From Lucinisca nassula (taxonomy: Eukaryota > Mollusca > Bivalvia > Lucinida > Lucinidae): a DNA stretch of 64,000 bases. The notes under the pieces were generated by a model. That model saw only the letters and a program-made list of their open reading frames with translations, was not told where the DNA came from and did no database searches. Each line of letters begins with the position of its first letter. Within the stretch, counting starts at the first letter, position 1. The stretch is from positions 124,001 to 188,000 of the forward strand of contig CAUZLF010000704.1 of assembly GCA_963580285.1 (NCBI GenBank), written 5' to 3'. Shown here one piece after another: positions 1 to 64,000 of this stretch. Both the position numbers and the translations under genes were made by a program.

Positions 1-110
1 GGGTCCGCTTTGTGTAAATTGGCATTTTAAAATCGAAAATTGGCATTTTTTCTCGAAAATTGGCATCGTGCATTCGAAAACAGGCATTTTGGTTCGAAAA
101 TTGGAATATG
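1..110. repeat. Degenerate ~26-bp tandem repeat
   Basis: Four to five loose copies of a unit built around TCGAAAATTGGCATTTT are visible, with spacing of about 25-27 bp. No coding signal is present. The array is cut by the window edge. Confidence 0.6.
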
Positions 111-345
111 GTTAGGGTAGGGTTAGGGAAGGGGGTTTTTGCTACCCTGCAACTAGTTGCAACTCGGTGCAATCAAGCGTTTAGTCACGTGATATGAATT
201 AGCTAATGAAAAAAGTGCAGTTCAAATTATGTTGTCATTTACGGATAGGTCTTTGATGCCTGTGGATTGTGTTCGGAATTTGTGTTCCTTTAGTAGAAAA
301 TGTATAGGGTTAGGGTTAGGGGTTTGGGTTAGGTGATAGGAATAT
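108..345 (+). repeat. Scattered TTAGGG interstitial telomeric repeats
   Basis: Short runs of GGTTAGGG occur near 112-133 and 302-336, separated by AT-rich sequence. They match the vertebrate/mollusc telomere hexamer but are short and degenerate, so they are interstitial copies and not a chromosome end. Confidence 0.7.
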
Positions 346-1578
346 TTGGTCGTAGTGGTATTCTTTTGGCCCTGTATGAACAAAATTTGGCCATTGAGGA
401 TCATGATGCCTCTAGAGGGAGAAAAATATCCTTTTATTGCCAAAACGGGCGCTTGTTGGCCAAATGCCTTCAAAAAGTACCGTACAGGAGTCCGGTTTTT
501 AGAATTTATATTTTCGATTTTCTCTGCGGTTTTATCAGATCCGGGAGGGACATTGGGGGGTGGGGGAGGTGTTAAGGGGCGGCACTCCTAGCATATGAGA
601 ATTAGAACGCTAATGCCGTGTTTGAGAAATATAGGTCGGAAAATACTGTTTTTGATGTTTGGATGGTTAGATTGCATGCTAATAAAAGTAGGGATAGGAC
701 TTTCTCGGAGTTGAAATCTCAGAAGTCCGGGGACCTTCGCTTTGCTGGAAATGAAATGAGGTGTTAAGCCTGCATTCTTTGACAGCGCTTCATAATCGAG
801 TGTTCCATTTTGATCTGGGCCATATAGGACATTAGAGGTCGAATTCAATGTTTTTGTCGATTTTTTTCTCCTTGGGAGGGTTTGTGAAAAACGGCATGAC
901 AATCTTAGAGTTTGCGTAAACGATCTTGTTTAAACCGATCCCGGGCTTCAACGAACCCTCTAGTTCTGGATATATGATCTTGGTTGATAAAATTTGGCCC
1001 TTCTAAGACAATTGTGATATCCATAACCTTCCTATAACACTCCTCCTCTTTCCTAGAAGGATGTGAATTGTACCTTTAAAGAGGGTTTGGTTAAAGTAGT
1101 GCAAGACTTTGAAAGGATGTCCTATTCTGTTGCTCTGAGTGTTTTTGTAGGTTTACAAGATTGGTGATTCTTTAGTTTTAGGGTCAAAGGAACAACTTCT
1201 AAATATAGTGATGGGCGCCACGTGGAACTGGGAACCAGTCCAGGAACTTTTTAGAAGTACAAGAGAGTAGGTGAAAAAAATTCCGAGAAAAGTATAGGTA
1301 CACATGGGTTAGGATAAGGGCGGGGTTTTGTATCTATTTATAACCCCTCCGCAAAGCGAAGCCAGGAACCAGTAGCAAGGATACTTAGTTGCATTATCGA
1401 TAGATTCTGTCTGGTTCCCGGTTGGAATAAACAAGATATCGGTTACGCGAGTTTCTATACATATACGATCTGAAGTTAATTTCTCGGTACTGGTTTACTT
1501 TTTTCCAAAACATGAACATATCAAATTGAACTCTTTAAATATTTTTTATTTTGATATATAATTACATGGAAAACAACA

Positions 1579-1621
<43 letters not shown>
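1579..1621. repeat. (GT)n microsatellite
   Basis: About 21 uninterrupted GT dinucleotides, followed by a GGGTTTAACGTCGCTTTC segment that resembles tails of mollusc repeats. It lies at a point where duplicated copy B lacks the sequence, so it probably arrived with a small insertion. Confidence 0.9.
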
Positions 1622-1624
<3 letters not shown>

Positions 1625-1885
1625 TCGGGTTTAACGTCGCTTTCATCATATCACGACGGTATCAATATATCCATAAGAATAATATTTATAAAAATCTCAA
1701 AAATCGGCTGTTGAAAATATGAGTTTGACAGTTGCAGGAGTTGTTAAGCATATAGGTGGGTACTTAACCCAGTGGTAGAACTTTACCCCACCCGCCTCTG
1801 AGTCCTATTAAAATTAGCCATATCCACCCATGGCTATATCGTACAGAAATTGAAGAAACGTCTTAATTTTTCATGTATCTTGTTG

Positions 1886-1955
1886 TTAAGGCGTAACTAT
1901 ACCTAATTTAGTGACACAGAGGCCTTTCTGATATTTAATCTTCATCAGTGTATCT
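1886..1955 (+). mobile_element. R-C short repeat, copy 1
   Basis: About 70 bp starting TTAAGGCGTAACTATAC and ending AATCTTCATCAGTGT. It is missing from the equivalent point of duplicate copy B near 6740 and is found again at 54507-54573. Presence/absence between duplicates indicates insertion of a small dispersed repeat. No terminal inverted repeats are obvious. Confidence 0.6.
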
Positions 1956-2014
1956 CTGTATAATGATATGTATATCGAAATAGTCGGGTATTCCTGCAGG
2001 ACCTCGGTGGAACA

Positions 2015-2095
2015 AGGGTTAGGGTTAGGTTTGGTTAGGGTTAGGGTTAGGGTTAGGTTTAGGGTCAGGGTAGGGTTAGGGTTAGGGTATAGGGG
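2015..2095 (+). repeat. Interstitial TTAGGG array
   Basis: Roughly ten TTAGGG-type units with small variants (GTTTAGGG, GGTCAGGG) in the + orientation. The array directly follows the end of duplicated copy A. Confidence 0.85.
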
Positions 2096-2289
2096 GATAT
2101 TGAGGTACGATGATTGGCGGATGTGTACATTATTGAGTAATTATTTGGCTGAGGGTTGGCGATAGGGTTGACCCTTTCCTTAAACTATTATTATAATATT
2201 TGCCTACGCTAGGGTCTGTTATTAGGTTGCCGGAACTTCTTTAAACCGGCAACGCTTTTACAAAAACTGGCAACGGTTTTACATGATTA

Positions 2290-3740
2290 ATCGCCCTTTT
2301 TTTTATTTTATATTTTCCGCGTCATAGCCTACTTTGAACCTGTGTAGATCCGGCATGCCTGGGCGTACAGAAGATATGTTGACATGTATGTGTAGATGGT
2401 AGTCCGGACTACAAATTCGTGTATAGAGACTTCGACTCACGCACCTGTTACCCTGGCAGAAAGAGATCAACAGTAGAGAAATGACTGTTTCAATGCAGAC
2501 ATGAAAATCTTCTAAGTAATTTTGACAATGTGATGCCATTGTTCAATATTCAATGCGTAATAGGTCGAGAACGCCTCGGTGTACCAAGTAATGTTTACAT
2601 GTATGTGTAGACCAGAGTCCGGACTTCAAGTTCTTTCATACAGAGTACCACTCACGTGCCTCTTTGTCTGGTTGTAAGAGCTCTAATTTAGCATGATCGT
2701 TGTTATCTACTTTACATAGAATTTTCTAAGTTATTTTGTTGATTAATGGTCCTTGTCCAATTTCGATGTTTAATAACTCCGTCATTTTCTATGCGATTTT
2801 AAGTCTGTAAAAAGTATGTTGTAGGCCGGAGTCCAGACTACTTATTTTATAATTCAGACTATGACTCACATGCCCCTTCTTCTAGTTATAAGAGCTCAAA
2901 GTTAGCATGACGGCTATTTTTTACTGAACATGCAAATATTCTAAGTTATTTTGATGACCCTCACCCTGAGGGTTGACCCTAGGGTTGACCCTAAACCTGA
3001 CCTTGACCCTAGGGTTGACCCTAAACCTGATCTTAACCCTTGGGGTTAACCCTAGGGTTGACCCTAAATGACCCTAAAGGGTTAGGGTTAGGGGTAAGGG
3101 TTAGGGTTAGGGGTTAGGGTTAGGGTTTGGGTTAGGGTTAGGGTTTGGGTTAGGGGGGTTAGGTATTAGGTGTTTAGGGGGTACCCCTATACCTCTAACC
3201 CTGGCGGATGTATATTTTGCTTAGGGTTGGTGTGTACTTGGGTAAGGTTGCCTTTTTACCAACCCTGGCGTAGGATATTGTTACTATGTTTAGTACAATT
3301 TACCGAACTTCTTTTTTCAGGGGAGACTATTCAACAAGGGAAATAACAAAGTTTGGAAATAAGTTTGAATTTTCCATGACATAGCCTTCTTTGGAATTGT
3401 GTAGCTCGGCAACGCCTCGACGTACAGACAAAATGTTAACATGAACGTGTAGATCTGAATGGAGACTACATGCTCATGTATACAGACTACGTCTGAGGTA
3501 ACCCTTCTCCAGGTTGTAAGACTTCAAAGTAAGCATAATGGTTGTTACCGACGACATGAAAATTTGCTAAGTTATTTTCCCAATTTACAATACTTTGGAA
3601 CTATGTAGTTCGACAACGCCTCGGCGTACAGACAAAATGTTTACATGTACGTGTAGAACGAAATGGGGACTACAAGCTCATGTATACAGACTACGCCTGA
3701 GATACCCCTTTTCAAGTTTGCAAAGAGTTCAAAGTAAGCA
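2290..3740. repeat. Diverged tandem units of ~200-250 bp
   Basis: At least five related segments (near 2320, 2570, 2800, 3370 and 3590) share a CATGT(A)CGTGTAGA core, a GGACTACA-like stretch and GTTGTAAGAGCTCAAA-like sequence. The telomeric block at 2955-3185 interrupts them. No open frame is shared between units, so this is old tandem repeat DNA. Confidence 0.6.
2955..3185. repeat. Interstitial telomeric block with orientation switch
   Basis: CCCTAA-like units run from about 2957 to 3075 and switch to TTAGGG units from about 3078 to 3175. The order (C-rich then G-rich on the + strand) is the reverse of a head-to-head telomere fusion junction. Many units are degenerate (GTTGACCCTA). Confidence 0.75.
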
Positions 3741-3741
3741 A

Positions 3742-4793
3742 CCAAGCCAGTATCTGATACCATGTATTTAGCCACAGACTTATATCGCCTAATTATTCTT
3801 CAGACTTAGCCTCTGTACCAAGCCAGTATCTGATACCATGTATTTAGTCGCCGATTTATATCACCTTCTAATTCTTCAGACTTAGCCGGTGTACCAAGCC
3901 AGTATCTGATACCATGTATTTAGTTGCAGACTTATATCACCATTATTCTTCAGACTTAGCCGGTGTACCAAGCCAGTATCTGATACCATATATTTAGTCG
4001 CAGACTTATATCGCCTTATTATTCTTCAGACTTAGCTGCTGTACCAAGCTGGTATCTGATACCATGTATTTAGCCGCAGACTTATATCGCCTAATTATTC
4101 TTCAGACTTAGCCTGTGTACCAAGCCGATATCTGATACCATGTATTTAGTCGCAGACTTATATCACCTTTTTATTCTTCAGACTTAGCCGCTGTACCAAG
4201 CCAGTATCTGATACCATGTATTTAGCCACAGACTTATATCGCCTAATTATTCTTCAGACTTAGCCTCTGTTCCAAGCCGGTATCTGATACCATGTATTTA
4301 GTCGCCGATTTATATCACCTAATTCTTCAGACTTAGCCGGTGTACCAAGCCAGTATCTGATACCATGTATTTAGTTACAGACTTATATCACCTTATTATT
4401 CTTCAGACTTAGCCGGTGTACCAAGCTGATATCTGATACCATGTATTGAGTCCCAGACTGATATCACCTTCTTATTCTTCAGACTTAGCCGCTGTACCAA
4501 GCCAGTATCTCATACCATGTATTTAGTCGCAGACTTATACCATCTTATTATTCTTCAGAATTAGCCGCTGTACCAAGCCGGTATCTGATACCATGTATTT
4601 AGTAGCAGACTTATACCACCTTATTATTCTTCAGACTTAGCCGGTGTACCAAGCAGGTATCTGATACCATGTATTTAGTCGCAGACTTATATCACCTTCT
4701 TAATCTTCAGACTTAGCCACTGTACCAAGCCTTTATCTGATACCATGTATTTTGTCGCAGACTTATATCGCCTAATTATTCTTCATACTTAGC
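3742..4793. repeat. 76-bp satellite, about 14 copies
   Basis: The unit contains CCAAGCCAGTATCTGATACC, then ATGTATTTAGTCGCAGACTT and an ATTCTTCAGACTTAGCC end. I counted about 14 units at spacings of 70-79 bp, with point changes and small indels between units. The array runs directly into TTAGGG repeats on its right. Each unit holds an imperfect palindrome, GGTATCTGATACC. There are no spacers of the kind seen in CRISPR. Confidence 0.9.
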
Positions 4794-4905
4794 CAGGGTT
4801 AGGGTTAGGGTTAGGTTAGGGTTAGGGTTAGTGTTAAGGGGTTAGGGTTTAGGGTTAGGGTTAGAGGCTAGGGTTACGGGTTAGGGTTAGGGTTAGGGGT
4901 TTTGA
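4793..4905 (+). repeat. Interstitial TTAGGG array
   Basis: About fifteen TTAGGG-type units with variants (GTGTTAAGGG, TTAGAGGC) lie immediately after the 76-bp satellite and before duplicated copy B. Confidence 0.85.
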
Positions 4906-6830
4906 TCATGTGGTCTTATTGGTATATTTTTGGCCCTGTATGGACAAATTTTGGCCATTTAGGACCAGGTGGCCTCTAAGTGAGAAAAATGGACTTCTAT
5001 GGCCAAAACGGGCGCTTTTTGGCTAAATGCGGCCAAAAAGTACCGTTTTAGAATTTTTATTTTAGATTTTCTCTTTGGGTTAAAAAGATCCGGGAGGGAC
5101 ATTTCGGGGGGGAAGTCGTAAGGGGGCGGCACTCCTAGCATATGAGAATTAGGACGGTAATGCCGTGTTTGAAAAATATAGGTCGGAAAATGCTGTTTCT
5201 CATGTTTGGATGGTTAGATTGCACGCTAATAAAAGTAGGGATAGGACCTTCTCGGGGTTGAAATTTCAGAAGTCTGTGTCCTTCCCCTGGCATGAAATAT
5301 AGTGAGGGGGTTAAGCCTGCATTCTTTGACAGCTCATCATAATAGAGTAGTCCATTTTGATCTTGGCCATATAGGGCATGTTGGAGGTCAAATTCGATGT
5401 TTTTTGTCGATTTTTTTGACTTTGGAAGGGTTTGTGAAAAACGGCATGACAATCTTAGAGATTGCGTAAACGATCTACTTTAAACCGATCCCGGGCTTCC
5501 TAGAGTGTATAATAAGTGAACCCTCTAGTTATGGTCATATGGTCTTGGCTGATTTTTATTGGCCCTTCTATGACAATTGATATATCCATAACCTTCCTAT
5601 CACACTCCTCCTCTTGCCTAGAAGGATGTGAATGGTACCTTTAAAGAGGGTTTGGTTAAAATAGTGCAATACTTGGAAAGGATGTCCTATTCTGTTGCTC
5701 TGAGTGTTTTTGTAGGTTTACAAGATTGGTGATTCTTGAGTTTTAGGATCAAAGGAATAACTTCTAAAAATAGTGATGGGTGCCACGCAGAACCGGGAAC
5801 CAGTCCAGGAATTTTATAGAAGTACAAGAGGGTAGGGGAAAAAGTTTCGCGAAAAGTATAGGTACACTTGGGTTAGGATAAGGGCGGGGTTTGTATCTAT
5901 CTATAACCCCTCCGCCAAGCGAAGCCGGGAACCAGTAGCTAGGATACTTAGTTGCATTATGCAAAGAGTCTGTCTGGTTCCCGGGTTGAATAAACAAGAT
6001 ATTGGTTGCGGGAGTTTCTATACATATAAGATCTAAAGTGAATATCTCGGTACTGGTTTACTATTTTCCAAAACTTGTATATATCAAATTGAAGCTCTTT
6101 TAATACTCATTATTTTATTACATAAATTCATGGTAAAAAACAAACGGGTAAGGGAGTATTTGTCTAGAAAAGAATGTCGAAATAGCCCGGTCAAGCCATT
6201 TCAAAGCGATATATCCAAGCATTTCTTCTAAATCTAGGGACATATATAAGCTAGTGCTGTACTCTGGATACCAGAGCGTATATTTATTTAAGAAAAACTG
6301 GATTATCTCTCCAACTGGGCACACATTGGGGCCTCAAAAGTGGAAAATACGCTAACCTTAATAATTGCTTCATTTTCAAAAAATCATAGAAAATCGTACA
6401 TGCAAAGGAGGATTATTCTGGAGTATGCTGCAAGTAGACATTGGTCTGAAGTTTTTAAAGCCCAAAGGAATGAAGAAAATATTGACCCCCTGCTGAGATA
6501 TAGAGATAACAGTGATATAAATATATCCATAATAATAATATAAAAAAAATCTAAAAAATCAGCTGTTGAAGATATGAGGTTGAAAGTTGCAGTAGTTGTT
6601 AAGCATATAGCTGGGTACTTAACCCGGTGGTAGAACTTCACCCCACCCACCTCTGAGTCCTATTAAAATTTTGCCATATCCACCCATGGTTATATCGTAC
6701 AGAAATCCAAGAAACGTGTTGATTTTTATGTATCTTGTAGGTCTATTTCTGTATAATGATATGTATATCGAAATAGTTGGGTATTCCTGCAGGACCTCGG
6801 TGAGACAAAGGTTTTGCAAGGGTACCAAAA
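4905..6830 (+). repeat. Duplicated block, copy B
   Basis: Second copy of the block at 345-2010. It lacks the (GT)n and R-C insertions of copy A but has about 400 bp (near 6120-6500) that copy A lacks. That part resembles 15005-15330 and 18895-19210 in the 3.9-kb units, so the duplicated block and the larger units are mosaic relatives. No gene is supported. Confidence 0.65.
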
Positions 6831-7410
6831 AAGCCTTTTTTGCCTAAATAAGACTAAATATGCAATGCAGCGAACAGATATTTTGAGGTATTAAGGTACG
6901 ATCCCAGGCCGTTCAAACCCTCTAAATTTATCCTAGAACCCCGGCCTAGTTTTCGAGGCTATAGCCCTTTTATTTTCCTATGGTGGCCTTTTTTGGCCAA
7001 AGCAGTCAAGACCTTCAAGAATTATTCCGAGGTCTTAAATCTCAAAGTCGATTTAACTGATCTATATGGAGTTGTAGGTCAGGATCTTGACTTTAAGAAT
7101 ATGTACTTTGTTTAAGGAACTATGCTCTATGTGTGAAGTTACAAGCAATTATTCTTGGGTACCCCTATTCGAAGACAAAAATAGCAAGAGAAGACCCCAT
7201 CGCTGTTTAACCAAAAATATCTTAGTTGCTGGGAAAGATAAAAATACACAGTTTGCAGCTTGTAAGAGTCCGATAAAAGGGCTTTCGAACGATGCCTAAG
7301 ATTTTAAATCATCTGTCAAATTGCCTGAGCTATTGAAGTTCAAAGTTGGACAAAGAAATTGGACATGAGCAAAATGCCAGAAAAGGCCAACCATTAACCC
7401 CGTACATGTT
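6830..7410 (+). repeat. Third, partial copy of the 3.9-kb unit right arm
   Basis: Landmarks such as CCCAGGCCGTTCAAACCCTC and TTTTCGAGGCTATAG recur in the same order near 15570-15640 and 19450-19510. The stretch ends near a GGACAAAGAAATTGGACATGA segment that is also shared. No open frame is conserved among the three copies. Confidence 0.6.
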
Positions 7411-7411
7411 T

Positions 7412-7700
7412 TTTTTGCCAATATTTCATTACTGATTGTTTAGAATTATGTAAATATATATATCAAGTTAAAGCCCTTTCCGTAAGCTTTAATTTGATAT
7501 ACACATGTCTCGATAAAAAACAAACGAGTAAAAAAATATCATCAAAAATCATGTGATAGGGTGTCTTTTTTTTTCTTTTTATGTCAATATTTCTTTACTG
7601 ATTGTTTTAAAGTATGTCAATATCGATATCAAATTAAAGCCCTTTTCATAAGCTTTAATTTGATATATATATGTCTCGATAAAATATTATCCAGTAACGA
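7412..7700. repeat. Two-copy tandem repeat, ~165-bp period
   Basis: Two diverged copies (from about 7420 and 7585) share CTGATTGTTTtgAAtTATGT, an AAGCTTTAATTTGATATA stretch and a TGTCTCGATAAAA end. AT-rich and non-coding. Confidence 0.65.
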
Positions 7701-7881
7701 GATATCAGCAAAAGTATGTTTGGCTGACAGGTGTGAAAAAGGGTGGTATATAAGGAAGTGTTATTGGTAAATGTATCAGTCTGCAGGTTGTCGCCGACGA
7801 GTAAAGACGTGAATAATCGGATTAAATTCATTGTCAGGCCAGTATACTTACATTTTTATATCCTCCGCTTCACCAGTAGTT

Positions 7882-10800
7882 ATGCCGCGGAAGGTGAACC
7901 TTCCGACCCCAACCGCGAGCGAAGAGGAGGAAGAGGCTATGGAGGTGTTACACGAGGAGTATTACGGCGATTCGAGTGATGGTTCCGTATACAGTCCCCG
8001 AAAGTCGGAGGAAGAGGAGTCCTCTTCTCAGGAAGAGAAGTCGTCTTCCTCAGAAGAAATCCCAGATCAAGTAAGGGGGCGAAAGAGGAAAAGGACGGCT
8101 TCTTCTTCTCATAGAAGGAGAAGTCGTTCTTTAAGTAGGTCGCCATCCCTTTATTTTAGAAGAAAAGAAAGTACATGTAGGCCTTCCTCTGATGTTGCAG
8201 AAAGCCCTGCACCATCAGAGGACAGTGCAAAATATGTACCCTCCTCTGATGTTGCAGAAAACCCAGCCATCAGAGGACAGTGCAATACCTGTACTGTTAC
8301 AGAAGAGTCGTGTCACTCCGGCATTCAAACTGCACAGGTGTGTGTTTGGCTGCCGTAAGAAATACTCCCGGATAGAACGGCATTATAGGGGCAAACGACA
8401 CGGCATTGACCCCAAGCAAGCCTTGGTTCTGGCGAAGGCCGACTTGTCTGCTAAAAGCAAAGCTGGGCGTCTGAGACGCATATGTCCTGTTGAGGGATGC
8501 TCAAGTATAACTTGTAGGCTCCCTCAGCACCTCAGAAATAGGGCTATTCACCAGCTAGAAGAGGACGAGATTAGGGAATATCTTAAACGGGCGGTACCAT
8601 TCGATCCCTTGAAAGTAAAGGTATTGCATAAGCCCAACAAGGATGCGGTTTCCTCTCCCAGGACCTCTCAAGAGAGCATAAAACCGCCGGTCACGGAGAG
8701 GGAACCGCAGTCTGTTGTGGTAAGCAGTCGGTCGGTAGAACAACTCGTGACAGAGGCACCAAAGCCGCGGAACGCACGAGTTCCATCAGAGACGGCAGGT
8801 GCGGATAAGAAGAGACTTTATCAAATAGGTAAGGATTTTTCTAGCTGGTTACGCTTAGATATAGGGGGTGGTTTTGCTGAAGCGTTTGCAATACAAACCA
8901 CCAATCAAGTGCAATGCTTTTGTGACATGATCGGCTCCGGAAGCGTAGCCAGCTTCAACTTAAGAAATATTGAAACATTTATTGCAAAACTTGCAACAAT
9001 TCATAAGCCCTCAACGGTATTGTTCTACATACGGGCCCTTCTCAAATATTCTGAGTTCCTTTTGCATAAGGACTACATTCGCAGCACCAGCCAGTCTCGT
9101 GTAAAAGCTTTACTGTCAAATATGCGCAGATCATTTGAGAAAAAAAAGAAACAACAATATGTAACTAGTGCAGTACAAGCTGACTCGGAGCGTCTTCCCG
9201 CCGCAGCGCGAAACGCGTACTTTTCTAGCACGTATATCCAAGATATTCAAGAAAGGCTAAGAAGTGCTCAGGAGCCAGACCCTGTACACTTCTTAGCATT
9301 TCGGGACTATCTTCTGACGTGTATAACATTCTATAATGGTCATAGACCAAAGGTGTTACGGCTCTTAACCATTAGCCAGATTAAACTAGCCACCGTACAA
9401 GAAGTTGAAGGGGAGGGGGCTGAAAACACTACGTACGTGACTATGGCCGTCGCGGAGCACAAAACAAGCACTTCGCATGAGGCGGCGATAATCAGTCTTC
9501 CTCTCAAACACTACCAGGAACTTATTAAGTTTGTAAAGTTGTCCCTAGTTATGTTTCCGAGACTTGACCATACACCAGCGTTCACCACTATGAGTGGTGA
9601 AAATATTGGCGCCTCCAGTGAGGTTAACCAAATGGTTAAAAGATCATATAAACATAGTGGGGTACAGGAGATGTTCCCCCAGAGATTTTCCATCACATCG
9701 ACTAGAAAAATGCTGACCAGTTCAGCCCGAGACAAGGACCCGTCGAGTGCATCGCTTGTGGCAGCTCAGCTGTGCCACAGCGTTGATGCTGCCGACAGGT
9801 TTTACCGGTTGCAGGCCCGGCGGCATCTGAGCTCGCAAGCGGTGCACCACATGTCCCGAGCGGTTGACGAAAGTCGCGAGCGAGAAAGTCAAAAAAAAAT
9901 TTACGCACGCGACTACCTGCAGACCCCAGGTGAGAGGGATGCTATTATAAATGCATTATTGAATAGCATCCTAGACAATGTTGTCTTTGGTGAAGCGGAG
10001 GTTCCTGCCTCCGCCCGTCCTGCCTCTGGGGCTTCAGAAAATGTGGAAAAGTTATTTGACAAGATGATAACGGACATGGTGGATGCCTCCGAGGCAGAAC
10101 GGGCTGAGACAGAAAGACAAGATAGGGCAGAAACAGAGTCAAATGACGATCCACTGGAAGAGAGATTCCGACGCTGGGTTCATGAGCAGAATGATCATGA
10201 ACCCCGCGTCAGATTTTCTGCTATGCCCAGGACTGCTGGGATGGTGTATAGCGCCCTCGGCGAGGCTTTGCAGACACTGGACTGGGAAGGGATCTTGACC
10301 GAGGCCCAGAATTGGATTTATCAGTCCACTCTCACCCTAATGGCTCACACCACTTCGCATTTTAGGGTCACGGAGGCTTTAGAGCAGGAACTCCAGTTTA
10401 AGTTTGGCATCCAAATTATTCAATCAGTCATGTCTGAAGGCCATGTTCCACAGAGAGGCGATAGAGACCTGGGTTTTCTAGTCACTATTTTGGCGATAGC
10501 TAGAATTGGTGTACTCTTTGGGTCGTCTGTTGAGCTGACAGAGTCGCCCTGTCAGTTCAGCAGACGACCCCCGTCCATTAGTCCCACCGCAGAGGCTCCT
10601 GTGTCGGAGGTTCCTGTGTCGAGTAGACCGTCCTCTCCCGTGTCAGAGGTTTCCACGGACGCCATTCAAGAGATCAGAGCCTTACCGAGATCCAGCCTTT
10701 TGCCAGTCACACCTGAGGCGTCTCCTGCCTCTGGTGCGACTGGGAAAAGGACGCCATCTCAGTCACTGAAAGGTAAAAGGGCTAGATTCACCCATGACAT

Positions 10801-11011
10801 CGAGCACTATCTAAGACACATTTTTCACGATGACATTGAGATGTCTATTCAAACAGGCAAAAAATTAACTCTGGATGTTATAAGACCGCACATGGAGGCT
10901 GTCCGGAGGGAGTACCCTCACCTGACTGAACTTCAGGTGAGGGACAAACTCTGGACTATAGCCTCTCAGGAACGAAAGGCCCGCGGTCATTCATCCTGTA
11001 AAAAGACTTAA
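7882..11011 (+). pseudogene. Crypton-like tyrosine recombinase protein, one frameshift
   Basis: Read as one gene of about 1,040 codons. The first part (from the ATG at 7882 to about 8265) encodes an acidic, serine-rich then SR-rich disordered segment. The frame then moves to the long frame that stays open to the stop at 11011. Counting from the first in-frame ATG of the second part (8192), I see two unusual zinc-finger motifs, C50-x3-C54-x9-H64-x5-H70 and C98-x4-C103-x9-H113-x6-H120; a helical core-binding-like region (about 205-310); and a recombinase-like region with R385 (GHRPKVL), K424 (EHKT), R505 (TSTRK), H529 (CHS) and candidate nucleophile Y538 (DRFYRL). The histidine normally three residues before the second arginine is Thr. 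The C-terminus (about 870-935) looks SANT-like. The break lies where two direct repeats differ by 2 bp. Known: Cryptons carry lone tyrosine recombinases. Inferred: transposon or domesticated derivative; activity unknown. Confidence 0.7.
8165..8290 (+). repeat. Internal direct repeat carrying the frameshift
   Basis: Two tandem copies of about 60 bp each contain CCTCCTCTGATGTTGCAGAAA followed by CATCAGAGGACAGTGCAA. The second copy is 2 bp shorter between these two blocks (near 8258-8268). That is what moves the reading frame between the two parts of the recombinase gene. Confidence 0.75.
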
Positions 11012-11091
11012 AAAGACAAAAATAGAATGTGCTAGTGTGCCATGTACATAGGTAGAGGCAGTGTTGTTCCCTCGCTCACCCGTCAATGCTC

Positions 11092-11175
11092 TCTCAATAT
11101 GTTCTAGAAAGGGTTATCCTTTGGATGCAAGGCCAATTAGGCCTCATCAGTGACCCTCTAATATTTTCAAACTTG
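11092..11175 (+). mobile_element. R-B repeat fragment with internal deletion
   Basis: Contains AATATGTTCTAGAAAGGGTT and, after a deletion, CCAATTAGGCCTCATCAGTG plus ATATTTTCAAA. Full R-B units at 43160 and 55320 have about 80 bp more between these parts. It begins about 80 bp after the recombinase stop codon. Confidence 0.75.
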
Positions 11176-11190
11176 TAATGTTCCTTTAAG

Positions 11191-11735
11191 TAGCGTGAAT
11201 GTAGAGTGTGACTGTGACGCCGTTTTTTGTACATCCTTCAGAGTGAAAGTGAGTGTGGATGAATTCTCCCGTGAGAAAGAGACGCCTACACTGTATATAG
11301 TTTTGAGTGTGAGTTATGTGAGATAGAAGCGTGAATGTAGAGTGCGACTGTGGCGCCTTTTTTGTACATAGTTCAGAGTGAAAGTGAGTGTGGATGAATT
11401 CTCCCGTGAGAAAGAGACGCCTACACTGTATATAGTTTTGAGTGTGAGTTATGTGGGATAGTAGCGTGAATGTAGAGTGCGCCTGTGGTGACGTTTTTGT
11501 ACATACTGCAGAGTGAAAGTGAGTGTGGATGAATTCGCCCTTGAGAAAAAGACGCCTACACTGTATATAGTTTTGAGTGTGAGTTATGTGAGATAGTAGC
11601 GTGAATGTAGAGTGCGCCTGTGGTGCCGTTTTTGTACATACTTCAGAGTGAAAGTTAGTGTGGATGAATTCTTCCGTGAGAAAGAGACGCCTACACTGTA
11701 TATAGTTTTGAGTGTGAGTTATGTGCAATAGTCTC
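11191..11735. repeat. 135-bp minisatellite, four copies
   Basis: Units begin at about 11192, 11328, 11463 and 11598 (AGCGTGAATGTAGAGTG), giving periods of 136, 135 and 135 bp. Each contains GTGTGGATGAATTC and CCTACACTGTATATAGTTTT. Because 135 is a multiple of three, a 180-codon frame stays open on the minus strand, but it is compositionally simple and I do not call it a gene. Confidence 0.9.
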
Positions 11736-12060
11736 CTGTTCCCTCTTTCACCCTTCCATGTTACGTCGCAAACCGTTTAATGTTCCGTCCCGTTTTTATC
11801 GTTAGTTAGATGGAAACGGGCTTTCATCGCCTCTCTGATCACAGCACTGCCTCCCCTGACCCACCAATTATTTGAGTAATAAGGATTACTCATGTATATG
11901 AACAGAAATCATGGCACACGGTGGGTCAGGGTCCCTCCGCAAGTCTCCCAGCCTCAGCGTGGCCGGAGGGTGAACTAACATAATAAGTAAAGTTAAACAA
12001 AGTGCAAGGCGAAGTTTAACTTTATTTTATTATGGTAGGCCAATGGGGAGACAAACAATA
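11736..12060. other. Non-coding stretch with two inverted-repeat structures
   Basis: CTGACCCACC near 11858 pairs with GGTGGGTCAG near 11922. A stronger stem lies at 11980-12032: the arm ending GTAAAGTTAAAC pairs with GTTTAACTTTATT across an AAAGTGCAAGGCGA loop. No open frame is supported. It lies just downstream of the recombinase gene and its minisatellite, so it could be a terminal structure of that element, but this is only a guess. Confidence 0.5.
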
Positions 12061-12069
12061 TGTATGTAT

Positions 12070-12610
12070 GTATGTATCGTGTTGCAATATCACTTCTGAG
12101 TAGTTGGCAAAACAACGACAAAGTTTGTATACTTTTATGGTATATTGCCAGAAACCGGAAGTTGTTCCCCCTGTACAGGACAGCTGTTCTAGCTGGGAAC
12201 TTTCCTCGACCACGGTCCTACTGTCTGGGTCCAGGACAAGAATATATTGCAGTACTGTTGCTATATCACTTCTGAGTAGTTGGCAAAATGACCTCAAAGT
12301 CGGTTTACGTTTAGAGGTATTTTGCAAGAACCCCGAATTGTACTCCCTGTACAAGACAGCTGTCGTAGTTGGGAACTGTTCTCGACCACCAACCTACTGA
12401 TTGGATCCAGGTCTACAATATATCACAGTCCTGTGGCTATATCACTTCTGAGTAGTTGGTAAAACAACGACAAAGTTGGCATATCTTTATAAAGGGCCTA
12501 AGTTTGACCTCTCTCTGCAGGACATGTGTCCTTCTGGGGGACACTCTTTTACCCTAGGCGTACTGAGGGATCATCTGTCTGAGATATACTGCAATTTCTT
12601 TGAAATATCT
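12070..12610. repeat. 176-bp tandem repeat, three copies
   Basis: ATATCACTTCTGAGTAGTTG recurs at about 12087, 12263 and 12439, exactly 176 bp apart. Diverged remnants (CTCTGCAGGACATGTGTCCT-like) recur at 13455 and 17495 in the larger units. Confidence 0.85.
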
Positions 12611-12639
12611 CTACATAGCAATAGAAATGACAATTTCCA

Positions 12640-15600
12640 TTTAGGGCAATGTGTGGACAAAATTTTCTAAGTTCTTTTAAGGGCCACTAAAGCCATACAG
12701 GGCCATTTTGGCCATAGAGGGCCAGACTTCTGGCCAAAAAGGGCCAAACATGTCCAACAAGGGCCAGAGTGGCCCTCAGATCAAAACAGAGAGATATGGC
12801 ATGTTCTACCTTGCTACCAAGGCTGTAGCTATACTTGTATGCTATGATTTGGACACCAGACTCCTTAACTATGACAATAGCTATATCATGGGATAGTCCC
12901 AACAATGAAAAGTTAACCGTTGAAAAACTTGGGCTTAGTGGAGGACAAATATCCATTATGCATATTGTGGCCCTTAATGGCCCGAAATGGCCCTCGATGG
13001 CCAAAAGGAATCGATGACCAAAGCCATATTTGGTGTAACTTTTATAACCTCTATAGCAAGGTAAGGCTGTAGCTATACTTGTATGCTAAACGTTGGACAC
13101 CAGACTCTTTAACTATGACAAAAGCTATATCATGGGATAGTCCCAACAACGCAAAGTTAACCGTTGAAAAACTTGGGCTTAGTTGAGGACAAACATCCAT
13201 AATGCATATTGTGGCCATTTATGGCCCGAAATGGCCCTCGATGGCCAAAAGGAATCAGTGACCAAAGTCATGTTTGGTGTAACTTTTATAACCTCTATAG
13301 CAAAGTAAGGCTGCAGCTATACTTGTTTGCCATACTTTGGACCACAGACAAATTATCTCCAATAAAAGCATACTCCTGAGATTGTCCCAAGAACGCAGAA
13401 TTAAGCGTCAAAAAGTCAAAATATCTCTATGACACTACCAAAGTTTGACTTCTCTCTGCCGGACATGTGTCCTACCTTGGGGCACTCTTTGACCCTAGGC
13501 GTACCGAGGGGACTTTAGTCTCAGAGATACTGCAATACCGTTGCCATATCTCTACAAGGTAGTAGTGACAATTTCCTTTTGGACAATGTGTGGACAAAAG
13601 TTTCTAAGTTCGTCTGAGGGCCACTAAGGCCATATAGGGCCTCTTTGGCCATAGAGGGCCAGATGTCTGGCCAGAAAGGGCCAAACATGTCCAACGAGGG
13701 CCACAGTGGCCCTCAGACCAAAACAGAAAGATATGGCATGTACTTTGCTCTATACGACCTGTATAGCTAAGCAAGACTCTAACTATGCTGTATGCTAAAC
13801 TTTGGACGCCGGACTCCTTAACTATGACAATAGCTATGTCATGGGATAGTGATAACAATACAAAGTTAACCGTTGAAAAACTTGGGCTTAGTTTTGGACA
13901 AATATTCATCATCTATACTGTGGCCCTTTTTGGCCAGAAATGGCCCTTTCTGGCCAAAAATGTCCAACGAGGGCCAGAGTGGCCCGCAGACCAAAACAGA
14001 TATGGCATCTTCTAGCTTACATTATACAACCTTTATATTCAACCAAGACTCTAACTATGATGTATGTTAAACTTTGGACACCAGATTCCTTAACTATGGC
14101 AATAGCTATACATGGGATAGTGATAGCAGTGCAATGTTTACTGATGAAAAACTTGGGCTTAGTAAATGACAAATATCCATAATCTATATTGTGGCCCTTT
14201 CTGGTCAGAAATGGCCCTCGATGGCAGGAAGGAATTGGTGACAAAGTACAAGTTTTGTGTATCATATCTTACCTTTATAGCAAAGTGAGATTCTTTCTGT
14301 ACATGTATGCTATACTTTGGACCACAGATTACTTACCTACACTGAAAGCGTGCTCCTGAGATAGTCCAAAAAACACAAGGTTAAGCGTTGAAAACTTTAG
14401 TTGGCAATATCCAAATGATCAGGTTATGACACAAAATTCCACAGAAGGCCAGAATATGGGTTTTTCTGTACCCGGAAGGCCAGTAGGGTTTTTTGTACAC
14501 GGAGGGCCATGGTCTAATTTGGCCAATTTGGTCAAGCAACTTCAAAGTGATATATCAAACAATTCCTTCTTTATAGATTAACATGTTTGACCTAGTTCTA
14601 TTCTCTGGATACCGGACTACACAACTGTGAAAGATATGCACTGTTAGCCCGTCACACGATCACACATCGAGGGTCTGTAAATGGGTACCTTACGCTGTGT
14701 TGGCCCATTTTGGGCAAAAAATTCGAAGTTCACCGAAATCTGGGGGATGCCTATTTTTGCCCAAAAATGGCCTCAGATGGCCCGTCATGCCAAATTATCG
14801 GCCTACAGATCTATATCTGCAACTGCATTTTTCATGTGTAACTGCAAATATAGATACCCGTGAGGATTTAATATCTCCTAGTTAACTTGAGCTAGCGACA
14901 TGATTCTTTTTATGTAAGCACATCTGCCCATACACTTTACAACTGTAACAACAAACCAGAAATACCCAGTGGAAGTATAGCTGCAGCTGCAGTTGAAAGA
15001 CACCTATGGACTAAGGAGAGCTTCATCTTCAAAACGTTATAGAAAATTTTGCAGGCTAAGGAGGATTATTCTAAAAGATGCTACACGTAGACATTGGTCT
15101 GAAGTTTCCATAGATATTAATAAAGAAAGAAAATATTGACTCCCTACTAAGATATGGGTTATAGAAGTCATGTACATATATCAATGTATGCGCATATGTG
15201 AAATGTTTAAAAAATTCTAAGAAATCAGTAGTATAAGATATTTGCTTGAAACTTGCAGGATCTGTTAAGAGTGTTCATGATTTTTTTTTCGCGCAGAAAA
15301 ACTTTACTCCACCCACCGCAGAGTCATGTAACAGGCATATAGAGATGCTTATATCCACCCAGGGCTATATCCTGTAGAAGCTGAACAATCATCTCGCGAT
15401 TTGATGGATATTGTAGGCCTGCATCTCTGTAATAACATTCATTAAAACCGTTGACTAATTCTGCAGGACCTCGGAGAGACATAGATAAGTAGGTGCCCAA
15501 AAAGCCATGTATGGCAAATATCAGACTAAATTGATAGAGTAGCGAGGAGATATTTGCAGGTATTAAAGCCCTATCCCAGGCCGTCCAAACCCTCGAAAAA

Positions 15601-17230
15601 GATCCGGGAACCCTGCTCCAGTTTTCGAGGCTATAGACTTTGTTCATTTCCTTATATATCTTTGCAATGGCCTTTTTTGACCCAAAAATTGAACATGTTC
15701 GGGGAGAATTTTGAGGTCTTATATCTCAGTTACGACCCTGCGCAACTAGATGGAGTTGAAGATCAAGATCTACACTCTACGAATATGTACTTTGTTTGTG
15801 AACTTATGCCATGTGTACGAAGTTACAAGCGATTGTTCTCGGGTACCCCCATTTTTACACAAAATCATCCAGAAATGACCCCATGGTTGCTTAACAGGTA
15901 ATATCTTAACTGCTGGGAAAGGTATCAATACGCAATTTACAGCATATTAGAGTGAAGTAAAATGGCTTTCCAACGATGCCTCACATTAAAAAATACCTTT
16001 CATATTATGTGAGATATTGAGGTTCAAAGTCGGACAAAGAAATTGGACATGACCCAAAAATGCCAAATAAGTTTTCCCTATAAAACTTTTCACCATTGAC
16101 AAGTGATATCTCGGTAACCGGTAGCCCGATGTAAGCGAGACCCGAATTTTATGGTGACTTAGTATATAAATTCAGAAAAATATATAACCGCAATGACTTC
16201 AGCACCCAATTTCGTAAAATCATTCTTCGATATAAAAAGATTGGGTACAACATGGATATTATACGACAGACTGCATGCATGGTAGTTAACCCAATCACGG
16301 TTGGCAACTTTGCTTCCCTCTTTAATTGCACGCCGGTGGGTCAGGCCTCAGATTCTATGACGGCTCCAACGTAAAGGCTTATTAAAAATTAAAGAGATAA
16401 TGTTGGTTGGTGCCTGATGCTCTGTCTCTGGTCGGGCTCATCGGAGTCTAACTGTTGGTTTTCTTTTGCTCCAGCATTTCAGTGGTTTCTTGCTGTCGAG
16501 TCCTCACCGTTGTCTCACCTCTGTGGTTCTTTGATTTCTGTGTTCACGGAGATGTTGCACTGATGAGTTAGGCGGCCTTCATGCGGACTGAACAAATTAT
16601 TTGTCTAAATCGCGACGGAAGTAAGGGCGAGGATTGTGGCCACGTAAAATCGATTTAAGCCCCCCAGTGGAAATCTTCCACTGACCGTTCCAAGGCGGCT
16701 CTTCTGTGGCGATTTATTTATGTTGTTGTTTGTTACTTACTGTGTGTGTCGCTTGTGTCTTTTGGTTTTGGATGGCCGTATGGCCATTTTGTGGGAAAGT
16801 AACTGTCCATATGGCCTTCCTTTGTTTAGGTTTCCATTATGGTCTGGTCGCTTAATGTTTGTATTTCTTTCCCTTTGGTGTCTTTTATGGATGGAGTAAG
16901 TTAATTGTATCAATTCCTGATCTTTGTTTTACTTCTACTTTGCATGAATTAGTGTCTCTAGGGTCCCTAGAGGACACATAAAGCTCATATGTCTAGTAAA
17001 AATACTCACACTTTTATACCAGAATGAGGCCTGAATGCTCTCTCCTAGAGGCAGGGGACTTGCCTGGCTTCTTCTCTAAGATTGTGACAACTTTTAGTCA
17101 TCGCAGGGTTTAGCTTCAGACGGCAAGGGTTAGGCTCTCGTCATCCAATAACCTAGGTTAGCCAAAATCTAACGTCAAACTACACTAACATATAGGAACA
17201 ATCGACTATAATACACAGATGGAATGACAA
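12640..17230 (+). repeat. 3.9-kb repeat unit 1 (GGCC-rich), interrupted
   Basis: A non-coding unit dense in GGCC motifs (GGGCCACTAAGGCCATA, TGGCCAGAAAGGGCC). It is repeated at 17230-20300 with an offset of about 3.87 kb (for example TGATATATCAAACAATTCC at about 14550 and 18420). Internal duplications of 200-250 bp occur at 12805-13270. The R-A element at 16142-16938 interrupts it. Its 40-115 codon frames are not conserved between units, so no gene is called. Confidence 0.75.
16142..16938 (-). mobile_element. R-A dispersed element, most complete copy
   Basis: The boundaries come from comparison with unit 2, which has the uninterrupted sequence GAGACTTTGTATGAA at 20012-20026. Here the same context is split after GAGAC (16141) and resumes at TTTGCATGAA (16939), giving about 797 bp. 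A 2-bp AC duplication is possible. In its own orientation it starts GTAGAAGTAAAACAAAGATC. No terminal inverted repeats, tail or protein domain is evident. Related copies lie at 24792, 44050, 45487, 53137 and 55930. It is probably a non-autonomous transposon of unknown class. Confidence 0.7.
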
Positions 17231-20200
17231 ATAAGGCCATAGCAATGGACATAGGTTTAGGCCATTGAAGACCAAAGGGCCTCAGAAGGCCAAAGACGAG
17301 GTGATTGCAAAGTCATCTCCTAAGTATTTTATCTCACCTCTATAGCAAAGTGAGTCTGTAGCTACACCAGTGTGCTATACTTTGGACCAGAGACTACTTA
17401 TCTACAATAAAAGCATACTCCTGAGATAGTCCTAAGGACACAGAAATAAGCATCAAAAAGTCAAAAGTACCTTAGGACACTGCCTAAGTTTGACTTCGCT
17501 CTGCAGGACATGTGTCCTACATATTGACCCTCTTTTACCCTAGGCGTTGTGACGGGACTTCGGTCTGAGATATACTACAATACCGTTGCCATATCTCTAC
17601 AAAGTAGGAGTCACAATTTCCTTTTGGCCAACGTGTGGACAAAATATTCTAAGTTGTTCTAAGGGCCACTAAGGCCAGATAGGGCCACTTTGGCCAATGA
17701 GGGCCGGATTTTGTCCATCTAAGACCATAAATGTCTAACGGGGGCCAGAATGTTCTTCTTAGGGCCAATAAGGCCAGATAGGACCACTTTTGCCAAAGAG
17801 GGCCAGATTTTTGTCCATCCAGGGCCTTATATGTCCAACGAGGGCCAGAGTGGCCCTCAGACCAAAACAGAGATATGGCATGTTCTATTTTTACATTATG
17901 CGTCCTGTATGGTGAAGGAAGACTCTAGCTATGCTATATGCTGAACTTTGGACACCAGACTCCTTATCTATGACACAGGCTATGTCATTAAATAGTTCTA
18001 ACAGTGGAAATGTTATTGTTGTAAAACTTGGGCTTAGTTGTGGACAAATATCCATAATGAATATGTGGCCCTTTCTGGACAGAAATGGCCCTCGATGGCC
18101 AGAAGGAATTAGTGACAAAGCACAAGTTTGGGGTATCATATCTTACCTCTGTAGCAAAGTGAGAGTCTATATATGAATGTATGCTAGAATTTGGACCACA
18201 GGCTACTTATCTATACTGAAAGCATTCTCCTGAGATAGCCAAAAGAACAGAAGGTTAAGCGTTGAAAACCAGAGTTGACAATATCCAAATAATTAGTTCA
18301 TTATATATAAGTCGACAAAGGGCCAGTTATGGGCTTTTTTGTACATGGAGGGCCACTGGGGTTATTTTGAACACAGAGGGCCTGGCCTCCCACAATGACG
18401 TGGACAAGCAACTTCAAAGTGATATATCAAACAATTCCTGCTTTATAGTATAACAAATTTGACCTAGTTCTATTCTCTGGATACCGGACTTTACAACTGT
18501 GAAAGATAAGCACTGTTAGCCCGTCACTCGATCACACATCGAGGGTCTGAAAATGAGTACCTTACGCTGTGTGGGCCCATTTTGGGCCAAAATTCTAAGT
18601 TCACCGAAATCTGGGGGATGCCTATTATTGGCCTCAAACGGCCTCAGGTGGCCCGACATCGCCATTTATTGGCCTACATATCTATACCTGCAACTGCATT
18701 TTCTATGTGCAACTGCAAATATAGGTACCCATGAGCATTTAATATCTCCGTTATAATTTGAGCTAGCGGCATGTTTTTTTTTCTTGTAAGTACATCTGCG
18801 CATTCACTTTACAAGTGTAACAGCAAACTACAAATATTCAGTGGAAGTATAGCTGCAGCTTCAGTTGAAAAAGACCTATGGACTTAGGGGAGGCTCATCT
18901 TCAAAACGTTATAAAAACTTTTACAGGCTAAGGAGGATTGTTTTGAAATATGCTGCAAGTAGACATTGGTCTGAAGTTTCTGTAGATATATAGAAAGAAA
19001 GAAAATATAGAGCCCCTACTGAGATACGGGGCATTGAAGTTATGTACAAATATCCATATATGTACACATGTGAAATATTAAAAAAATTCTAAAAAATCAG
19101 TAATATGAGATATTTGCTTGAAACTTGAAAGAGTTATTAAGGATATTTATGACTTCTTAACCATGCAGAAAAACTTTACCCCACCCGCCGCAGAGTCAAG
19201 TAACAGGTCTAAAGAGTTGGTTATATTCACCCTGGGCTATATCGCTTAAAAGTTGAGCAATCATCTCGTGTTTCCATGTATCTTGCAGGCCTACATCTCT
19301 GCAAAAAATATGATAAAACTGTTGCCCAATTCTGCAGGACCTCTGTGAGACAAAGGATTTGCTAGGGTGCCCAACAATCCATTTATGCCAAATAACAGAC
19401 TAAATTGGTAGAGTAGCGAGGAGATATTTACAGGTATTAAGGTCCTATCCCAGGCCGTTCAAACCCCGTAAAAAGATCTGGGAACCCTTCTCCAGTTTTC
19501 GAGGCTATAGACTTTGTTCATTTCCTTATATATCTTTGCAATGGCCTTTTTCGTCCGCAAAAAATGAACATGTTCGGGAAGAATTTTGAGGTCTTAAATC
19601 TCAGTTTCGACCCTGCACATCTAGATGGAATTGAAGACCGGGATCTACTCTCTACGAATATATACTTTGTTTGAAAAGATATGCTTTATGCAACAAGTTA
19701 CAAGCGATTGTTCTTGGGTACCCCCTATTTCAAGACAAAATCATCCAGAAATGACCCCATGGTTGTTTAACCAGTAATATCTTAGCTGCTGGAAAAGATA
19801 AAAATTCGTAGTTTCATACATTGTAGAGTCCAATAAAATGGCTTTTCAACGATGCCTAACATTTGAAAATATCTTTAGAATTGATTGATATATTGAAGTT
19901 CAAAATTGGACAAAGAAATTGGACATGACCCAAAAATGCCAAAAAAGTTTTCCTTATCAAAATTCACACTTTGACAAGTGATATCTCGATAACCGACAAT
20001 CCGAGGGACATGAGACTTTGTATGAAAGAGTGTCCCTAAAGTCCTAACACTCCATATAAAGTTCATATCTCTACCATAAAAATTCATACTTTGGTACCGG
20101 ATTGAAGTAGGATACCCCTCTTCTAGGGGTGCCTAACCTCCCTGGACTGGCCCTCAACCTGGTGAACATTTAGAAGGACTGGAGGGTTTTGTTCAGGATG

Positions 20201-20300
20201 CCCAGGGTTAGGGTGACGTCATCCTATAACCTAGGTCAACCAAAATGTGACGTCTAACCCTACAAAAACATAGGATGTACGGCCAAGAATACAAGATTGA
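17230..20300 (+). repeat. 3.9-kb repeat unit 2 (GGCC-rich)
   Basis: Second copy of the unit at 12640-17230, without the R-A insertion and with many substitutions and indels. The right end shares a CTATAACCTAGGTCAACC-like segment with unit 1 (near 17142 and 20224). Nothing coding is supported. Confidence 0.75.
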
Positions 20301-20462
20301 TCATGACATTAAATGTACTCAAATGGCCATTTAATGGCTGCCATTAAAGCATATCTGTCTTTCAATTTCAGGGGTTAGATTTATGAAATATAACCCTGAA
20401 ATTTCCTGCACTCTACCGGCAGTGCCGGCGAATATACCATTTTGGTCTCCACAGTCAAGATG

Positions 20463-20510
20463 ATCGTAGTTAGGGGTTAGGGTTAGGGTTAGGGTTAGGG
20501 TAAGGGGTTG
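20463..20510 (+). repeat. Interstitial TTAGGG array
   Basis: About six TTAGGG-type units in the + orientation within otherwise unremarkable sequence just beyond repeat unit 2. Confidence 0.85.
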
Positions 20511-20890
20511 AAACGAGGTTTGTCCAAAAATTTTGTCCAAAGCTCCGCCCACTTTATCACGTGACTTTGTTTTATCATAATCGCGTTGGATATGTATCGT
20601 GTTAAAATACCAGTACTTGTTTCACTCTGGATACAGAATGGTTAGTAAGTGTTGGATGCTATTCTTGTTATTCAAGTATGTTTAATTAATTTAATTTCGT
20701 ATTTTAATTGCGAATAATCGTTTTTGTCGGGTTTTTGCCCCGTAGAAAACAAAACCATTATTTGCCTTCTTTCCTCCTTGTTTAACCTGAAGGTACTCCG
20801 TTTTCCTGCCACTCGTCTGTATGGATTTGTTTCTGTTTCTGTCTGAATTTATCTTGGTACTTAGAAGTTATCCGTGTATGTCACGGGGAG
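20510..20890. other. AT-rich sequence, nothing recognised
   Basis: No open frame of note, no repeat shared with the rest of the window and no RNA gene seen. It separates the TTAGGG array from the tRNA-like sequence. Confidence 0.5.
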
Positions 20891-20982
20891 AAAAAAGAAC
20901 ATGGCTCGACCGGGATTCGAACCCAGGGTCTCTCGCATACCGTGCGAGAACTCGACCTCCTGAGCATCTGAGCAACACTCCC
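20891..20982 (-). ncRNA. tRNA-like sequence (pseudogene or SINE head)
   Basis: On the minus strand there is a perfect B-box-type GGTTCGAATCC in a pairable T-arm, an A-box-like TTGCTCAGATGCTCAGGA, a 7-bp anticodon-like stem (TCTCGCA/TGCGAGA), and a T6 pol III terminator-like run (20891-20896). The acceptor arms (GGGAGTG and TCGAGCC) do not pair, so a working tRNA is unlikely. Confidence 0.6.
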
Positions 20983-21914
20983 GAATCAGACTCGTCCCGA
21001 TTCTCTAAGTCCTATCCAGTCCGGCTGTAAGTCGTATTTTCATACTGTTTCATGCCAGGTTGGTACCTCAAAGGTCAAGGTGATACTTAGAGGTCATACA
21101 TACTGTTCTTATTTCTGCTCAAAAACAGAGATTGTGTATATTCTTTAGATCAGCCTGGCCAAGGTTGTTCAAACGAATACCCATAATCTATTATTTTAGC
21201 AGAACTATGGAAAAAATCATATTTTTAGCTCACGTGAGCCGAAGTCGTATGTCGTGGTCGTATGTCGTCGTATATTGTATGTCGTATGTCGTTTGTTGTC
21301 AACACTTTTAAACATCTTCTCCTTTGAAGTAACTGGGCCGATTGGGTCCAAATTTTATATGCAGCATCCTTGGGCTGGGGGATTGAAAGTTTGTGTTTTT
21401 ATGAGAATTGGCTCATTAGTTTGGTTGCTGTGGCAACTTTTATTTTCCATAGACTTATAATGGGAAAAAAAATGAAAAGTGGCATTTACTGCCAAGCCTC
21501 TGCAGATATTTTGACAAAACTTTCATAGAAATGTTCCATAGGCAATCTACTATCTGCCATATGATTTGGACCTACTGCTCAATTTTGTTGGTTGCCATGG
21601 AAACCAAAATGGATTTTTTTTTAAAAAACAAATAGTTAAAAAATCATCTCCTCAGACTAGGAGACTGAGACTTTATGAAAATATTCACCATTTTTTCCTC
21701 AACAGGTTTTGTGTTTTTTTTTTTTTTTTTTTTGTTTTTTATGAAATTTGGCCCTTTAGTTTTTTGGCTATGGCAACTTAGAGTTTCCATTGACTTATAA
21801 TGGGGAAAACTGAAAAAATGACATTTACTGCCAAGTCATTGCAGATATTTTGACAAAACTTGCATAGAAATGTTCCTTGAGTAAACTTGTCTCAGCCATA
21901 TGCTTTTATGTCAA

Positions 21915-23215
21915 CCTGGGGGTCCCCTAGGTTGTGCCGGGGTCATGCCCTGCCCCCTCCACTTCATGGAATGCCTTATATCTCAGAAACCTTACATATC
22001 CCCACCCCTAAACCATATATATCCTTGTTTCTTATGATAAGATGCATTACGTGACACCAACCTGGGGGTCACCTAGGAGATGCCGGGGACATGCCCGCCC
22101 CTCCACCTCATAAAATGCCATTTATCTAAGAAATCATTCAGATCCCCACCCCTAAACCATATGTATTCTTGATCCTTATGATAAGACGGACTCAGTCACA
22201 CCAACCTGGAGGGCCTCCGGAATGTGCCGAGGCCATTCCCCACCCCATTCACTTCGTAAAAGGCCCAATATCCAACTAACCTTACAGATACCCTCCCTTA
22301 AACCACATATATTCTCGTTCCTTATGATAAAGTCGCATTCAGTGGCACCAACGCGGGGGTCCCCCGGGATGTGCCGGAGTCATGCCCAACCCTTTCCACT
22401 TCATAAAAGGCCAAATATTCCAGAAACCTAACAGATTCCAACCCCTAAACCATATATATTCTTGTTCCTTATGATAGATCACATTCAGTGACACCAACCT
22501 AGGGGTCACCCAGAGTGTGTCCGGGCCATGCGCCACACCTCAACTTCACAAAAGACCAAATATCTGAGAAACTGTTCAGAGCCGCATCTCTAAACCATAT
22601 ATATTCTAGTTCCTTATGATAAGACATGATCAATGACGCCAGCTTGGGGTCCCCGCGGGGTACCGCGGACCAGGCCTCACCCCTTTACTTCATTAAAATC
22701 CATATATCTCAGAAACAGTTCAGATTCCCTCCCCTTAACCATATATACTCTTGCTCCTTGGGATGGGACTCCACTTCATAATAGGCCATATATCTCAGAA
22801 ACCATTCAAATCCCCATTCTATAATCACATATATTCTTCTTCATTGCTACTAAACACAGTCAGTCACACCTGGTTTAGAGAGTCTGCAGGGGCCATTTCT
22901 CTCCCTTCCAATTCATAAAAGGGTATCATGTCTTGGAAACTGTTCCGATACCCGCCGTTTAACCATATATATTCTTGGTCCTTATTATAAGACATATTCA
23001 TTGACAACAACTTTGGGCTTTTCTGGGATCTGCACTGCCCAATTCCCTCCATTGCTTAAAAGGTCTTACATCACAGGAACCATACATATCCCCATCGCTA
23101 AACAATATATGTCTCTGTATCTTTTGATTAGATGCATTTGGTGACACCAACCAGGGCTCAATAAGGTCCATGCCCCAACCTCTCTACTTTATAAAACGCC
23201 TAATATTTCAGATAC
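21915..23215. repeat. ~145-bp minisatellite, about nine copies
   Basis: Landmarks are CCTTATGATAAGA at about 22030, 22174, 22319, 22467 and 22612, CCTAAACCATATATAT, and TATCTCAGAAACC. Copies after 22750 are more diverged. The short open frames arise from the repeat and are not genes. Confidence 0.85.
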
Positions 23216-23231
23216 ACTCCACATGGGTGCT

Positions 23232-23511
23232 CATCACGAAAACACGCCTATATAAAATTGACCCCCTCGAACCCCACTTTTATGTAGGAAAACTGGGGTT
23301 TACAGGGTTAAACATTATTTTTCTTATTTCTGATCTAAAATATGGATTTTAGGTACTCGTCAAAACCGTCTGGATGAGGCGGTTCTAACGAGTACTCACA
23401 ATCTATATTTTGAACAGAAATAAGTTAAATTTCACAATTTTTCATCTTAAAATTTTCGTTTTTTCGGCGAAAAAGTTTACAATGTATTTGTATAGGCGTG
23501 TTTTCGTAATG
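23232..23511. mobile_element. MITE (M1), complete copy
   Basis: 280 bp with terminal inverted repeats: CATCACGAAAACACGCCTAT at the left and ATAGGCGTGTTTTCGTAATG at the right, one mismatch over 20 bp. The inside holds GGTTCTAACGAGTACTCACA, a segment that recurs in degenerate copies at about 50150-50425 and 62630-62765. No coding capacity, so it must have been moved in trans. Confidence 0.8.
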
Positions 23512-23965
23512 CATTTGGGTATGGGATTTGTTTGGGAGACTTTAGAATTGGTAGATTAAAATCAAATCATGTTATTATATATGACTGCAATTGGGCAGTG
23601 CCCATCTGGGCTCTGGTTTATGAAATTTGCCTCTTTGGTTTGTTTGCTATGGCAAGTTCAGCGTTTCCATTGACTTATAATGGGGACAATTGAAAAATGA
23701 CATTAATGACATTAATGCCTTTCAAGATATTTTGTCAAACTTTCATAGAAATGTTCCTTTAACAATGTTCTTTTTGGCCTATGTTTTGCCACAGATGTGC
23801 AATTGTCAATTGTCATCTGTTGTCCTGCAACAACACATTCAAGCGACATCAGAAACTGAAGCCACTAGGCTGATTGGGTCCAAATTTTATCTGTAGCATC
23901 CTTGAGCGCAGTGCTTTCATTGTTAATTAAAATCCATTGCTGCCAGTGGGCAGTGCCCGCTTCCC

Positions 23966-23998
23966 CACCCCCCCCCCCACCCCCCCCCCCCCCCCACG
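23966..23998. repeat. Poly(C) tract
   Basis: About 30 C residues broken by single A bases. Length in this kind of tract is often unreliable in assemblies. Confidence 0.9.
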
Positions 23999-24039
23999 AG
24001 CTCTGGTGAGCATTGTGGCCCATGGGCATCTTGTTTTTT

Positions 24040-24790
24040 AAGAATATTCGGTTTTTGGTGATTAAATTTCAATATATTTGAACAAGGGTGTTTTCTTAAT
24101 ACTTATTTGAGTACCCCAAACATGCACGTTGTGGCTACTGTTAACAACTGCTTCAATAGGGCAATTTAAATAAGTATCCACATCAATTTAATTACAATCT
24201 ATTGTGGATAACTTTAAGAACAGCCTCTGCAAGACACTTCTGCACTTACGTTTAAAACATGGTTTGAGTGCGTGTTGTAGATGCTTGTAAGAACCACCTC
24301 AATAAGTCGATTCTTACATGTCTCCAGAAGATACGGTTTAGAAATAAAAAGAGATTAATAAGTTTTTACTTAATTTCAAAATCTGAATGAATGGTGGGAA
24401 AATCGTCATGACATCCGATCACACAAAGAAATGAGAACTCTGCAAGCAACATACATTTTTTTTTTTCAAATTAAGCCTCTCCTATCCAGACTGTTATTGG
24501 ACTCCAGGAATTGGAAGTAGGTCAACGAACGTCACTTAATATGCAATTATACCATAAAAATCGGACTAATTAATATAAGGCTTTAATTTTTACTTCATTT
24601 TATGTTGTTGTTTTTTTTTTTTGTTTTTTTTTTTATTATTTTTTCTTTTATGTTTACTTTTTTCTGCAACAGTGTAAAACCTGAGTGGTTATTATCATGG
24701 TCAAACACCAAGCAGGATAAGTGCATGATTTTGTTGCTGCTGTTGTTGTTGTTGTTTTTTGTTGTTGTTTTTTTAAATTTTCAATATTAA
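24040..24790. other. AT-rich non-coding sequence with poly(T)
   Basis: Contains T-rich tracts at 24608-24645 and a (GTT)n-like stretch at 24733-24775. No gene or named repeat was recognised. Confidence 0.5.
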
Positions 24791-24791
24791 A

Positions 24792-25335
24792 AGTAGAAGT
24801 GATGGACATGATCAGGAATCGGTACAATTAACCCCCAGCTCCCTTCAGAGACACCAAAGGGAAAGACACACAAACACGAAACAACCAGACCCTTATGGAA
24901 ACATCAATGGCGGAAAGCCAAAAGGACAGTTACTTTTCAACAAAATGGCCAATCGGCTATCCGAAACAAAATCATATAAGCAATTAAAACACTCAAAGGG
25001 AAACCATAACAAGAATAAACCGCGAATGAGCAACCGCCTTGGAACGATCAGTGAAACGAATTCAACTGGGGGCCTTAAATCGATTTTACCTGGCCACAAT
25101 CCTCGCCCTTAATCCCGTCGCGATTTAGACAAATAATTTGTTCAGTCCGCATGAAGGCCTCCTAACTCATCAGTGCAACATCTCCATGAATACAAAAATC
25201 AAACGACCACAGAGATGAAACAACGGTTAGACTCGACAGCAAGAATCCACTGAAATTCTGAAGCAAAAGAAAACGAGCAGTAAGACTCCGATGGGCCCGA
25301 CCAGAGAGAGAGCATCAACTACCAACCGACCTTAC
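24792..25335 (+). mobile_element. R-A dispersed element, copy 2 (truncated right)
   Basis: Begins AGTAGAAGTGATGGACATGATC and carries CAGAGACACCAAAGGGAAAG and ATTTAGACAAATAATTTGTT, in the same order as the 797-bp copy at 16142-16938. It lacks the last 250 bp or so of that copy. No open frame of significance. Confidence 0.7.
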
Positions 25336-25518
25336 ACAGAATTAGCATCGTTGTTTCAGTTTCTTATTAGTGACAAAAACAACAGACACTTACCTTAACA
25401 GAACGTATCAAGAAGGTTGGTCAAGTTGAATCACTTCTAATAAACAGCACTTCTTTATTTCAGATCATTTAAAAACACACAGCTTCTCCTGTTCATCACC
25501 CTAGGCACATTATACGTA
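25336..25518 (+). other. 5' flank of the orphan gene before retrotransposon insertion
   Basis: Not matched to any repeat in the window. Removing the retrotransposon joins this to 38598 onward, upstream of the ORF at 38628. It contains a splice-acceptor-like CTTCTTTATTTCAG at about 25450-25463. In the frame of the downstream ORF a TAA lies just after it, so the coding start is more likely at 38628. Confidence 0.45.
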
Positions 25519-25522
25519 CAGA
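25519..25522. other. Target site duplication CAGA (left)
   Basis: The four bases before the left LTR are CAGA; the four after the right LTR (38594-38597) are also CAGA. Together with TGTAAC...GTTACA LTR ends this defines one retrotransposon insertion. Confidence 0.85.
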
Positions 25523-26188
25523 TGTAACCGGGAAGGTTTCTACAGGGTTCGATAGAGCCAACGCACCAGTGACAGCTTCATCAACTTTAATATGAGCAAC
25601 GATGATTCATGATTCTATACCTATAAAGATATATGAAAATACATCTTTAGAACATCAAAATCACAAATGATATGTAAAGTGAATATCTTTACAATACAAG
25701 GAAAATGGCGAAAGTGCAATGAATCGACAATCTGACATTTACAAATAGTACACAAATATACCACACTCATTCATACAGCACACTGTTACATAACAATGGT
25801 ACACAAATGGACAATGGATCAATGACATCTTCAAAATATACAAATTCCAGCCTTGTAAAAATACTGAAATCTATGTCATTGAGAAATACACTTATTAAAC
25901 AATAAATTGCAGTGACTCACCTATAAAGATATATGAAAATACATCTTTAGAACATCAAAATCACAAATGATATGTAAAGTGAATATCTTTACAATACAAG
26001 GAAAATGGCGAAAGTGCAATGAAGCGGTACACTGCTTTATGGACAATGAATTTAAATGAGGGTTGATCAATAATTTCTGCTACAATAACTGGCAGAAATC
26101 ATTAGACATTATCAAGGATGTAATTCGCCAAGTTTCAATGATTCTGATAAGCGTCAGACTGCAAAAGCATAATTTCGACCCTGTTACA
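25523..26188 (-). repeat. 3' LTR (666 bp)
   Basis: Begins TGTAACCGGG and ends CCTGTTACA, so TGTAAC/GTTACA are inverted ends. It holds a 104-bp direct repeat at 25619-25722 and 25919-26022, exactly 300 bp apart. The repeat includes ATATATCTTTATAG on the minus strand, a TATA-like candidate. Confidence 0.95.
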
Positions 26189-26203
26189 CATTTCCCCTCT
26201 CCG
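26189..26203 (-). other. Polypurine tract
   Basis: The minus strand reads GGAGAGGGGAAATG directly against the TGTAAC start of the 3' LTR. This is the expected position and composition for plus-strand priming. Confidence 0.85.
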
Positions 26204-26920
26204 CGAAATGGCGTCCTCGACATTAATAAATGTAAAAGTGTTAAGCGGGCCTCGCGATGGAAAAACGTGAAAACCAGAAGCGAAAAAAAAAATCATAGAA
26301 AAGTATTCCACTCCTATCACTCGAACACACACACATACACACAAAGATTGATGAAATGAAATGATAATGATGTAATGATATAAGATATTGGAGGTTTGGA
26401 CTGATCCAAAGCAGGACGTGGGAGAAGATAATTATTTAGACCACAGTATCGATCGTGACATTCATTATTAAACAGTTCAAATGGTTCAATACGCACCTGT
26501 TTCAACTACCTCATGCAACTTTTTAAGATGGTTATAAGGTATCTGGACACTTTCTCTTTTCACTTGCAAGTGCTTTCTTATTATTCTGGTCCCTGCAACC
26601 TAATAGAGAAAAAATACATTTATCCAGTACTTCATACTATTAGGTTCTGTGGTGTATTCTTTGCTTCCAAAGGATAACTCTTTTATAGAACATATTTGAA
26701 CTGTATCTACTTAAATTCTCCCTTTAAATGTGATCTAACTGTCAGTCCAACTATTTATGAATTATTTACATAACATAACAATATCATCGTTGAATAGATG
26801 AAAAATGAAGCTGTCCACTGTTCCCTTACATTTGTCAATTTGGATGAACATATTAGACGTATTTCATTTGACCAGCAGGCACAGTAAATACATTCTGCTG
26901 CATAATCCACTGGTCACTTT
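26204..26920 (-). other. Retrotransposon 3' untranslated region
   Basis: About 0.7 kb between the pol stop and the PPT. No envelope-like frame, signal peptide or membrane segment is supported. It includes a CA-rich patch (about 26326-26343) and the R-B fragment at 26630-26702. Confidence 0.7.
26630..26702 (-). mobile_element. R-B fragment inside the retrotransposon
   Basis: GTTCTGTGGTGTATTCTTTG followed by CTTCCAAAGGATAAC and TATAGAACATATTT match, in reverse orientation, the left part of R-B units such as 43160-43260. Either the retrotransposon captured it or R-B inherited it from an element like this one. Confidence 0.75.
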
Positions 26921-29845
26921 TCATCCAATAAGGAGGTCTTCTGTGTCCTGTTGTCTTCTTGATACTTCTCGGGCTAAAGTGCTTTGTTCTCTCTGACCTC
27001 TGCTTTCCCTTGACCTGATATCTATCTGTCCAGGAGCACGACGCGCTGGTATAATGTATCGCTCGGATATATTATGGACTTCTTCTTTCTCTTCTTCTTC
27101 AGCTGAAGACTGACTACTATTGTCATATTCTGGATCTTCTGCATCTTGTACGTCAAATCTTAAGTTATATTCCTGGTCTTGTCGCTTCTGTTCTTTTTTC
27201 TCTTTCTCTGGTGTGTGTGTCCGCGGGCAAGGTAGTCCCGAGAAGGGTAGCAGCATGTTGCGGTGGAGTACTCTTGGCTTAGATCCTGGAGAATTCTCTT
27301 TTAACACCTCGTACACTGGGATATCTGGGACTGGCTGTTTCTTTACTATATACGGACAGTGTTCCCATAAATCCGCCAGTTTCTGTTTCCCTCTTATTCC
27401 GACATTTTTCACGAGCACACGATCACCTACTTCCAGTTTCATGTATTTCACTTTGTGGTCATAGTAGCCTTTCTGTCTTTCAGCACTCTTTCTAGCTTCC
27501 GATGAGGCAATGTCATAAGCATTTGCCATACGTTGCCTCAACTTGTCAACATAACTCTGATGGCTAACAACCTGGTCTTCGTTCTGTGGAATTCCAAGGA
27601 AGGCATCAACGGCCAAACGTGGGTGTCGCCCAAACATAAGATAAAATGGAGAAAACCCCGTGCTGTCATGGGTCGCCGCATTGTAGGCATGGGTGAGGGT
27701 GGAAACGTACGATTTCCAGTCTGCTTTCTGGTTATCCTGGAGTGTTCCCAACATGTTCAGCAAAGTCTTGTTGAACCTCTCAACCATGCCATTTCCCATT
27801 GGATGGTACGGTGTAGTGCGGGTCTTCTTCATTGCTGTAAGTTCACAGAGGCTCTTGATCAACTTCGATTCAAAGTTAGCTCCCTGGTCACTATGGATCC
27901 TGGCCGGGAACCCATAGTGTACGAAGAAGTTATCATAGAGAAGTCGAGCTGTAGTATGTGCCGTCTGATTCCTAGTGGGTATTGCTTGGGCGTACCGCGT
28001 AAAATGATCCGTTATTACAAGGACGTTTTCAAAGCCTCCCTTGGAACGCTCAAGACTCAGATAGTCCACACAAACTACTTCCATGGGAGCGGTAGAGGTT
28101 ATGTTGACAAGATCGGCCGCCCTGGTTGGCTGTACTTTCCGGCGTATACACCGTCCGCACTGTGCGATCTTCCTTTCAACATAGCTATCCATGCCTGGCC
28201 AGTAAACACGTCTCTTCATCAGACTAAGCGTTCGATCTCGACCCTGATGTCCAAGATCTTCGTGGTACGCTTTAAAAATGTCCTCACGAAATTTCTCTGG
28301 CAACACCAATTGCTGAATTTCCTGCCTTTGCTGTGAAGAAATCCTCAAGAGAACCCCATGCCTCACTGTCAGATTGCTCCATTCCTTCATGTATCGCCTG
28401 TCTAACCCTAGAGCCTCTACCTGCATAGCATCCGGTCGCTGGCCACAGGCAATAAAATCAAGCAACAGAGAAATCTTTCTGTCTTCTCTCTGAGCTTTAC
28501 TCCAATCCTGTTTGGTAAGAGCTGTTGTTGAAAGGATCTCTTGAGGAACCTCTTCATCAGAAGGGTTAATGTCAGAGGGGGACATAGCGATGTTTTCCAC
28601 TAATGGATGCTCATCAATAGAGACGGTCACTGACTGACAGATAGCCTTCATAATCTCTGGAAACTGGATGTTTTCTATTAATTCAGAGGTTTCCTTCCTT
28701 CTTGACAATCCATCAGCATCATTGTTGTTTATCCCACTTCTGTATGTCAAACTGAAGTTATACGATGACAGAGCTGCGACCCATCTTTGTCCAGTAGCAT
28801 CCAGTTTGGCTGTTGTCAGGATGTATGTAAGCGGATTGTTGTCAGTCACTGCTTCAAACTTAGACCCATAAAGATAGTCATTAAATTTTTCTGTCACTGC
28901 CCACTTCAGTGCTAAAAACTCCAACTTATGCGCCGGATAGTTCTTCTCGGCAGGCTTTAGGCTTCTACTTGCGTAAGCTACCACACGATCTATCCCATTC
29001 TGATTCTGGTACAAAACTGCGCCCAGTCCTGTTGTGGATGCATCTGTGTGTAGCTTGAATGGAAGTCTATAATCAGCATAAGCCAAAACTGGTGGTTGTG
29101 TCAGACAATCAATGATGCTGTCAAAGGCCACTTGCTGCGCTTCTCCCCAGTTAAACGGAGTTGCTTTCTTGGTTGGTTTCCGACCTTTTGCGGCTTTCTT
29201 GTTAGTGGGATGTCCGACTAGCAGATCGTTTAGAGGGCGAACAATAGACGCATAGCCTTTAACAAAACGTCTGTAGTACCCAGTGAACCCCAGGAACATG
29301 CGGACTTCTTTAACTGTCTTGGGTACTGGCCAAGTTTTGACGGCTTCTGTCTTACTGGGATCGGTCTTGATTCCTTCAGCAGACACGACATGTCCTAAAT
29401 AGGTGACCTCTCGTTTGAAAAACTCGCATTTCGATGCCTTCAACTTGAGGTTGTTGACCGTCAGACGCTTGAACACCGCCTCTAGTCTCTGGACGTGTTC
29501 TTCAAAGGTTGACGAGAAAACCACTATATCATCCAGATATATCAAACAATCTCGAAGATTCATGTCCCCCATGCTTCTCTCCATCAACCTTTGAAACGTG
29601 GCTGGCGCATTGCACAGACCGAACGGCATCCGATTAAATTCAAAGAAGCCAAGCGTTCCTGCTTTGAAAGCTGTCTTATGTTTGTCTTCTTCGCTGACCT
29701 CAACTTGCCAGTACCCACTCCGAAGATCCAATTTCGAGAAGTATGTTGATCCCGCTAATAAGTGTAATGAATCTTCTATACGCGGAATGGCATAGGCGTC
29801 CTTGATAGTGTTGTTGTTCAGTTTTCTAAAGTCAGATGGTACCAT
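26921..29845 (-). CDS. pol: Pol: reverse transcriptase, RNase H, integrase (5'-truncated frame)
   Basis: A 974-residue frame that copies RNA to DNA and inserts the product. RT: first catalytic Asp40 (SKLDLRSGYWQ) and YLDD at 103-106. RNase H: D268 (TDAS), E309, D335 (TDNNPL), D378. Integrase: zinc-binding H528, H533, C563, C566; catalytic D594, D653, E689, with the canonical 35-residue D-to-E spacing; a GPF/Y-like C-terminal module at about 800-868; then an acidic tail to 974. There is no chromodomain. The frame opens inside RT, just before the FRKLN motif; the N-terminal RT part is in another frame upstream (29832-30422). All visible catalytic residues are intact, so damage is confined to frame breaks. 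Confidence 0.95.
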   Translation of the reverse strand: MVPSDFRKLNNNTIKDAYAIPRIEDSLHLLAGSTYFSKLDLRSGYWQVEVSEEDKHKTAFKAGTLGFFEFNRMPFGLCNAPATFQRLMERSMGDMNLRDCLIYLDDIVVFSSTFEEHVQRLEAVFKRLTVNNLKLKASKCEFFKREVTYLGHVVSAEGIKTDPSKTEAVKTWPVPKTVKEVRMFLGFTGYYRRFVKGYASIVRPLNDLLVGHPTNKKAAKGRKPTKKATPFNWGEAQQVAFDSIIDCLTQPPVLAYADYRLPFKLHTDASTTGLGAVLYQNQNGIDRVVAYASRSLKPAEKNYPAHKLEFLALKWAVTEKFNDYLYGSKFEAVTDNNPLTYILTTAKLDATGQRWVAALSSYNFSLTYRSGINNNDADGLSRRKETSELIENIQFPEIMKAICQSVTVSIDEHPLVENIAMSPSDINPSDEEVPQEILSTTALTKQDWSKAQREDRKISLLLDFIACGQRPDAMQVEALGLDRRYMKEWSNLTVRHGVLLRISSQQRQEIQQLVLPEKFREDIFKAYHEDLGHQGRDRTLSLMKRRVYWPGMDSYVERKIAQCGRCIRRKVQPTRAADLVNITSTAPMEVVCVDYLSLERSKGGFENVLVITDHFTRYAQAIPTRNQTAHTTARLLYDNFFVHYGFPARIHSDQGANFESKLIKSLCELTAMKKTRTTPYHPMGNGMVERFNKTLLNMLGTLQDNQKADWKSYVSTLTHAYNAATHDSTGFSPFYLMFGRHPRLAVDAFLGIPQNEDQVVSHQSYVDKLRQRMANAYDIASSEARKSAERQKGYYDHKVKYMKLEVGDRVLVKNVGIRGKQKLADLWEHCPYIVKKQPVPDIPVYEVLKENSPGSKPRVLHRNMLLPFSGLPCPRTHTPEKEKKEQKRQDQEYNLRFDVQDAEDPEYDNSSQSSAEEEEKEEVHNISERYIIPARRAPGQIDIRSRESRGQREQSTLAREVSRRQQDTEDLLIG

Positions 29846-30422
29846 CTTTCTTGCGCACTACCACCACATTCGAAGAGAACGGGCTTTCACTATTTCTGAC
29901 CACGCCTGCGTCCAACATTTCTTGAAGATGTTCTCTAACTTCTGTTATTAGTCCTGGTGGAATCCTTCGATGTGGTTCCTTGAATGGCTCCTCTTTACTC
30001 AAATTTATATGATGCTCCACTAACTTTGTGTGTCCGATATCCATGTCTCCTTTTGAAAACACACTGTTCCATTTTCTGAACATCCTATATGACTGTTCCT
30101 TCTGTTCAGTGTTGAGATCTGTATCATCCAGGTCTATACCTACTGGTATGGCCTGGTCACTTTCTGCAGCTCTACATGAAGCTATCGTGGCGGCATTTTC
30201 ACTATCTTGCTCAAAATCAATATCCGCTTGTCTGAGCACTTTAACTTCCTGTAATTCACACAAAGTTGTTTGTGGTGATATCGTGATTGTCCTAGCAGAA
30301 ATATTAAAGACACGAACAGGAACTCGCTGATATGATCCAACTTTGTTTAATGCTACTACCCGCGGACACACACCCAACCTGCTTGACGCTGCTTCCGTGT
30401 TCTCCGTTATTGCTGTCTCCAC
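29832..30422 (-). pseudogene. pol: Pol segment: protease-RT linker and RT N-terminus
   Basis: A 196-residue frame (it opens on GTG, so that is not a real start) that joins the protease frame upstream to the RT frame downstream. Its end has EPHRRIPPGLITEV and VVVVRKKDGT, typical of the RT fingers entrance. The expected residues between KKDGT and the FRKLN motif are missing and the frame moves, consistent with a small deletion at about 29843-29850. The upstream break is at a run of seven A residues (minus strand, about 30424-30430). Confidence 0.85.
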
Positions 30423-31018
30423 ATTTTTTTGTCTTTCGCACTAATCCAGAAAAAGTCACCGTTTTCATAGGTTCAATTTCCACATTGTACTTATTCGTAG
30501 ATTTAACGACTCCTACAAGGCCGCTGTGCAGAGAAATGAAAGCATTTTGCCATGCTACAGGAACATCTGCTACAGTATTCTGTGCCAGCTTTGCTTTTCT
30601 AATCACGTTTGTTCCTATAATAAGCGGGACTTCAGAATTATAGCTGGTTGTTGGTACCACAAGTGCTAGAGTGTCAATAACTTCGTCTTGAAATGATACT
30701 CTTATTTGCACCCGTATGCAACATATGTACCGAAGATCTCTTCCATCGGGTCCTTGAAGTTTGAGGTTAAAAGCCTCAATAGGAACAACGGGTGGTGTAG
30801 GGTCCAGTGTCCTATAGAATTCTTCACACACTGTCGTGACTTGGGATCCACTGTCTATTAATCCCATTGTTTCTCTGCCACTGAATGTTACAACAGTCTC
30901 GTTAGAATCGCCGACTAATTCCGTGAATGGGTAACCTTCTACTGGATTGGGGTCTCCCATAATACAGTCTTCAGCTGACCCCGCGTTGAAGACCTCTAAT
31001 GGTTTAACTGTTTATGTT
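30304..31018 (-). pseudogene. pol: Pol segment: retroviral-type aspartic protease
   Basis: From the first ATG at 30960, active-site D36-S37-G38 sits in LIDSGSQVTTV, and an IIGTN motif at 114-118 matches the second conserved protease element. The frame is open upstream to a TAA near 31020, so it may be entered by frameshift or readthrough from Gag (stop at 31044), which is in another frame. True protease-linker coding ends at about 30430, where an A7 run shifts the frame; the residues beyond it in this frame (to 30304) are out-of-frame sequence. The family role is to cleave Gag and Pol. Confidence 0.85.
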
Positions 31019-31043
31019 CTGTTTGACCTTCCTGTTGACTATG

Positions 31044-33227
31044 TCAATCTTGGCGTGTGTTTTGTCCTCCATCTGTATCTTGTGTTGTGTATCCTCCTGG
31101 CTGGTTTCTACCACCTCTCCAGGACCTACCGCCTCTACGTCTATTTCCAGCTTGCACATCTTTTCGAAGGGCTTGTATTCCTTCTATCAACTGATCTAAC
31201 TTAGAGCTTTCAATCTTTGCTTCTTGTTCTGCCTTTCTCTGTGATTGAGGTACTCCTGTGTGCTGTTGAGAAAGTCCGGAAACCCGTTTCATGTCGTATT
31301 CTTCTGCTCTTACAGCTCTTCTTAACAGATCAAAGTCTTCTGTAAATTCATACTTTACACGGGTCGCGTTCTTCAGACGCTCACTTCTTAATCCGGTCCA
31401 GAATTGCTCTTTCAACATATTATTTCTGTCTTCGGCTTTAGCATAACCTTTTTCTGTTGTTTTCTGTAATATTTCTTCAAGACGAAGACCCCATGCTGTT
31501 ACAGTTTCATTCTCATTCTGCATAGCGGTGTAGAATTCTTTCAATACACTTTGTCCTTTTGCAACATTTCCATAAACCCCTTCTAGTTTATCCATCATGG
31601 CATCTACACTTGCTGTAAGATCCATTGAAAATAAGGCTTTCTTTGCAGGATTGCGTAATGATTTACGAATTGCCTGTGCTATCATGGACTCTGAGTAATT
31701 CCCGGCCTTTCGTGTACAATTAACTTCGTATGTCCATTCTTCAAATGTTGCTTCTATTTTAGGTTTCGGTTCTTCTCCCGAAAATATTGTAAACTTGTGA
31801 AATAAATACTGTGTATCAAGAACAGTCTGTTTATGAACCATCTTATCTGTACTTCCGCCATCGTTTCTTGATGAAATACTTGGTATACTCTCCGGAACTT
31901 TTGAGTCAGCTTTGTATTTCGTATTTATTTGTTGTTGGGTATCAAAAGTACTTTCTCTTTCTTGCAACCTGTTTATGGATACTTTCCCTGAAAAGTCTTT
32001 ATGTCTCTGTATTTCTTTCACTTCGTTTCTACGTCTTCCAAGCATTGTCTCCCTCTGCATTAATTCTTCATCTCGGATTTGAATAATCTCTTGTCTCTTT
32101 TTCAATGCTTCTTCTTTTTCAAGGAGATCCCGAATACTATACTCTTGGTCTAATCTGTCTGTTTCTAGAGTTAACCGTTTCTCTCTTTCATCAAGTTCTA
32201 TTTCTCTTCTTCTTATTTCTTCTTCCCATGCAATCAGACTTTCTACAACTCTCCTCCTTTTATCATCAAACTGATATGTTATATCCTCTTCGGTTTCCCT
32301 TAAAGGTGGTTCTCTGTGTCTATAACTCTCTCTCTGTTGTTGTGTTTGGTACCGCATGCTTTCGGCATGTGTTGTGTCTTCTGGCGGAAGGTATTTATAT
32401 CGTTCCTGTCTTTGTGTTTTGAAACCTTTTCCATCTATTGTAAAACCAGCTGGCATTTGTTTAAGGTCGCATGGTTCTTCATATATTCCACCAGTCTGTT
32501 CCTTCTCTAATGAAGAGGGATAGTGATATTTCTGACTTTGCGGTGTGGACTCCGAGAAAACTGGAGTGTTACATCTTACAGTTTCTTGTTCGTTTTCAGC
32601 TATTTGAAAACTGAGTTTTCTTCGGGTGCTTTCATTTATTCCATGACTTTCTGATTCTTTTGCTCCTCTGCTGGCGTCCAAAACATTAAGTCCCTGACGT
32701 CTCAAAGACATTAATCTTCTATCCATTTCCTCTATTTCTTTGAATGTACCATCATGGTCACTTTTCTCCAGTTGCACACCAGTTGCTTCGATAGTAACAA
32801 AGTGTTCCAGTGGCAGTTCACCAGCTGTGAAATTAATTGCCTTTGGAATAGTTTGTCTTTGTACTACTCTATCAGCAGTTCTGCTCATTCCTATAGGCAT
32901 TCTCCTTTTATAATCTTCAGGTGCAAATACGGAGTCCGCAGTACCTCTATGACTACGTATGTCTAAGTCATCTGGTTCGTCGTCATCTTCTATCTCCTGT
33001 TCTCTTTCTAGCTCTTGAATTTCGATCCTTGAAACTCTTTGAGCCGCATGTGCTTGTCTTAATTCCTCTTCATGTTGGACTTGTATTTCTCTAATATGTC
33101 TTTTTCTTGCCTCTTCATTTATTCTCATTTCCTGAACAAGCCTTTGATATTCTGCAGCCTGTTTGGTTCTCTCTCTTCTCAAAAGCCTTAATTCTCTTTC
33201 CACTTCGTCAGTATTGGAGTTAGCCAT
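31044..33227 (-). CDS. gag: Gag polyprotein with PNMA-like capsid
   Basis: 727 residues, intact. Coiled-coil-rich, heavily charged segments at about 6-80 and 320-410. The capsid-like region at about 475-645 contains FSGEEPKPKIEATFEEW and a following helix-rich stretch resembling the Ty3/gypsy and PNMA Gag core. The C-terminus at 696-712 is an RG-rich tail (RRRGGRSWRGGRN). No CCHC zinc knuckle is visible here or in the following 80 bp, so RNA binding may rely on the RGG tail. The ATG at 33227 is the first in frame. The length is large for gypsy Gag because of the long N-terminal coiled-coil part. Role: particle assembly and RNA packaging. Confidence 0.85.
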   Translation of the reverse strand: MANSNTDEVERELRLLRRERTKQAAEYQRLVQEMRINEEARKRHIREIQVQHEEELRQAHAAQRVSRIEIQELEREQEIEDDDEPDDLDIRSHRGTADSVFAPEDYKRRMPIGMSRTADRVVQRQTIPKAINFTAGELPLEHFVTIEATGVQLEKSDHDGTFKEIEEMDRRLMSLRRQGLNVLDASRGAKESESHGINESTRRKLSFQIAENEQETVRCNTPVFSESTPQSQKYHYPSSLEKEQTGGIYEEPCDLKQMPAGFTIDGKGFKTQRQERYKYLPPEDTTHAESMRYQTQQQRESYRHREPPLRETEEDITYQFDDKRRRVVESLIAWEEEIRRREIELDEREKRLTLETDRLDQEYSIRDLLEKEEALKKRQEIIQIRDEELMQRETMLGRRRNEVKEIQRHKDFSGKVSINRLQERESTFDTQQQINTKYKADSKVPESIPSISSRNDGGSTDKMVHKQTVLDTQYLFHKFTIFSGEEPKPKIEATFEEWTYEVNCTRKAGNYSESMIAQAIRKSLRNPAKKALFSMDLTASVDAMMDKLEGVYGNVAKGQSVLKEFYTAMQNENETVTAWGLRLEEILQKTTEKGYAKAEDRNNMLKEQFWTGLRSERLKNATRVKYEFTEDFDLLRRAVRAEEYDMKRVSGLSQQHTGVPQSQRKAEQEAKIESSKLDQLIEGIQALRKDVQAGNRRRGGRSWRGGRNQPGGYTTQDTDGGQNTRQD

Positions 33228-33259
33228 AATTATGGTTTAGAGATTTCTCTGATTCACTT

Positions 33260-35060
33260 CTGAAAATTTCTCTCCACTATGAAAAAAACAAATTATCACA
33301 ATTCTTACTCTTACCACAAAGAAGTGTTATTTTCCATTTGCAATATCAGTTAAACTGATTTCACCTTATCACACACTGAGAACTCCTCTCCAGTATAAAT
33401 AAAATTTTATTTTATTTATTCCTGGTAAGCGTGTAGTATATAAATGTCACTCAATTAGCCTGTATGTCAAAAAAATTACACATTCCACAGCATTTCACAA
33501 AAGAAATCCAGAACATCAATTCTTTTCAAGCGTCCATATTTCGCTTGATCAGCTTAGAATATCTTACACACCATATCATCACAAAATAATACACATTCGG
33601 ATGTTCTCCTGAATGAGTAACACTTTTTTCTTATATGGACTTATTCTAGTCTAGATTACATCACAAGAACGTTCCACTTCATGGATAATGCTCCTTAGTA
33701 TTGAGTCAATTACCAATATTTCATCTGATTACACACACTTTCGGTCTCTTTCCAGCATGAATGATGTATTCAAGTTTGAATAACTTGCAATGTACCATAA
33801 ATCTCACATTTTCACTTATGGGTATATCTCCTATACTATTGAAACGTTTCTGTGTGAATAAATTTCATACACCACACGTTTCTATAATTCCTTTCTCTAT
33901 TATTTCCTGTATGGTAAACAATACAGCACTCTAAAAAGAACTAACAGCTTTTCTAAAGTTTCTCTCCAGTATGAATAAGGCAACCGAGCATGAATGAAAT
34001 GCAGTGCTCCGTTAATCTCAACTATTCACATAAGGTGTCCCACCTTTATTATTTATACTTTCTAATATGAACAGGTTTTAAACAAATTTCCATATAGTTT
34101 TTAATTTTCTGTATGACTAACAATACAGCTCTTTAAATACAACAATGGAGTTTCACTTCTGTTCTCTACAGTATGAATGGCATAACCAGTGTGAATAAGT
34201 TATCATCAGGTTTCTCTCATATGTAAATGGCGCTTTCCTTTATGAACGAGTTCAATGCCGTTTCTTCATAAGTACTGTCTCCTGTATGACTAGCTATATA
34301 GTACTTAATATGTCACAGGAAGAGTTTCGCTTCTGATTCTCTCCAGTATGAATTGTGTAAACCACTATCACTAATCACAGTTTTTTTTCATAAGATTGCT
34401 CGCCAGCATGAACACCGATTTTATGTATGAATGTGAACTATTCACATAAGGTATCTCTCCAGTATGAATACCGTTTCGTATGTCTTTTCACATAAGGTAT
34501 CTTTCCAGTATGAATACCATTTCTTACATATGGCTGATTCATATAAGGTATCTCTCCAATATAAAACCATAAATCTCAACTTTTCACATACGGTAACTCT
34601 CCAGTATGAATACCATTCCTTAAATATGGCTGATTCATAAGGTATGCTGGTTCATATAAGGTATCTCTCCAGTATGAATACCGTTTCGTATGTCATCTAT
34701 TCACGTAAAGTATAAGTATGATGCCAAGTGTCAACCCACATAAGGTTTCTCTCCGATATGAATACCGTTTATCACATTGGTTCCCTTTGGCTAGAATGAA
34801 CTATTTCACATAAGGTTTCTCTCCTATGTGAATGGTGCACAAGGTCTATCTCCTGCATGTATAATAATACAGTGCCATAAGGTCTATCTCCTGCATGTAT
34901 AATAATACAGTGCCATAAGGTCTATCTCCTGCATGTATAATAATACAGTGCCATAAGGTCTATCTCCTGCATGTATGATAATACAGTGCCATAAGGTCTA
35001 TCTCCTGCATGTATGAAAACACAGTGCCATGTATGTATATTTTGTACTTTTACTACACTA
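33260..35060 (-). repeat. Repeats derived from C2H2 zinc-finger linker sequence
   Basis: At least a dozen copies of a motif that on the minus strand reads ATTCATACTGGAGAGA then TACCTTATGTG, or with AAACC. Translated, this is the I-H-T-G-E-(K/I)-P-Y-V linker that joins C2H2 zinc fingers. Clear copies lie near 33965, 34335, 34450, 34497, 34590, 34660, 34742 and 34815. Units are often 45-50 bp apart instead of the 84 bp of a real finger, and the Cys pairs are lost. It looks like a decayed or trimmed zinc-finger array and is not a functional protein. Confidence 0.6.
34841..35030. repeat. 38-bp tandem repeat, five copies
   Basis: AAGGTCTATCTCCTGCATGT begins at 34841, 34879, 34917, 34955 and 34993, exactly 38 bp apart. 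It appears to have grown from one zinc-finger-linker-like unit. Confidence 0.95.
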
Positions 35061-35069
35061 TCTCTCCAG

Positions 35070-35370
35070 TATGACTTCAGTCGGATGCGCGTCCGACCGG
35101 CGACCAGGAGGGCGAGGGCTCGACTCACACCGGGGTCGGCAACATTCCTTCGCGGAGACTGATCATGAAATCTTTTCTATGGTCATTCCCCCTCCTCCCC
35201 TGATTCAAGAAGGGCAGCTGTCAGCCTCCAGCGCAAGAATGTGCACCACACTGGTTAACCGCCTACGTATAAGCCTGCCCAGGAAAGTGCTGATAGGTAA
35301 ACTGACCGGCTCAAAAATAACCTAAATAATGTTAACTGGGCCGTAAAACTCCAATACAAACAAACAAAAC
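35070..35370 (+). mobile_element. tRNA-headed SINE (SINE-1)
   Basis: Head with GACCGGCGACCAGGAGGGCG and a B-box-like GGCTCGACTC, body with ATTCAAGAAGGGCAGCTGTC and CTGCCCAGGAAAGTGCTGAT, tail GGGCCGTAAAAC then CAAACAAACAAAA. A second copy lies on the minus strand at 48822-49134. It is nested in the retrotransposon leader, opposite to the element's sense. Confidence 0.8.
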
Positions 35371-36025
35371 TCTCAGGTATGAGTGATGTAACCCTGTTTA
35401 AATAATACCTCCTGTGTGGAGGACTCTGATGGACCCATAGACAGTTATCACATATCTCCTGTGTAAATAAATATAAGACTTCTAATGAAAACAAAACTAT
35501 ACAGTTTTGCTACAGGTTCTCTCCAGTATGGTCAAAATGTTAGCACCTGAAAAAAAAAGGATTGTCTTCAATATAAGAAAACTGGTTGTCCTTCAATTCT
35601 TGACATTATCTGAAACAAACATATTCTTACTCATTTTAAAGACTGCAAATGCAGCATGTACATGAATATAGCTTGTTTGCCTATAACAATGGTGTTTTTT
35701 TTTTTTTTTTTTTGTTTGTTTTACCAACAAAAAAGCCAATGCTGTCCAAATATCTCTGTAACAAAAGAACTCCAACAGAAGCCCAATTTTTTTTTTTTTT
35801 TTAGTAGAACCCACACATGTACCCTTGACATGTAAAACAATGTCAGCACACCTGTATCAATTGTCTCAAGAGGTAGGCTGAAAACATAAACAAGTTCTGA
35901 GCGGGGAAACTTAGACTCAATTCCCAAATTCCTGTACTGTCAGAAGTGTAGGCCATCTGATCTGGGTTCACACTGTTTGCCAAGAGCAAACACACAACTC
36001 CATTATAAATTCTCTAAGAATTCCG

Positions 36026-36347
36026 AGGCCATTTTCTATAAATAACCACCACCTGAGTTTCTTACAATTCTGTGCTAGTGGCATGAGCAGCAGCACTGGA
36101 GAGCTTCTGTGCTTAGTAGTGTAGAAAAAAAATCAGACAATACAATATTTCAGACATGTAAGTTCACCAGCCATTATTCTGCAACTAAGGCCATTTTCTA
36201 TAAATAACCACCACCTGAATTTCTTACAATTCTGTGCTAGTCGCGTGAGCAGCAGCACTGGGGAGCTTCTGTGCTTAGTAGTGTAGAAAAACAATCATAC
36301 AATACAATATTTCAGACATGTGGTTTCACCAGCCATTATTCTGCAAC
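36026..36347. repeat. 161-bp tandem duplication
   Basis: AGGCCATTTTCTATAAATAA starts at 36026 and again at 36187. The two copies are nearly identical through GCAACTAA. Non-coding, within the retrotransposon leader. Confidence 0.9.
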
Positions 36348-36608
36348 TAAACAAAAACATTATAGATCTACACTCGCTACAGGGATACCCGATTTGATTC
36401 CGATGGGGACTTTGGGCAAGTGGGCAAGACAAACACAGGGAATACTCCAAATGGCATGGACAAAATAATGATCTGGGGTCATAAGGATGAAATAATGAAC
36501 TATCAACACAATCTAAACATAATACACGCTGACACACACACACACAAAATGACATGAATGAGCAGAGCAATAAATAAATAAATAAATAAGCATAAATAAA
36601 CAAAATAA

Positions 36609-36705
36609 AAAAAAAATGTTCCGTCTGAGTTTCGATCCCACGCCGTCAAAAATACAATCGGCTATGGTTGCGTAGTCGGCGACTTAACCCGCTCGGCCAC
36701 GGTAG
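36609..36705 (-). ncRNA. tRNA Leu/Ser-like sequence (pseudogene or SINE head)
   Basis: On the minus strand: A-box GTGGCCGAGCGGGTTAAG, an extended variable-arm-like region, a B-box-like GGATCGAAACTC and a long T-run terminator (36609-36616). The long variable region and A-box resemble tRNA-Leu or tRNA-Ser. Acceptor pairing is only partial (CCGT/ACGG) and the T-arm has a mismatch, so function is doubtful. Confidence 0.55.
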
Positions 36706-37907
36706 ATTTAGTTATATTGTAACACTATATTACGATATATAAAGCTTTACACCTCACCGCGTCACCAGGTAAATCACGAGAGCCAGAGCATGACAAAACG
36801 ACTAACACATCATTTCAGTTATACCCGGGGAAATTACCACTCTGATCAGGGTTTCTCAAGACAACTACTCGTATTCACAGACATTTACGAGACCCATTCA
36901 AATGGTCTCTCAATCGGACAAGGAGAACTATTACCAGGGCAGAGCAGTGGGCGAATTTAAATTATCGTAAGGGACATTTTCTAATCTACATTGTTTACAC
37001 CTTACGAGCAACTACCCGGATCAGAAGCAGACGAAGCATAGCACAAACTTGTTCATTGTTATTTTCGCGAAGCGGAACGCGGCGAAAACATAATGAATCC
37101 CCGGGGATGGATAACAGTGAACAAACTTATGCGATGGACTCCATCGGATACTGACAGGTAGTATTGTTTACGTAAATTATCATCTTTGTTACTAACAATA
37201 ACTAAACATCACGTGCATTATCACAGGTTAATGTCAACAGTAAGTTTACACTTCTCAGCTCATGAATAAATCTGTGTAAAATTAGGACATAAGACCAAAT
37301 GACTTTTTATTGCTGTGGCTTTACGGTCATTTCAAGATCATTTCACTTATTCTGAGCCGATAGCCGGAGGTAGGCAAAACCTGGATTACCCGGAGAAAAA
37401 CCACATGCTCGTCAGAAAGAGAAAATATGCATATGCATATATAATCTCAAAAGATAGAAAAGTATAGTACAGCCTTACCAAAGTAAATCTTATCCTATTA
37501 TATCCAAAAACTAAAGCACTAAACACAACTAATTAAATACACATTTTGACACACACAAAATCACATGACAATGGTGATCACGAAATAATGATCACACACA
37601 AAGTTAAACAGACGGTCTCTCCAACACGCACTAATCATGTGTTCAGTCGAAAACTCCGATCCTCCGAAACGTCGAATCCACTGTCGATCGATCGATAGAA
37701 ATCAGTAATTTTCACTGGGCCCAAGTTGAAACACAAAAAGTTGCGATCGCGAATGATGTGATGTTTACACTTTATCCATGGTGGAAATCCCTGGAATACT
37801 CGCTTCTGATTGGATGAGGCACGTATGACGTCACAAGAATCCCTCACGATGCTGTTGTTTTCTTGCAGGGCTATCCCAGCGCTGATCGACGTTGACGTGT
37901 CGTGTTG

Positions 37908-37927
37908 GCCCCCGAACTGGCCACCAA
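37908..37927 (-). other. Primer binding site region
   Basis: Immediately inside the 5' LTR the minus strand reads TTGGTGGCCAGTTCGGGGG, starting with the TGG expected opposite a tRNA CCA end. I cannot assign the tRNA. The first eight bases resemble the tRNA-Leu site of the TRIM at 45690. Confidence 0.65.
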
Positions 37928-38593
37928 TGTAACCGGGAAGGTTTCTACAGGGTTCGATAGAGCCAACGCACCAGTGACAGCTTCATCAACTTTAATATGA
38001 GCAACGATGATTCATGATTCTATACCTATAAAGATATATGAAAATACATCTTTAGAACATCAAAATCACAAATGATATGTAAAGTGAATATCTTTACAAT
38101 ACAAGGAAAATGGCGAAAGTGCAATGAATCGACAATCTGACATTTACAAATAGTACACAAATATACCACACTCATTCATACAGCACACTGTTACATAACA
38201 ATGGTACACAAATGGACAATGGATCAATGACATCTTCAAAATATACAAATTCCAGCCTTGTAAAAATACTGAAATCTATGTCATTGAGAAATACACTTAT
38301 TAAACAATAAATTGCAGTGACTCACCTATAAAGATATATGAAAATACATCTTTAGAACATCAAAATCACAAATGATATGTAAAGTGAATATCTTTACAAT
38401 ACAAGGAAAATGGCGAAAGTGCAATGAAGCGGTACACTGCTTTATGGACAATGAATTTAAATGAGGGTTGATCAATAATTTCTGCTACAATAACTGGCAG
38501 AAATCATTAGACATTATCAAGGATGTAATTCGCCAAGTTTCAATGATTCTGATAAGCGTCAGACTGCAAAAGCATAATTTCGACCCTGTTACA
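37928..38593 (-). repeat. 5' LTR (666 bp)
   Basis: Same length as the 3' LTR and reads as identical, including the 104-bp internal repeat at 38024-38127 and 38324-38427. An ORF that starts within this LTR at 38468 and runs into the flank is a fusion made by the insertion and is not a native start. Confidence 0.95.
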
Positions 38594-38597
38594 CAGA
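38594..38597. other. Target site duplication CAGA (right)
   Basis: Matches CAGA at 25519-25522. A 4-bp duplication falls within the range usual for Ty3/gypsy integrases (4-6 bp). Confidence 0.85.
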
Positions 38598-38627
38598 CAG
38601 AAGATTTTTCTATCGGATCATTGAAAA

Positions 38628-39226
38628 TGTCAGAAGAAGTGGAGGATGTTTTCATAGAAACTTCGTTTGATAACAGCATTAACTTTGAAAGTGCATGGAT
38701 ATCATCTGATGGCATTGATTCTTTTTTACATCGGGAAGAATATATAAGTGTTAGGGGGGCATACATTGACGATCCTAGGGAACTGCTATATGATTATGAC
38801 ATTGATGGTATAACAATTCTATGGAAAAATATTGGTGATGGACTTTCGTTGGATTACACACATTTTGATTTGGCCTCGCAGGGGGAACATGCTCTAAGAC
38901 CGATTTATTCACTTCTAAAGAAACACATTAAATTAGAAGACTACACTGTCAGAAGTTTACAAGTGTTTAGACACAGCCTAGGGTGCCAATTAATCCATTA
39001 CGGCGGTTGGGAAACTTGGCTTGGATTTATACCAAAGGCGCAGTGTAATGTAATGTATGAAGGTCAAGACATTCGAAGACTCATTTTAAGATATGTTTCT
39101 TCTCTAAAAGATCATTTCCAGAAGGAGCTTCTGCTGCTACTGCAAACAGGAAATGCAAATGAAACGCTGGCAAAGAATAATATTTTTAAAATAAAAAACT
39201 GTTTGTACTTCCAGGTGACCGAATGA
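38628..39226 (+). CDS. Unrecognised protein, first ORF of an orphan gene
   Basis: 199 residues from the ATG at 38628, the first ATG that does not depend on LTR sequence. The frame is also open into the LTR, back to 38468. The N-terminus is acidic (SEEVEDVF). A folded-looking stretch includes GITILWKNIGDGLSLDYTHF and LIHYGGWETWLGFIPKAQC. I recognise no family, signal peptide or membrane segment. It ends at TGA 39224-39226, which overlaps the ATG of the next ORF as ATGA. This may be two overlapping ORFs, a frameshift in a single protein, or an unspliced intron: a TTTGTACTTCCAG acceptor-like site lies just upstream at about 39201-39213. The retrotransposon sits 34 bp before its start and probably separates it from its promoter or earlier exons. 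Confidence 0.6.
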
Positions 39227-40542
39227 CAATTCTCAAAGCTTTTCAGCGTGCACTTGAAAACATCACGGACGTTGTGAGCTCGTCATTTTACCCAGTAACA
39301 TTTTCCTTCAGGTTTGGAGAAAAATGCCGCAGCAGAATTGAGTTACCTATATTGGATGTAAAGGCCGTAGATGATATATGCATTCATGCCGGAATACGCA
39401 TTAGCTCAGATTTTCATGACATATTCTGGTGTCGAAGTGGAGTTAATGAAGTCATAGGTGAACGCGGGCAATTAAGTTCTGCTTATTCTTTTTTCGAATG
39501 TGTAAATTTCCAGTCAAACTTGGATCACAGATCATTGGATGTGAGTGGTTTACTCCGATCAATATCTCGTTTTCCAGACCGTGTGAGATTTATTCAAATG
39601 TACTCTGACATGCCACATCGTCGACCCCAAACAACATGTCATCCTATTTCGGGATCCGTTATATTAGTGGAAGGCATTTTATCAGGACCTAGTCAACAGA
39701 AGCTATGCAGAGAAGTAGATGAATACCTTTCAGAGTTGAAGAGCATTTTTTTTCAGGTTAGAAATGGTCATTGCCGTCTTGAGCTAGTGGTATGTCTTCC
39801 CCGCGTTTATAAAAGTATTAATGCTTTAGATGTGGTGAATACAGATAGACTTTTTGAATTGTTTCGAGATCACCCAATGATCGCACCATTCAGCAAGGTT
39901 TACGACTTTAATGTTATAGACTGCTTACGTGAAGTCGGACTTTTTCTGCACTCAAAATTGCAGGACATTTATGCTACGCGAAAGGGCACTGGAGATAGTT
40001 GGGCTGTTTGGAATGCCTATCAATGCGAGCTAGCATGTGAAAAGCTTTTATGGGGCCATCCGTTCTCTTATTCTTCTAGAATATATGCCATAAACCTTGG
40101 ACCTGGTCTTGATAATGCTACCCGCAGTCTAACTGATCAAATGGGATTTTTGTGCTTGGAAAACTGTTTCACTTGCTGTTCTGACGAAACGTCGACTCCA
40201 CCTCTAAACATTTACACAAAAAATATAAAGATACAGACACAAATTACTCAATTATTTGGCATTTCAGATCTGGTCGATGCAAGCCCAGCTGCATTTGCAG
40301 TAAAGGCAAATAAAAATCAAAAAATGAGTTCCTTTAAGAGCAATGAAAACATTCATAAGAAAGAAGATGGGTCATACTACGTAGTTTCTAATTGGCCTAA
40401 TTGGCCGAAACTAGCTAGTCTGGCCCATAAAACATGCCCACACCATATTGTGGTGTGTTCCTTGCATCCAAAAGATAACTCTTTTGTACAAAAATATTTA
40501 CTAAAACTGAATTGCAGTGAGATGCTCAGAAGACTGATCTGA
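39223..40542 (+). CDS. Unrecognised protein, second ORF of the orphan gene
   Basis: 439 residues, -1 frame relative to the first ORF. The frame is open upstream of the ATG, so it may be read as a continuation. Composition is that of a soluble globular protein up to about residue 388 (Cys- and His-containing, with DDICIHAGIRISSDFHDIFW and WAVWNAYQCELACEKLLWGH). I recognise no family or catalytic motif. The last 50 residues or so are encoded by R-B and satellite sequence in reverse orientation (from about 40392), so the original C-terminus is lost or replaced. The segment 40296-40388 recurs inverted at 41090-41182 and in part at 41473-41550. It could be a host gene remnant, a transposon-borne gene or an integrated viral gene; nothing visible decides. 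Confidence 0.6.
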   Translation: MTILKAFQRALENITDVVSSSFYPVTFSFRFGEKCRSRIELPILDVKAVDDICIHAGIRISSDFHDIFWCRSGVNEVIGERGQLSSAYSFFECVNFQSNLDHRSLDVSGLLRSISRFPDRVRFIQMYSDMPHRRPQTTCHPISGSVILVEGILSGPSQQKLCREVDEYLSELKSIFFQVRNGHCRLELVVCLPRVYKSINALDVVNTDRLFELFRDHPMIAPFSKVYDFNVIDCLREVGLFLHSKLQDIYATRKGTGDSWAVWNAYQCELACEKLLWGHPFSYSSRIYAINLGPGLDNATRSLTDQMGFLCLENCFTCCSDETSTPPLNIYTKNIKIQTQITQLFGISDLVDASPAAFAVKANKNQKMSSFKSNENIHKKEDGSYYVVSNWPNWPKLASLAHKTCPHHIVVCSLHPKDNSFVQKYLLKLNCSEMLRRLI

Positions 40543-41040
40543 GGCTAAACTAGGCTGAACTAAAGGTCAAATGAAGAAAAACCAGGGTGAACTGGGCCTG
40601 GCAAGCAAATAAGTCAATTAATAACCTTGACATTAGCTGGATTCAGATTCCGTTCAGGCTTTATTAAAAATATAATACTAAATTTCAGTGAGATGCTCAG
40701 AAAGGCTGTTCTGAGGCTAAACCAGGCTGAACTAGGGTTCAAAATAAGAGGAACAATGGTGAAACGGGCCTGGTAAGCAAATAAAACAATATCTGACATT
40801 GAGTTTAGCAGGGCAAAGTTTCACTTCAGGCTTTATTTAGTCAGATCAGCCTTTCTAGGCATCTCTCTACAATTCAGTGTTAATAAAGCCTGAACTGAAT
40901 CTTAAACCTACTTAACTCTAGGTGAATTATTCTTTTATTTGCTTACCAGACCCGGTTCACCCTTCTTCTGCTTCATGTGACCCTAGTTCAACCTTGTGTA
41001 GCCTCAGATAAGCCTTTCTGAGTATCTCAGTTTTAATAAA
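40543..41040. repeat. Satellite S1 monomers in both orientations
   Basis: About 163-bp monomers with TGAACTAGGGTTCAAA-like and GAGATGCTCAGAAAGGCTG motifs in reverse, then turning to forward orientation near 40880. The turn makes a loose inverted arrangement. Non-coding. Confidence 0.75.
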
Positions 41041-41690
41041 TTGAAGAGAATACAGTGGTCAGGAATCAATACAATTAACACACAGTTCCGAAACTACGTA
41101 GTATGACCCATCTTCTTTCTTATGAATGTTTTCATTGCTCTTAAAGGAACTCATTTTTTTATTTTTATTTGCCTTTACTGCATCTGGTGTTGTGCCGTGT
41201 GGCGGCCGTAAAACGTCTCCCCGTACATCAACCATAGTGCAGTTTATATTTTACTTTTGGTCCTTTGAGATCAGCGTGAATATTCTGAGAAATCAGAAAT
41301 AAATTATTGGTTTAGACTCATATTCTAGACAGGTTTTTAATTATTTGGACCCCATTTTGATTTTTATCAGCCTTTGTATCAACTGCCTATTCGAAAATCG
41401 CAAAATTGCAGTATGTTTCCTCTGGCTTTCTATGCCGGATCATTACAGGGTCACTGATGAGGCTTTATTAGCCGAAACTACGTAGTATGACCCATCTTCT
41501 TTCTTATGAATGTTTTCATTGCTCTTAAAGGAACTCATTTTTTGATTTTTACTCATCAGTGACCCTCAAACATTTTTATAATTCAACAATAGAATCGATG
41601 ATCCAAAAGGACAAGAAAATATAAACTGCACTATGATGTAGGATAGGGAGACGTTTTACGGCCGCCACACATTCCCAGACCTGCTACACT
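41041..41690 (-). repeat. Mosaic of R-A end, orphan-gene pieces and R-B pieces
   Basis: Order: R-A terminal scrap (41041-41088), inverted gene segment (41090-41182), R-B piece with GTGGCGGCCGTAAAACGTCT (to about 41260), about 200 bp unassigned, inverted gene segment (41473-41550), then R-B sequence again to about 41690. It shows repeated template switching or nested rearrangement. Confidence 0.65.
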
Positions 41691-42440
41691 CAAGTTGAAT
41701 TATTGTTTTATTTTCTTACCAGGCCCAGTTCATCCTTGTTCTTGTTCATTTGACTGTTACTTCAGCCTCTGATCAGCCTTTCTGAGCATCTCACTGCAAT
41801 TCAGTGTTAATACAGTCTAAACCGAATCTAAAATAGAAGTGCTAAGCCTTGATCAACTCAGGTGAATTATTATTATTATTTCCTTACCAAACTCAGTTCA
41901 CCCTTGTTCTACTTCATTTGACCTCAGGCTGAGCTAAGGGTCAAATGAAGAAGAATAAGTGTGAACTGGGACTGGTAAGCAAACAAACCAATAATTCCAC
42001 TAATGTTTTGCAGGGCTAAGATTCACTTCAGGCTTTTTCAACACCGTATTGCAGTGAAATGCTCAGAAAGGCTGATGTGAGGCTATACCAGGCTGAACTA
42101 AGGGTCAAATGAAGAAAAACTTTTGCCTCCACGCTATTGCTGATTCCATTAGCGTCTAGATGATTCATGTTCGTCTTTCTTTACCTTGGGTGTATCTGGT
42201 GGGAATTGTGGGTTAATTATATCGATTCCTGGCCACTGTGTTCTCTTCAATTTATTAATACTGAATTGCAGTGAGATTCTCAGACAGGCTTATCTGAGGC
42301 TACACCAGGCTGAACTAGGGTGACATGAAGCAGAAGAAGGGTGAACCGGGTCTGGTAAGCAAATAAAAGAATAATTAACCTTGAGTTAAGCAGGTTTAAG
42401 ATTCAGTTCAGGCTAATTGGCCGAAACTAGCTAGTCTGGC
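41691..42440. repeat. Satellite S1 with an R-A end fragment
   Basis: S1 monomers in both orientations, interrupted at about 42195-42255 by an R-A end in reverse (ATCGATTCCTGGCCACTGTG). No gene. Confidence 0.65.
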
Positions 42441-42795
42441 CCATAATAATGTACACTTCATATTTTCTAGTTCTGTGGTGTATTCCTTGCTTCCAAAGGA
42501 TAACCCTTTTATAGAACATATTTAACGTCACTACAGCTGGTGTCTGGGAATGTGTGGCGGCCGTAAAAAGTCTCCCTGCCCTACATCCTAGTGTAGTATA
42601 TATTCTCTTGTCGTTTGGGACCATTGTTTTCATTCTGGAATTTTGAAAATATTTGAGGGTCATTGATGAGACCTAATTGGCCGAATCTAGCTAGTCTGGC
42701 AAAGAATAATGTACACTTCATATTTTCTAGTTCTGTGGTGTATTCCTTGCTTCTAATGGATAACCTTTTTATAGAACATATTTATTAACACTGAA
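42440..42795 (-). mobile_element. R-B repeat, two partial units in reverse
   Basis: GTTCTGTGGTGTATTCCTTG occurs at about 42470 and 42731, and TTATAGAACATATTT at about 42509 and 42771. The stretch contains the full left-to-right R-B consensus in reverse, including GTGTGGCGGCCGTAAAAAG. Confidence 0.8.
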
Positions 42796-43159
42796 TTGAA
42801 GAGAGATGCCTAGAAAGGCTGATCTGACTAAATAAAGCCTGAAGTGAAACTTAGCCCTGCTAAATTCAATGTCAAATATTGTTTTATTTGCTTACCAGGC
42901 CCGGTTAACCATTAGTCCTGTTCATTTTAACCTTAGTTCAGCCTGGTTTAGCCTCAGAACAGCCTTTCTGAGCATCTCACTGAAATTCAGTGTTATATTT
43001 TTAATAAAGCCTGAACGGAAACTGAACCCAGCTAAAGTTAAGGGGATTTGTTGACTTATTTGCTTACCAGGCCCAGTTCACCCTGGTGTTTCTTCATTTG
43101 ACCTTTAGTTGAGCCTGGTTTAGCCTCAGATCAGCCTTTCTAAGAATCTCACTGCAATT
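42796..43159 (+). repeat. Satellite S1 monomers
   Basis: Two forward monomers with the TTGTTTTATTTGCTTACCAG core and TTCAGCCTGGTTTAGCCTCA. Non-coding. Confidence 0.8.
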
Positions 43160-43405
43160 CAGTGTGAATAAATATTTTCTATAAAAGAGTTATCCTTTGG
43201 AAGCAAGGCACACACCATAAAACTGAATATATGGCGTGTGCATGTTTTCTGGACCAGACTAGCTGTTCGGGCCGATTATGCCTCATCAGTGACCCTCAAA
43301 TATTTTCAAAATTCCACAATGGAATCGATGATCCCAAAGGACAAGAAAATATAAACTACACTATGATGTAGGGCAGGGAGGCGTTATACGGCCGCCATAC
43401 ATTTC
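43160..43405 (+). mobile_element. R-B repeat unit
   Basis: Begins AATATTTTCTATAAAAGAGT, then GTTATCCTTTGGAAGCAAGG, GGCCTCATCAGTGACCCTCA, ACTATGATGTAGGGCAGGGA and GGCCGCCATACATT. Inserted in S1 satellite after GTGTGAATAA. Confidence 0.8.
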
Positions 43406-44376
43406 CAGACCTGCTAAACTCGAGTTGAATTATTGTTTTATTTGCTTACCAGGCCCAGTTCAACTTCTTCATTTGACCTTTACTTCATCCTCTGATCAGC
43501 CTTTCTGAGCGTCTCACTGCATTTAACACCGTGTTGCAGTAAGATGCTCAAAAAGCTGATCTGAGGCTATACAAGGCTTTGATAGGTGGAGTAATTTAAT
43601 TGCATCGATTCATGATCTTTGTTTTACTTCTACTATAACTAAGGTTAAAATGAAGAAGAACCTTTGCCTCCCCACTATTAATGATTCCATTAGGGTCTAG
43701 ATGATTCATGTTCGTGGTTCTTTACCTTGGGTGTCTCTGGTGCGAACTGTGTGTTAATTGTATCGATTCCTGATCACTGCCTTCTCTTCTAATTATTTAT
43801 ACTGAATTGCAGTGAGATGCTCGGAAAGGCTGATCTGAGGCTAAACCAGGCTGAGCTAGGGTAACATGAAGCAGTAGAATGGTGAACCGGGTCTAGTAAG
43901 CAAATAAAAGAATAATTCACATTGAGTTAAAAATTCAGTTCAGGATTTTATTAACACTGAATTGCAAAGAGATGCCTAGAAAGGCTGATCTGAGTCTTAA
44001 CCAGGCTGAACTAAAGATCAACTGAAGAAAGACAAGGATGAACTGGGCCTGATTCAATCAACCCACAGCTGCCATCAGAGACACCAAAGGCAAAGAGACA
44101 CAAACATGAAGCAACAGACCCCAACGGATGCACCAACAGCGGAAAGCCAAAAGGACAGTTACTTTCCCACAAAATGGCCAATAGGCTATCACAAAACAAA
44201 ATAAGATAAGAGAAACAAACACCCAAAGACAAAACATAACAAAATAAACCTGAACTGAATCTTAGCCCTGCTAAACGCAAGGTGAATTATTGTTTTATTT
44301 GCTTACCAGACTCAGTTCACCCTTGTTCCACTTCATTAGACCATTAGTTCAGCCGGGTTTAGCCTCAGATTAGCGA
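43406..44376. repeat. Satellite S1 with two R-A fragments
   Basis: S1 monomers surround an R-A end in reverse (about 43575-43800) and an R-A interior piece forward (about 44050-44230, CAGAGACACCAAAGGCAAAG). No gene. Confidence 0.65.
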
Positions 44377-44800
44377 GTAATTTGAAAATCAAGTACCGCT
44401 TAAATCGATGCTAGGGGACGTATTCAGCCTTGCAGACAACAGTGCTGTTTATGAATAAACTTAATAAAACCGAGTTTCAGGTTTTCATTCTAATATGTAT
44501 TCTTTGCTTCCAAAGTTAACCTTTTTCATTTATTTAACGACACTGCAGCTGGTGTTTAGTGCTGTGTGGCGGCCGTAAAACGTCTCCCCGTACTTCATCA
44601 TAGTGCAGATTATATTTTTATTTTCTTTGGGTGCATCGAGTCCATTGCGAGTAATTTGAATATCGAGTGCCGCTGAAATCGATGCAAGGGGGCGTATTCA
44701 GCCTTGCAGACAACAGTGCTGTTTGTGAAGAAACTCAATAAAAGCGAGTTTTCTGTTTTCATTCTAATATGTATTCTTTGCTTCCAAAGTTAACTTGTTT
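44377..44800 (+). repeat. Two-copy 270-bp repeat with R-B piece between
   Basis: GCGAGTAATTTGAAAATCAAG at 44375 and GCGAGTAATTTGAATATCGAG at 44648 start two similar segments containing CAGCCTTGCAGACAACAGTG. Between them lies an R-B piece in reverse (GTGTGGCGGCCGTAAAACGT, about 44564). Confidence 0.7.
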
Positions 44801-44841
44801 CATTTATTTCTGAGCACCCCACTGCAAATCAGTGTTAATAA

Positions 44842-45005
44842 ATATGTTCTATAAAAGGGTTATCCTTTGGAAGCATGGAATACACCACAGAAGTGAAATA
44901 TATGGAGTGTACATGTTTTCTGGGCCAGACTAGCTAGTTTCGGCCAATTGGGCCTCATCAGTGACCCTCAGGTATTTTCAAAATTCCACAATGGAATCAA
45001 TAAAG
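44842..45005 (+). mobile_element. R-B repeat unit (right part missing)
   Basis: ATATGTTCTATAAAAGGGTT through GGCCTCATCAGTGACCCTCA to ATTCCACAATGGAATC, then back to S1 satellite. Confidence 0.8.
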
Positions 45006-45486
45006 ACTGATTGGAATTTAGACCTGCTAAACTGAAGATGGATTATTGTTTTATTTGATTACCATACTCAGTTCACTTTTTTTCTTCTTCATTTGACACT
45101 TAGTGCGGAATAATTTAGCCTCAGATCAATCTTTCTTAGCATCTACTGCAATTTAGTGTTAATAAAGCCTGAGCGGAATCTTAGACCTACTAAACTCAAG
45201 GTGATGTAGTTTTTACTTGCATACCAGGCCCAGTTCACCCTTGTTCTTCTTCATTCGACCCTCCATCTAACCTGATTTATCCTCAGATCAGCTTTTATGA
45301 GCATCTCACTGCATTTCAGTGTTAATAAAGCCTGAACTGAATCGTAACCCTTCTAAACTCAAGGTGATTTTTGTTTTATTTGCTTACCAGGCCCAGTTCA
45401 CCCTTGTTTTTCTCCATTTGACCATAACTTCATCCTGGTTTAGCTTTCTGAGCATATCACTGCAATGCAGTGTTACTAAATTGAAG
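45006..45486 (+). repeat. Satellite S1 monomers
   Basis: Three forward monomers; GTTAATAAAGCCTGA recurs at about 45158 and 45321, giving a 163-bp period. Non-coding. Confidence 0.85.
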
Positions 45487-45510
45487 TAGAGGCAATGATC
45501 AGGAATCGAA

Positions 45511-45515
45511 ACAAT
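45511..45515. other. TRIM target site duplication ACAAT (left)
   Basis: ACAAT precedes the left LTR and recurs at 45981-45985 directly after the right LTR. The uninterrupted R-A family sequence at this point reads ...ACAATTAAC, which confirms the site. Confidence 0.85.
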
Positions 45516-45688
45516 TGTAACGGTTATGGACAAATACCACTTCTACAGCCTTGCTGTAGGAGCCGGCTCTTTTAGCGACGCGGGTAAAGAGGTTGGCTTA
45601 TTCGCGAAGTTAAGCGACGGAGATTGCGGTTAGTACCTGGATGGGTGAACGCGTTGCTTGACTTCGTGGACGACCCGGTAACGCTACA
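45516..45688 (+). repeat. TRIM left LTR with 5S-like promoter boxes
   Basis: The A-box-like GAAGTTAAGC (45606-45615) and the C-box-like GGTTAGTACCTGGATGGG (45628-45645) start 22 bp apart, the same distance as GAAGCTAAGC and GGTTAGTACTTGGATGGG in animal 5S rRNA. The intermediate element between them is diverged. The 5' third of 5S is not collinear here, although an ATACCAC occurs at 45534. Confidence 0.85.
45606..45650 (+). promoter_or_regulatory. 5S-type internal control region (left LTR)
   Basis: A-box and C-box of a type 1 pol III promoter, as listed for the LTR. In 5S genes this region binds TFIIIA. Whether it still works cannot be told from sequence; C-box positions 45646-45650 (TGAAC) differ from AGACC. 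Confidence 0.6.
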
Positions 45689-45689
45689 T

Positions 45690-45707
45690 TGGTGGCAGCG
45701 GTGGGAT
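45690..45707 (+). other. TRIM primer binding site, tRNA-Leu type
   Basis: TGGTGGCAGCGGTGGGAT, one base after the left LTR. From memory it is the exact complement of the last 18 nt (with CCA) of animal tRNA-Leu of the AAG/UAG type. Confidence 0.85.
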
Positions 45708-45793
45708 GGAAACAGTGCCGCTGGTTTGTTACATATACTCCGTCCTCGGGTTTAGCCTTGTGAGGCATGTGTGACTTCGGGACGAAGTCAAGA

Positions 45794-45807
45794 GATGTGG
45801 GGGGAAA
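45794..45807 (+). other. TRIM polypurine tract
   Basis: GATGTGGGGGGAAA lies directly against the TGTAAC start of the right LTR. Confidence 0.85.
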
Positions 45808-45980
45808 TGTAACGGTTATGGATAAATACCACTTCTACAGCCTTGCTGTAGGAGCCGGCTCTTTTAGCGATGCGGGTAAAGTGGTTGGCTTATTCGCGAA
45901 GTTAAGCAACGGAAATTGCGGTTAGTACCTGGATGGGTTACCGCGTTGCTTGACTTCGTGTACGACCCGGTACACGCTAA
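45808..45980 (+). repeat. TRIM right LTR with 5S-like promoter boxes
   Basis: Same 173-bp length as the left LTR. A-box-like GAAGTTAAGC at 45898-45907 and C-box-like segment at 45920-45937, again 22 bp apart. Its version of the bases after GGATGGG (TTACCGCG) is closer to 5S (AGACCGCC) than that of the left LTR. One base of the 3' terminus appears deleted. Confidence 0.85.
45898..45942 (+). promoter_or_regulatory. 5S-type internal control region (right LTR)
   Basis: Second copy of the A-box/C-box pair. A transcript started from this LTR would run into flanking DNA, while one from the left LTR would cross the interior. Confidence 0.55.
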
Positions 45981-46690
45981 ACAATACCTACAGCTCCCAT
46001 CAGAGACACCAAAGGGAAAGAAACACAAACATGAAGCAACAGACCCCCAAAGGAAACACCAACAGCGGAAAACCAAGAGGACAGTTACTTTCCCAAAAAA
46101 TGGCAAAAAGGCTATCCAAAATAAAATCATTTAAGCGACACAAACACCCAAAGAAAAACCATAACAAAAATAACCGCGACAGTAGAACCGCATCGGAACG
46201 GTCAGCGGAAACGAATTCCACTGGGGTGGGAGGCTTAAATCGATTTAACGTGGCCACAATCCTCGCCCTCACTTCCGTCGCGATTAAGCCAAACAACTCG
46301 TCCAGCCCGCACGAAGGCCCCCTAACCCAACAGTGCAACATCTCCGTGAACACAAAAATCAAACAACCACAGAGACGAAACAACGGCGAGGACTCGACAG
46401 CAAGAAACAACAGAAATGCCGGAGCAAAAGTAAACCAATAGTTAGACTCCAATGGGCCCGACCAGAGAAGAGCATCAGGTACCAACCAACACAAGCCCTT
46501 ACGTTGGAACAGTCATAGAATCTGAGGCCTGACGGACCGGCGTGCAATTAAAGAGGGAAGCAAAGTTGTCAACCGTGATGGGGTTAACCACCATGCATGC
46601 AGTCTGTCGTATAAAATTTATGTTGTACCCAATCTTTTTATATCGCAGAATGATTTTACGAAATTTGGTGCTGAAGTCATTACACTTTTA

Positions 46691-48444
46691 TTTGCTTACC
46701 AGATTCAGTTCCCCTTGTTCTTCTTATTTGACCCTTAGTTCAGCCTGATAAAGCCTCAGATCAGCCTTTCTGAGCATCTCAATACAATTCGGTGTTAATA
46801 AAGCCTAAAATGAATATTATCCCTGCAAAACCCAAGATGAATTATTGTTTTATTTGCTTACCAGGCCCAGTTTACCCTTGTTCCTTTTCATTTGACACTT
46901 AGTTCAGACTAATTTAGGCTCAGATCAGCCTTTCTTAGCATCTACTGCAATTTAGTGTTAATAAAGCCTGAGCGTAATCTTAGACCTACTAAACTCAAGG
47001 TGATGTATTGTTTTATTTGCTTACCAGGCCCAGTTCACCCTTGTTTGTCTTCATTTGACCCTTAGTCCAACCTGGTTTATGCTCAGGTCAGCCTTTCTGA
47101 GCATCTCAATGCAATTCAGTGTGAATAAATATGTTCTATGAAAGGGTTTTATAGAACATATTTATTCACACTGAAGCAAGGAATACACCACAGAACTGGT
47201 TAACCCTTGTTCTTGTTCATTGACCCTTAGTCCTTAGCCTGGTTTAGCCCCAGGTCTGCCTTTCTGAGCATCTCACTGCAATTAAGTGTCAATTAATCCT
47301 GAACTGAATCTTAACCTGCTAAACTCAAGGTCAATGTGATTTAATGTTTTATTTGCTTACAAGGCCCAGTTCACCCTTGTTTTTCTCCAGTTGACCTTAA
47401 GTTTAGCCTCGCTTAGTTCAACATGGTTCAGCCTTAGCTTAGCCTTTCTGAGCACCTCACTGCAATTCAGTGTTAATAAAGCCTGAACTGAATCTTAGCC
47501 CTGCTAAACTCAATGTGGAATATTGTTTTATTTGCTGACCAGGCCCAGTTCACCTTCGTTTTTCTTCATTCGACACTTCGTTCAGCCTGGTTTAGCCTCA
47601 GGTCAGCCTTTGTTTGAGCACCTTACTGCAATTCAGTGTTAATAAAGCCTAAACTAAATCTGAGAAGTGCTGAACTCAATGTGAAATATTGTTTAATTTG
47701 CTTACCAGGCCCAGTTCACCCTTGTTCTTCTTCATTTGACCCTCAGTTCAGCCTGGTTCAGCCTTAGATCAGCCTTTCTGAGCATCTAACTGCAATTCAG
47801 TCCCAGTTCACCGTTGTTCTTCTTCATTTGACACTTCGTTCAGCCTTGTTTAGCTTAAGATCAGCCTTTGTTTGAGCACCTCACTGCAATTCAGTGTTAA
47901 AAAAGCCTGAACTGAATCTTAGCCCTGCTAAACTCAATGTGGAATATTGTTTTATTTGCTGACCAGGCCCAGTTCACCTTTGTTCTTCTTCATTCGACAC
48001 TTCGTTCAGCCTGGTTTAGCCTCAGGTCAGCCTTTGTTTGAGCACCTTACTGCAATTCAGTGTTAAAAAAGCCTGAACTAAATCTCAGAAGTGCTGAACT
48101 CAATGTGAAATATTGTTTAATCTGCTTACCAGGCCCAGTTCACCCTTGTTTTTCTTCTTTTGACCCTTAGTTCAGCCTGGTTCAGCCTTAGATCAGCCTT
48201 AGATCAGCCTTTCTGAGCATCTTACTGCAATTCAGTGTTAATAAAGCCTGAACCGAGTCTTAGCCCTGCTAAACTGAATGTGAAATATTGTTTTATTTGC
48301 TTGCCAGGCTCAGTTCATCCTTGTTTTTCTTATTTTACCCTTAGTTTAGCCTGGATTAGCCTCAGACCAGCCTTTGGTTTAGCATACTGCAATGCACTGT
48401 TAAATAAGCCTGAAGTGCATGATAATTTTGCTGAACGCAAGCTC
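46691..48444 (+). repeat. Satellite S1 array, dense
   Basis: About ten forward monomers of about 163 bp. Each has TTGTTTTATTTGCTTACCAG (splice-acceptor-like), TTCATTTGACCCTTAGTTCA, TTCAGCCTGGTTTAGCCTCA, GAGCATCTCACTGCAATTCA and GTTAATAAAGCCTGAACTGA (polyA-signal-like). Local higher-order duplication is seen at 47500-48110. Non-coding. Confidence 0.9.
47115..47175. repeat. Perfect 25-bp palindrome with 11-nt loop
   Basis: Left arm 47115-47139 (TTCAGTGTGAATAAATATGT...) and right arm 47151-47175 are exact reverse complements. The loop is GAAAGGGTTTT. The arms span the S1/R-B junction sequence, so this is an R-B left end that was inverted on itself. Confidence 0.95.
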
Positions 48445-48821
48445 AATTATTGCTTTTACTGTTTTCCCGTCACTGTTCTCCATCGTTTCGTCTCATTTCA
48501 CCTTCGATTATCATTGGTTCAACCTGGTTCAGGGTTAAGCTTAGGGTTTTCGTTTGGAACTTGTGTATACCAACATGGCTGAAGCTTCATTAATTTTGTG
48601 AGAGGCATTAGCAGTGTTTCCTTAGCAACCTCCTTAAGTTTCGTGTGTATATCATATTCAATGGATTAGCTGTTTATTATTTCGAACTTTTATTCACCAT
48701 TTATTTCATTGTAAAGTTGGTGGCGTGAAGGTTCATGTTCCTGGAGAGGATACGTGCTTTAACTTGAACACGAAGGAAGACGTTCTCGAGAAAGGTTAGT
48801 TAAATACGAATTTTTACAATA

Positions 48822-49134
48822 TGTGTGTGTTTGTTTTGGGATTTAACGACCCAGTCAACAGTACTTTAGGTCATTTTGAGCCGGTCAGTTTGCCTATCAA
48901 CACTTTCCTGGGCAGGCTTATACGTAATCTATTAACCAGCATAGTGCACATTCTTTCGCTAGAAACTGCCAACTGCCCTTCTTGAATCAATGAAAGGGGA
49001 GAGAATGACACTAGAAAAGATTTCATGATCAATCTCAATGAAGGAATGTCGCCGACCCCGGGAGGTATCGAATCTGCGTCCTCCTGATCGCCAGTCAGAC
49101 CCACAACAGACTGAGGTGCCGAGGCCGGCAACTT
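48822..49134 (-). mobile_element. tRNA-headed SINE, reverse copy (SINE-1 family)
   Basis: Reverse complement of the SINE at 35070-35370: tail at 48822-48860, body with GGGCAGGCTTATACGTAATC, head ending near GGCCGGCAAC. Absent from the equivalent place in D2. Confidence 0.8.
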
Positions 49135-49170
49135 TTGTAATAATAATAATAACAATAATAATATTGACTT

Positions 49171-49395
49171 ACGGGCCTCCGTGGCCTAGTGGTTAAGAGC
49201 GCTGACACTTGATCATTAGGTCTCTCACCGCTGTGGTTCGAGGCTCGCTCGGGTCACATGTGAGACGCCAAGTTCTGCAACGGAAGGTCAGGTGGTTTTT
49301 CTCCGGGTACTCCGGTTTTCGCCCACCTCTGATTAACGATCGGCTCGATATGAGTGAAATAATCTTGAAAGGGCCGTAAAACCAAAACAAAAAAT
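49171..49395 (+). mobile_element. tRNA-headed SINE (SINE-2)
   Basis: Head GGGCCTCCGTGGCCTAGTGG with A-box and a B-box GGTTCGAGGCT 60 nt on, body with TTTCTCCGGGTACTCCGGTT, tail GGGCCGTAAAAC then A-rich and (AAT)n. The same tail motif as SINE-1 suggests mobilisation by one LINE family. Confidence 0.85.
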
Positions 49396-50149
49396 AATAA
49401 TAATAATAAAGATAATGACTTGTTGTTGTTGTTGTAGTCATTTGATTTAGGTATGCTGTTTTCATAAATTAAAAAAAGGATCATTTAGGCACGCTATGCG
49501 TTCATTTTTTATTAATTGGGAGGATAAAACTAAAATGAACCAATGCTGAACGAATGTCAAAATTGGGCACCTAACCGTAAACTCTAACCCTATCCAATAT
49601 GATTCAGTCCAGGTTCCATGCCTTGAGATGTTCAGAAACACTGAACCGAGGCTGGACCTTTCACAGCCATGTGTGAATGAGGCAGAAGGAGGTTAAACTG
49701 TTGCTTGAAAGTAAAAGAACCTGTGTCAACCGTGTGTTTAGCTTATTTAAGAATCCTGACTGTGAGAGACAAATAAAATGAATTATTGTTAGGTTATAAT
49801 TCAACCCTATTTAGCATCCGTTCAGACATAAGACCAACCACATTGTTGTAAATTGTTAAATTATTGATGACCTGCGGTTTACATAAGGGCGAACTCAGGC
49901 TGGACGGAAGTTGAACCTTTTTTCGGTTGAGTAAGGCTAAATTCTAAGTAATCATTTTTGTTTAAAGTTTTATTCCTCCTGATATCAGCTTTTTAAACAT
50001 ATCACATCAAATCGGTGCAAATATAGCCAGAACTTAATCATCATTTTGCTCAACTCAAGGTGAACAAATACTCTAGCTATTCATCAGACTTAGTTCATCA
50101 TAGTTCAGCCTCAGTTCACCTCTGTTCAGCCTGGTTAATCATCAGATGA

Positions 50150-50425
50150 GATCAAGGCCGTAAAAGGAAGACCCCCACTTAACCCACTTTATACAGAGAA
50201 AAGTGGGGTTTACGTGGCTGTTCAATAGTTTTCCTCCTTTTGCCCATATACATAGATTGTTGGGTCTTTTTAGAACGACACAGTGCGGCGTTTCTAACGA
50301 GCGCTCACAATCTACAGTTGGACAAGAAATAAGAAAAATATCAAACCTTTTTGTTTGAAAAAGGTTAGTCCTAGAGATAGGATGGACGCCATTTTGGCAC
50401 ACGGGTGTGTTATCGTAATGAATTT
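50150..50425. mobile_element. MITE M1, degenerate copy
   Basis: Shares AAGTGGGGTTTACGTGGCTG-type sequence, TTTCTAACGAGCGCTCACAA and a right end GGGTGTGTTATCGTAATGA with the complete copy at 23232-23511. The left terminus is degenerate. Confidence 0.65.
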
Positions 50426-50722
50426 TGAACAGCTCATAAGAAACCAGTTGATCTTAAGACTACTGAACTCATGCCGAAGTGCTGTATTTATTTCTTGAAA
50501 GTCTTAGTTCATCCTCGTTCTGCCTAAGTTCATCTTAGTTCGGCCTGGTTTTTGACTCACGCCATCCGTTTTGAATATATCACAGCGACAGAGAGCAAGG
50601 TGAACAAAGGTTCCGACTACTTACGGCTTCTGTTCACCATCGTCCTGCCTCCATTCACCTCAGTTCAGCCTGGTTCATCTTCAGATCAGGCTTTTCACAA
50701 ATCTGACAATGCAATGAATATT

Positions 50723-50842
50723 ACCAAGCAGGCACATGACGTAATATGACGTTTATGCAACGTCATATTTACGTCGATACAACGTTATGACGTTTCACAA
50801 ACGTTGATTATGCGTTTCCTTAGGGACGTGTGCTTGCTGGGT
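50723..50842. mobile_element. MITE M2 with ACGT-rich core, copy 1
   Basis: Ends ACCAAGCAGGCACATGACGT and ACGTGTGCTTGCTGGGT are imperfect inverted repeats. The core is packed with ATGACGT/ACGTCAT and AACGTT. It interrupts an S2 monomer between AATATT and ACTCCTACCGAACGCA-type sequence. Confidence 0.7.
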
Positions 50843-51190
50843 ACTCCTACCGAACGCAACCTGAACTGTTACAGTAATTACTAACAAGTCTCAGTTCATC
50901 CTCGTTCTAACCGATTTCATACTTGGTTTTGCCTAGCGCCGTCTCAGATCAGCCTTTTGAATTTTACACAGAATTTGAATGTACATTAAGCCTAAACAGA
51001 ACGTTATTCTTGCTTTACGCAAGATTGAAAATAGTTTGAATACTTACCAGTCTAAGTCTACCCTCGTTATGCCTCAGTTTATCCTTGGTTCAGCCTGGTT
51101 CAGCCTCAGATCATACTTTTCTTATCATCTCAAAGCGATTCAATATTTGCTGAGCGAATACTGAATCTAAATATCGCTGCATTCAAGCTA

Positions 51191-53136
51191 AAAAAAGTCT
51201 TGTTTTCACTCATAAGTGTTTGTTAACACTTTTTCTGTCTAAGATCACCCTTGGTTCAGCGTTAGTTCAGCAGCAGATAAGGTTTTAAGAACATATCATG
51301 GGAATACAATGTTAAAAAAGCTGAAATGAATCAAAATCTTGCTGAACTTACGATGAGCAATGGTAAAAATAACATATCAGTTTCGTCTCATCCCATTTCT
51401 GCCTCACTCCGCCCTTGATGAAGTCTGGCTTTGGCTAAGATCATATTACACAGCGATATATAGTTTTGACAAATACGTTCTGAAGAAAGGGGTGTCTTTG
51501 AAAAGCAAGTCAACAGATGATCAGCCTTCTCGAATACATCATAACAATGCAATGTTAGAAAAGGCTAAACAGAATCTAAATCTTGCTGAACTGAAGCTGA
51601 ACTGTACTAGTAATCACTAACAAGTCTCCGGTCATCCGCGTTCTGCCTCATTTCGTCCATGGTTCTTCCTAGCTCAGCCTCAGATCAGCCGTTTTTATAA
51701 CTTTTCACAGCAATAAAATGTTAATAAAGCCTTAGCTGAATCAAACTCTTACTCAACGCAACGTGAATATGGTTTGAATACTTACCAGTCTCAGTTCATC
51801 CTCTTTATGCCTAATTTCACCCTTAGTTCAGCGTTGGTTAAGCAGCCGATCAGCCTTTTTTAACATATAATCTGAATGCAACGTTAGGAAAGACTGAACT
51901 GTATCTAAATCTTGCTGAACTCAAAATGAGCAGTGGTTAAAATAAAATGTCAGTCTTGGCTCATCCTAGTTGGCTAAGATAAGCTTTTTTAATATATTAC
52001 ACAGCGATATCTGAATTTGAAAAATTTGTTCTAAAGAAAGGGATATCTTTAGAAAGCAAGGAATTCTTTATAGAGCTGAAATGTATATTGTTTGTAAGTT
52101 TTTTTCTGCTCCAGTTCAAACTTGCGTCAGCCTCATTCAACAGAAGATCAGCCTTCTCGAATACATCACAACAATGCAATGTTAGTAAAGGCTAAACTGA
52201 ATCTAAATCTTGATGAACTGACGCTGAACTGTAATAGTAATTACTAACAAGTCTCCGTTTAGTCTCGTTCTGTCTCATTTTGTCCTTGATTCTGCCTACA
52301 CCTGCCGTATTTTTTTTTAACTTTTCACAGCACTTATATGTTCATAAAACCGAAACTAAATCTCACTCTAACTCAACGCAAGGTGAAATATGGTTTGAAT
52401 ACCTTTCAGAGTTCATCCTCTAAATGCCTATGTTCATACTTGATTCAGCCTGATTCAGCCTCAGATCATACTTTTAAGCATTTCAGAGCGATTCAATATT
52501 TTCTGAGCCCGTACTGAATCTTAATGTCGCTGCACTCAAGCATAAAACAAACGTTCTATTAACTTACAACACCCTTTCTGTCTCAGTTCACCCTTGGTTT
52601 AACAGCAGATCAACCATTAGAATACAATGTTAGAAAAGCCTGAATTGAATCAAAATCTTGTTGAACTCAAGATGAGCAATCGGTAGAATAAAATATCAGT
52701 CGTGGTTCATCCTGGTTCTGTCTCAGTCCACCTCTTGTGCAGTCTTGTTTAGCCTGAGATCCTTTTCGTTTTTAATATTACACAGCGATATATAGTTTTG
52801 GTAAATATATTCTAAAGAAAGGGATACCTACCTTTGAAAAACAAGTAATACACTATTGAACTAATATGTATACAGTAGATAAGTTTATTCTGCCTCAGTT
52901 CAACCTTGCATCGGCCTAGTTTAACAGCAGATCAACCCTTTTTGAATATATCATAACAAGCAATGTTAGAAAAGGCTGAACTGAATCTAAATCATGCTGA
53001 ACGAAAGATACGCAGTGGTTCTAATTGGTAACCAAACTTAGTTTACCCTTGTTCTGTATCAGATTTACACTTGGTTCATTCTGGTTGAGTCTCAGGATAG
53101 CCTTTACGAAAATCGCTCAGCGATGCAATTTAAAAA
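51191..53136 (+). repeat. Diverged satellite S2 monomers
   Basis: Loosely periodic segments related to S1 (TTCAGCCTGGTTCAGCCTCAGATCA, CACAGCGATnnAnTnTT, CTGAATCTAAATCTTGCTGA) with many substitutions. Local duplications occur at 51380-51590 and 52000-52250. No gene is supported. Confidence 0.75.
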
Positions 53137-53590
53137 AATAGAAGTCAAGGCAATGAGCAGGAACCGATAGAATTAAACGACAGCTCCCATCCGATATACC
53201 AAAGGTAAAGAAACACAAACACGAAACAACATACCCTAATGGAAACTTCAATAGCGGAAAGCCAAAAGAACATTTACTTTCCCACAAAATGGCAAATTGA
53301 CTATCCAAAGCGATACAAACACTCAAAGACAAACCATAACAAAAATAAACCGCGACAGAAGAACCGCCCTGGAACGGTCAGTGAAACGAATTACACTGGG
53401 GGACTTAACTCGATTTTACGTGGCCACAATCTTCGCCATTACTTCCGTCGCGATTAAGACACTTTGTTCAATCCGCATGAAGGCCTCCTAACTCATCACT
53501 GCAACATCGCCGTGAATACACAAAAAATCAAACCACAACAGAGATAAAAACAACAGTGAGAACTCGACAGCAAGAAACCACTGAAATGCT
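53137..53590 (+). mobile_element. R-A dispersed element, partial copy
   Basis: AGCAGGAACCGATAGAATTA through GGAAAGCCAAAAGAACATTT to CAGAGATAAAAACAACAGTG. Same order as other copies, lacking the right 200-250 bp. Confidence 0.75.
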
Positions 53591-54240
53591 GGATCAAATG
53601 ATATCCAACAGCTTTCTAACCCTCACCCAAAAACCTTCACTGCATGTTACTCTTTCTTAATTGAAGCTTAACAATTGTTTTAGTTAATTACGTGTCTAGT
53701 TGCACTCTTGATCTGGCTTTTGGGATATCTTTGTTACCAAAGTCTGAATCTCAAACTGCTGAACGCAGGTTGAACAATGGTTCTAATTTCTTACTGTCAG
53801 TTCACCCTCGTCGCGTCTCTAATAATCAGTCGGTTCAGACTGCTTCAACCTCAGATTTGCCCTTTGGAACATCTCAAAGAAATGCATATCAATAAAGCCA
53901 GAACCGCTGAAATGCTGGATCAAATGAAATCCAACAGGTTTCTAACCCTCACCCAAAAACCTTCACTGCATGTTACTCTTTCTTAATTGAAGCTTAACAA
54001 TTGTTTTAGTTAATTACGTGTCTAGTTGCTTTCTTGATCTGGCTTTTGGGATATCTTTGTTACCAAAGTCTGAATCTCAAACTGCTGAACGCAGGTTGAA
54101 CAATGGTTCTAATTTCTTACTGTCAGTTCACCCTCGTCGCGTCTCTAATAATCAGTTGGTTCAGACTGCTTCAACCTCAGGTTTGCCCTTTGGAACATCT
54201 CAAAGAAATGCATATCAATAAAGTCTGAACCGAATCTTAA
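53590..54240 (+). repeat. 326-bp tandem duplication
   Basis: TCTAACCCTCACCCAAAAAC begins at 53615 and 53941 and TTACGTGTCTAGTTGC recurs 326 bp apart, with very few differences. It is an S2-derived higher-order duplication and appears recent. Two 67-codon look-alike frames within are repeat-borne. Confidence 0.9.
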
Positions 54241-54506
54241 TCTTGTCACTCGAACTAAAGAATGGTTCATATAAATGACTCGTCTTAGTTTGCAATTTCT
54301 ACTTTGGGCAATCCCGGTTCATACCTGAGATTATTTAAAGAACATCAGACCGCAATGCACTGATGGTAAAAAAATCAACAGAAATTAATGATACGTCTGA
54401 GTTCTCCCTCGTTTTGTACCAGTCCCCACTTGGTTCTGCCTCGATCATCCTCAAATCGGTATTTTTCAATATCTGGGATAATCATGCATAGTATTATTTA
54501 ACAATT
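54241..54506 (+). repeat. Diverged satellite S2
   Basis: Continues S2-like motifs (AGTCTGAACCGAATCTTAAT, GAACATCAGACCGCAATGCA) and a TACCAGTCCCCACTTGGTTC segment shared with 57360-57390. Confidence 0.6.
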
Positions 54507-54573
54507 AAGGCGTAACTATACAAAATTTAGTGACACAGAGGCCTTTCTGATATTTAATCTTCATCAGTGTGTC
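54507..54573 (+). mobile_element. R-C short repeat, copy 2
   Basis: TTAAGGCGTAACTATACAAA through CAGAGGCCTTTCTGATATTT to CATCAGTGT, nearly the same as 1886-1955. Copies 52 kb apart in unrelated contexts support a mobile or dispersed origin. Confidence 0.65.
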
Positions 54574-55050
54574 TCAACCCTAAAGTTCTGAAACCGAAAC
54601 GGATGATGGACAAGGCCCGGCAAACACAGCACATCCCGCTCTGAGCACACACCGACCGACGTAGCCTATGAGACAGGTCAACTGGAGGCATCAGGTAGGA
54701 GACGTCCACCCGCGGACTTGCAGGCGTCCCCCACCGAGCCAACATCAGCAAACATGACCCACACTCCACGGAAGTCCCGGGCATCAGGAAGGAGATGTCC
54801 AAAGTAGCGAGACTTGAAAATTTAAAATATAACAAAAAGTGTTAACCAAATCCGCTAAGATACATGTCTCACCTGACAAGTCAGTCTTAGTTTTAGAAAC
54901 AAATAGAATTTTATACTGCAAAAATTTAAGGATTTAATATAGTTATTTAAATCAGTACTTGAGCTTTACAATATCAGTTCATCCTCGTTCTGCCTCATTT
55001 CACCTTTGGTTCATCGTCGGATCAGCTATTTTCAAAATATCACAACAAAG
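54574..55050. other. GC-richer unassigned insert, then S2
   Basis: 54574-54835 is GC-richer than its surroundings and matches nothing else here. It holds a loose duplication (GGCATCAGGTAGGAGACGTC and GGCATCAGGAAGGAGATGTC). No convincing frame: the longest is 93 codons and contains no motif. From about 54960 S2 resumes. Confidence 0.45.
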
Positions 55051-55054
55051 CAAT

Positions 55055-55590
55055 ACAAATGTTCTATAAAATGTTATCCTTTGGAAGCAAGGAATACACC
55101 ACAAAACTGGAAAATATGAAGTGTACATGTTTTTCTGGGCAAGACTAGCTAGTTCCGGCAAATTAGGCCTCGTCAGGGACTCTCAAGATATCTTCAAAAT
55201 TCCACAATGGAATCAATGACCCTAAAGGAAAAGAAAATACTAACTTCACTATGATGTAGGGCAGGGAGACTTTTTACGGCCGCCTCACATTTCCACACAT
55301 CAGCTGTAGTGACGTTAAATATGTTCTATAAAAAGGTTATCCTTTGGAAGCGAGGAATACACCACAAAACTGGAAATATGGAGTGAACATGTTTTCTGGG
55401 CCAGACTAGCTAGTTTCGGCCAATTAGGCCTCATCAGTGACCCTCAAGATATTTTCAATATTCCACAATGGAATTAATTATCCCAAAGGACAAGAAAATA
55501 AAAACTACACTATGATATACGGCAGGGAGACTTTTTACGGCTGCCACACATTCCCACACATCAGCTGTAGTGACGTTAAATATGACCAAA
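55055..55590 (+). mobile_element. R-B repeat, two tandem full-length units
   Basis: Units start at about 55058 and 55318 (ATGTTCTATAAAA) and end in CATCAGCTGTAGTGACGTTA at about 55302-55321 and 55559-55578. They give the consensus used elsewhere, about 260 bp. Tandem arrangement means R-B can behave as a satellite as well as a dispersed repeat. Confidence 0.85.
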
Positions 55591-55929
55591 GTAGAAGTAA
55601 AACAAAGATCAAGACTGAAGTGAATCTAAATCTTACTGATTCAGGCAGAACAACGAAATTGGTTAAGTATCCAGTCCAAGTTCAGCGTCGATCTGCTCTA
55701 ATTTACATTTGGTTAAGGATGAATCTGTCTCAGATCAGCCTTTCAAAGTGCAATTTACAGCAAAACAAAGCCTGAACTGAAACTTAGCCCTGCAAATCTT
55801 AAGGTGAAGTATTGTTTTGTTTGCTTACCATACTCAGTTCAGCCTTGTTCTTCTTCATTAGACCCTTAGTTCAGCCTGGATTGGCCTAAGATCAGCTTTT
55901 ATTAGAATCTCAATGCAATTAGGTGTAAA
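55591..55929 (+). repeat. R-A end scrap, S2 and S1 monomers
   Basis: AAAGTAGAAGTAAAACAAAG (55590) is an R-A terminus only about 30 bp long. S2-like sequence to about 55770 and one S1 monomer follow. Confidence 0.65.
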
Positions 55930-56425
55930 TAAAGTAGAGGTAAAACAAAGATCAGGAATCGATGCAATTAACTTACTTCACCCATCAAAGACACCAAAGG
56001 GAAAGAAACACCAACATGAAGCGACCAGACTATAATGGAAACCTAAACAAAGGAAGGCCATAAGGACAGTTTCTTTCCCACAAAATGGCCATATGGCCAT
56101 CCAAAATAAAAAGACACAACTGATACACACAGTAAGTAACAAACAACAACATAAATAAACCGCCACAGAAGAACCGCCTTGGAACGGTCAGTGGAAAGAA
56201 TTCCACATAAACCGATTCCACGTGGCCACAATCCTCGCCCTTACTTCCGTCGCGATTTAGACAAATAATTTGTTTAGTCCGCATGAAGGCCCTCCTAACT
56301 CATCAGTGCAACAACTCCGTGAACACAACTAATCAAACAACCACAGAGATGAAACAACGGCGAGGACTCGAAATCACGAAACCACTGAAATGCTGGAGCA
56401 AAAGAAAACCAACAGTTAGACTCCG
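55930..56425 (+). mobile_element. R-A dispersed element, partial copy
   Basis: AGGTAAAACAAAGATCAGGA through CACAAAATGGCCATATGGCC and ATTTAGACAAATAATTTGTT to CCAACAGTTAGACTCC. Close to the interior of the 797-bp copy at 16142-16938. Confidence 0.75.
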
Positions 56426-57035
56426 AAAGTCTGAACTGTACCTAAGCCCTGCTAAACTCAAGGTGAATTATTGTTGTATTTGCTTACCAGGCCAGTTCAC
56501 CCATGCTCCTCTTCATTTGACCCTTAGTTCAGCCTGGTTTAGCCTAAGATCAGCCTTTCTGAGCAACTCACTGCAATTTAATGTCAATAAATATGTTCTA
56601 GAAAGGGTTATACTTTGGAAACAAACAATACAACACACAACGGGAAAAAATGGAATGTAAGTGTTTCCTGGACCAAACTCGCTAGTTTCGGCCAATTAGG
56701 CCTCATCAGTGAACCTCAAATGCTTTCAAAATTCTACAATGGAATTCAATGATCCAAACAAGGAAAATATAAACTAACTATGATGTAGGACAGGGAGACT
56801 TGTTCAGCTGAAGCCTAAACAGAATCTTAGACCTGCTAAACTCAAGAGGAATTATTGTTTTATTTGATTACCAAGCCCAGTTCACCCTTGTTCGTCTTCA
56901 TTTGACCCTTAAATAAGCCTGGTTGTGCCTCAGATCAGCCTTTCGGAGCATCTCACTGCAATTCAGTGCTAATAAAGCTTGAACTGTATCTTAGCCCCGC
57001 TAAACTCAAGATGATTTATTGTTTTATTTGCCTAC
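56426..57035 (+). repeat. Satellite S1 with one R-B unit
   Basis: S1 monomers flank an R-B unit at about 56588-56795 (ATATGTTCTAGAAAGGGTTA to GTAGGACAGGGAGACTTGTT). Non-coding. Confidence 0.8.
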
Positions 57036-57410
57036 CTGGCCCAGATACGTCTCAGTTCTCCCTCGTTTCGTACCATCCCACCTTTGTTCTGTCTCGATCA
57101 TCCTAACCCTAACCCTAAAGCCTAAACAGAATCTTAGAACTGCTAAACTCAAGATGATTTATTGTTTTATTTGCCTACCAGGAGGCCCAGATACGTCTCA
57201 GTTTTCCCTCGTTTCGTACCATCCCACCTTTGTTCTGTCTCGATCATCCTAACCCTAACCCAAAAGCCTAAACAGAATCTTAGACCTGCTAAACTCAAGA
57301 TGATTTATTGTTTTATTTGCCTACCAGGAGGCCCAGATACGTCTCAGTTTTCCCTCGTTTGGTACCAGTCCCCCCTTGGTTCTGCTTAGATCATCCTTAA
57401 ATCGATATTT
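57036..57410 (+). repeat. ~143-bp S1-derived repeat fused to CCCTAA units
   Basis: Three tandem copies, each pairing an S1 left half (CTAAACTCAAGATGATTTAT...) with GATACGTCTCAGTTTTCCCT and, in the first two, CCTAACCCTAACCC. Telomeric units have been built into the satellite monomer at 57103-57119 and 57247-57261. Confidence 0.8.
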
Positions 57411-58055
57411 TTTTCAATATCAGGGATAATCATACTTAGTATTATTTAACAATATCAGTTCATCCTTGTTCTGCCTCATTTCACCTTTGGTTCATCGTCG
57501 GATCAGCTATTTTCAACATATCTTAACAATGCATTACAATGACGGAAGTGAATCGAAATCTTACTGAACTCAAGCTGAACAATGGAATTGGTTAAGTATC
57601 CAGTCCAAGTTCAGCGTCGATCTGCTCTAATTTACACTTGGGATGAAGCTTCTCAGATCAGCTTTTCTGAGCATCTCAGTGCAATTTACAGTAAACTGAA
57701 ACTTAGCCCTGCAAATGAAACTTAGCTGAACTGAAACTTAGCCTTGCAAATCTCAAGGTGACTTATTGTTTTATTTGCTTACCCTACTCAGTTTACCATT
57801 GTTCTTATCCTTTGACCCTTGTTCTTCTTCATTTGACCCTTAGTTCAGCCTGGATTAGCCTCAGATCAGCCTTTATGAGCATCTAAATGCAATTCGGTGT
57901 AATTTAAGTCTGAGTTGTACCTAAGCCCTCCTCAAGGTAAATTATTGTTTTTATTTGCTTACCAGGCCAGTTCACCTTGTTCCTCTTCAGTTCACACTTA
58001 GTTCAGCCTGGTTTAGCCTAAAATCAGCCTTTATAAGCACCTCATTGCAATTTAG
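57411..58055 (+). repeat. Satellite S2 and S1 monomers
   Basis: Contains a copy of the 54960-55020 S2 segment (GTTCATCGTCGGATCAGCTA) and of the 55660-55740 segment (CAGTCCAAGTTCAGCGTCGA), then S1. Non-coding. Confidence 0.7.
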
Positions 58056-58525
58056 TGTCAATAAATGTTCTAGAAAGGCTTATCCTTTGGAAGCAAGGAA
58101 TACACCACAGAACGGGACGAATGGATTGTACATGTTTTCTGGGCCAGACTCGCTAGTTTCGGCCATTTTGGCCTCATCAGTGATCCTCAAATATTTTCAA
58201 AATTCCACAATGGAATCAAAAAAAAGTATACTACACTATGATGTAGGGCAAGGAGACCTATTACGGCCGCCACATTTTCCAAGAAACCAGCTGTAGTGAT
58301 GTTAAATATGTGTTAGAAAGGGCTATCCTTTGGAAGCATGGAATACATCACAGAACGGGAAAATATGGAGTGTACGTTTTCTGGGCCAGACTCGTTAGCT
58401 TCGGCCATTAAGGCCCCCCTCAGTGACACTCAAATATTTTTAAAATTCCACAATGGAATCAATGATCCCAATGGACAAGAAAATATAAACTACACTATGA
58501 TGTAGGGCAGGTAGACGTGTTCATC
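58056..58525 (+). mobile_element. R-B repeat, two tandem units
   Basis: Starts at about 58062 and 58305. Both contain GGGCCAGACTCGTTAG-type and ACTATGATGTAGGGCA sequence. The second ends near GTAGACGTGTTCATC where S1 resumes. Confidence 0.8.
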
Positions 58526-60600
58526 TAAAGCCTAAACAGAATCTTAGACCTGCTAAACTCAAGAGGAATTATTGTTTTATTTACCAGGCCCAGTTCCCCT
58601 TGTTCTTCTTCATTTGATTCTTAGTTAAGCATGGTTGCGCCTCAGATCAGCCTTTCGTTGCATCTCACTGCAATTCAGTGCTAATAAAGCTTGAACTGAA
58701 TCTTTGCCCCGCTAAACTCAAGATGATTTATTGTTTTATTTGCCTACCAGGCCCTGTTCACCCTTGTTCTTCTTCAGTTGACCCTTAGTTCAGCCGTGAT
58801 TAGTCTCAGATCAGCCTTTATGAGCGTCTCGGTGCAATTAGGTGTTGATAAAGTCTGACCTGAATCTTAACCCTGCAAAACGAAAGGTTAACTTTAGTTT
58901 TATTTCTTACCTGGTCCAGTTCACCCTTGGTTTTCTTCATTTGAACCGTACTTCCACCCGGTTCAGTCTCAGACCAGCCTTTCTGAGCATCTTACTGCAA
59001 TTTAGTGTCAATAAAGCCTAAACGGAATCTTACTCAAGGTGACTTATTGTTTTATTTGCTGACCAGTCCCAGTTCACCCTTGTTCTTCTTCTTTTGACCC
59101 TTAATTCAGCCTGGTTTAGCCACAGATCAACCTTTCTGGGCATCTCACTGCAATTCAGTGTTAATAAAGCCTGAACTGAATCTTAGACCTGCTAAACTCA
59201 AGGTTAATTATTGTTTCATTAGCTTACCAGGCCAAGTTCTTGTTCGTCTTTATTTTACCCTTAGTTCAGCCTGGTTTAGCCTCAGATCAGTGTCAATAAA
59301 GCCTAAACGGAATCTTACTGAAGGTGAATTATTGTTTTATTTGCTTACCAGGCCTAGTTTGCCCTCGTTTATCTTCATTTGACACTTAGCCTCAGATCAG
59401 CCTTTCTGTGCATCTCAACGGCATTCAGTGTTAATAAAGCCTTTACCGAATCTTAGCACTGCTAAACTCAAGGTGAATTATAGTTTTATTTGCTAACCAG
59501 GCCCTGTTAAACCGTGTTCTTCTTCATTTGACCATAAGTTCTGCCTGGTTTAGCCTCAGATCAGGCTTTCTGAGCATCTCAACGACATTTAGTGTTAATA
59601 AAGCCTGTACAAAATCTTAGCACTGCTAAACTCAAGATGAATTATAGTTTTATGTGTTAACCAGGTCGAGTTTACCCGTGTTGTTCTTCATTTGACCCTT
59701 GGTTCCGCCTGGTTTAGCTCAGATTAGCATTTCTGAGCATCTCAATGCAATCAGGTGTTACTTAAGTCTGAACTGAATCTTAGCCCTGCTAAACACGAGT
59801 TGAATTATTGTTTGTTTTTTTTTTTTTTTTTTTTTTTTTTTGCTTACCAGGCCCAATTAATCCTTGTTTTGTTTCTTCATTTGACCCTTGGTTCGGCATG
59901 GTTTAGACTCAGATTAACCTTTCTGAGCATCTTACTGCAATTTAGTGTTAATAAATCCTGAACAGAATCCTAGAGCTGCTAAACCCAATGTGAATTATTG
60001 TTTCATTTGCTTACCAGGCCCGGTTCACCCTTTTTCTTCATTTGACCCTTCGTTCAGCCTGTTGTAGCCTCAGATCAGCCTTTCTGAGCATCTCACCACA
60101 ATTCAGTGTTAATAAAACCCGACCTGAATCATAGCCCTGCTAAACTGAAGTTGAATTTTGGTTGTTTTTTTTAGTTCAGCCTGGTTTAGCATCAGATCAG
60201 CTTTTCTGAGCATCTCATTTGAAATTCAGTGTTGATAAAGCATGAACTTAATCTTAGTCCTGCTAAACTCATGCTTTTTGTTGTTGTTGTTGTTTTATTT
60301 GCTTACCAGACCCAGTTCACCCTTGTTCGTCTTCATTTAACCCTTAGTTCAGCCTGGTTTAGCCTCAGAACAGCCTTTCTGAGCATCTCAAGGCAATTCA
60401 GTGTAGATAAAGCCTTAATATTAGCCCTGCTAAACTCAAGATGAATTATTTTATTTGCTTACCAGGCGCATTTCACCTTTGTTCTTCTTCATTTGACCCT
60501 TAGTTCAGCCTGGTTTAGCCTCAAGTCAGCCTTTGTTTGCGCATACTGCAATGTACTGTTAAAATAAGCTGAAGCTGAATTATAATCTTGCTGAACTCAC
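58526..60600 (+). repeat. Satellite S1 array, dense
   Basis: About twelve forward monomers with the same boxes as 46691-48444. A poly(T) tract (59814-59840) and a (TTG)n stretch (60276-60292) have expanded inside the T-rich part of two monomers. Non-coding. Confidence 0.9.
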
Positions 60601-61114
60601 AGAAAAACCTTCACTAATGATCACATCTTTTAAGCAACCACCTCTCTTCAGCAGTCACAAAAATTCCTCCCATAGAATTTTACTATATATTTTACCTCTG
60701 CTCAGCAGCCACCTCTCTCCTCCAGCCAGCAACCACCTCACAAATCTAAATTCCCTCTATTAAACAGCCAGAGTTAACTCAATTGCAAAACATCAGGTGT
60801 AAAACTAGGAAATTCTCTTTCGGTGTATTTATTAATTTCAAATAACTACCATTGTGATATATTATCAGCAAGTGAAAAGAAACATAAATGATGTAGAGGT
60901 TTCAGATGACATGTCTCAATCATTTATTTTTCTTTTAGTACATCCGTGTTGAGCTGTCTTCAGTAATCACCAATTTGTATCTGTCGATAACAATCCATGC
61001 ATCATCCCAGATATTTCCCTCTGTTGAACAGCCACAACCCTTAAACCGCCAGTTTTTTGTTGTTGTTTTTTTTTTCAGTTTTCCAAGGATTGCTGTATAA
61101 AGGATGTTACACTG
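60601..61114. other. AT-rich insert, nothing recognised
   Basis: Contains repeated CAACCACCTCTCT / CAGCCACCTCTCT words near 60640-60740 and AT-rich sequence. No frame, RNA or repeat shared with the rest of the window. Confidence 0.45.
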
Positions 61115-61369
61115 TAATTGCCATAACTGTTTTCCCGTCACTGTTCTCCATCGTTTGGTCTCATTTCACCATCGTTTACAGTTGGTTCTGCCAGGTTCAG
61201 GGTTAAGCTTTTATCGTTGGGAAATTCTTTGTCCCAACATGGATGAAGCTTCATTAATTTTGTGGGAGGCATTAGCAGAGTATTGCTAGCAACCGCCTTA
61301 AGTCTTGTGTGTATTTCAATTTCATATGGATTACCTGTTTATAACGACGAACTTTCATTCACCATTAAA

Positions 61370-61852
61370 TTAAGAAATAGATCAGCTCTAACTGTGATTT
61401 GTTGTGTAATAAATCACAGTTTGGAGGTCAGTTGTAAAGTAGACAAATCACAAGCGCGTAGCGCGCGTGATTTGTCTACTTACAACTGACCGACAAACTG
61501 TGATTTATTACACAACAAATCACTGGCTAGAGCTGATCTATTTCGATTCTAACACGCTGAAAATCGGTTGTTGTTGTTTCCTTCAAAATCTCACAACTTT
61601 TCGCCATTGTTAGAAGAAATCCCGCTAAAATTATCGACTGAAACACATGCATTTATATCCTTTTCTAACGTTTTCGATGCGAGAAAATGACGTTACACCG
61701 TCTAACGTCAAGTAAATCGACTAGTGACGTCATAAATTTGCAGTTTTTAATGACGTCACACGTCACGCTCTTCCGAGCTGTGATTTGTTGCAGAATAAAA
61801 CACAGTTATTTTGCATTGCCTATATAGGCGCGCTGTGTTAGAATTTATTTTA
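61370..61852. mobile_element. Foldback/MITE-like insertion
   Basis: Absent from D1, where the flanks are joined near 48700-48715. It opens with an 80-bp-per-arm palindrome at 61375-61543 (AAATAGATCAGCTCTAAC to AGAGCTGATCTATTT, centre near 61459 with GCGCG/CGCGC). A CAACAAATCACAG-type motif recurs in both directions, and the element ends GTGTTAGAATTTATTTT, partly complementary to the left end. It has no ORF. Confidence 0.75.
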
Positions 61853-62629
61853 AAGCTTGTCGGTGTGAAATTTTATGTTCCTGGAGAGGATAAGGGGTTT
61901 AAATTGAACATGAAGGAAGACGTTCTCGAGGATGGTTAGCTAAATACTAAATTTCACAAGAATGAAAATAATAATAAAAAACAACAACAATAATAATAAT
62001 AAAAATAATAGTAATAATAATAACGTGTTGTTTTAATAGTCATTTAATTTAGGTCTGCTGTTTTTGTAAATTAAAAGGAAATATTTAGGAACGCTTTGCA
62101 TTCGTTTTCAAAACAATTGGAGGATTAAACTAAGATGACCCAATGCTGAACGAATGTCATAATTGGGCACCTAACTGTAACCTCTAACAATAATCAAATA
62201 AGATTCAGTTGAGGTTCCATGCCATGAGATGTTCAGAAATTCTGAACTGAGGCTTGTCCTTGCACAGCCATGTGTGAATGAGACAGAAGGAGGTTAAACT
62301 GGTGCTGGTGCCGTGTCAATCATGTGTTTAGCTTGTTTAAGAATCCTGAGCTGCAAGAGACATTTAGCATGCGTTCAGACATAAGAGACATTGGAGCAAC
62401 CGCTTTGTTGTGAATCGTTCGATTATTGATGATTTGCTGTTCACTTAATGCCAAACTCAGGCTGGACGGAAGTTGAACCTTTTTCAGTTGAGTAAAGCTA
62501 AAATGTAACTTTTCAGTTGTTTTATTCTGCCTCAGATCAGCCTTTTTGAACATATCACAGCAAATCGGTGTAATTAAAGCCAGAACTGAATCATCATTTT
62601 GCTCACCTCAGCGTGAACAAAGATTAGAA

Positions 62630-62765
62630 GCGGTTCTAACGAGCACTCACAATCTATAGTTGGACCAGAAAAATATCAAACTTTTTATTTAAAAATAAAG
62701 GTTAGTTCTAGAGACAGGATGGATGTCAATTCAGCGCACGGGTGTGTTATTCATAGAAATCGGTA
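62630..62765. mobile_element. MITE M1, partial copy
   Basis: GCGGTTCTAACGAGCACTCA through a CACGGGTGTGTTATTCATAG end. It equals the right half of the M1 copy at 50150-50425 in D1. Confidence 0.65.
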
Positions 62766-63087
62766 AATAATAATCCTGCTGAACTCGTGCCGAAGTTTAG
62801 TATTTATTTGTTGCAAGTCTCAGTTCATTCTCGTTCTGCATAATTTCGTCTTAGTTCGGCCTGGTTTTTGACTTTTGACTCAAACCATCAATTTTGAACA
62901 TATCACAGCAACGCAGTGCCACTTAAATATAAATTGAATCTTAATCTTTCTGACAGCAATGTGAACAAAAGTTCCGACTACTTACATTTTCTGTTCACAA
63001 TCGCTCTGCCTCCATTCACATCACTTCGGCCTAGTCCATCTTCAGATCAGGCTTTTTGAACATCGCACAACAATGCAAAGAATATTA

Positions 63088-63237
63088 ACCAGCAGTCCCA
63101 TGACGTAATCGTGACGTAACATCAACATTTGTGCAACGCAATGACGTTTGTGCAACGTCATATCCTAGTCAGTGCAATGTCATGACGTTGCATCAACGTT
63201 GATTAGACGTTTCCCTAGCGACGGGTTCCTGCTGGGT
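63088..63237. mobile_element. MITE M2 with ACGT-rich core, copy 2
   Basis: ACCAGCAGTCCCATGACGTA and CGACGGGTTCCTGCTGGGT ends, with repeated TGACGT and ACGTCA words between. It is at the same place in the monomer as copy 1 in D1 but about 30 bp longer. Confidence 0.7.
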
Positions 63238-63384
63238 ACTCCTGCGGAACTCAAGCTTAACTGAAACAGTAATTTCTCACAAGTCTGAGTTCATCCTCGT
63301 TCTACCTAATTGCATCCTTGAATGTTCTGCCTAGCACAGTCTCAGATCAGCCTTTTTGAACTTTACACAGCGATTTTAATGTTC

Positions 63385-63715
63385 ATGAATATGTTCTTTA
63401 AAAGGGTTATCCTTTGGAAGCAAGGAATACACCACAGAACTGGAAAATATGAAGTGTGCATGTTTTCTAGGCAAGACTAGCTAGTTTCGGCATAATAGAC
63501 CTCATCAGTGACCCTCAAGTATTTTCAATATTCCACAATAAAATTCCAATGGACAAGAAAATGTACACTACACTATGACGTTGGGCAGGGAGGCTTCTTA
63601 CGGCCGCCACACATTCTCAGACACCAGCTGTAGTGACATTTAATATGTTCTATAAATGGATTAGCCTTTGGAAGTAAGGAATACACCACAGAACTGGAAA
63701 ATATGAAGTGTGCAT
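63385..63715 (+). mobile_element. R-B repeat, one and a part units
   Basis: ATGTTCTTTAAAAGGGTTAT at 63390 and ATATGTTCTATAAATGGATT at about 63643. It contains GGCCGCCACACATTCTCAGA. Interrupts D2 at a place where D1 (near 50975) is uninterrupted. Confidence 0.8.
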
Positions 63716-64000
63716 ATTGTGTGGGCAAGACTAAACTGAATCTTACTCTTGTTCAAAGCAAGGTGAACATTGGTTCGAATACTTACCAGTCTGAGTCTAC
63801 CCTCGTCATGCCTCAGTTTGTCCTTTGTTCAGCCTGGTTCAGCCTCAGATCATACTTTTCTTATCATCTCAAAGCGATTAAATAAGTATTGAGCGCATAC
63901 TGCATCTAAATGCCGCTGTATTCAAGGTAAAAAAGTCTTGTTTCACTCCTAAGTGTCTGTTGACACTTTTTCTGCATAAGATCACCCTCGGTTCCGCGTT

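Follow-up and report, generated by a model that had tools for sequence, protein, structure and literature searches.

Reciprocal hybrids between Gypsy elements and a gene-less LTR element carrying a 5S rRNA-derived promoter block in a probable bivalve genome

The DNA at 45516-45981 of the window, by which we mean the whole 64-kb stretch that was analysed, raises the question of whether an animal retrotransposon without genes of its own has taken its promoter from a 5S rRNA gene, and of which other element might then move it. The locus is a real gene-less LTR element, a TRIM (Table 1). Comparison of the window with itself gives two direct repeats, spaced 292 bp apart and 95% identical, and the element has the features by which TRIMs are recognised: two LTRs, a length below 1000 bp, no coding region, a primer binding site (PBS) and a polypurine tract (PPT). 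An earlier note on this DNA had assigned 173 bp to both LTRs and given their ends as TGTAACG/CGCTACA; this holds for the 5' LTR, while the 3' LTR is 174 bp long (45808-45981) and ends in CGCTAAA. The rest of the anatomy that it listed stands, namely an 18-nt PBS at 45690-45707, a purine-rich PPT, a 119-bp interior without an ORF, and promoter boxes in both LTRs with starts 22 bp apart, which is also their spacing in the host 5S gene. Box A reads GAAGTTAAGC (at 45606 and 45898) and box C reads GGTTAGTACCTGGATGGG (at 45628 and 45920), and neither occurs elsewhere in the 64 kb on either strand. No open reading frame of at least 110 aa is contained within the element; a stop-to-stop frame of 171 aa extends out of the 3' LTR into the repeat beside it.

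Table 1. The element, its parts and one unoccupied insertion site, in window positions.
Feature	Position	Strand	Remarks
Left target site duplication, CAAT, 4 bp	45512..45515	.	4-bp rule in other copies and empty-site relatives
5' LTR, 173 bp, TGTAACGG...CGCTACA	45516..45688	+	1 base less than the family-usual 174 bp
Putative R region	45559..45573	+	projected 5S +1 at 45559 to TTTT at 45570-45573, if transcribed as proposed
5S-derived block, 5' LTR	45605..45652	+	host 5S nt 47-94 ungapped, 40/48
Box A, 5' LTR	45606-45615	+	inside 5S-derived block
Box C, 5' LTR	45628-45645	+	inside 5S-derived block
Interior, 119 bp, without coding frame of its own	45689..45807	+	
PBS, 18 nt	45690..45707	+	complement of host tRNA-Leu (AAG, UAG) 3' end with CCA
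PPT adjoining 3' LTR	45792..45807	+	read from sequence
3' LTR, 174 bp, last C mutated (CGCTAAA)	45808..45981	+	
TTTT of 3' LTR, presumed pol III terminator	45862..45865	+	
5S-derived block, 3' LTR	45897..45944	+	40/48 identical to host 5S
Box A, 3' LTR	45898-45907	+	
Box C, 3' LTR	45920-45937	+	
Right target site duplication, CAAT	45982..45985	.	
Unoccupied relative of insertion site (empty site; outside element)	24808..24930	+	84%, aligned across joined flanks

The element is inserted in a dispersed repeat of which the window has other, unoccupied copies, and with the element taken out its flanks align with these through the point of joining (53120-53272, 55898-56070 and, on the minus strand, 16935-16802, besides the one in Table 1), so that the insertion is demonstrated without leaving the window. 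Within the 64-kb window the element matches only itself. The assembly that contains the window, 2.93 Gb in 696 contigs, was scanned with the element as query; at least 57 matched rows were obtained, and as the best 40 of 1985 candidates were scored, this count of copies is a minimum. From the matches listed we took 30 solitary copies, using a script anchored on TGTAACG and CGCTACA, both of which are present in all 30. The typical copy is 468 bp long, with 174-bp LTRs and a 120-bp interior. There are thus many genomic copies with two LTRs and target duplications, which disposes of the concern that the window copy might have no counterpart.

The length of the target duplication is where the earlier note went astray. 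It had read a 5-bp duplication, ACAAT, from the window copy, in which 4 and 5 bp are by themselves indistinguishable. Exactly 4 bp are duplicated in 24 of the 30 solitary copies and 5 bp or more in none, the duplication being unrecognisable in the remaining six, and the duplication in the window is therefore CAAT. The additional A matches because the last C of the LTR has mutated at 45980, turning CGCTACA into CGCTAAA. Mean pairwise identity among the 30 copies is 97.4%, and the two LTRs are identical in 10 of the 28 copies in which they could be compared (L023 and L044 were skipped), from which we conclude that the family has moved recently. The LTRs of the window copy differ by nine mismatches and one gap; it is an old copy in a young family. 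Some copies form tandem arrays that share LTRs, (LTR-interior)n-LTR, with a spacing of about 294 bp. The outer 4-mers match in four of the seven array loci inspected (L029 ATAC, L030 GAAT, L031 ATGT and L033 CTTG) and are mismatched in three (L032, and L034 and L035, which are off by one base). At L095 a solo LTR was read that is flanked by a duplication of CCTA.

To what extent the LTRs are derived from 5S rRNA was judged against the host's own genes, which we located with Rfam (47 rows). Each LTR of the window copy aligns without a gap to nucleotides 47-94 of host 5S rRNA, with 40 of 48 positions identical, and a young copy (L010) does so with 43 of 48. The alignment scores of 64 (window) and 76 (L010) compare with a maximum of 33 in 2000 dinucleotide shuffles, excluding chance. 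Local alignment is confined to these 48 nucleotides, the 47 nucleotides upstream in the same register sharing only 15-16. Within the block, identity to host 5S is 10/10 in box A, 17/18 in box C and 6-8/12 in the 12-nt spacer. The Rfam 5S model, RF00001, gives no match to the element even at an E value of 10, which we ascribe to the presence of only 48 nucleotides of a 119-nt gene, and the alignment to the host gene replaced it as our test of origin. The earlier note would have given up its claim had covariance scoring found the similarity no better than chance; read literally that is the Rfam outcome, but it is overridden by the host alignment, and with none of the 2000 shuffles reaching the observed score we accept its central claim that a TRIM in an animal genome has acquired a 5S-derived promoter block in both LTRs. 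We take this block to be the internal control region of a pol III type 1 promoter. Among other species, human 5S gave a score that none of 2000 shuffles reached in one run, but that one of 500 shuffled versions of the 3' LTR did reach in another, and yeast 5S gave no similarity above shuffles. Matches to box C fall from 17 of 18 for host and human to 16 for fly, 14 for wheat and 6 for yeast; box A is non-discriminating, wheat also matching at 10/10. In the predicted fold of the LTR (z -3.1) the box A strand pairs with a downstream arm in a strong hairpin, presumably unlike the known structure of 5S rRNA, and one difference between the two LTRs preserves this pairing, which is too little for a claim. 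The 5S genes themselves lie in arrays of differing step: genes of equal score recur at about 2.1 or about 9 kb on C1 (221517541-221709551, L048-L059), and other arrays on C13 (about 2.1 kb) and C16 (about 5 kb) are spaced differently from that on C1.

The identity of the host was considered from its mitochondrial genome. Contig C696, of 17,101 bp, uses the invertebrate code; every gene identified lies on the same strand, and their order is nad4L-cox3-nad2-cox2-nad6-cob-nad4-rrnL-rrnS-nad1-nad5-nad3-atp6-cox1. Names for the segment from nad5 to cox1 come from reading the frames, and a single Pfam model recognises both nad2 and nad4. Its nad4L is apart from nad4 and its cox2 is unusually long, and we take the gene order and the long cox2 to fit a bivalve rather than a Lineus-type nemertean. 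On the strength of this gene order, the host is most likely a bivalve. Plant contamination, another way in which the earlier note might have been misled, is contradicted both by this invertebrate-code genome and by the animal-type box C.

At 18 of 18 positions the PBS is complementary to host tRNA-Leu, at its 3' end including CCA. A genomic 22-mer for that 3' end has 35 exact sites in the assembly and its reversed control none, and all ten of the 35 loci that were fetched hold tRNA-Leu genes, three with AAG and seven with UAG at the site. The LTRs contain a small-RNA-gene promoter (host 5S nt 47-94), the trait of the TRIMp3 group, and a start site can be projected from it: the +1 of host 5S falls on LTR position 44. 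TTTT is the usual pol III stop, and in the window copy it occupies LTR positions 55-58; of 62 LTRs, 61 have a TTTT within the same 14-nt stretch. With position 44 as start and 58 as stop, the RNA would be about 306 nt long and have a terminal repeat of about 15 nt. Exactly two TTTT are present in 27 of 31 elements; shuffled elements have a mean of 3.6, and since 31% of them have two or fewer, scarcity of TTTT is weak evidence when taken alone. Its conservation is likewise explained by shared descent, so that its position is what counts. Neither TATAAA nor AATAAA occurs in the window copy. A palindrome in the putative R region was considered as a dimer signal and dropped, as such palindromes are by our estimate common by chance.

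Evidence on the mobiliser comes from a junction on contig C137. Here a TRIM LTR, with no mismatches to the 5' LTRs of four TRIM copies (L009, L011, L012 and L015), has no TRIM interior behind it; instead the LTR abuts, at the boundary of LTR and PBS, a spacer G and a stretch resembling a PBS, behind which lies a Gypsy frame that encodes knuckle, protease, RT and RNase H domains. The LTR on the right is Gypsy's own (99% over its last 252 bp), ATTG stands at both outer ends, and a deletion has removed the integrase, the PPT and the start of the 3' LTR. With the first 900 bp of the C137 interior as query (at least 46 rows, the best 40 of 59 candidates scored), five more copies were found that are 98-99% identical over the whole query, along with distant relatives. 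These five have a different LTR in the same place, ending in ACGTTACA. The PBS of the copy on C15, a copy whose second LTR was not found in the pieces fetched, is identical to that of the TRIM (18/18); the other four (L101-L104) and C137 itself (L092) have in common an altered PBS, TGGTGGCCGCGATTAGTGGGA, with one base different in L104, which is no longer a plain match to tRNA-Leu. The Gypsy copy on C12 has its full length, with LTRs of 1064 bp (TGTAACGAAAA...ACGTTACA), the duplication CTTA and an integrase frame, and its LTR has TATAAA and AATAAA motifs and no 5S block. Beyond termini and PBS, the pieces compared gave no sequence common to TRIM and Gypsy, whose PPTs also differ.

We then have the reciprocal arrangement. 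A pattern that places the TRIM PBS behind a Gypsy-type LTR end occurs at nine sites, all of which were fetched; at eight of these the match is a TRIM copy, older or rearranged, that ends in CGTTACA. On C16, a Gypsy-type LTR leads into a TRIM interior (96%) and a TRIM 3' LTR (95%). This Gypsy-type LTR has 69-81% local identity to the tail of the C12 LTR, and so belongs to a related family and not to that of C12. The right flank of the hybrid is GATG, and GATG also precedes TGTGACAAATA within about 12 bp of the left end predicted by alignment with the C12 LTR; the left end was placed from that alignment and the matching GATG, not from a second LTR. A junction of the C137 type, CGCTACA followed by GTGGTGGC, occurs at three sites (C137, C2:180079714 and C5:162749089), of which C137 was read. 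The 5S-to-PBS pattern had no matches in the viral and prokaryotic contig collections, nor had the LTR pattern in the viral collection.

Both hybrids that were read are thus joined at the boundary between LTR and PBS, the site at which plus-strand strong-stop DNA re-anneals as reverse transcription proceeds. If two elements share a PBS, either one's strong-stop DNA can pair with the minus-strand DNA of its counterpart. That the 4-mers at the outer ends agree favours integration of each hybrid as a single molecule, and the reciprocal hybrids point to Gypsy elements as the mobiliser of the TRIM. All in all we consider it probable that this is a TRIM whose LTR took the internal control region of an animal 5S gene, which it uses as a pol III promoter, and which Gypsy elements mobilise. 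In the proposed cycle, the block in the 5' LTR would be bound by TFIIIA, TFIIIC and TFIIIB, and pol III would start some 47 nt upstream of box A, at about LTR position 44, pass the nearby TTTT, read the remaining LTR and the interior and stop at the TTTT of the 3' LTR, leaving the short terminally repeated RNA described above. That RNA would be co-packaged in particles of a tRNA-Leu-primed Gypsy element and reverse transcribed from tRNA-Leu, and the Gypsy integrase, recognising similar termini (TGTAACG...ACGYTACA), would integrate the product with 4-bp duplications. Occasional plus-strand transfer at the shared PBS would put the LTR of one partner before the interior of the other. That the TRIM and its Gypsy mobiliser exchange LTRs in both directions in this way is a narrower claim, towards which we lean slightly. 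Several findings count against the cycle: one TTTT lies only about 11 nt past the projected start and must be read through, the PBS is altered in C137 and in four of the five other Gypsy copies, C137 has a deletion, the C16 hybrid has an LTR of a related family and a left end placed by alignment and a matching 4-mer, TRIM and Gypsy have nothing but termini and PBS in common in the pieces compared, the window's own Gypsy has a different PBS, and only two hybrids were read.

The same small number, together with the deletion in C137, leaves some room for the view that the hybrids were formed once their parts had already integrated, through nested insertion or ectopic recombination, and are uninformative as to the mobiliser. 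We think this unlikely, as the outer 4-mers match (ATTG and GATG), as expected for integration of a single molecule, and both junctions fall at the very place of plus-strand transfer; chance would produce the match about 1 time in 256 for C137, the argument being weaker for C16, where the left end was searched for. Somewhat less probable still is that the 5S-like block persists by descent only and is no longer a promoter, transcription being by pol II from cryptic signals. The boxes are only slightly better conserved than other segments (mean column majority 0.993-1.000 vs 0.972-0.994 in 30 copies), and even this slight conservation is mostly explained by the young age of the family, but the spacer between the boxes is more variable than the boxes, the window copy lacks the TATAAA and AATAAA that the Gypsy LTR has, and TTTT is kept in eight of nine older LTRs that were picked by the box C pattern and reach far enough upstream (two of these loci, L121 and L122, look like duplicates of each other, and the LTRs in L118 and L119 were not picked). 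That we are dealing with a 5S-derived SINE that resembles an LTR element is so improbable as to be negligible: elements of the SINE3 class do carry the same promoter (PMC10886601), but the two LTRs, PBS, PPT and 4-bp duplications refute this on structure, as do the solo LTR with its duplication CCTA and the LTR-sharing tandem arrays.

A further alternative concerns lineage rather than mechanism. The earlier note was aware of no animal counterpart, yet one has been described: Ajax (Kojima 2024), a TRIMp3 element of two nemerteans with a 5S promoter segment in its LTRs, a tRNA-Leu PBS, 5-bp duplications and lengths of 421 and 434 bp (PMC10886601). The present element works like Ajax, as far as two descriptions can be compared: both are TRIMs of similar length in animal hosts, their LTRs hold no more of 5S than its promoter (box A, IE, box C), and a leucine tRNA is the primer. 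It may therefore be Ajax itself, inherited or else moved between phyla, and not an independent capture of 5S sequence; this architecture is shared, at 468 bp against 421 and 434 bp, and we regard the idea as possible, though doubtful. What speaks against it is that Ajax is reported with 5-bp duplications, against 4 bp here, and from two nemerteans only (PMC10886601), while the mitochondrial gene order fits a bivalve. Tandem arrays and Gypsy hybrids are not mentioned for Ajax in the parts of PMC10886601 consulted. Pol III transcription is, according to PMC10886601, unproven for Ajax and Helenus.

Cassandra, of plants, resembles the element in its 5S promoter within the LTRs, its short R region (18 bp, PMC10886601, against 15 nt predicted here) and its tandem arrays (title of PMC7215508). 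It differs in being primed by methionine tRNA (PMC10853983), and the element here has an animal-like box C and only 48 nucleotides of 5S. The very old shared ancestor that the earlier note had entertained is accordingly unlikely, the primers being different and box C being closer to animal 5S. Helenus, which comprises tRNA-promoter TRIMs of animals including pteriomorph bivalves, shares with our element a pol III-type LTR promoter, 4-bp duplications in animals and an inferred Gypsy mobiliser; its promoter is tRNA- and not 5S-derived, and its primers in bivalves are tRNA-Lys, His, Ile, Pro, Glu or Ser (PMC10886601). Another TRIM of bivalves, biv-TRIM, has no unambiguous canonical PBS, and a search of the main text of its description found no mention of polymerase III (PMC6934838). 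Neither a 5S-TRIM of a mollusc nor a TRIM-Gypsy hybrid of such an element was found among the matches listed in the open-licence PMC literature.

The kind of element is thus already known from Ajax and Cassandra, and the reciprocal TRIM-Gypsy hybrids are the new part. According to PMC10886601 there is no indication of which autonomous family mobilises Cassandra, and the partners of such TRIMs need not share LTRs with them. The hybrids are sequence evidence for the partner of a 5S-TRIM, with a junction that matches a known step of reverse transcription. If the exchange is real, one particle would reverse transcribe both TRIM RNA made by pol III and Gypsy RNA made by pol II, and a coding retrotransposon could acquire a pol III promoter in front of it, as in C137. 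With a probable bivalve added to the nemerteans as hosts of 5S-promoter TRIMs, and with a duplication length unlike that of Ajax, captures of 5S sequence look either repeated or more widespread. The host 5S start, once projected onto the LTR, yields a testable prediction of the R region as well.

The window contains a Gypsy element of its own (25523-38593, minus strand), which was considered as the partner of the TRIM and rejected, since its PBS and LTRs differ from those of the TRIM. It has a PNMA-type gag, RT, RNase H and integrase, the PBS TGGTGGCCAGTTCGGGG and an apparent CAGA duplication, and its LTRs are 100% identical (repeat of 669 bp), indicating a very recent insertion. Adjoining its LTR, at 38465-40542, are overlapping frames of 253 and 450 aa without a Pfam match, and a 958-aa frame at 8135-11011 also has none. 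A diverged satellite of about 164 bp is present in many scattered blocks over 44999-60600. Interstitial TTAGGG-type arrays are found at 2015-2094, 3078-3155 and 4795-4898, where they adjoin a 76-bp tandem repeat and two 1.3-kb direct repeats.
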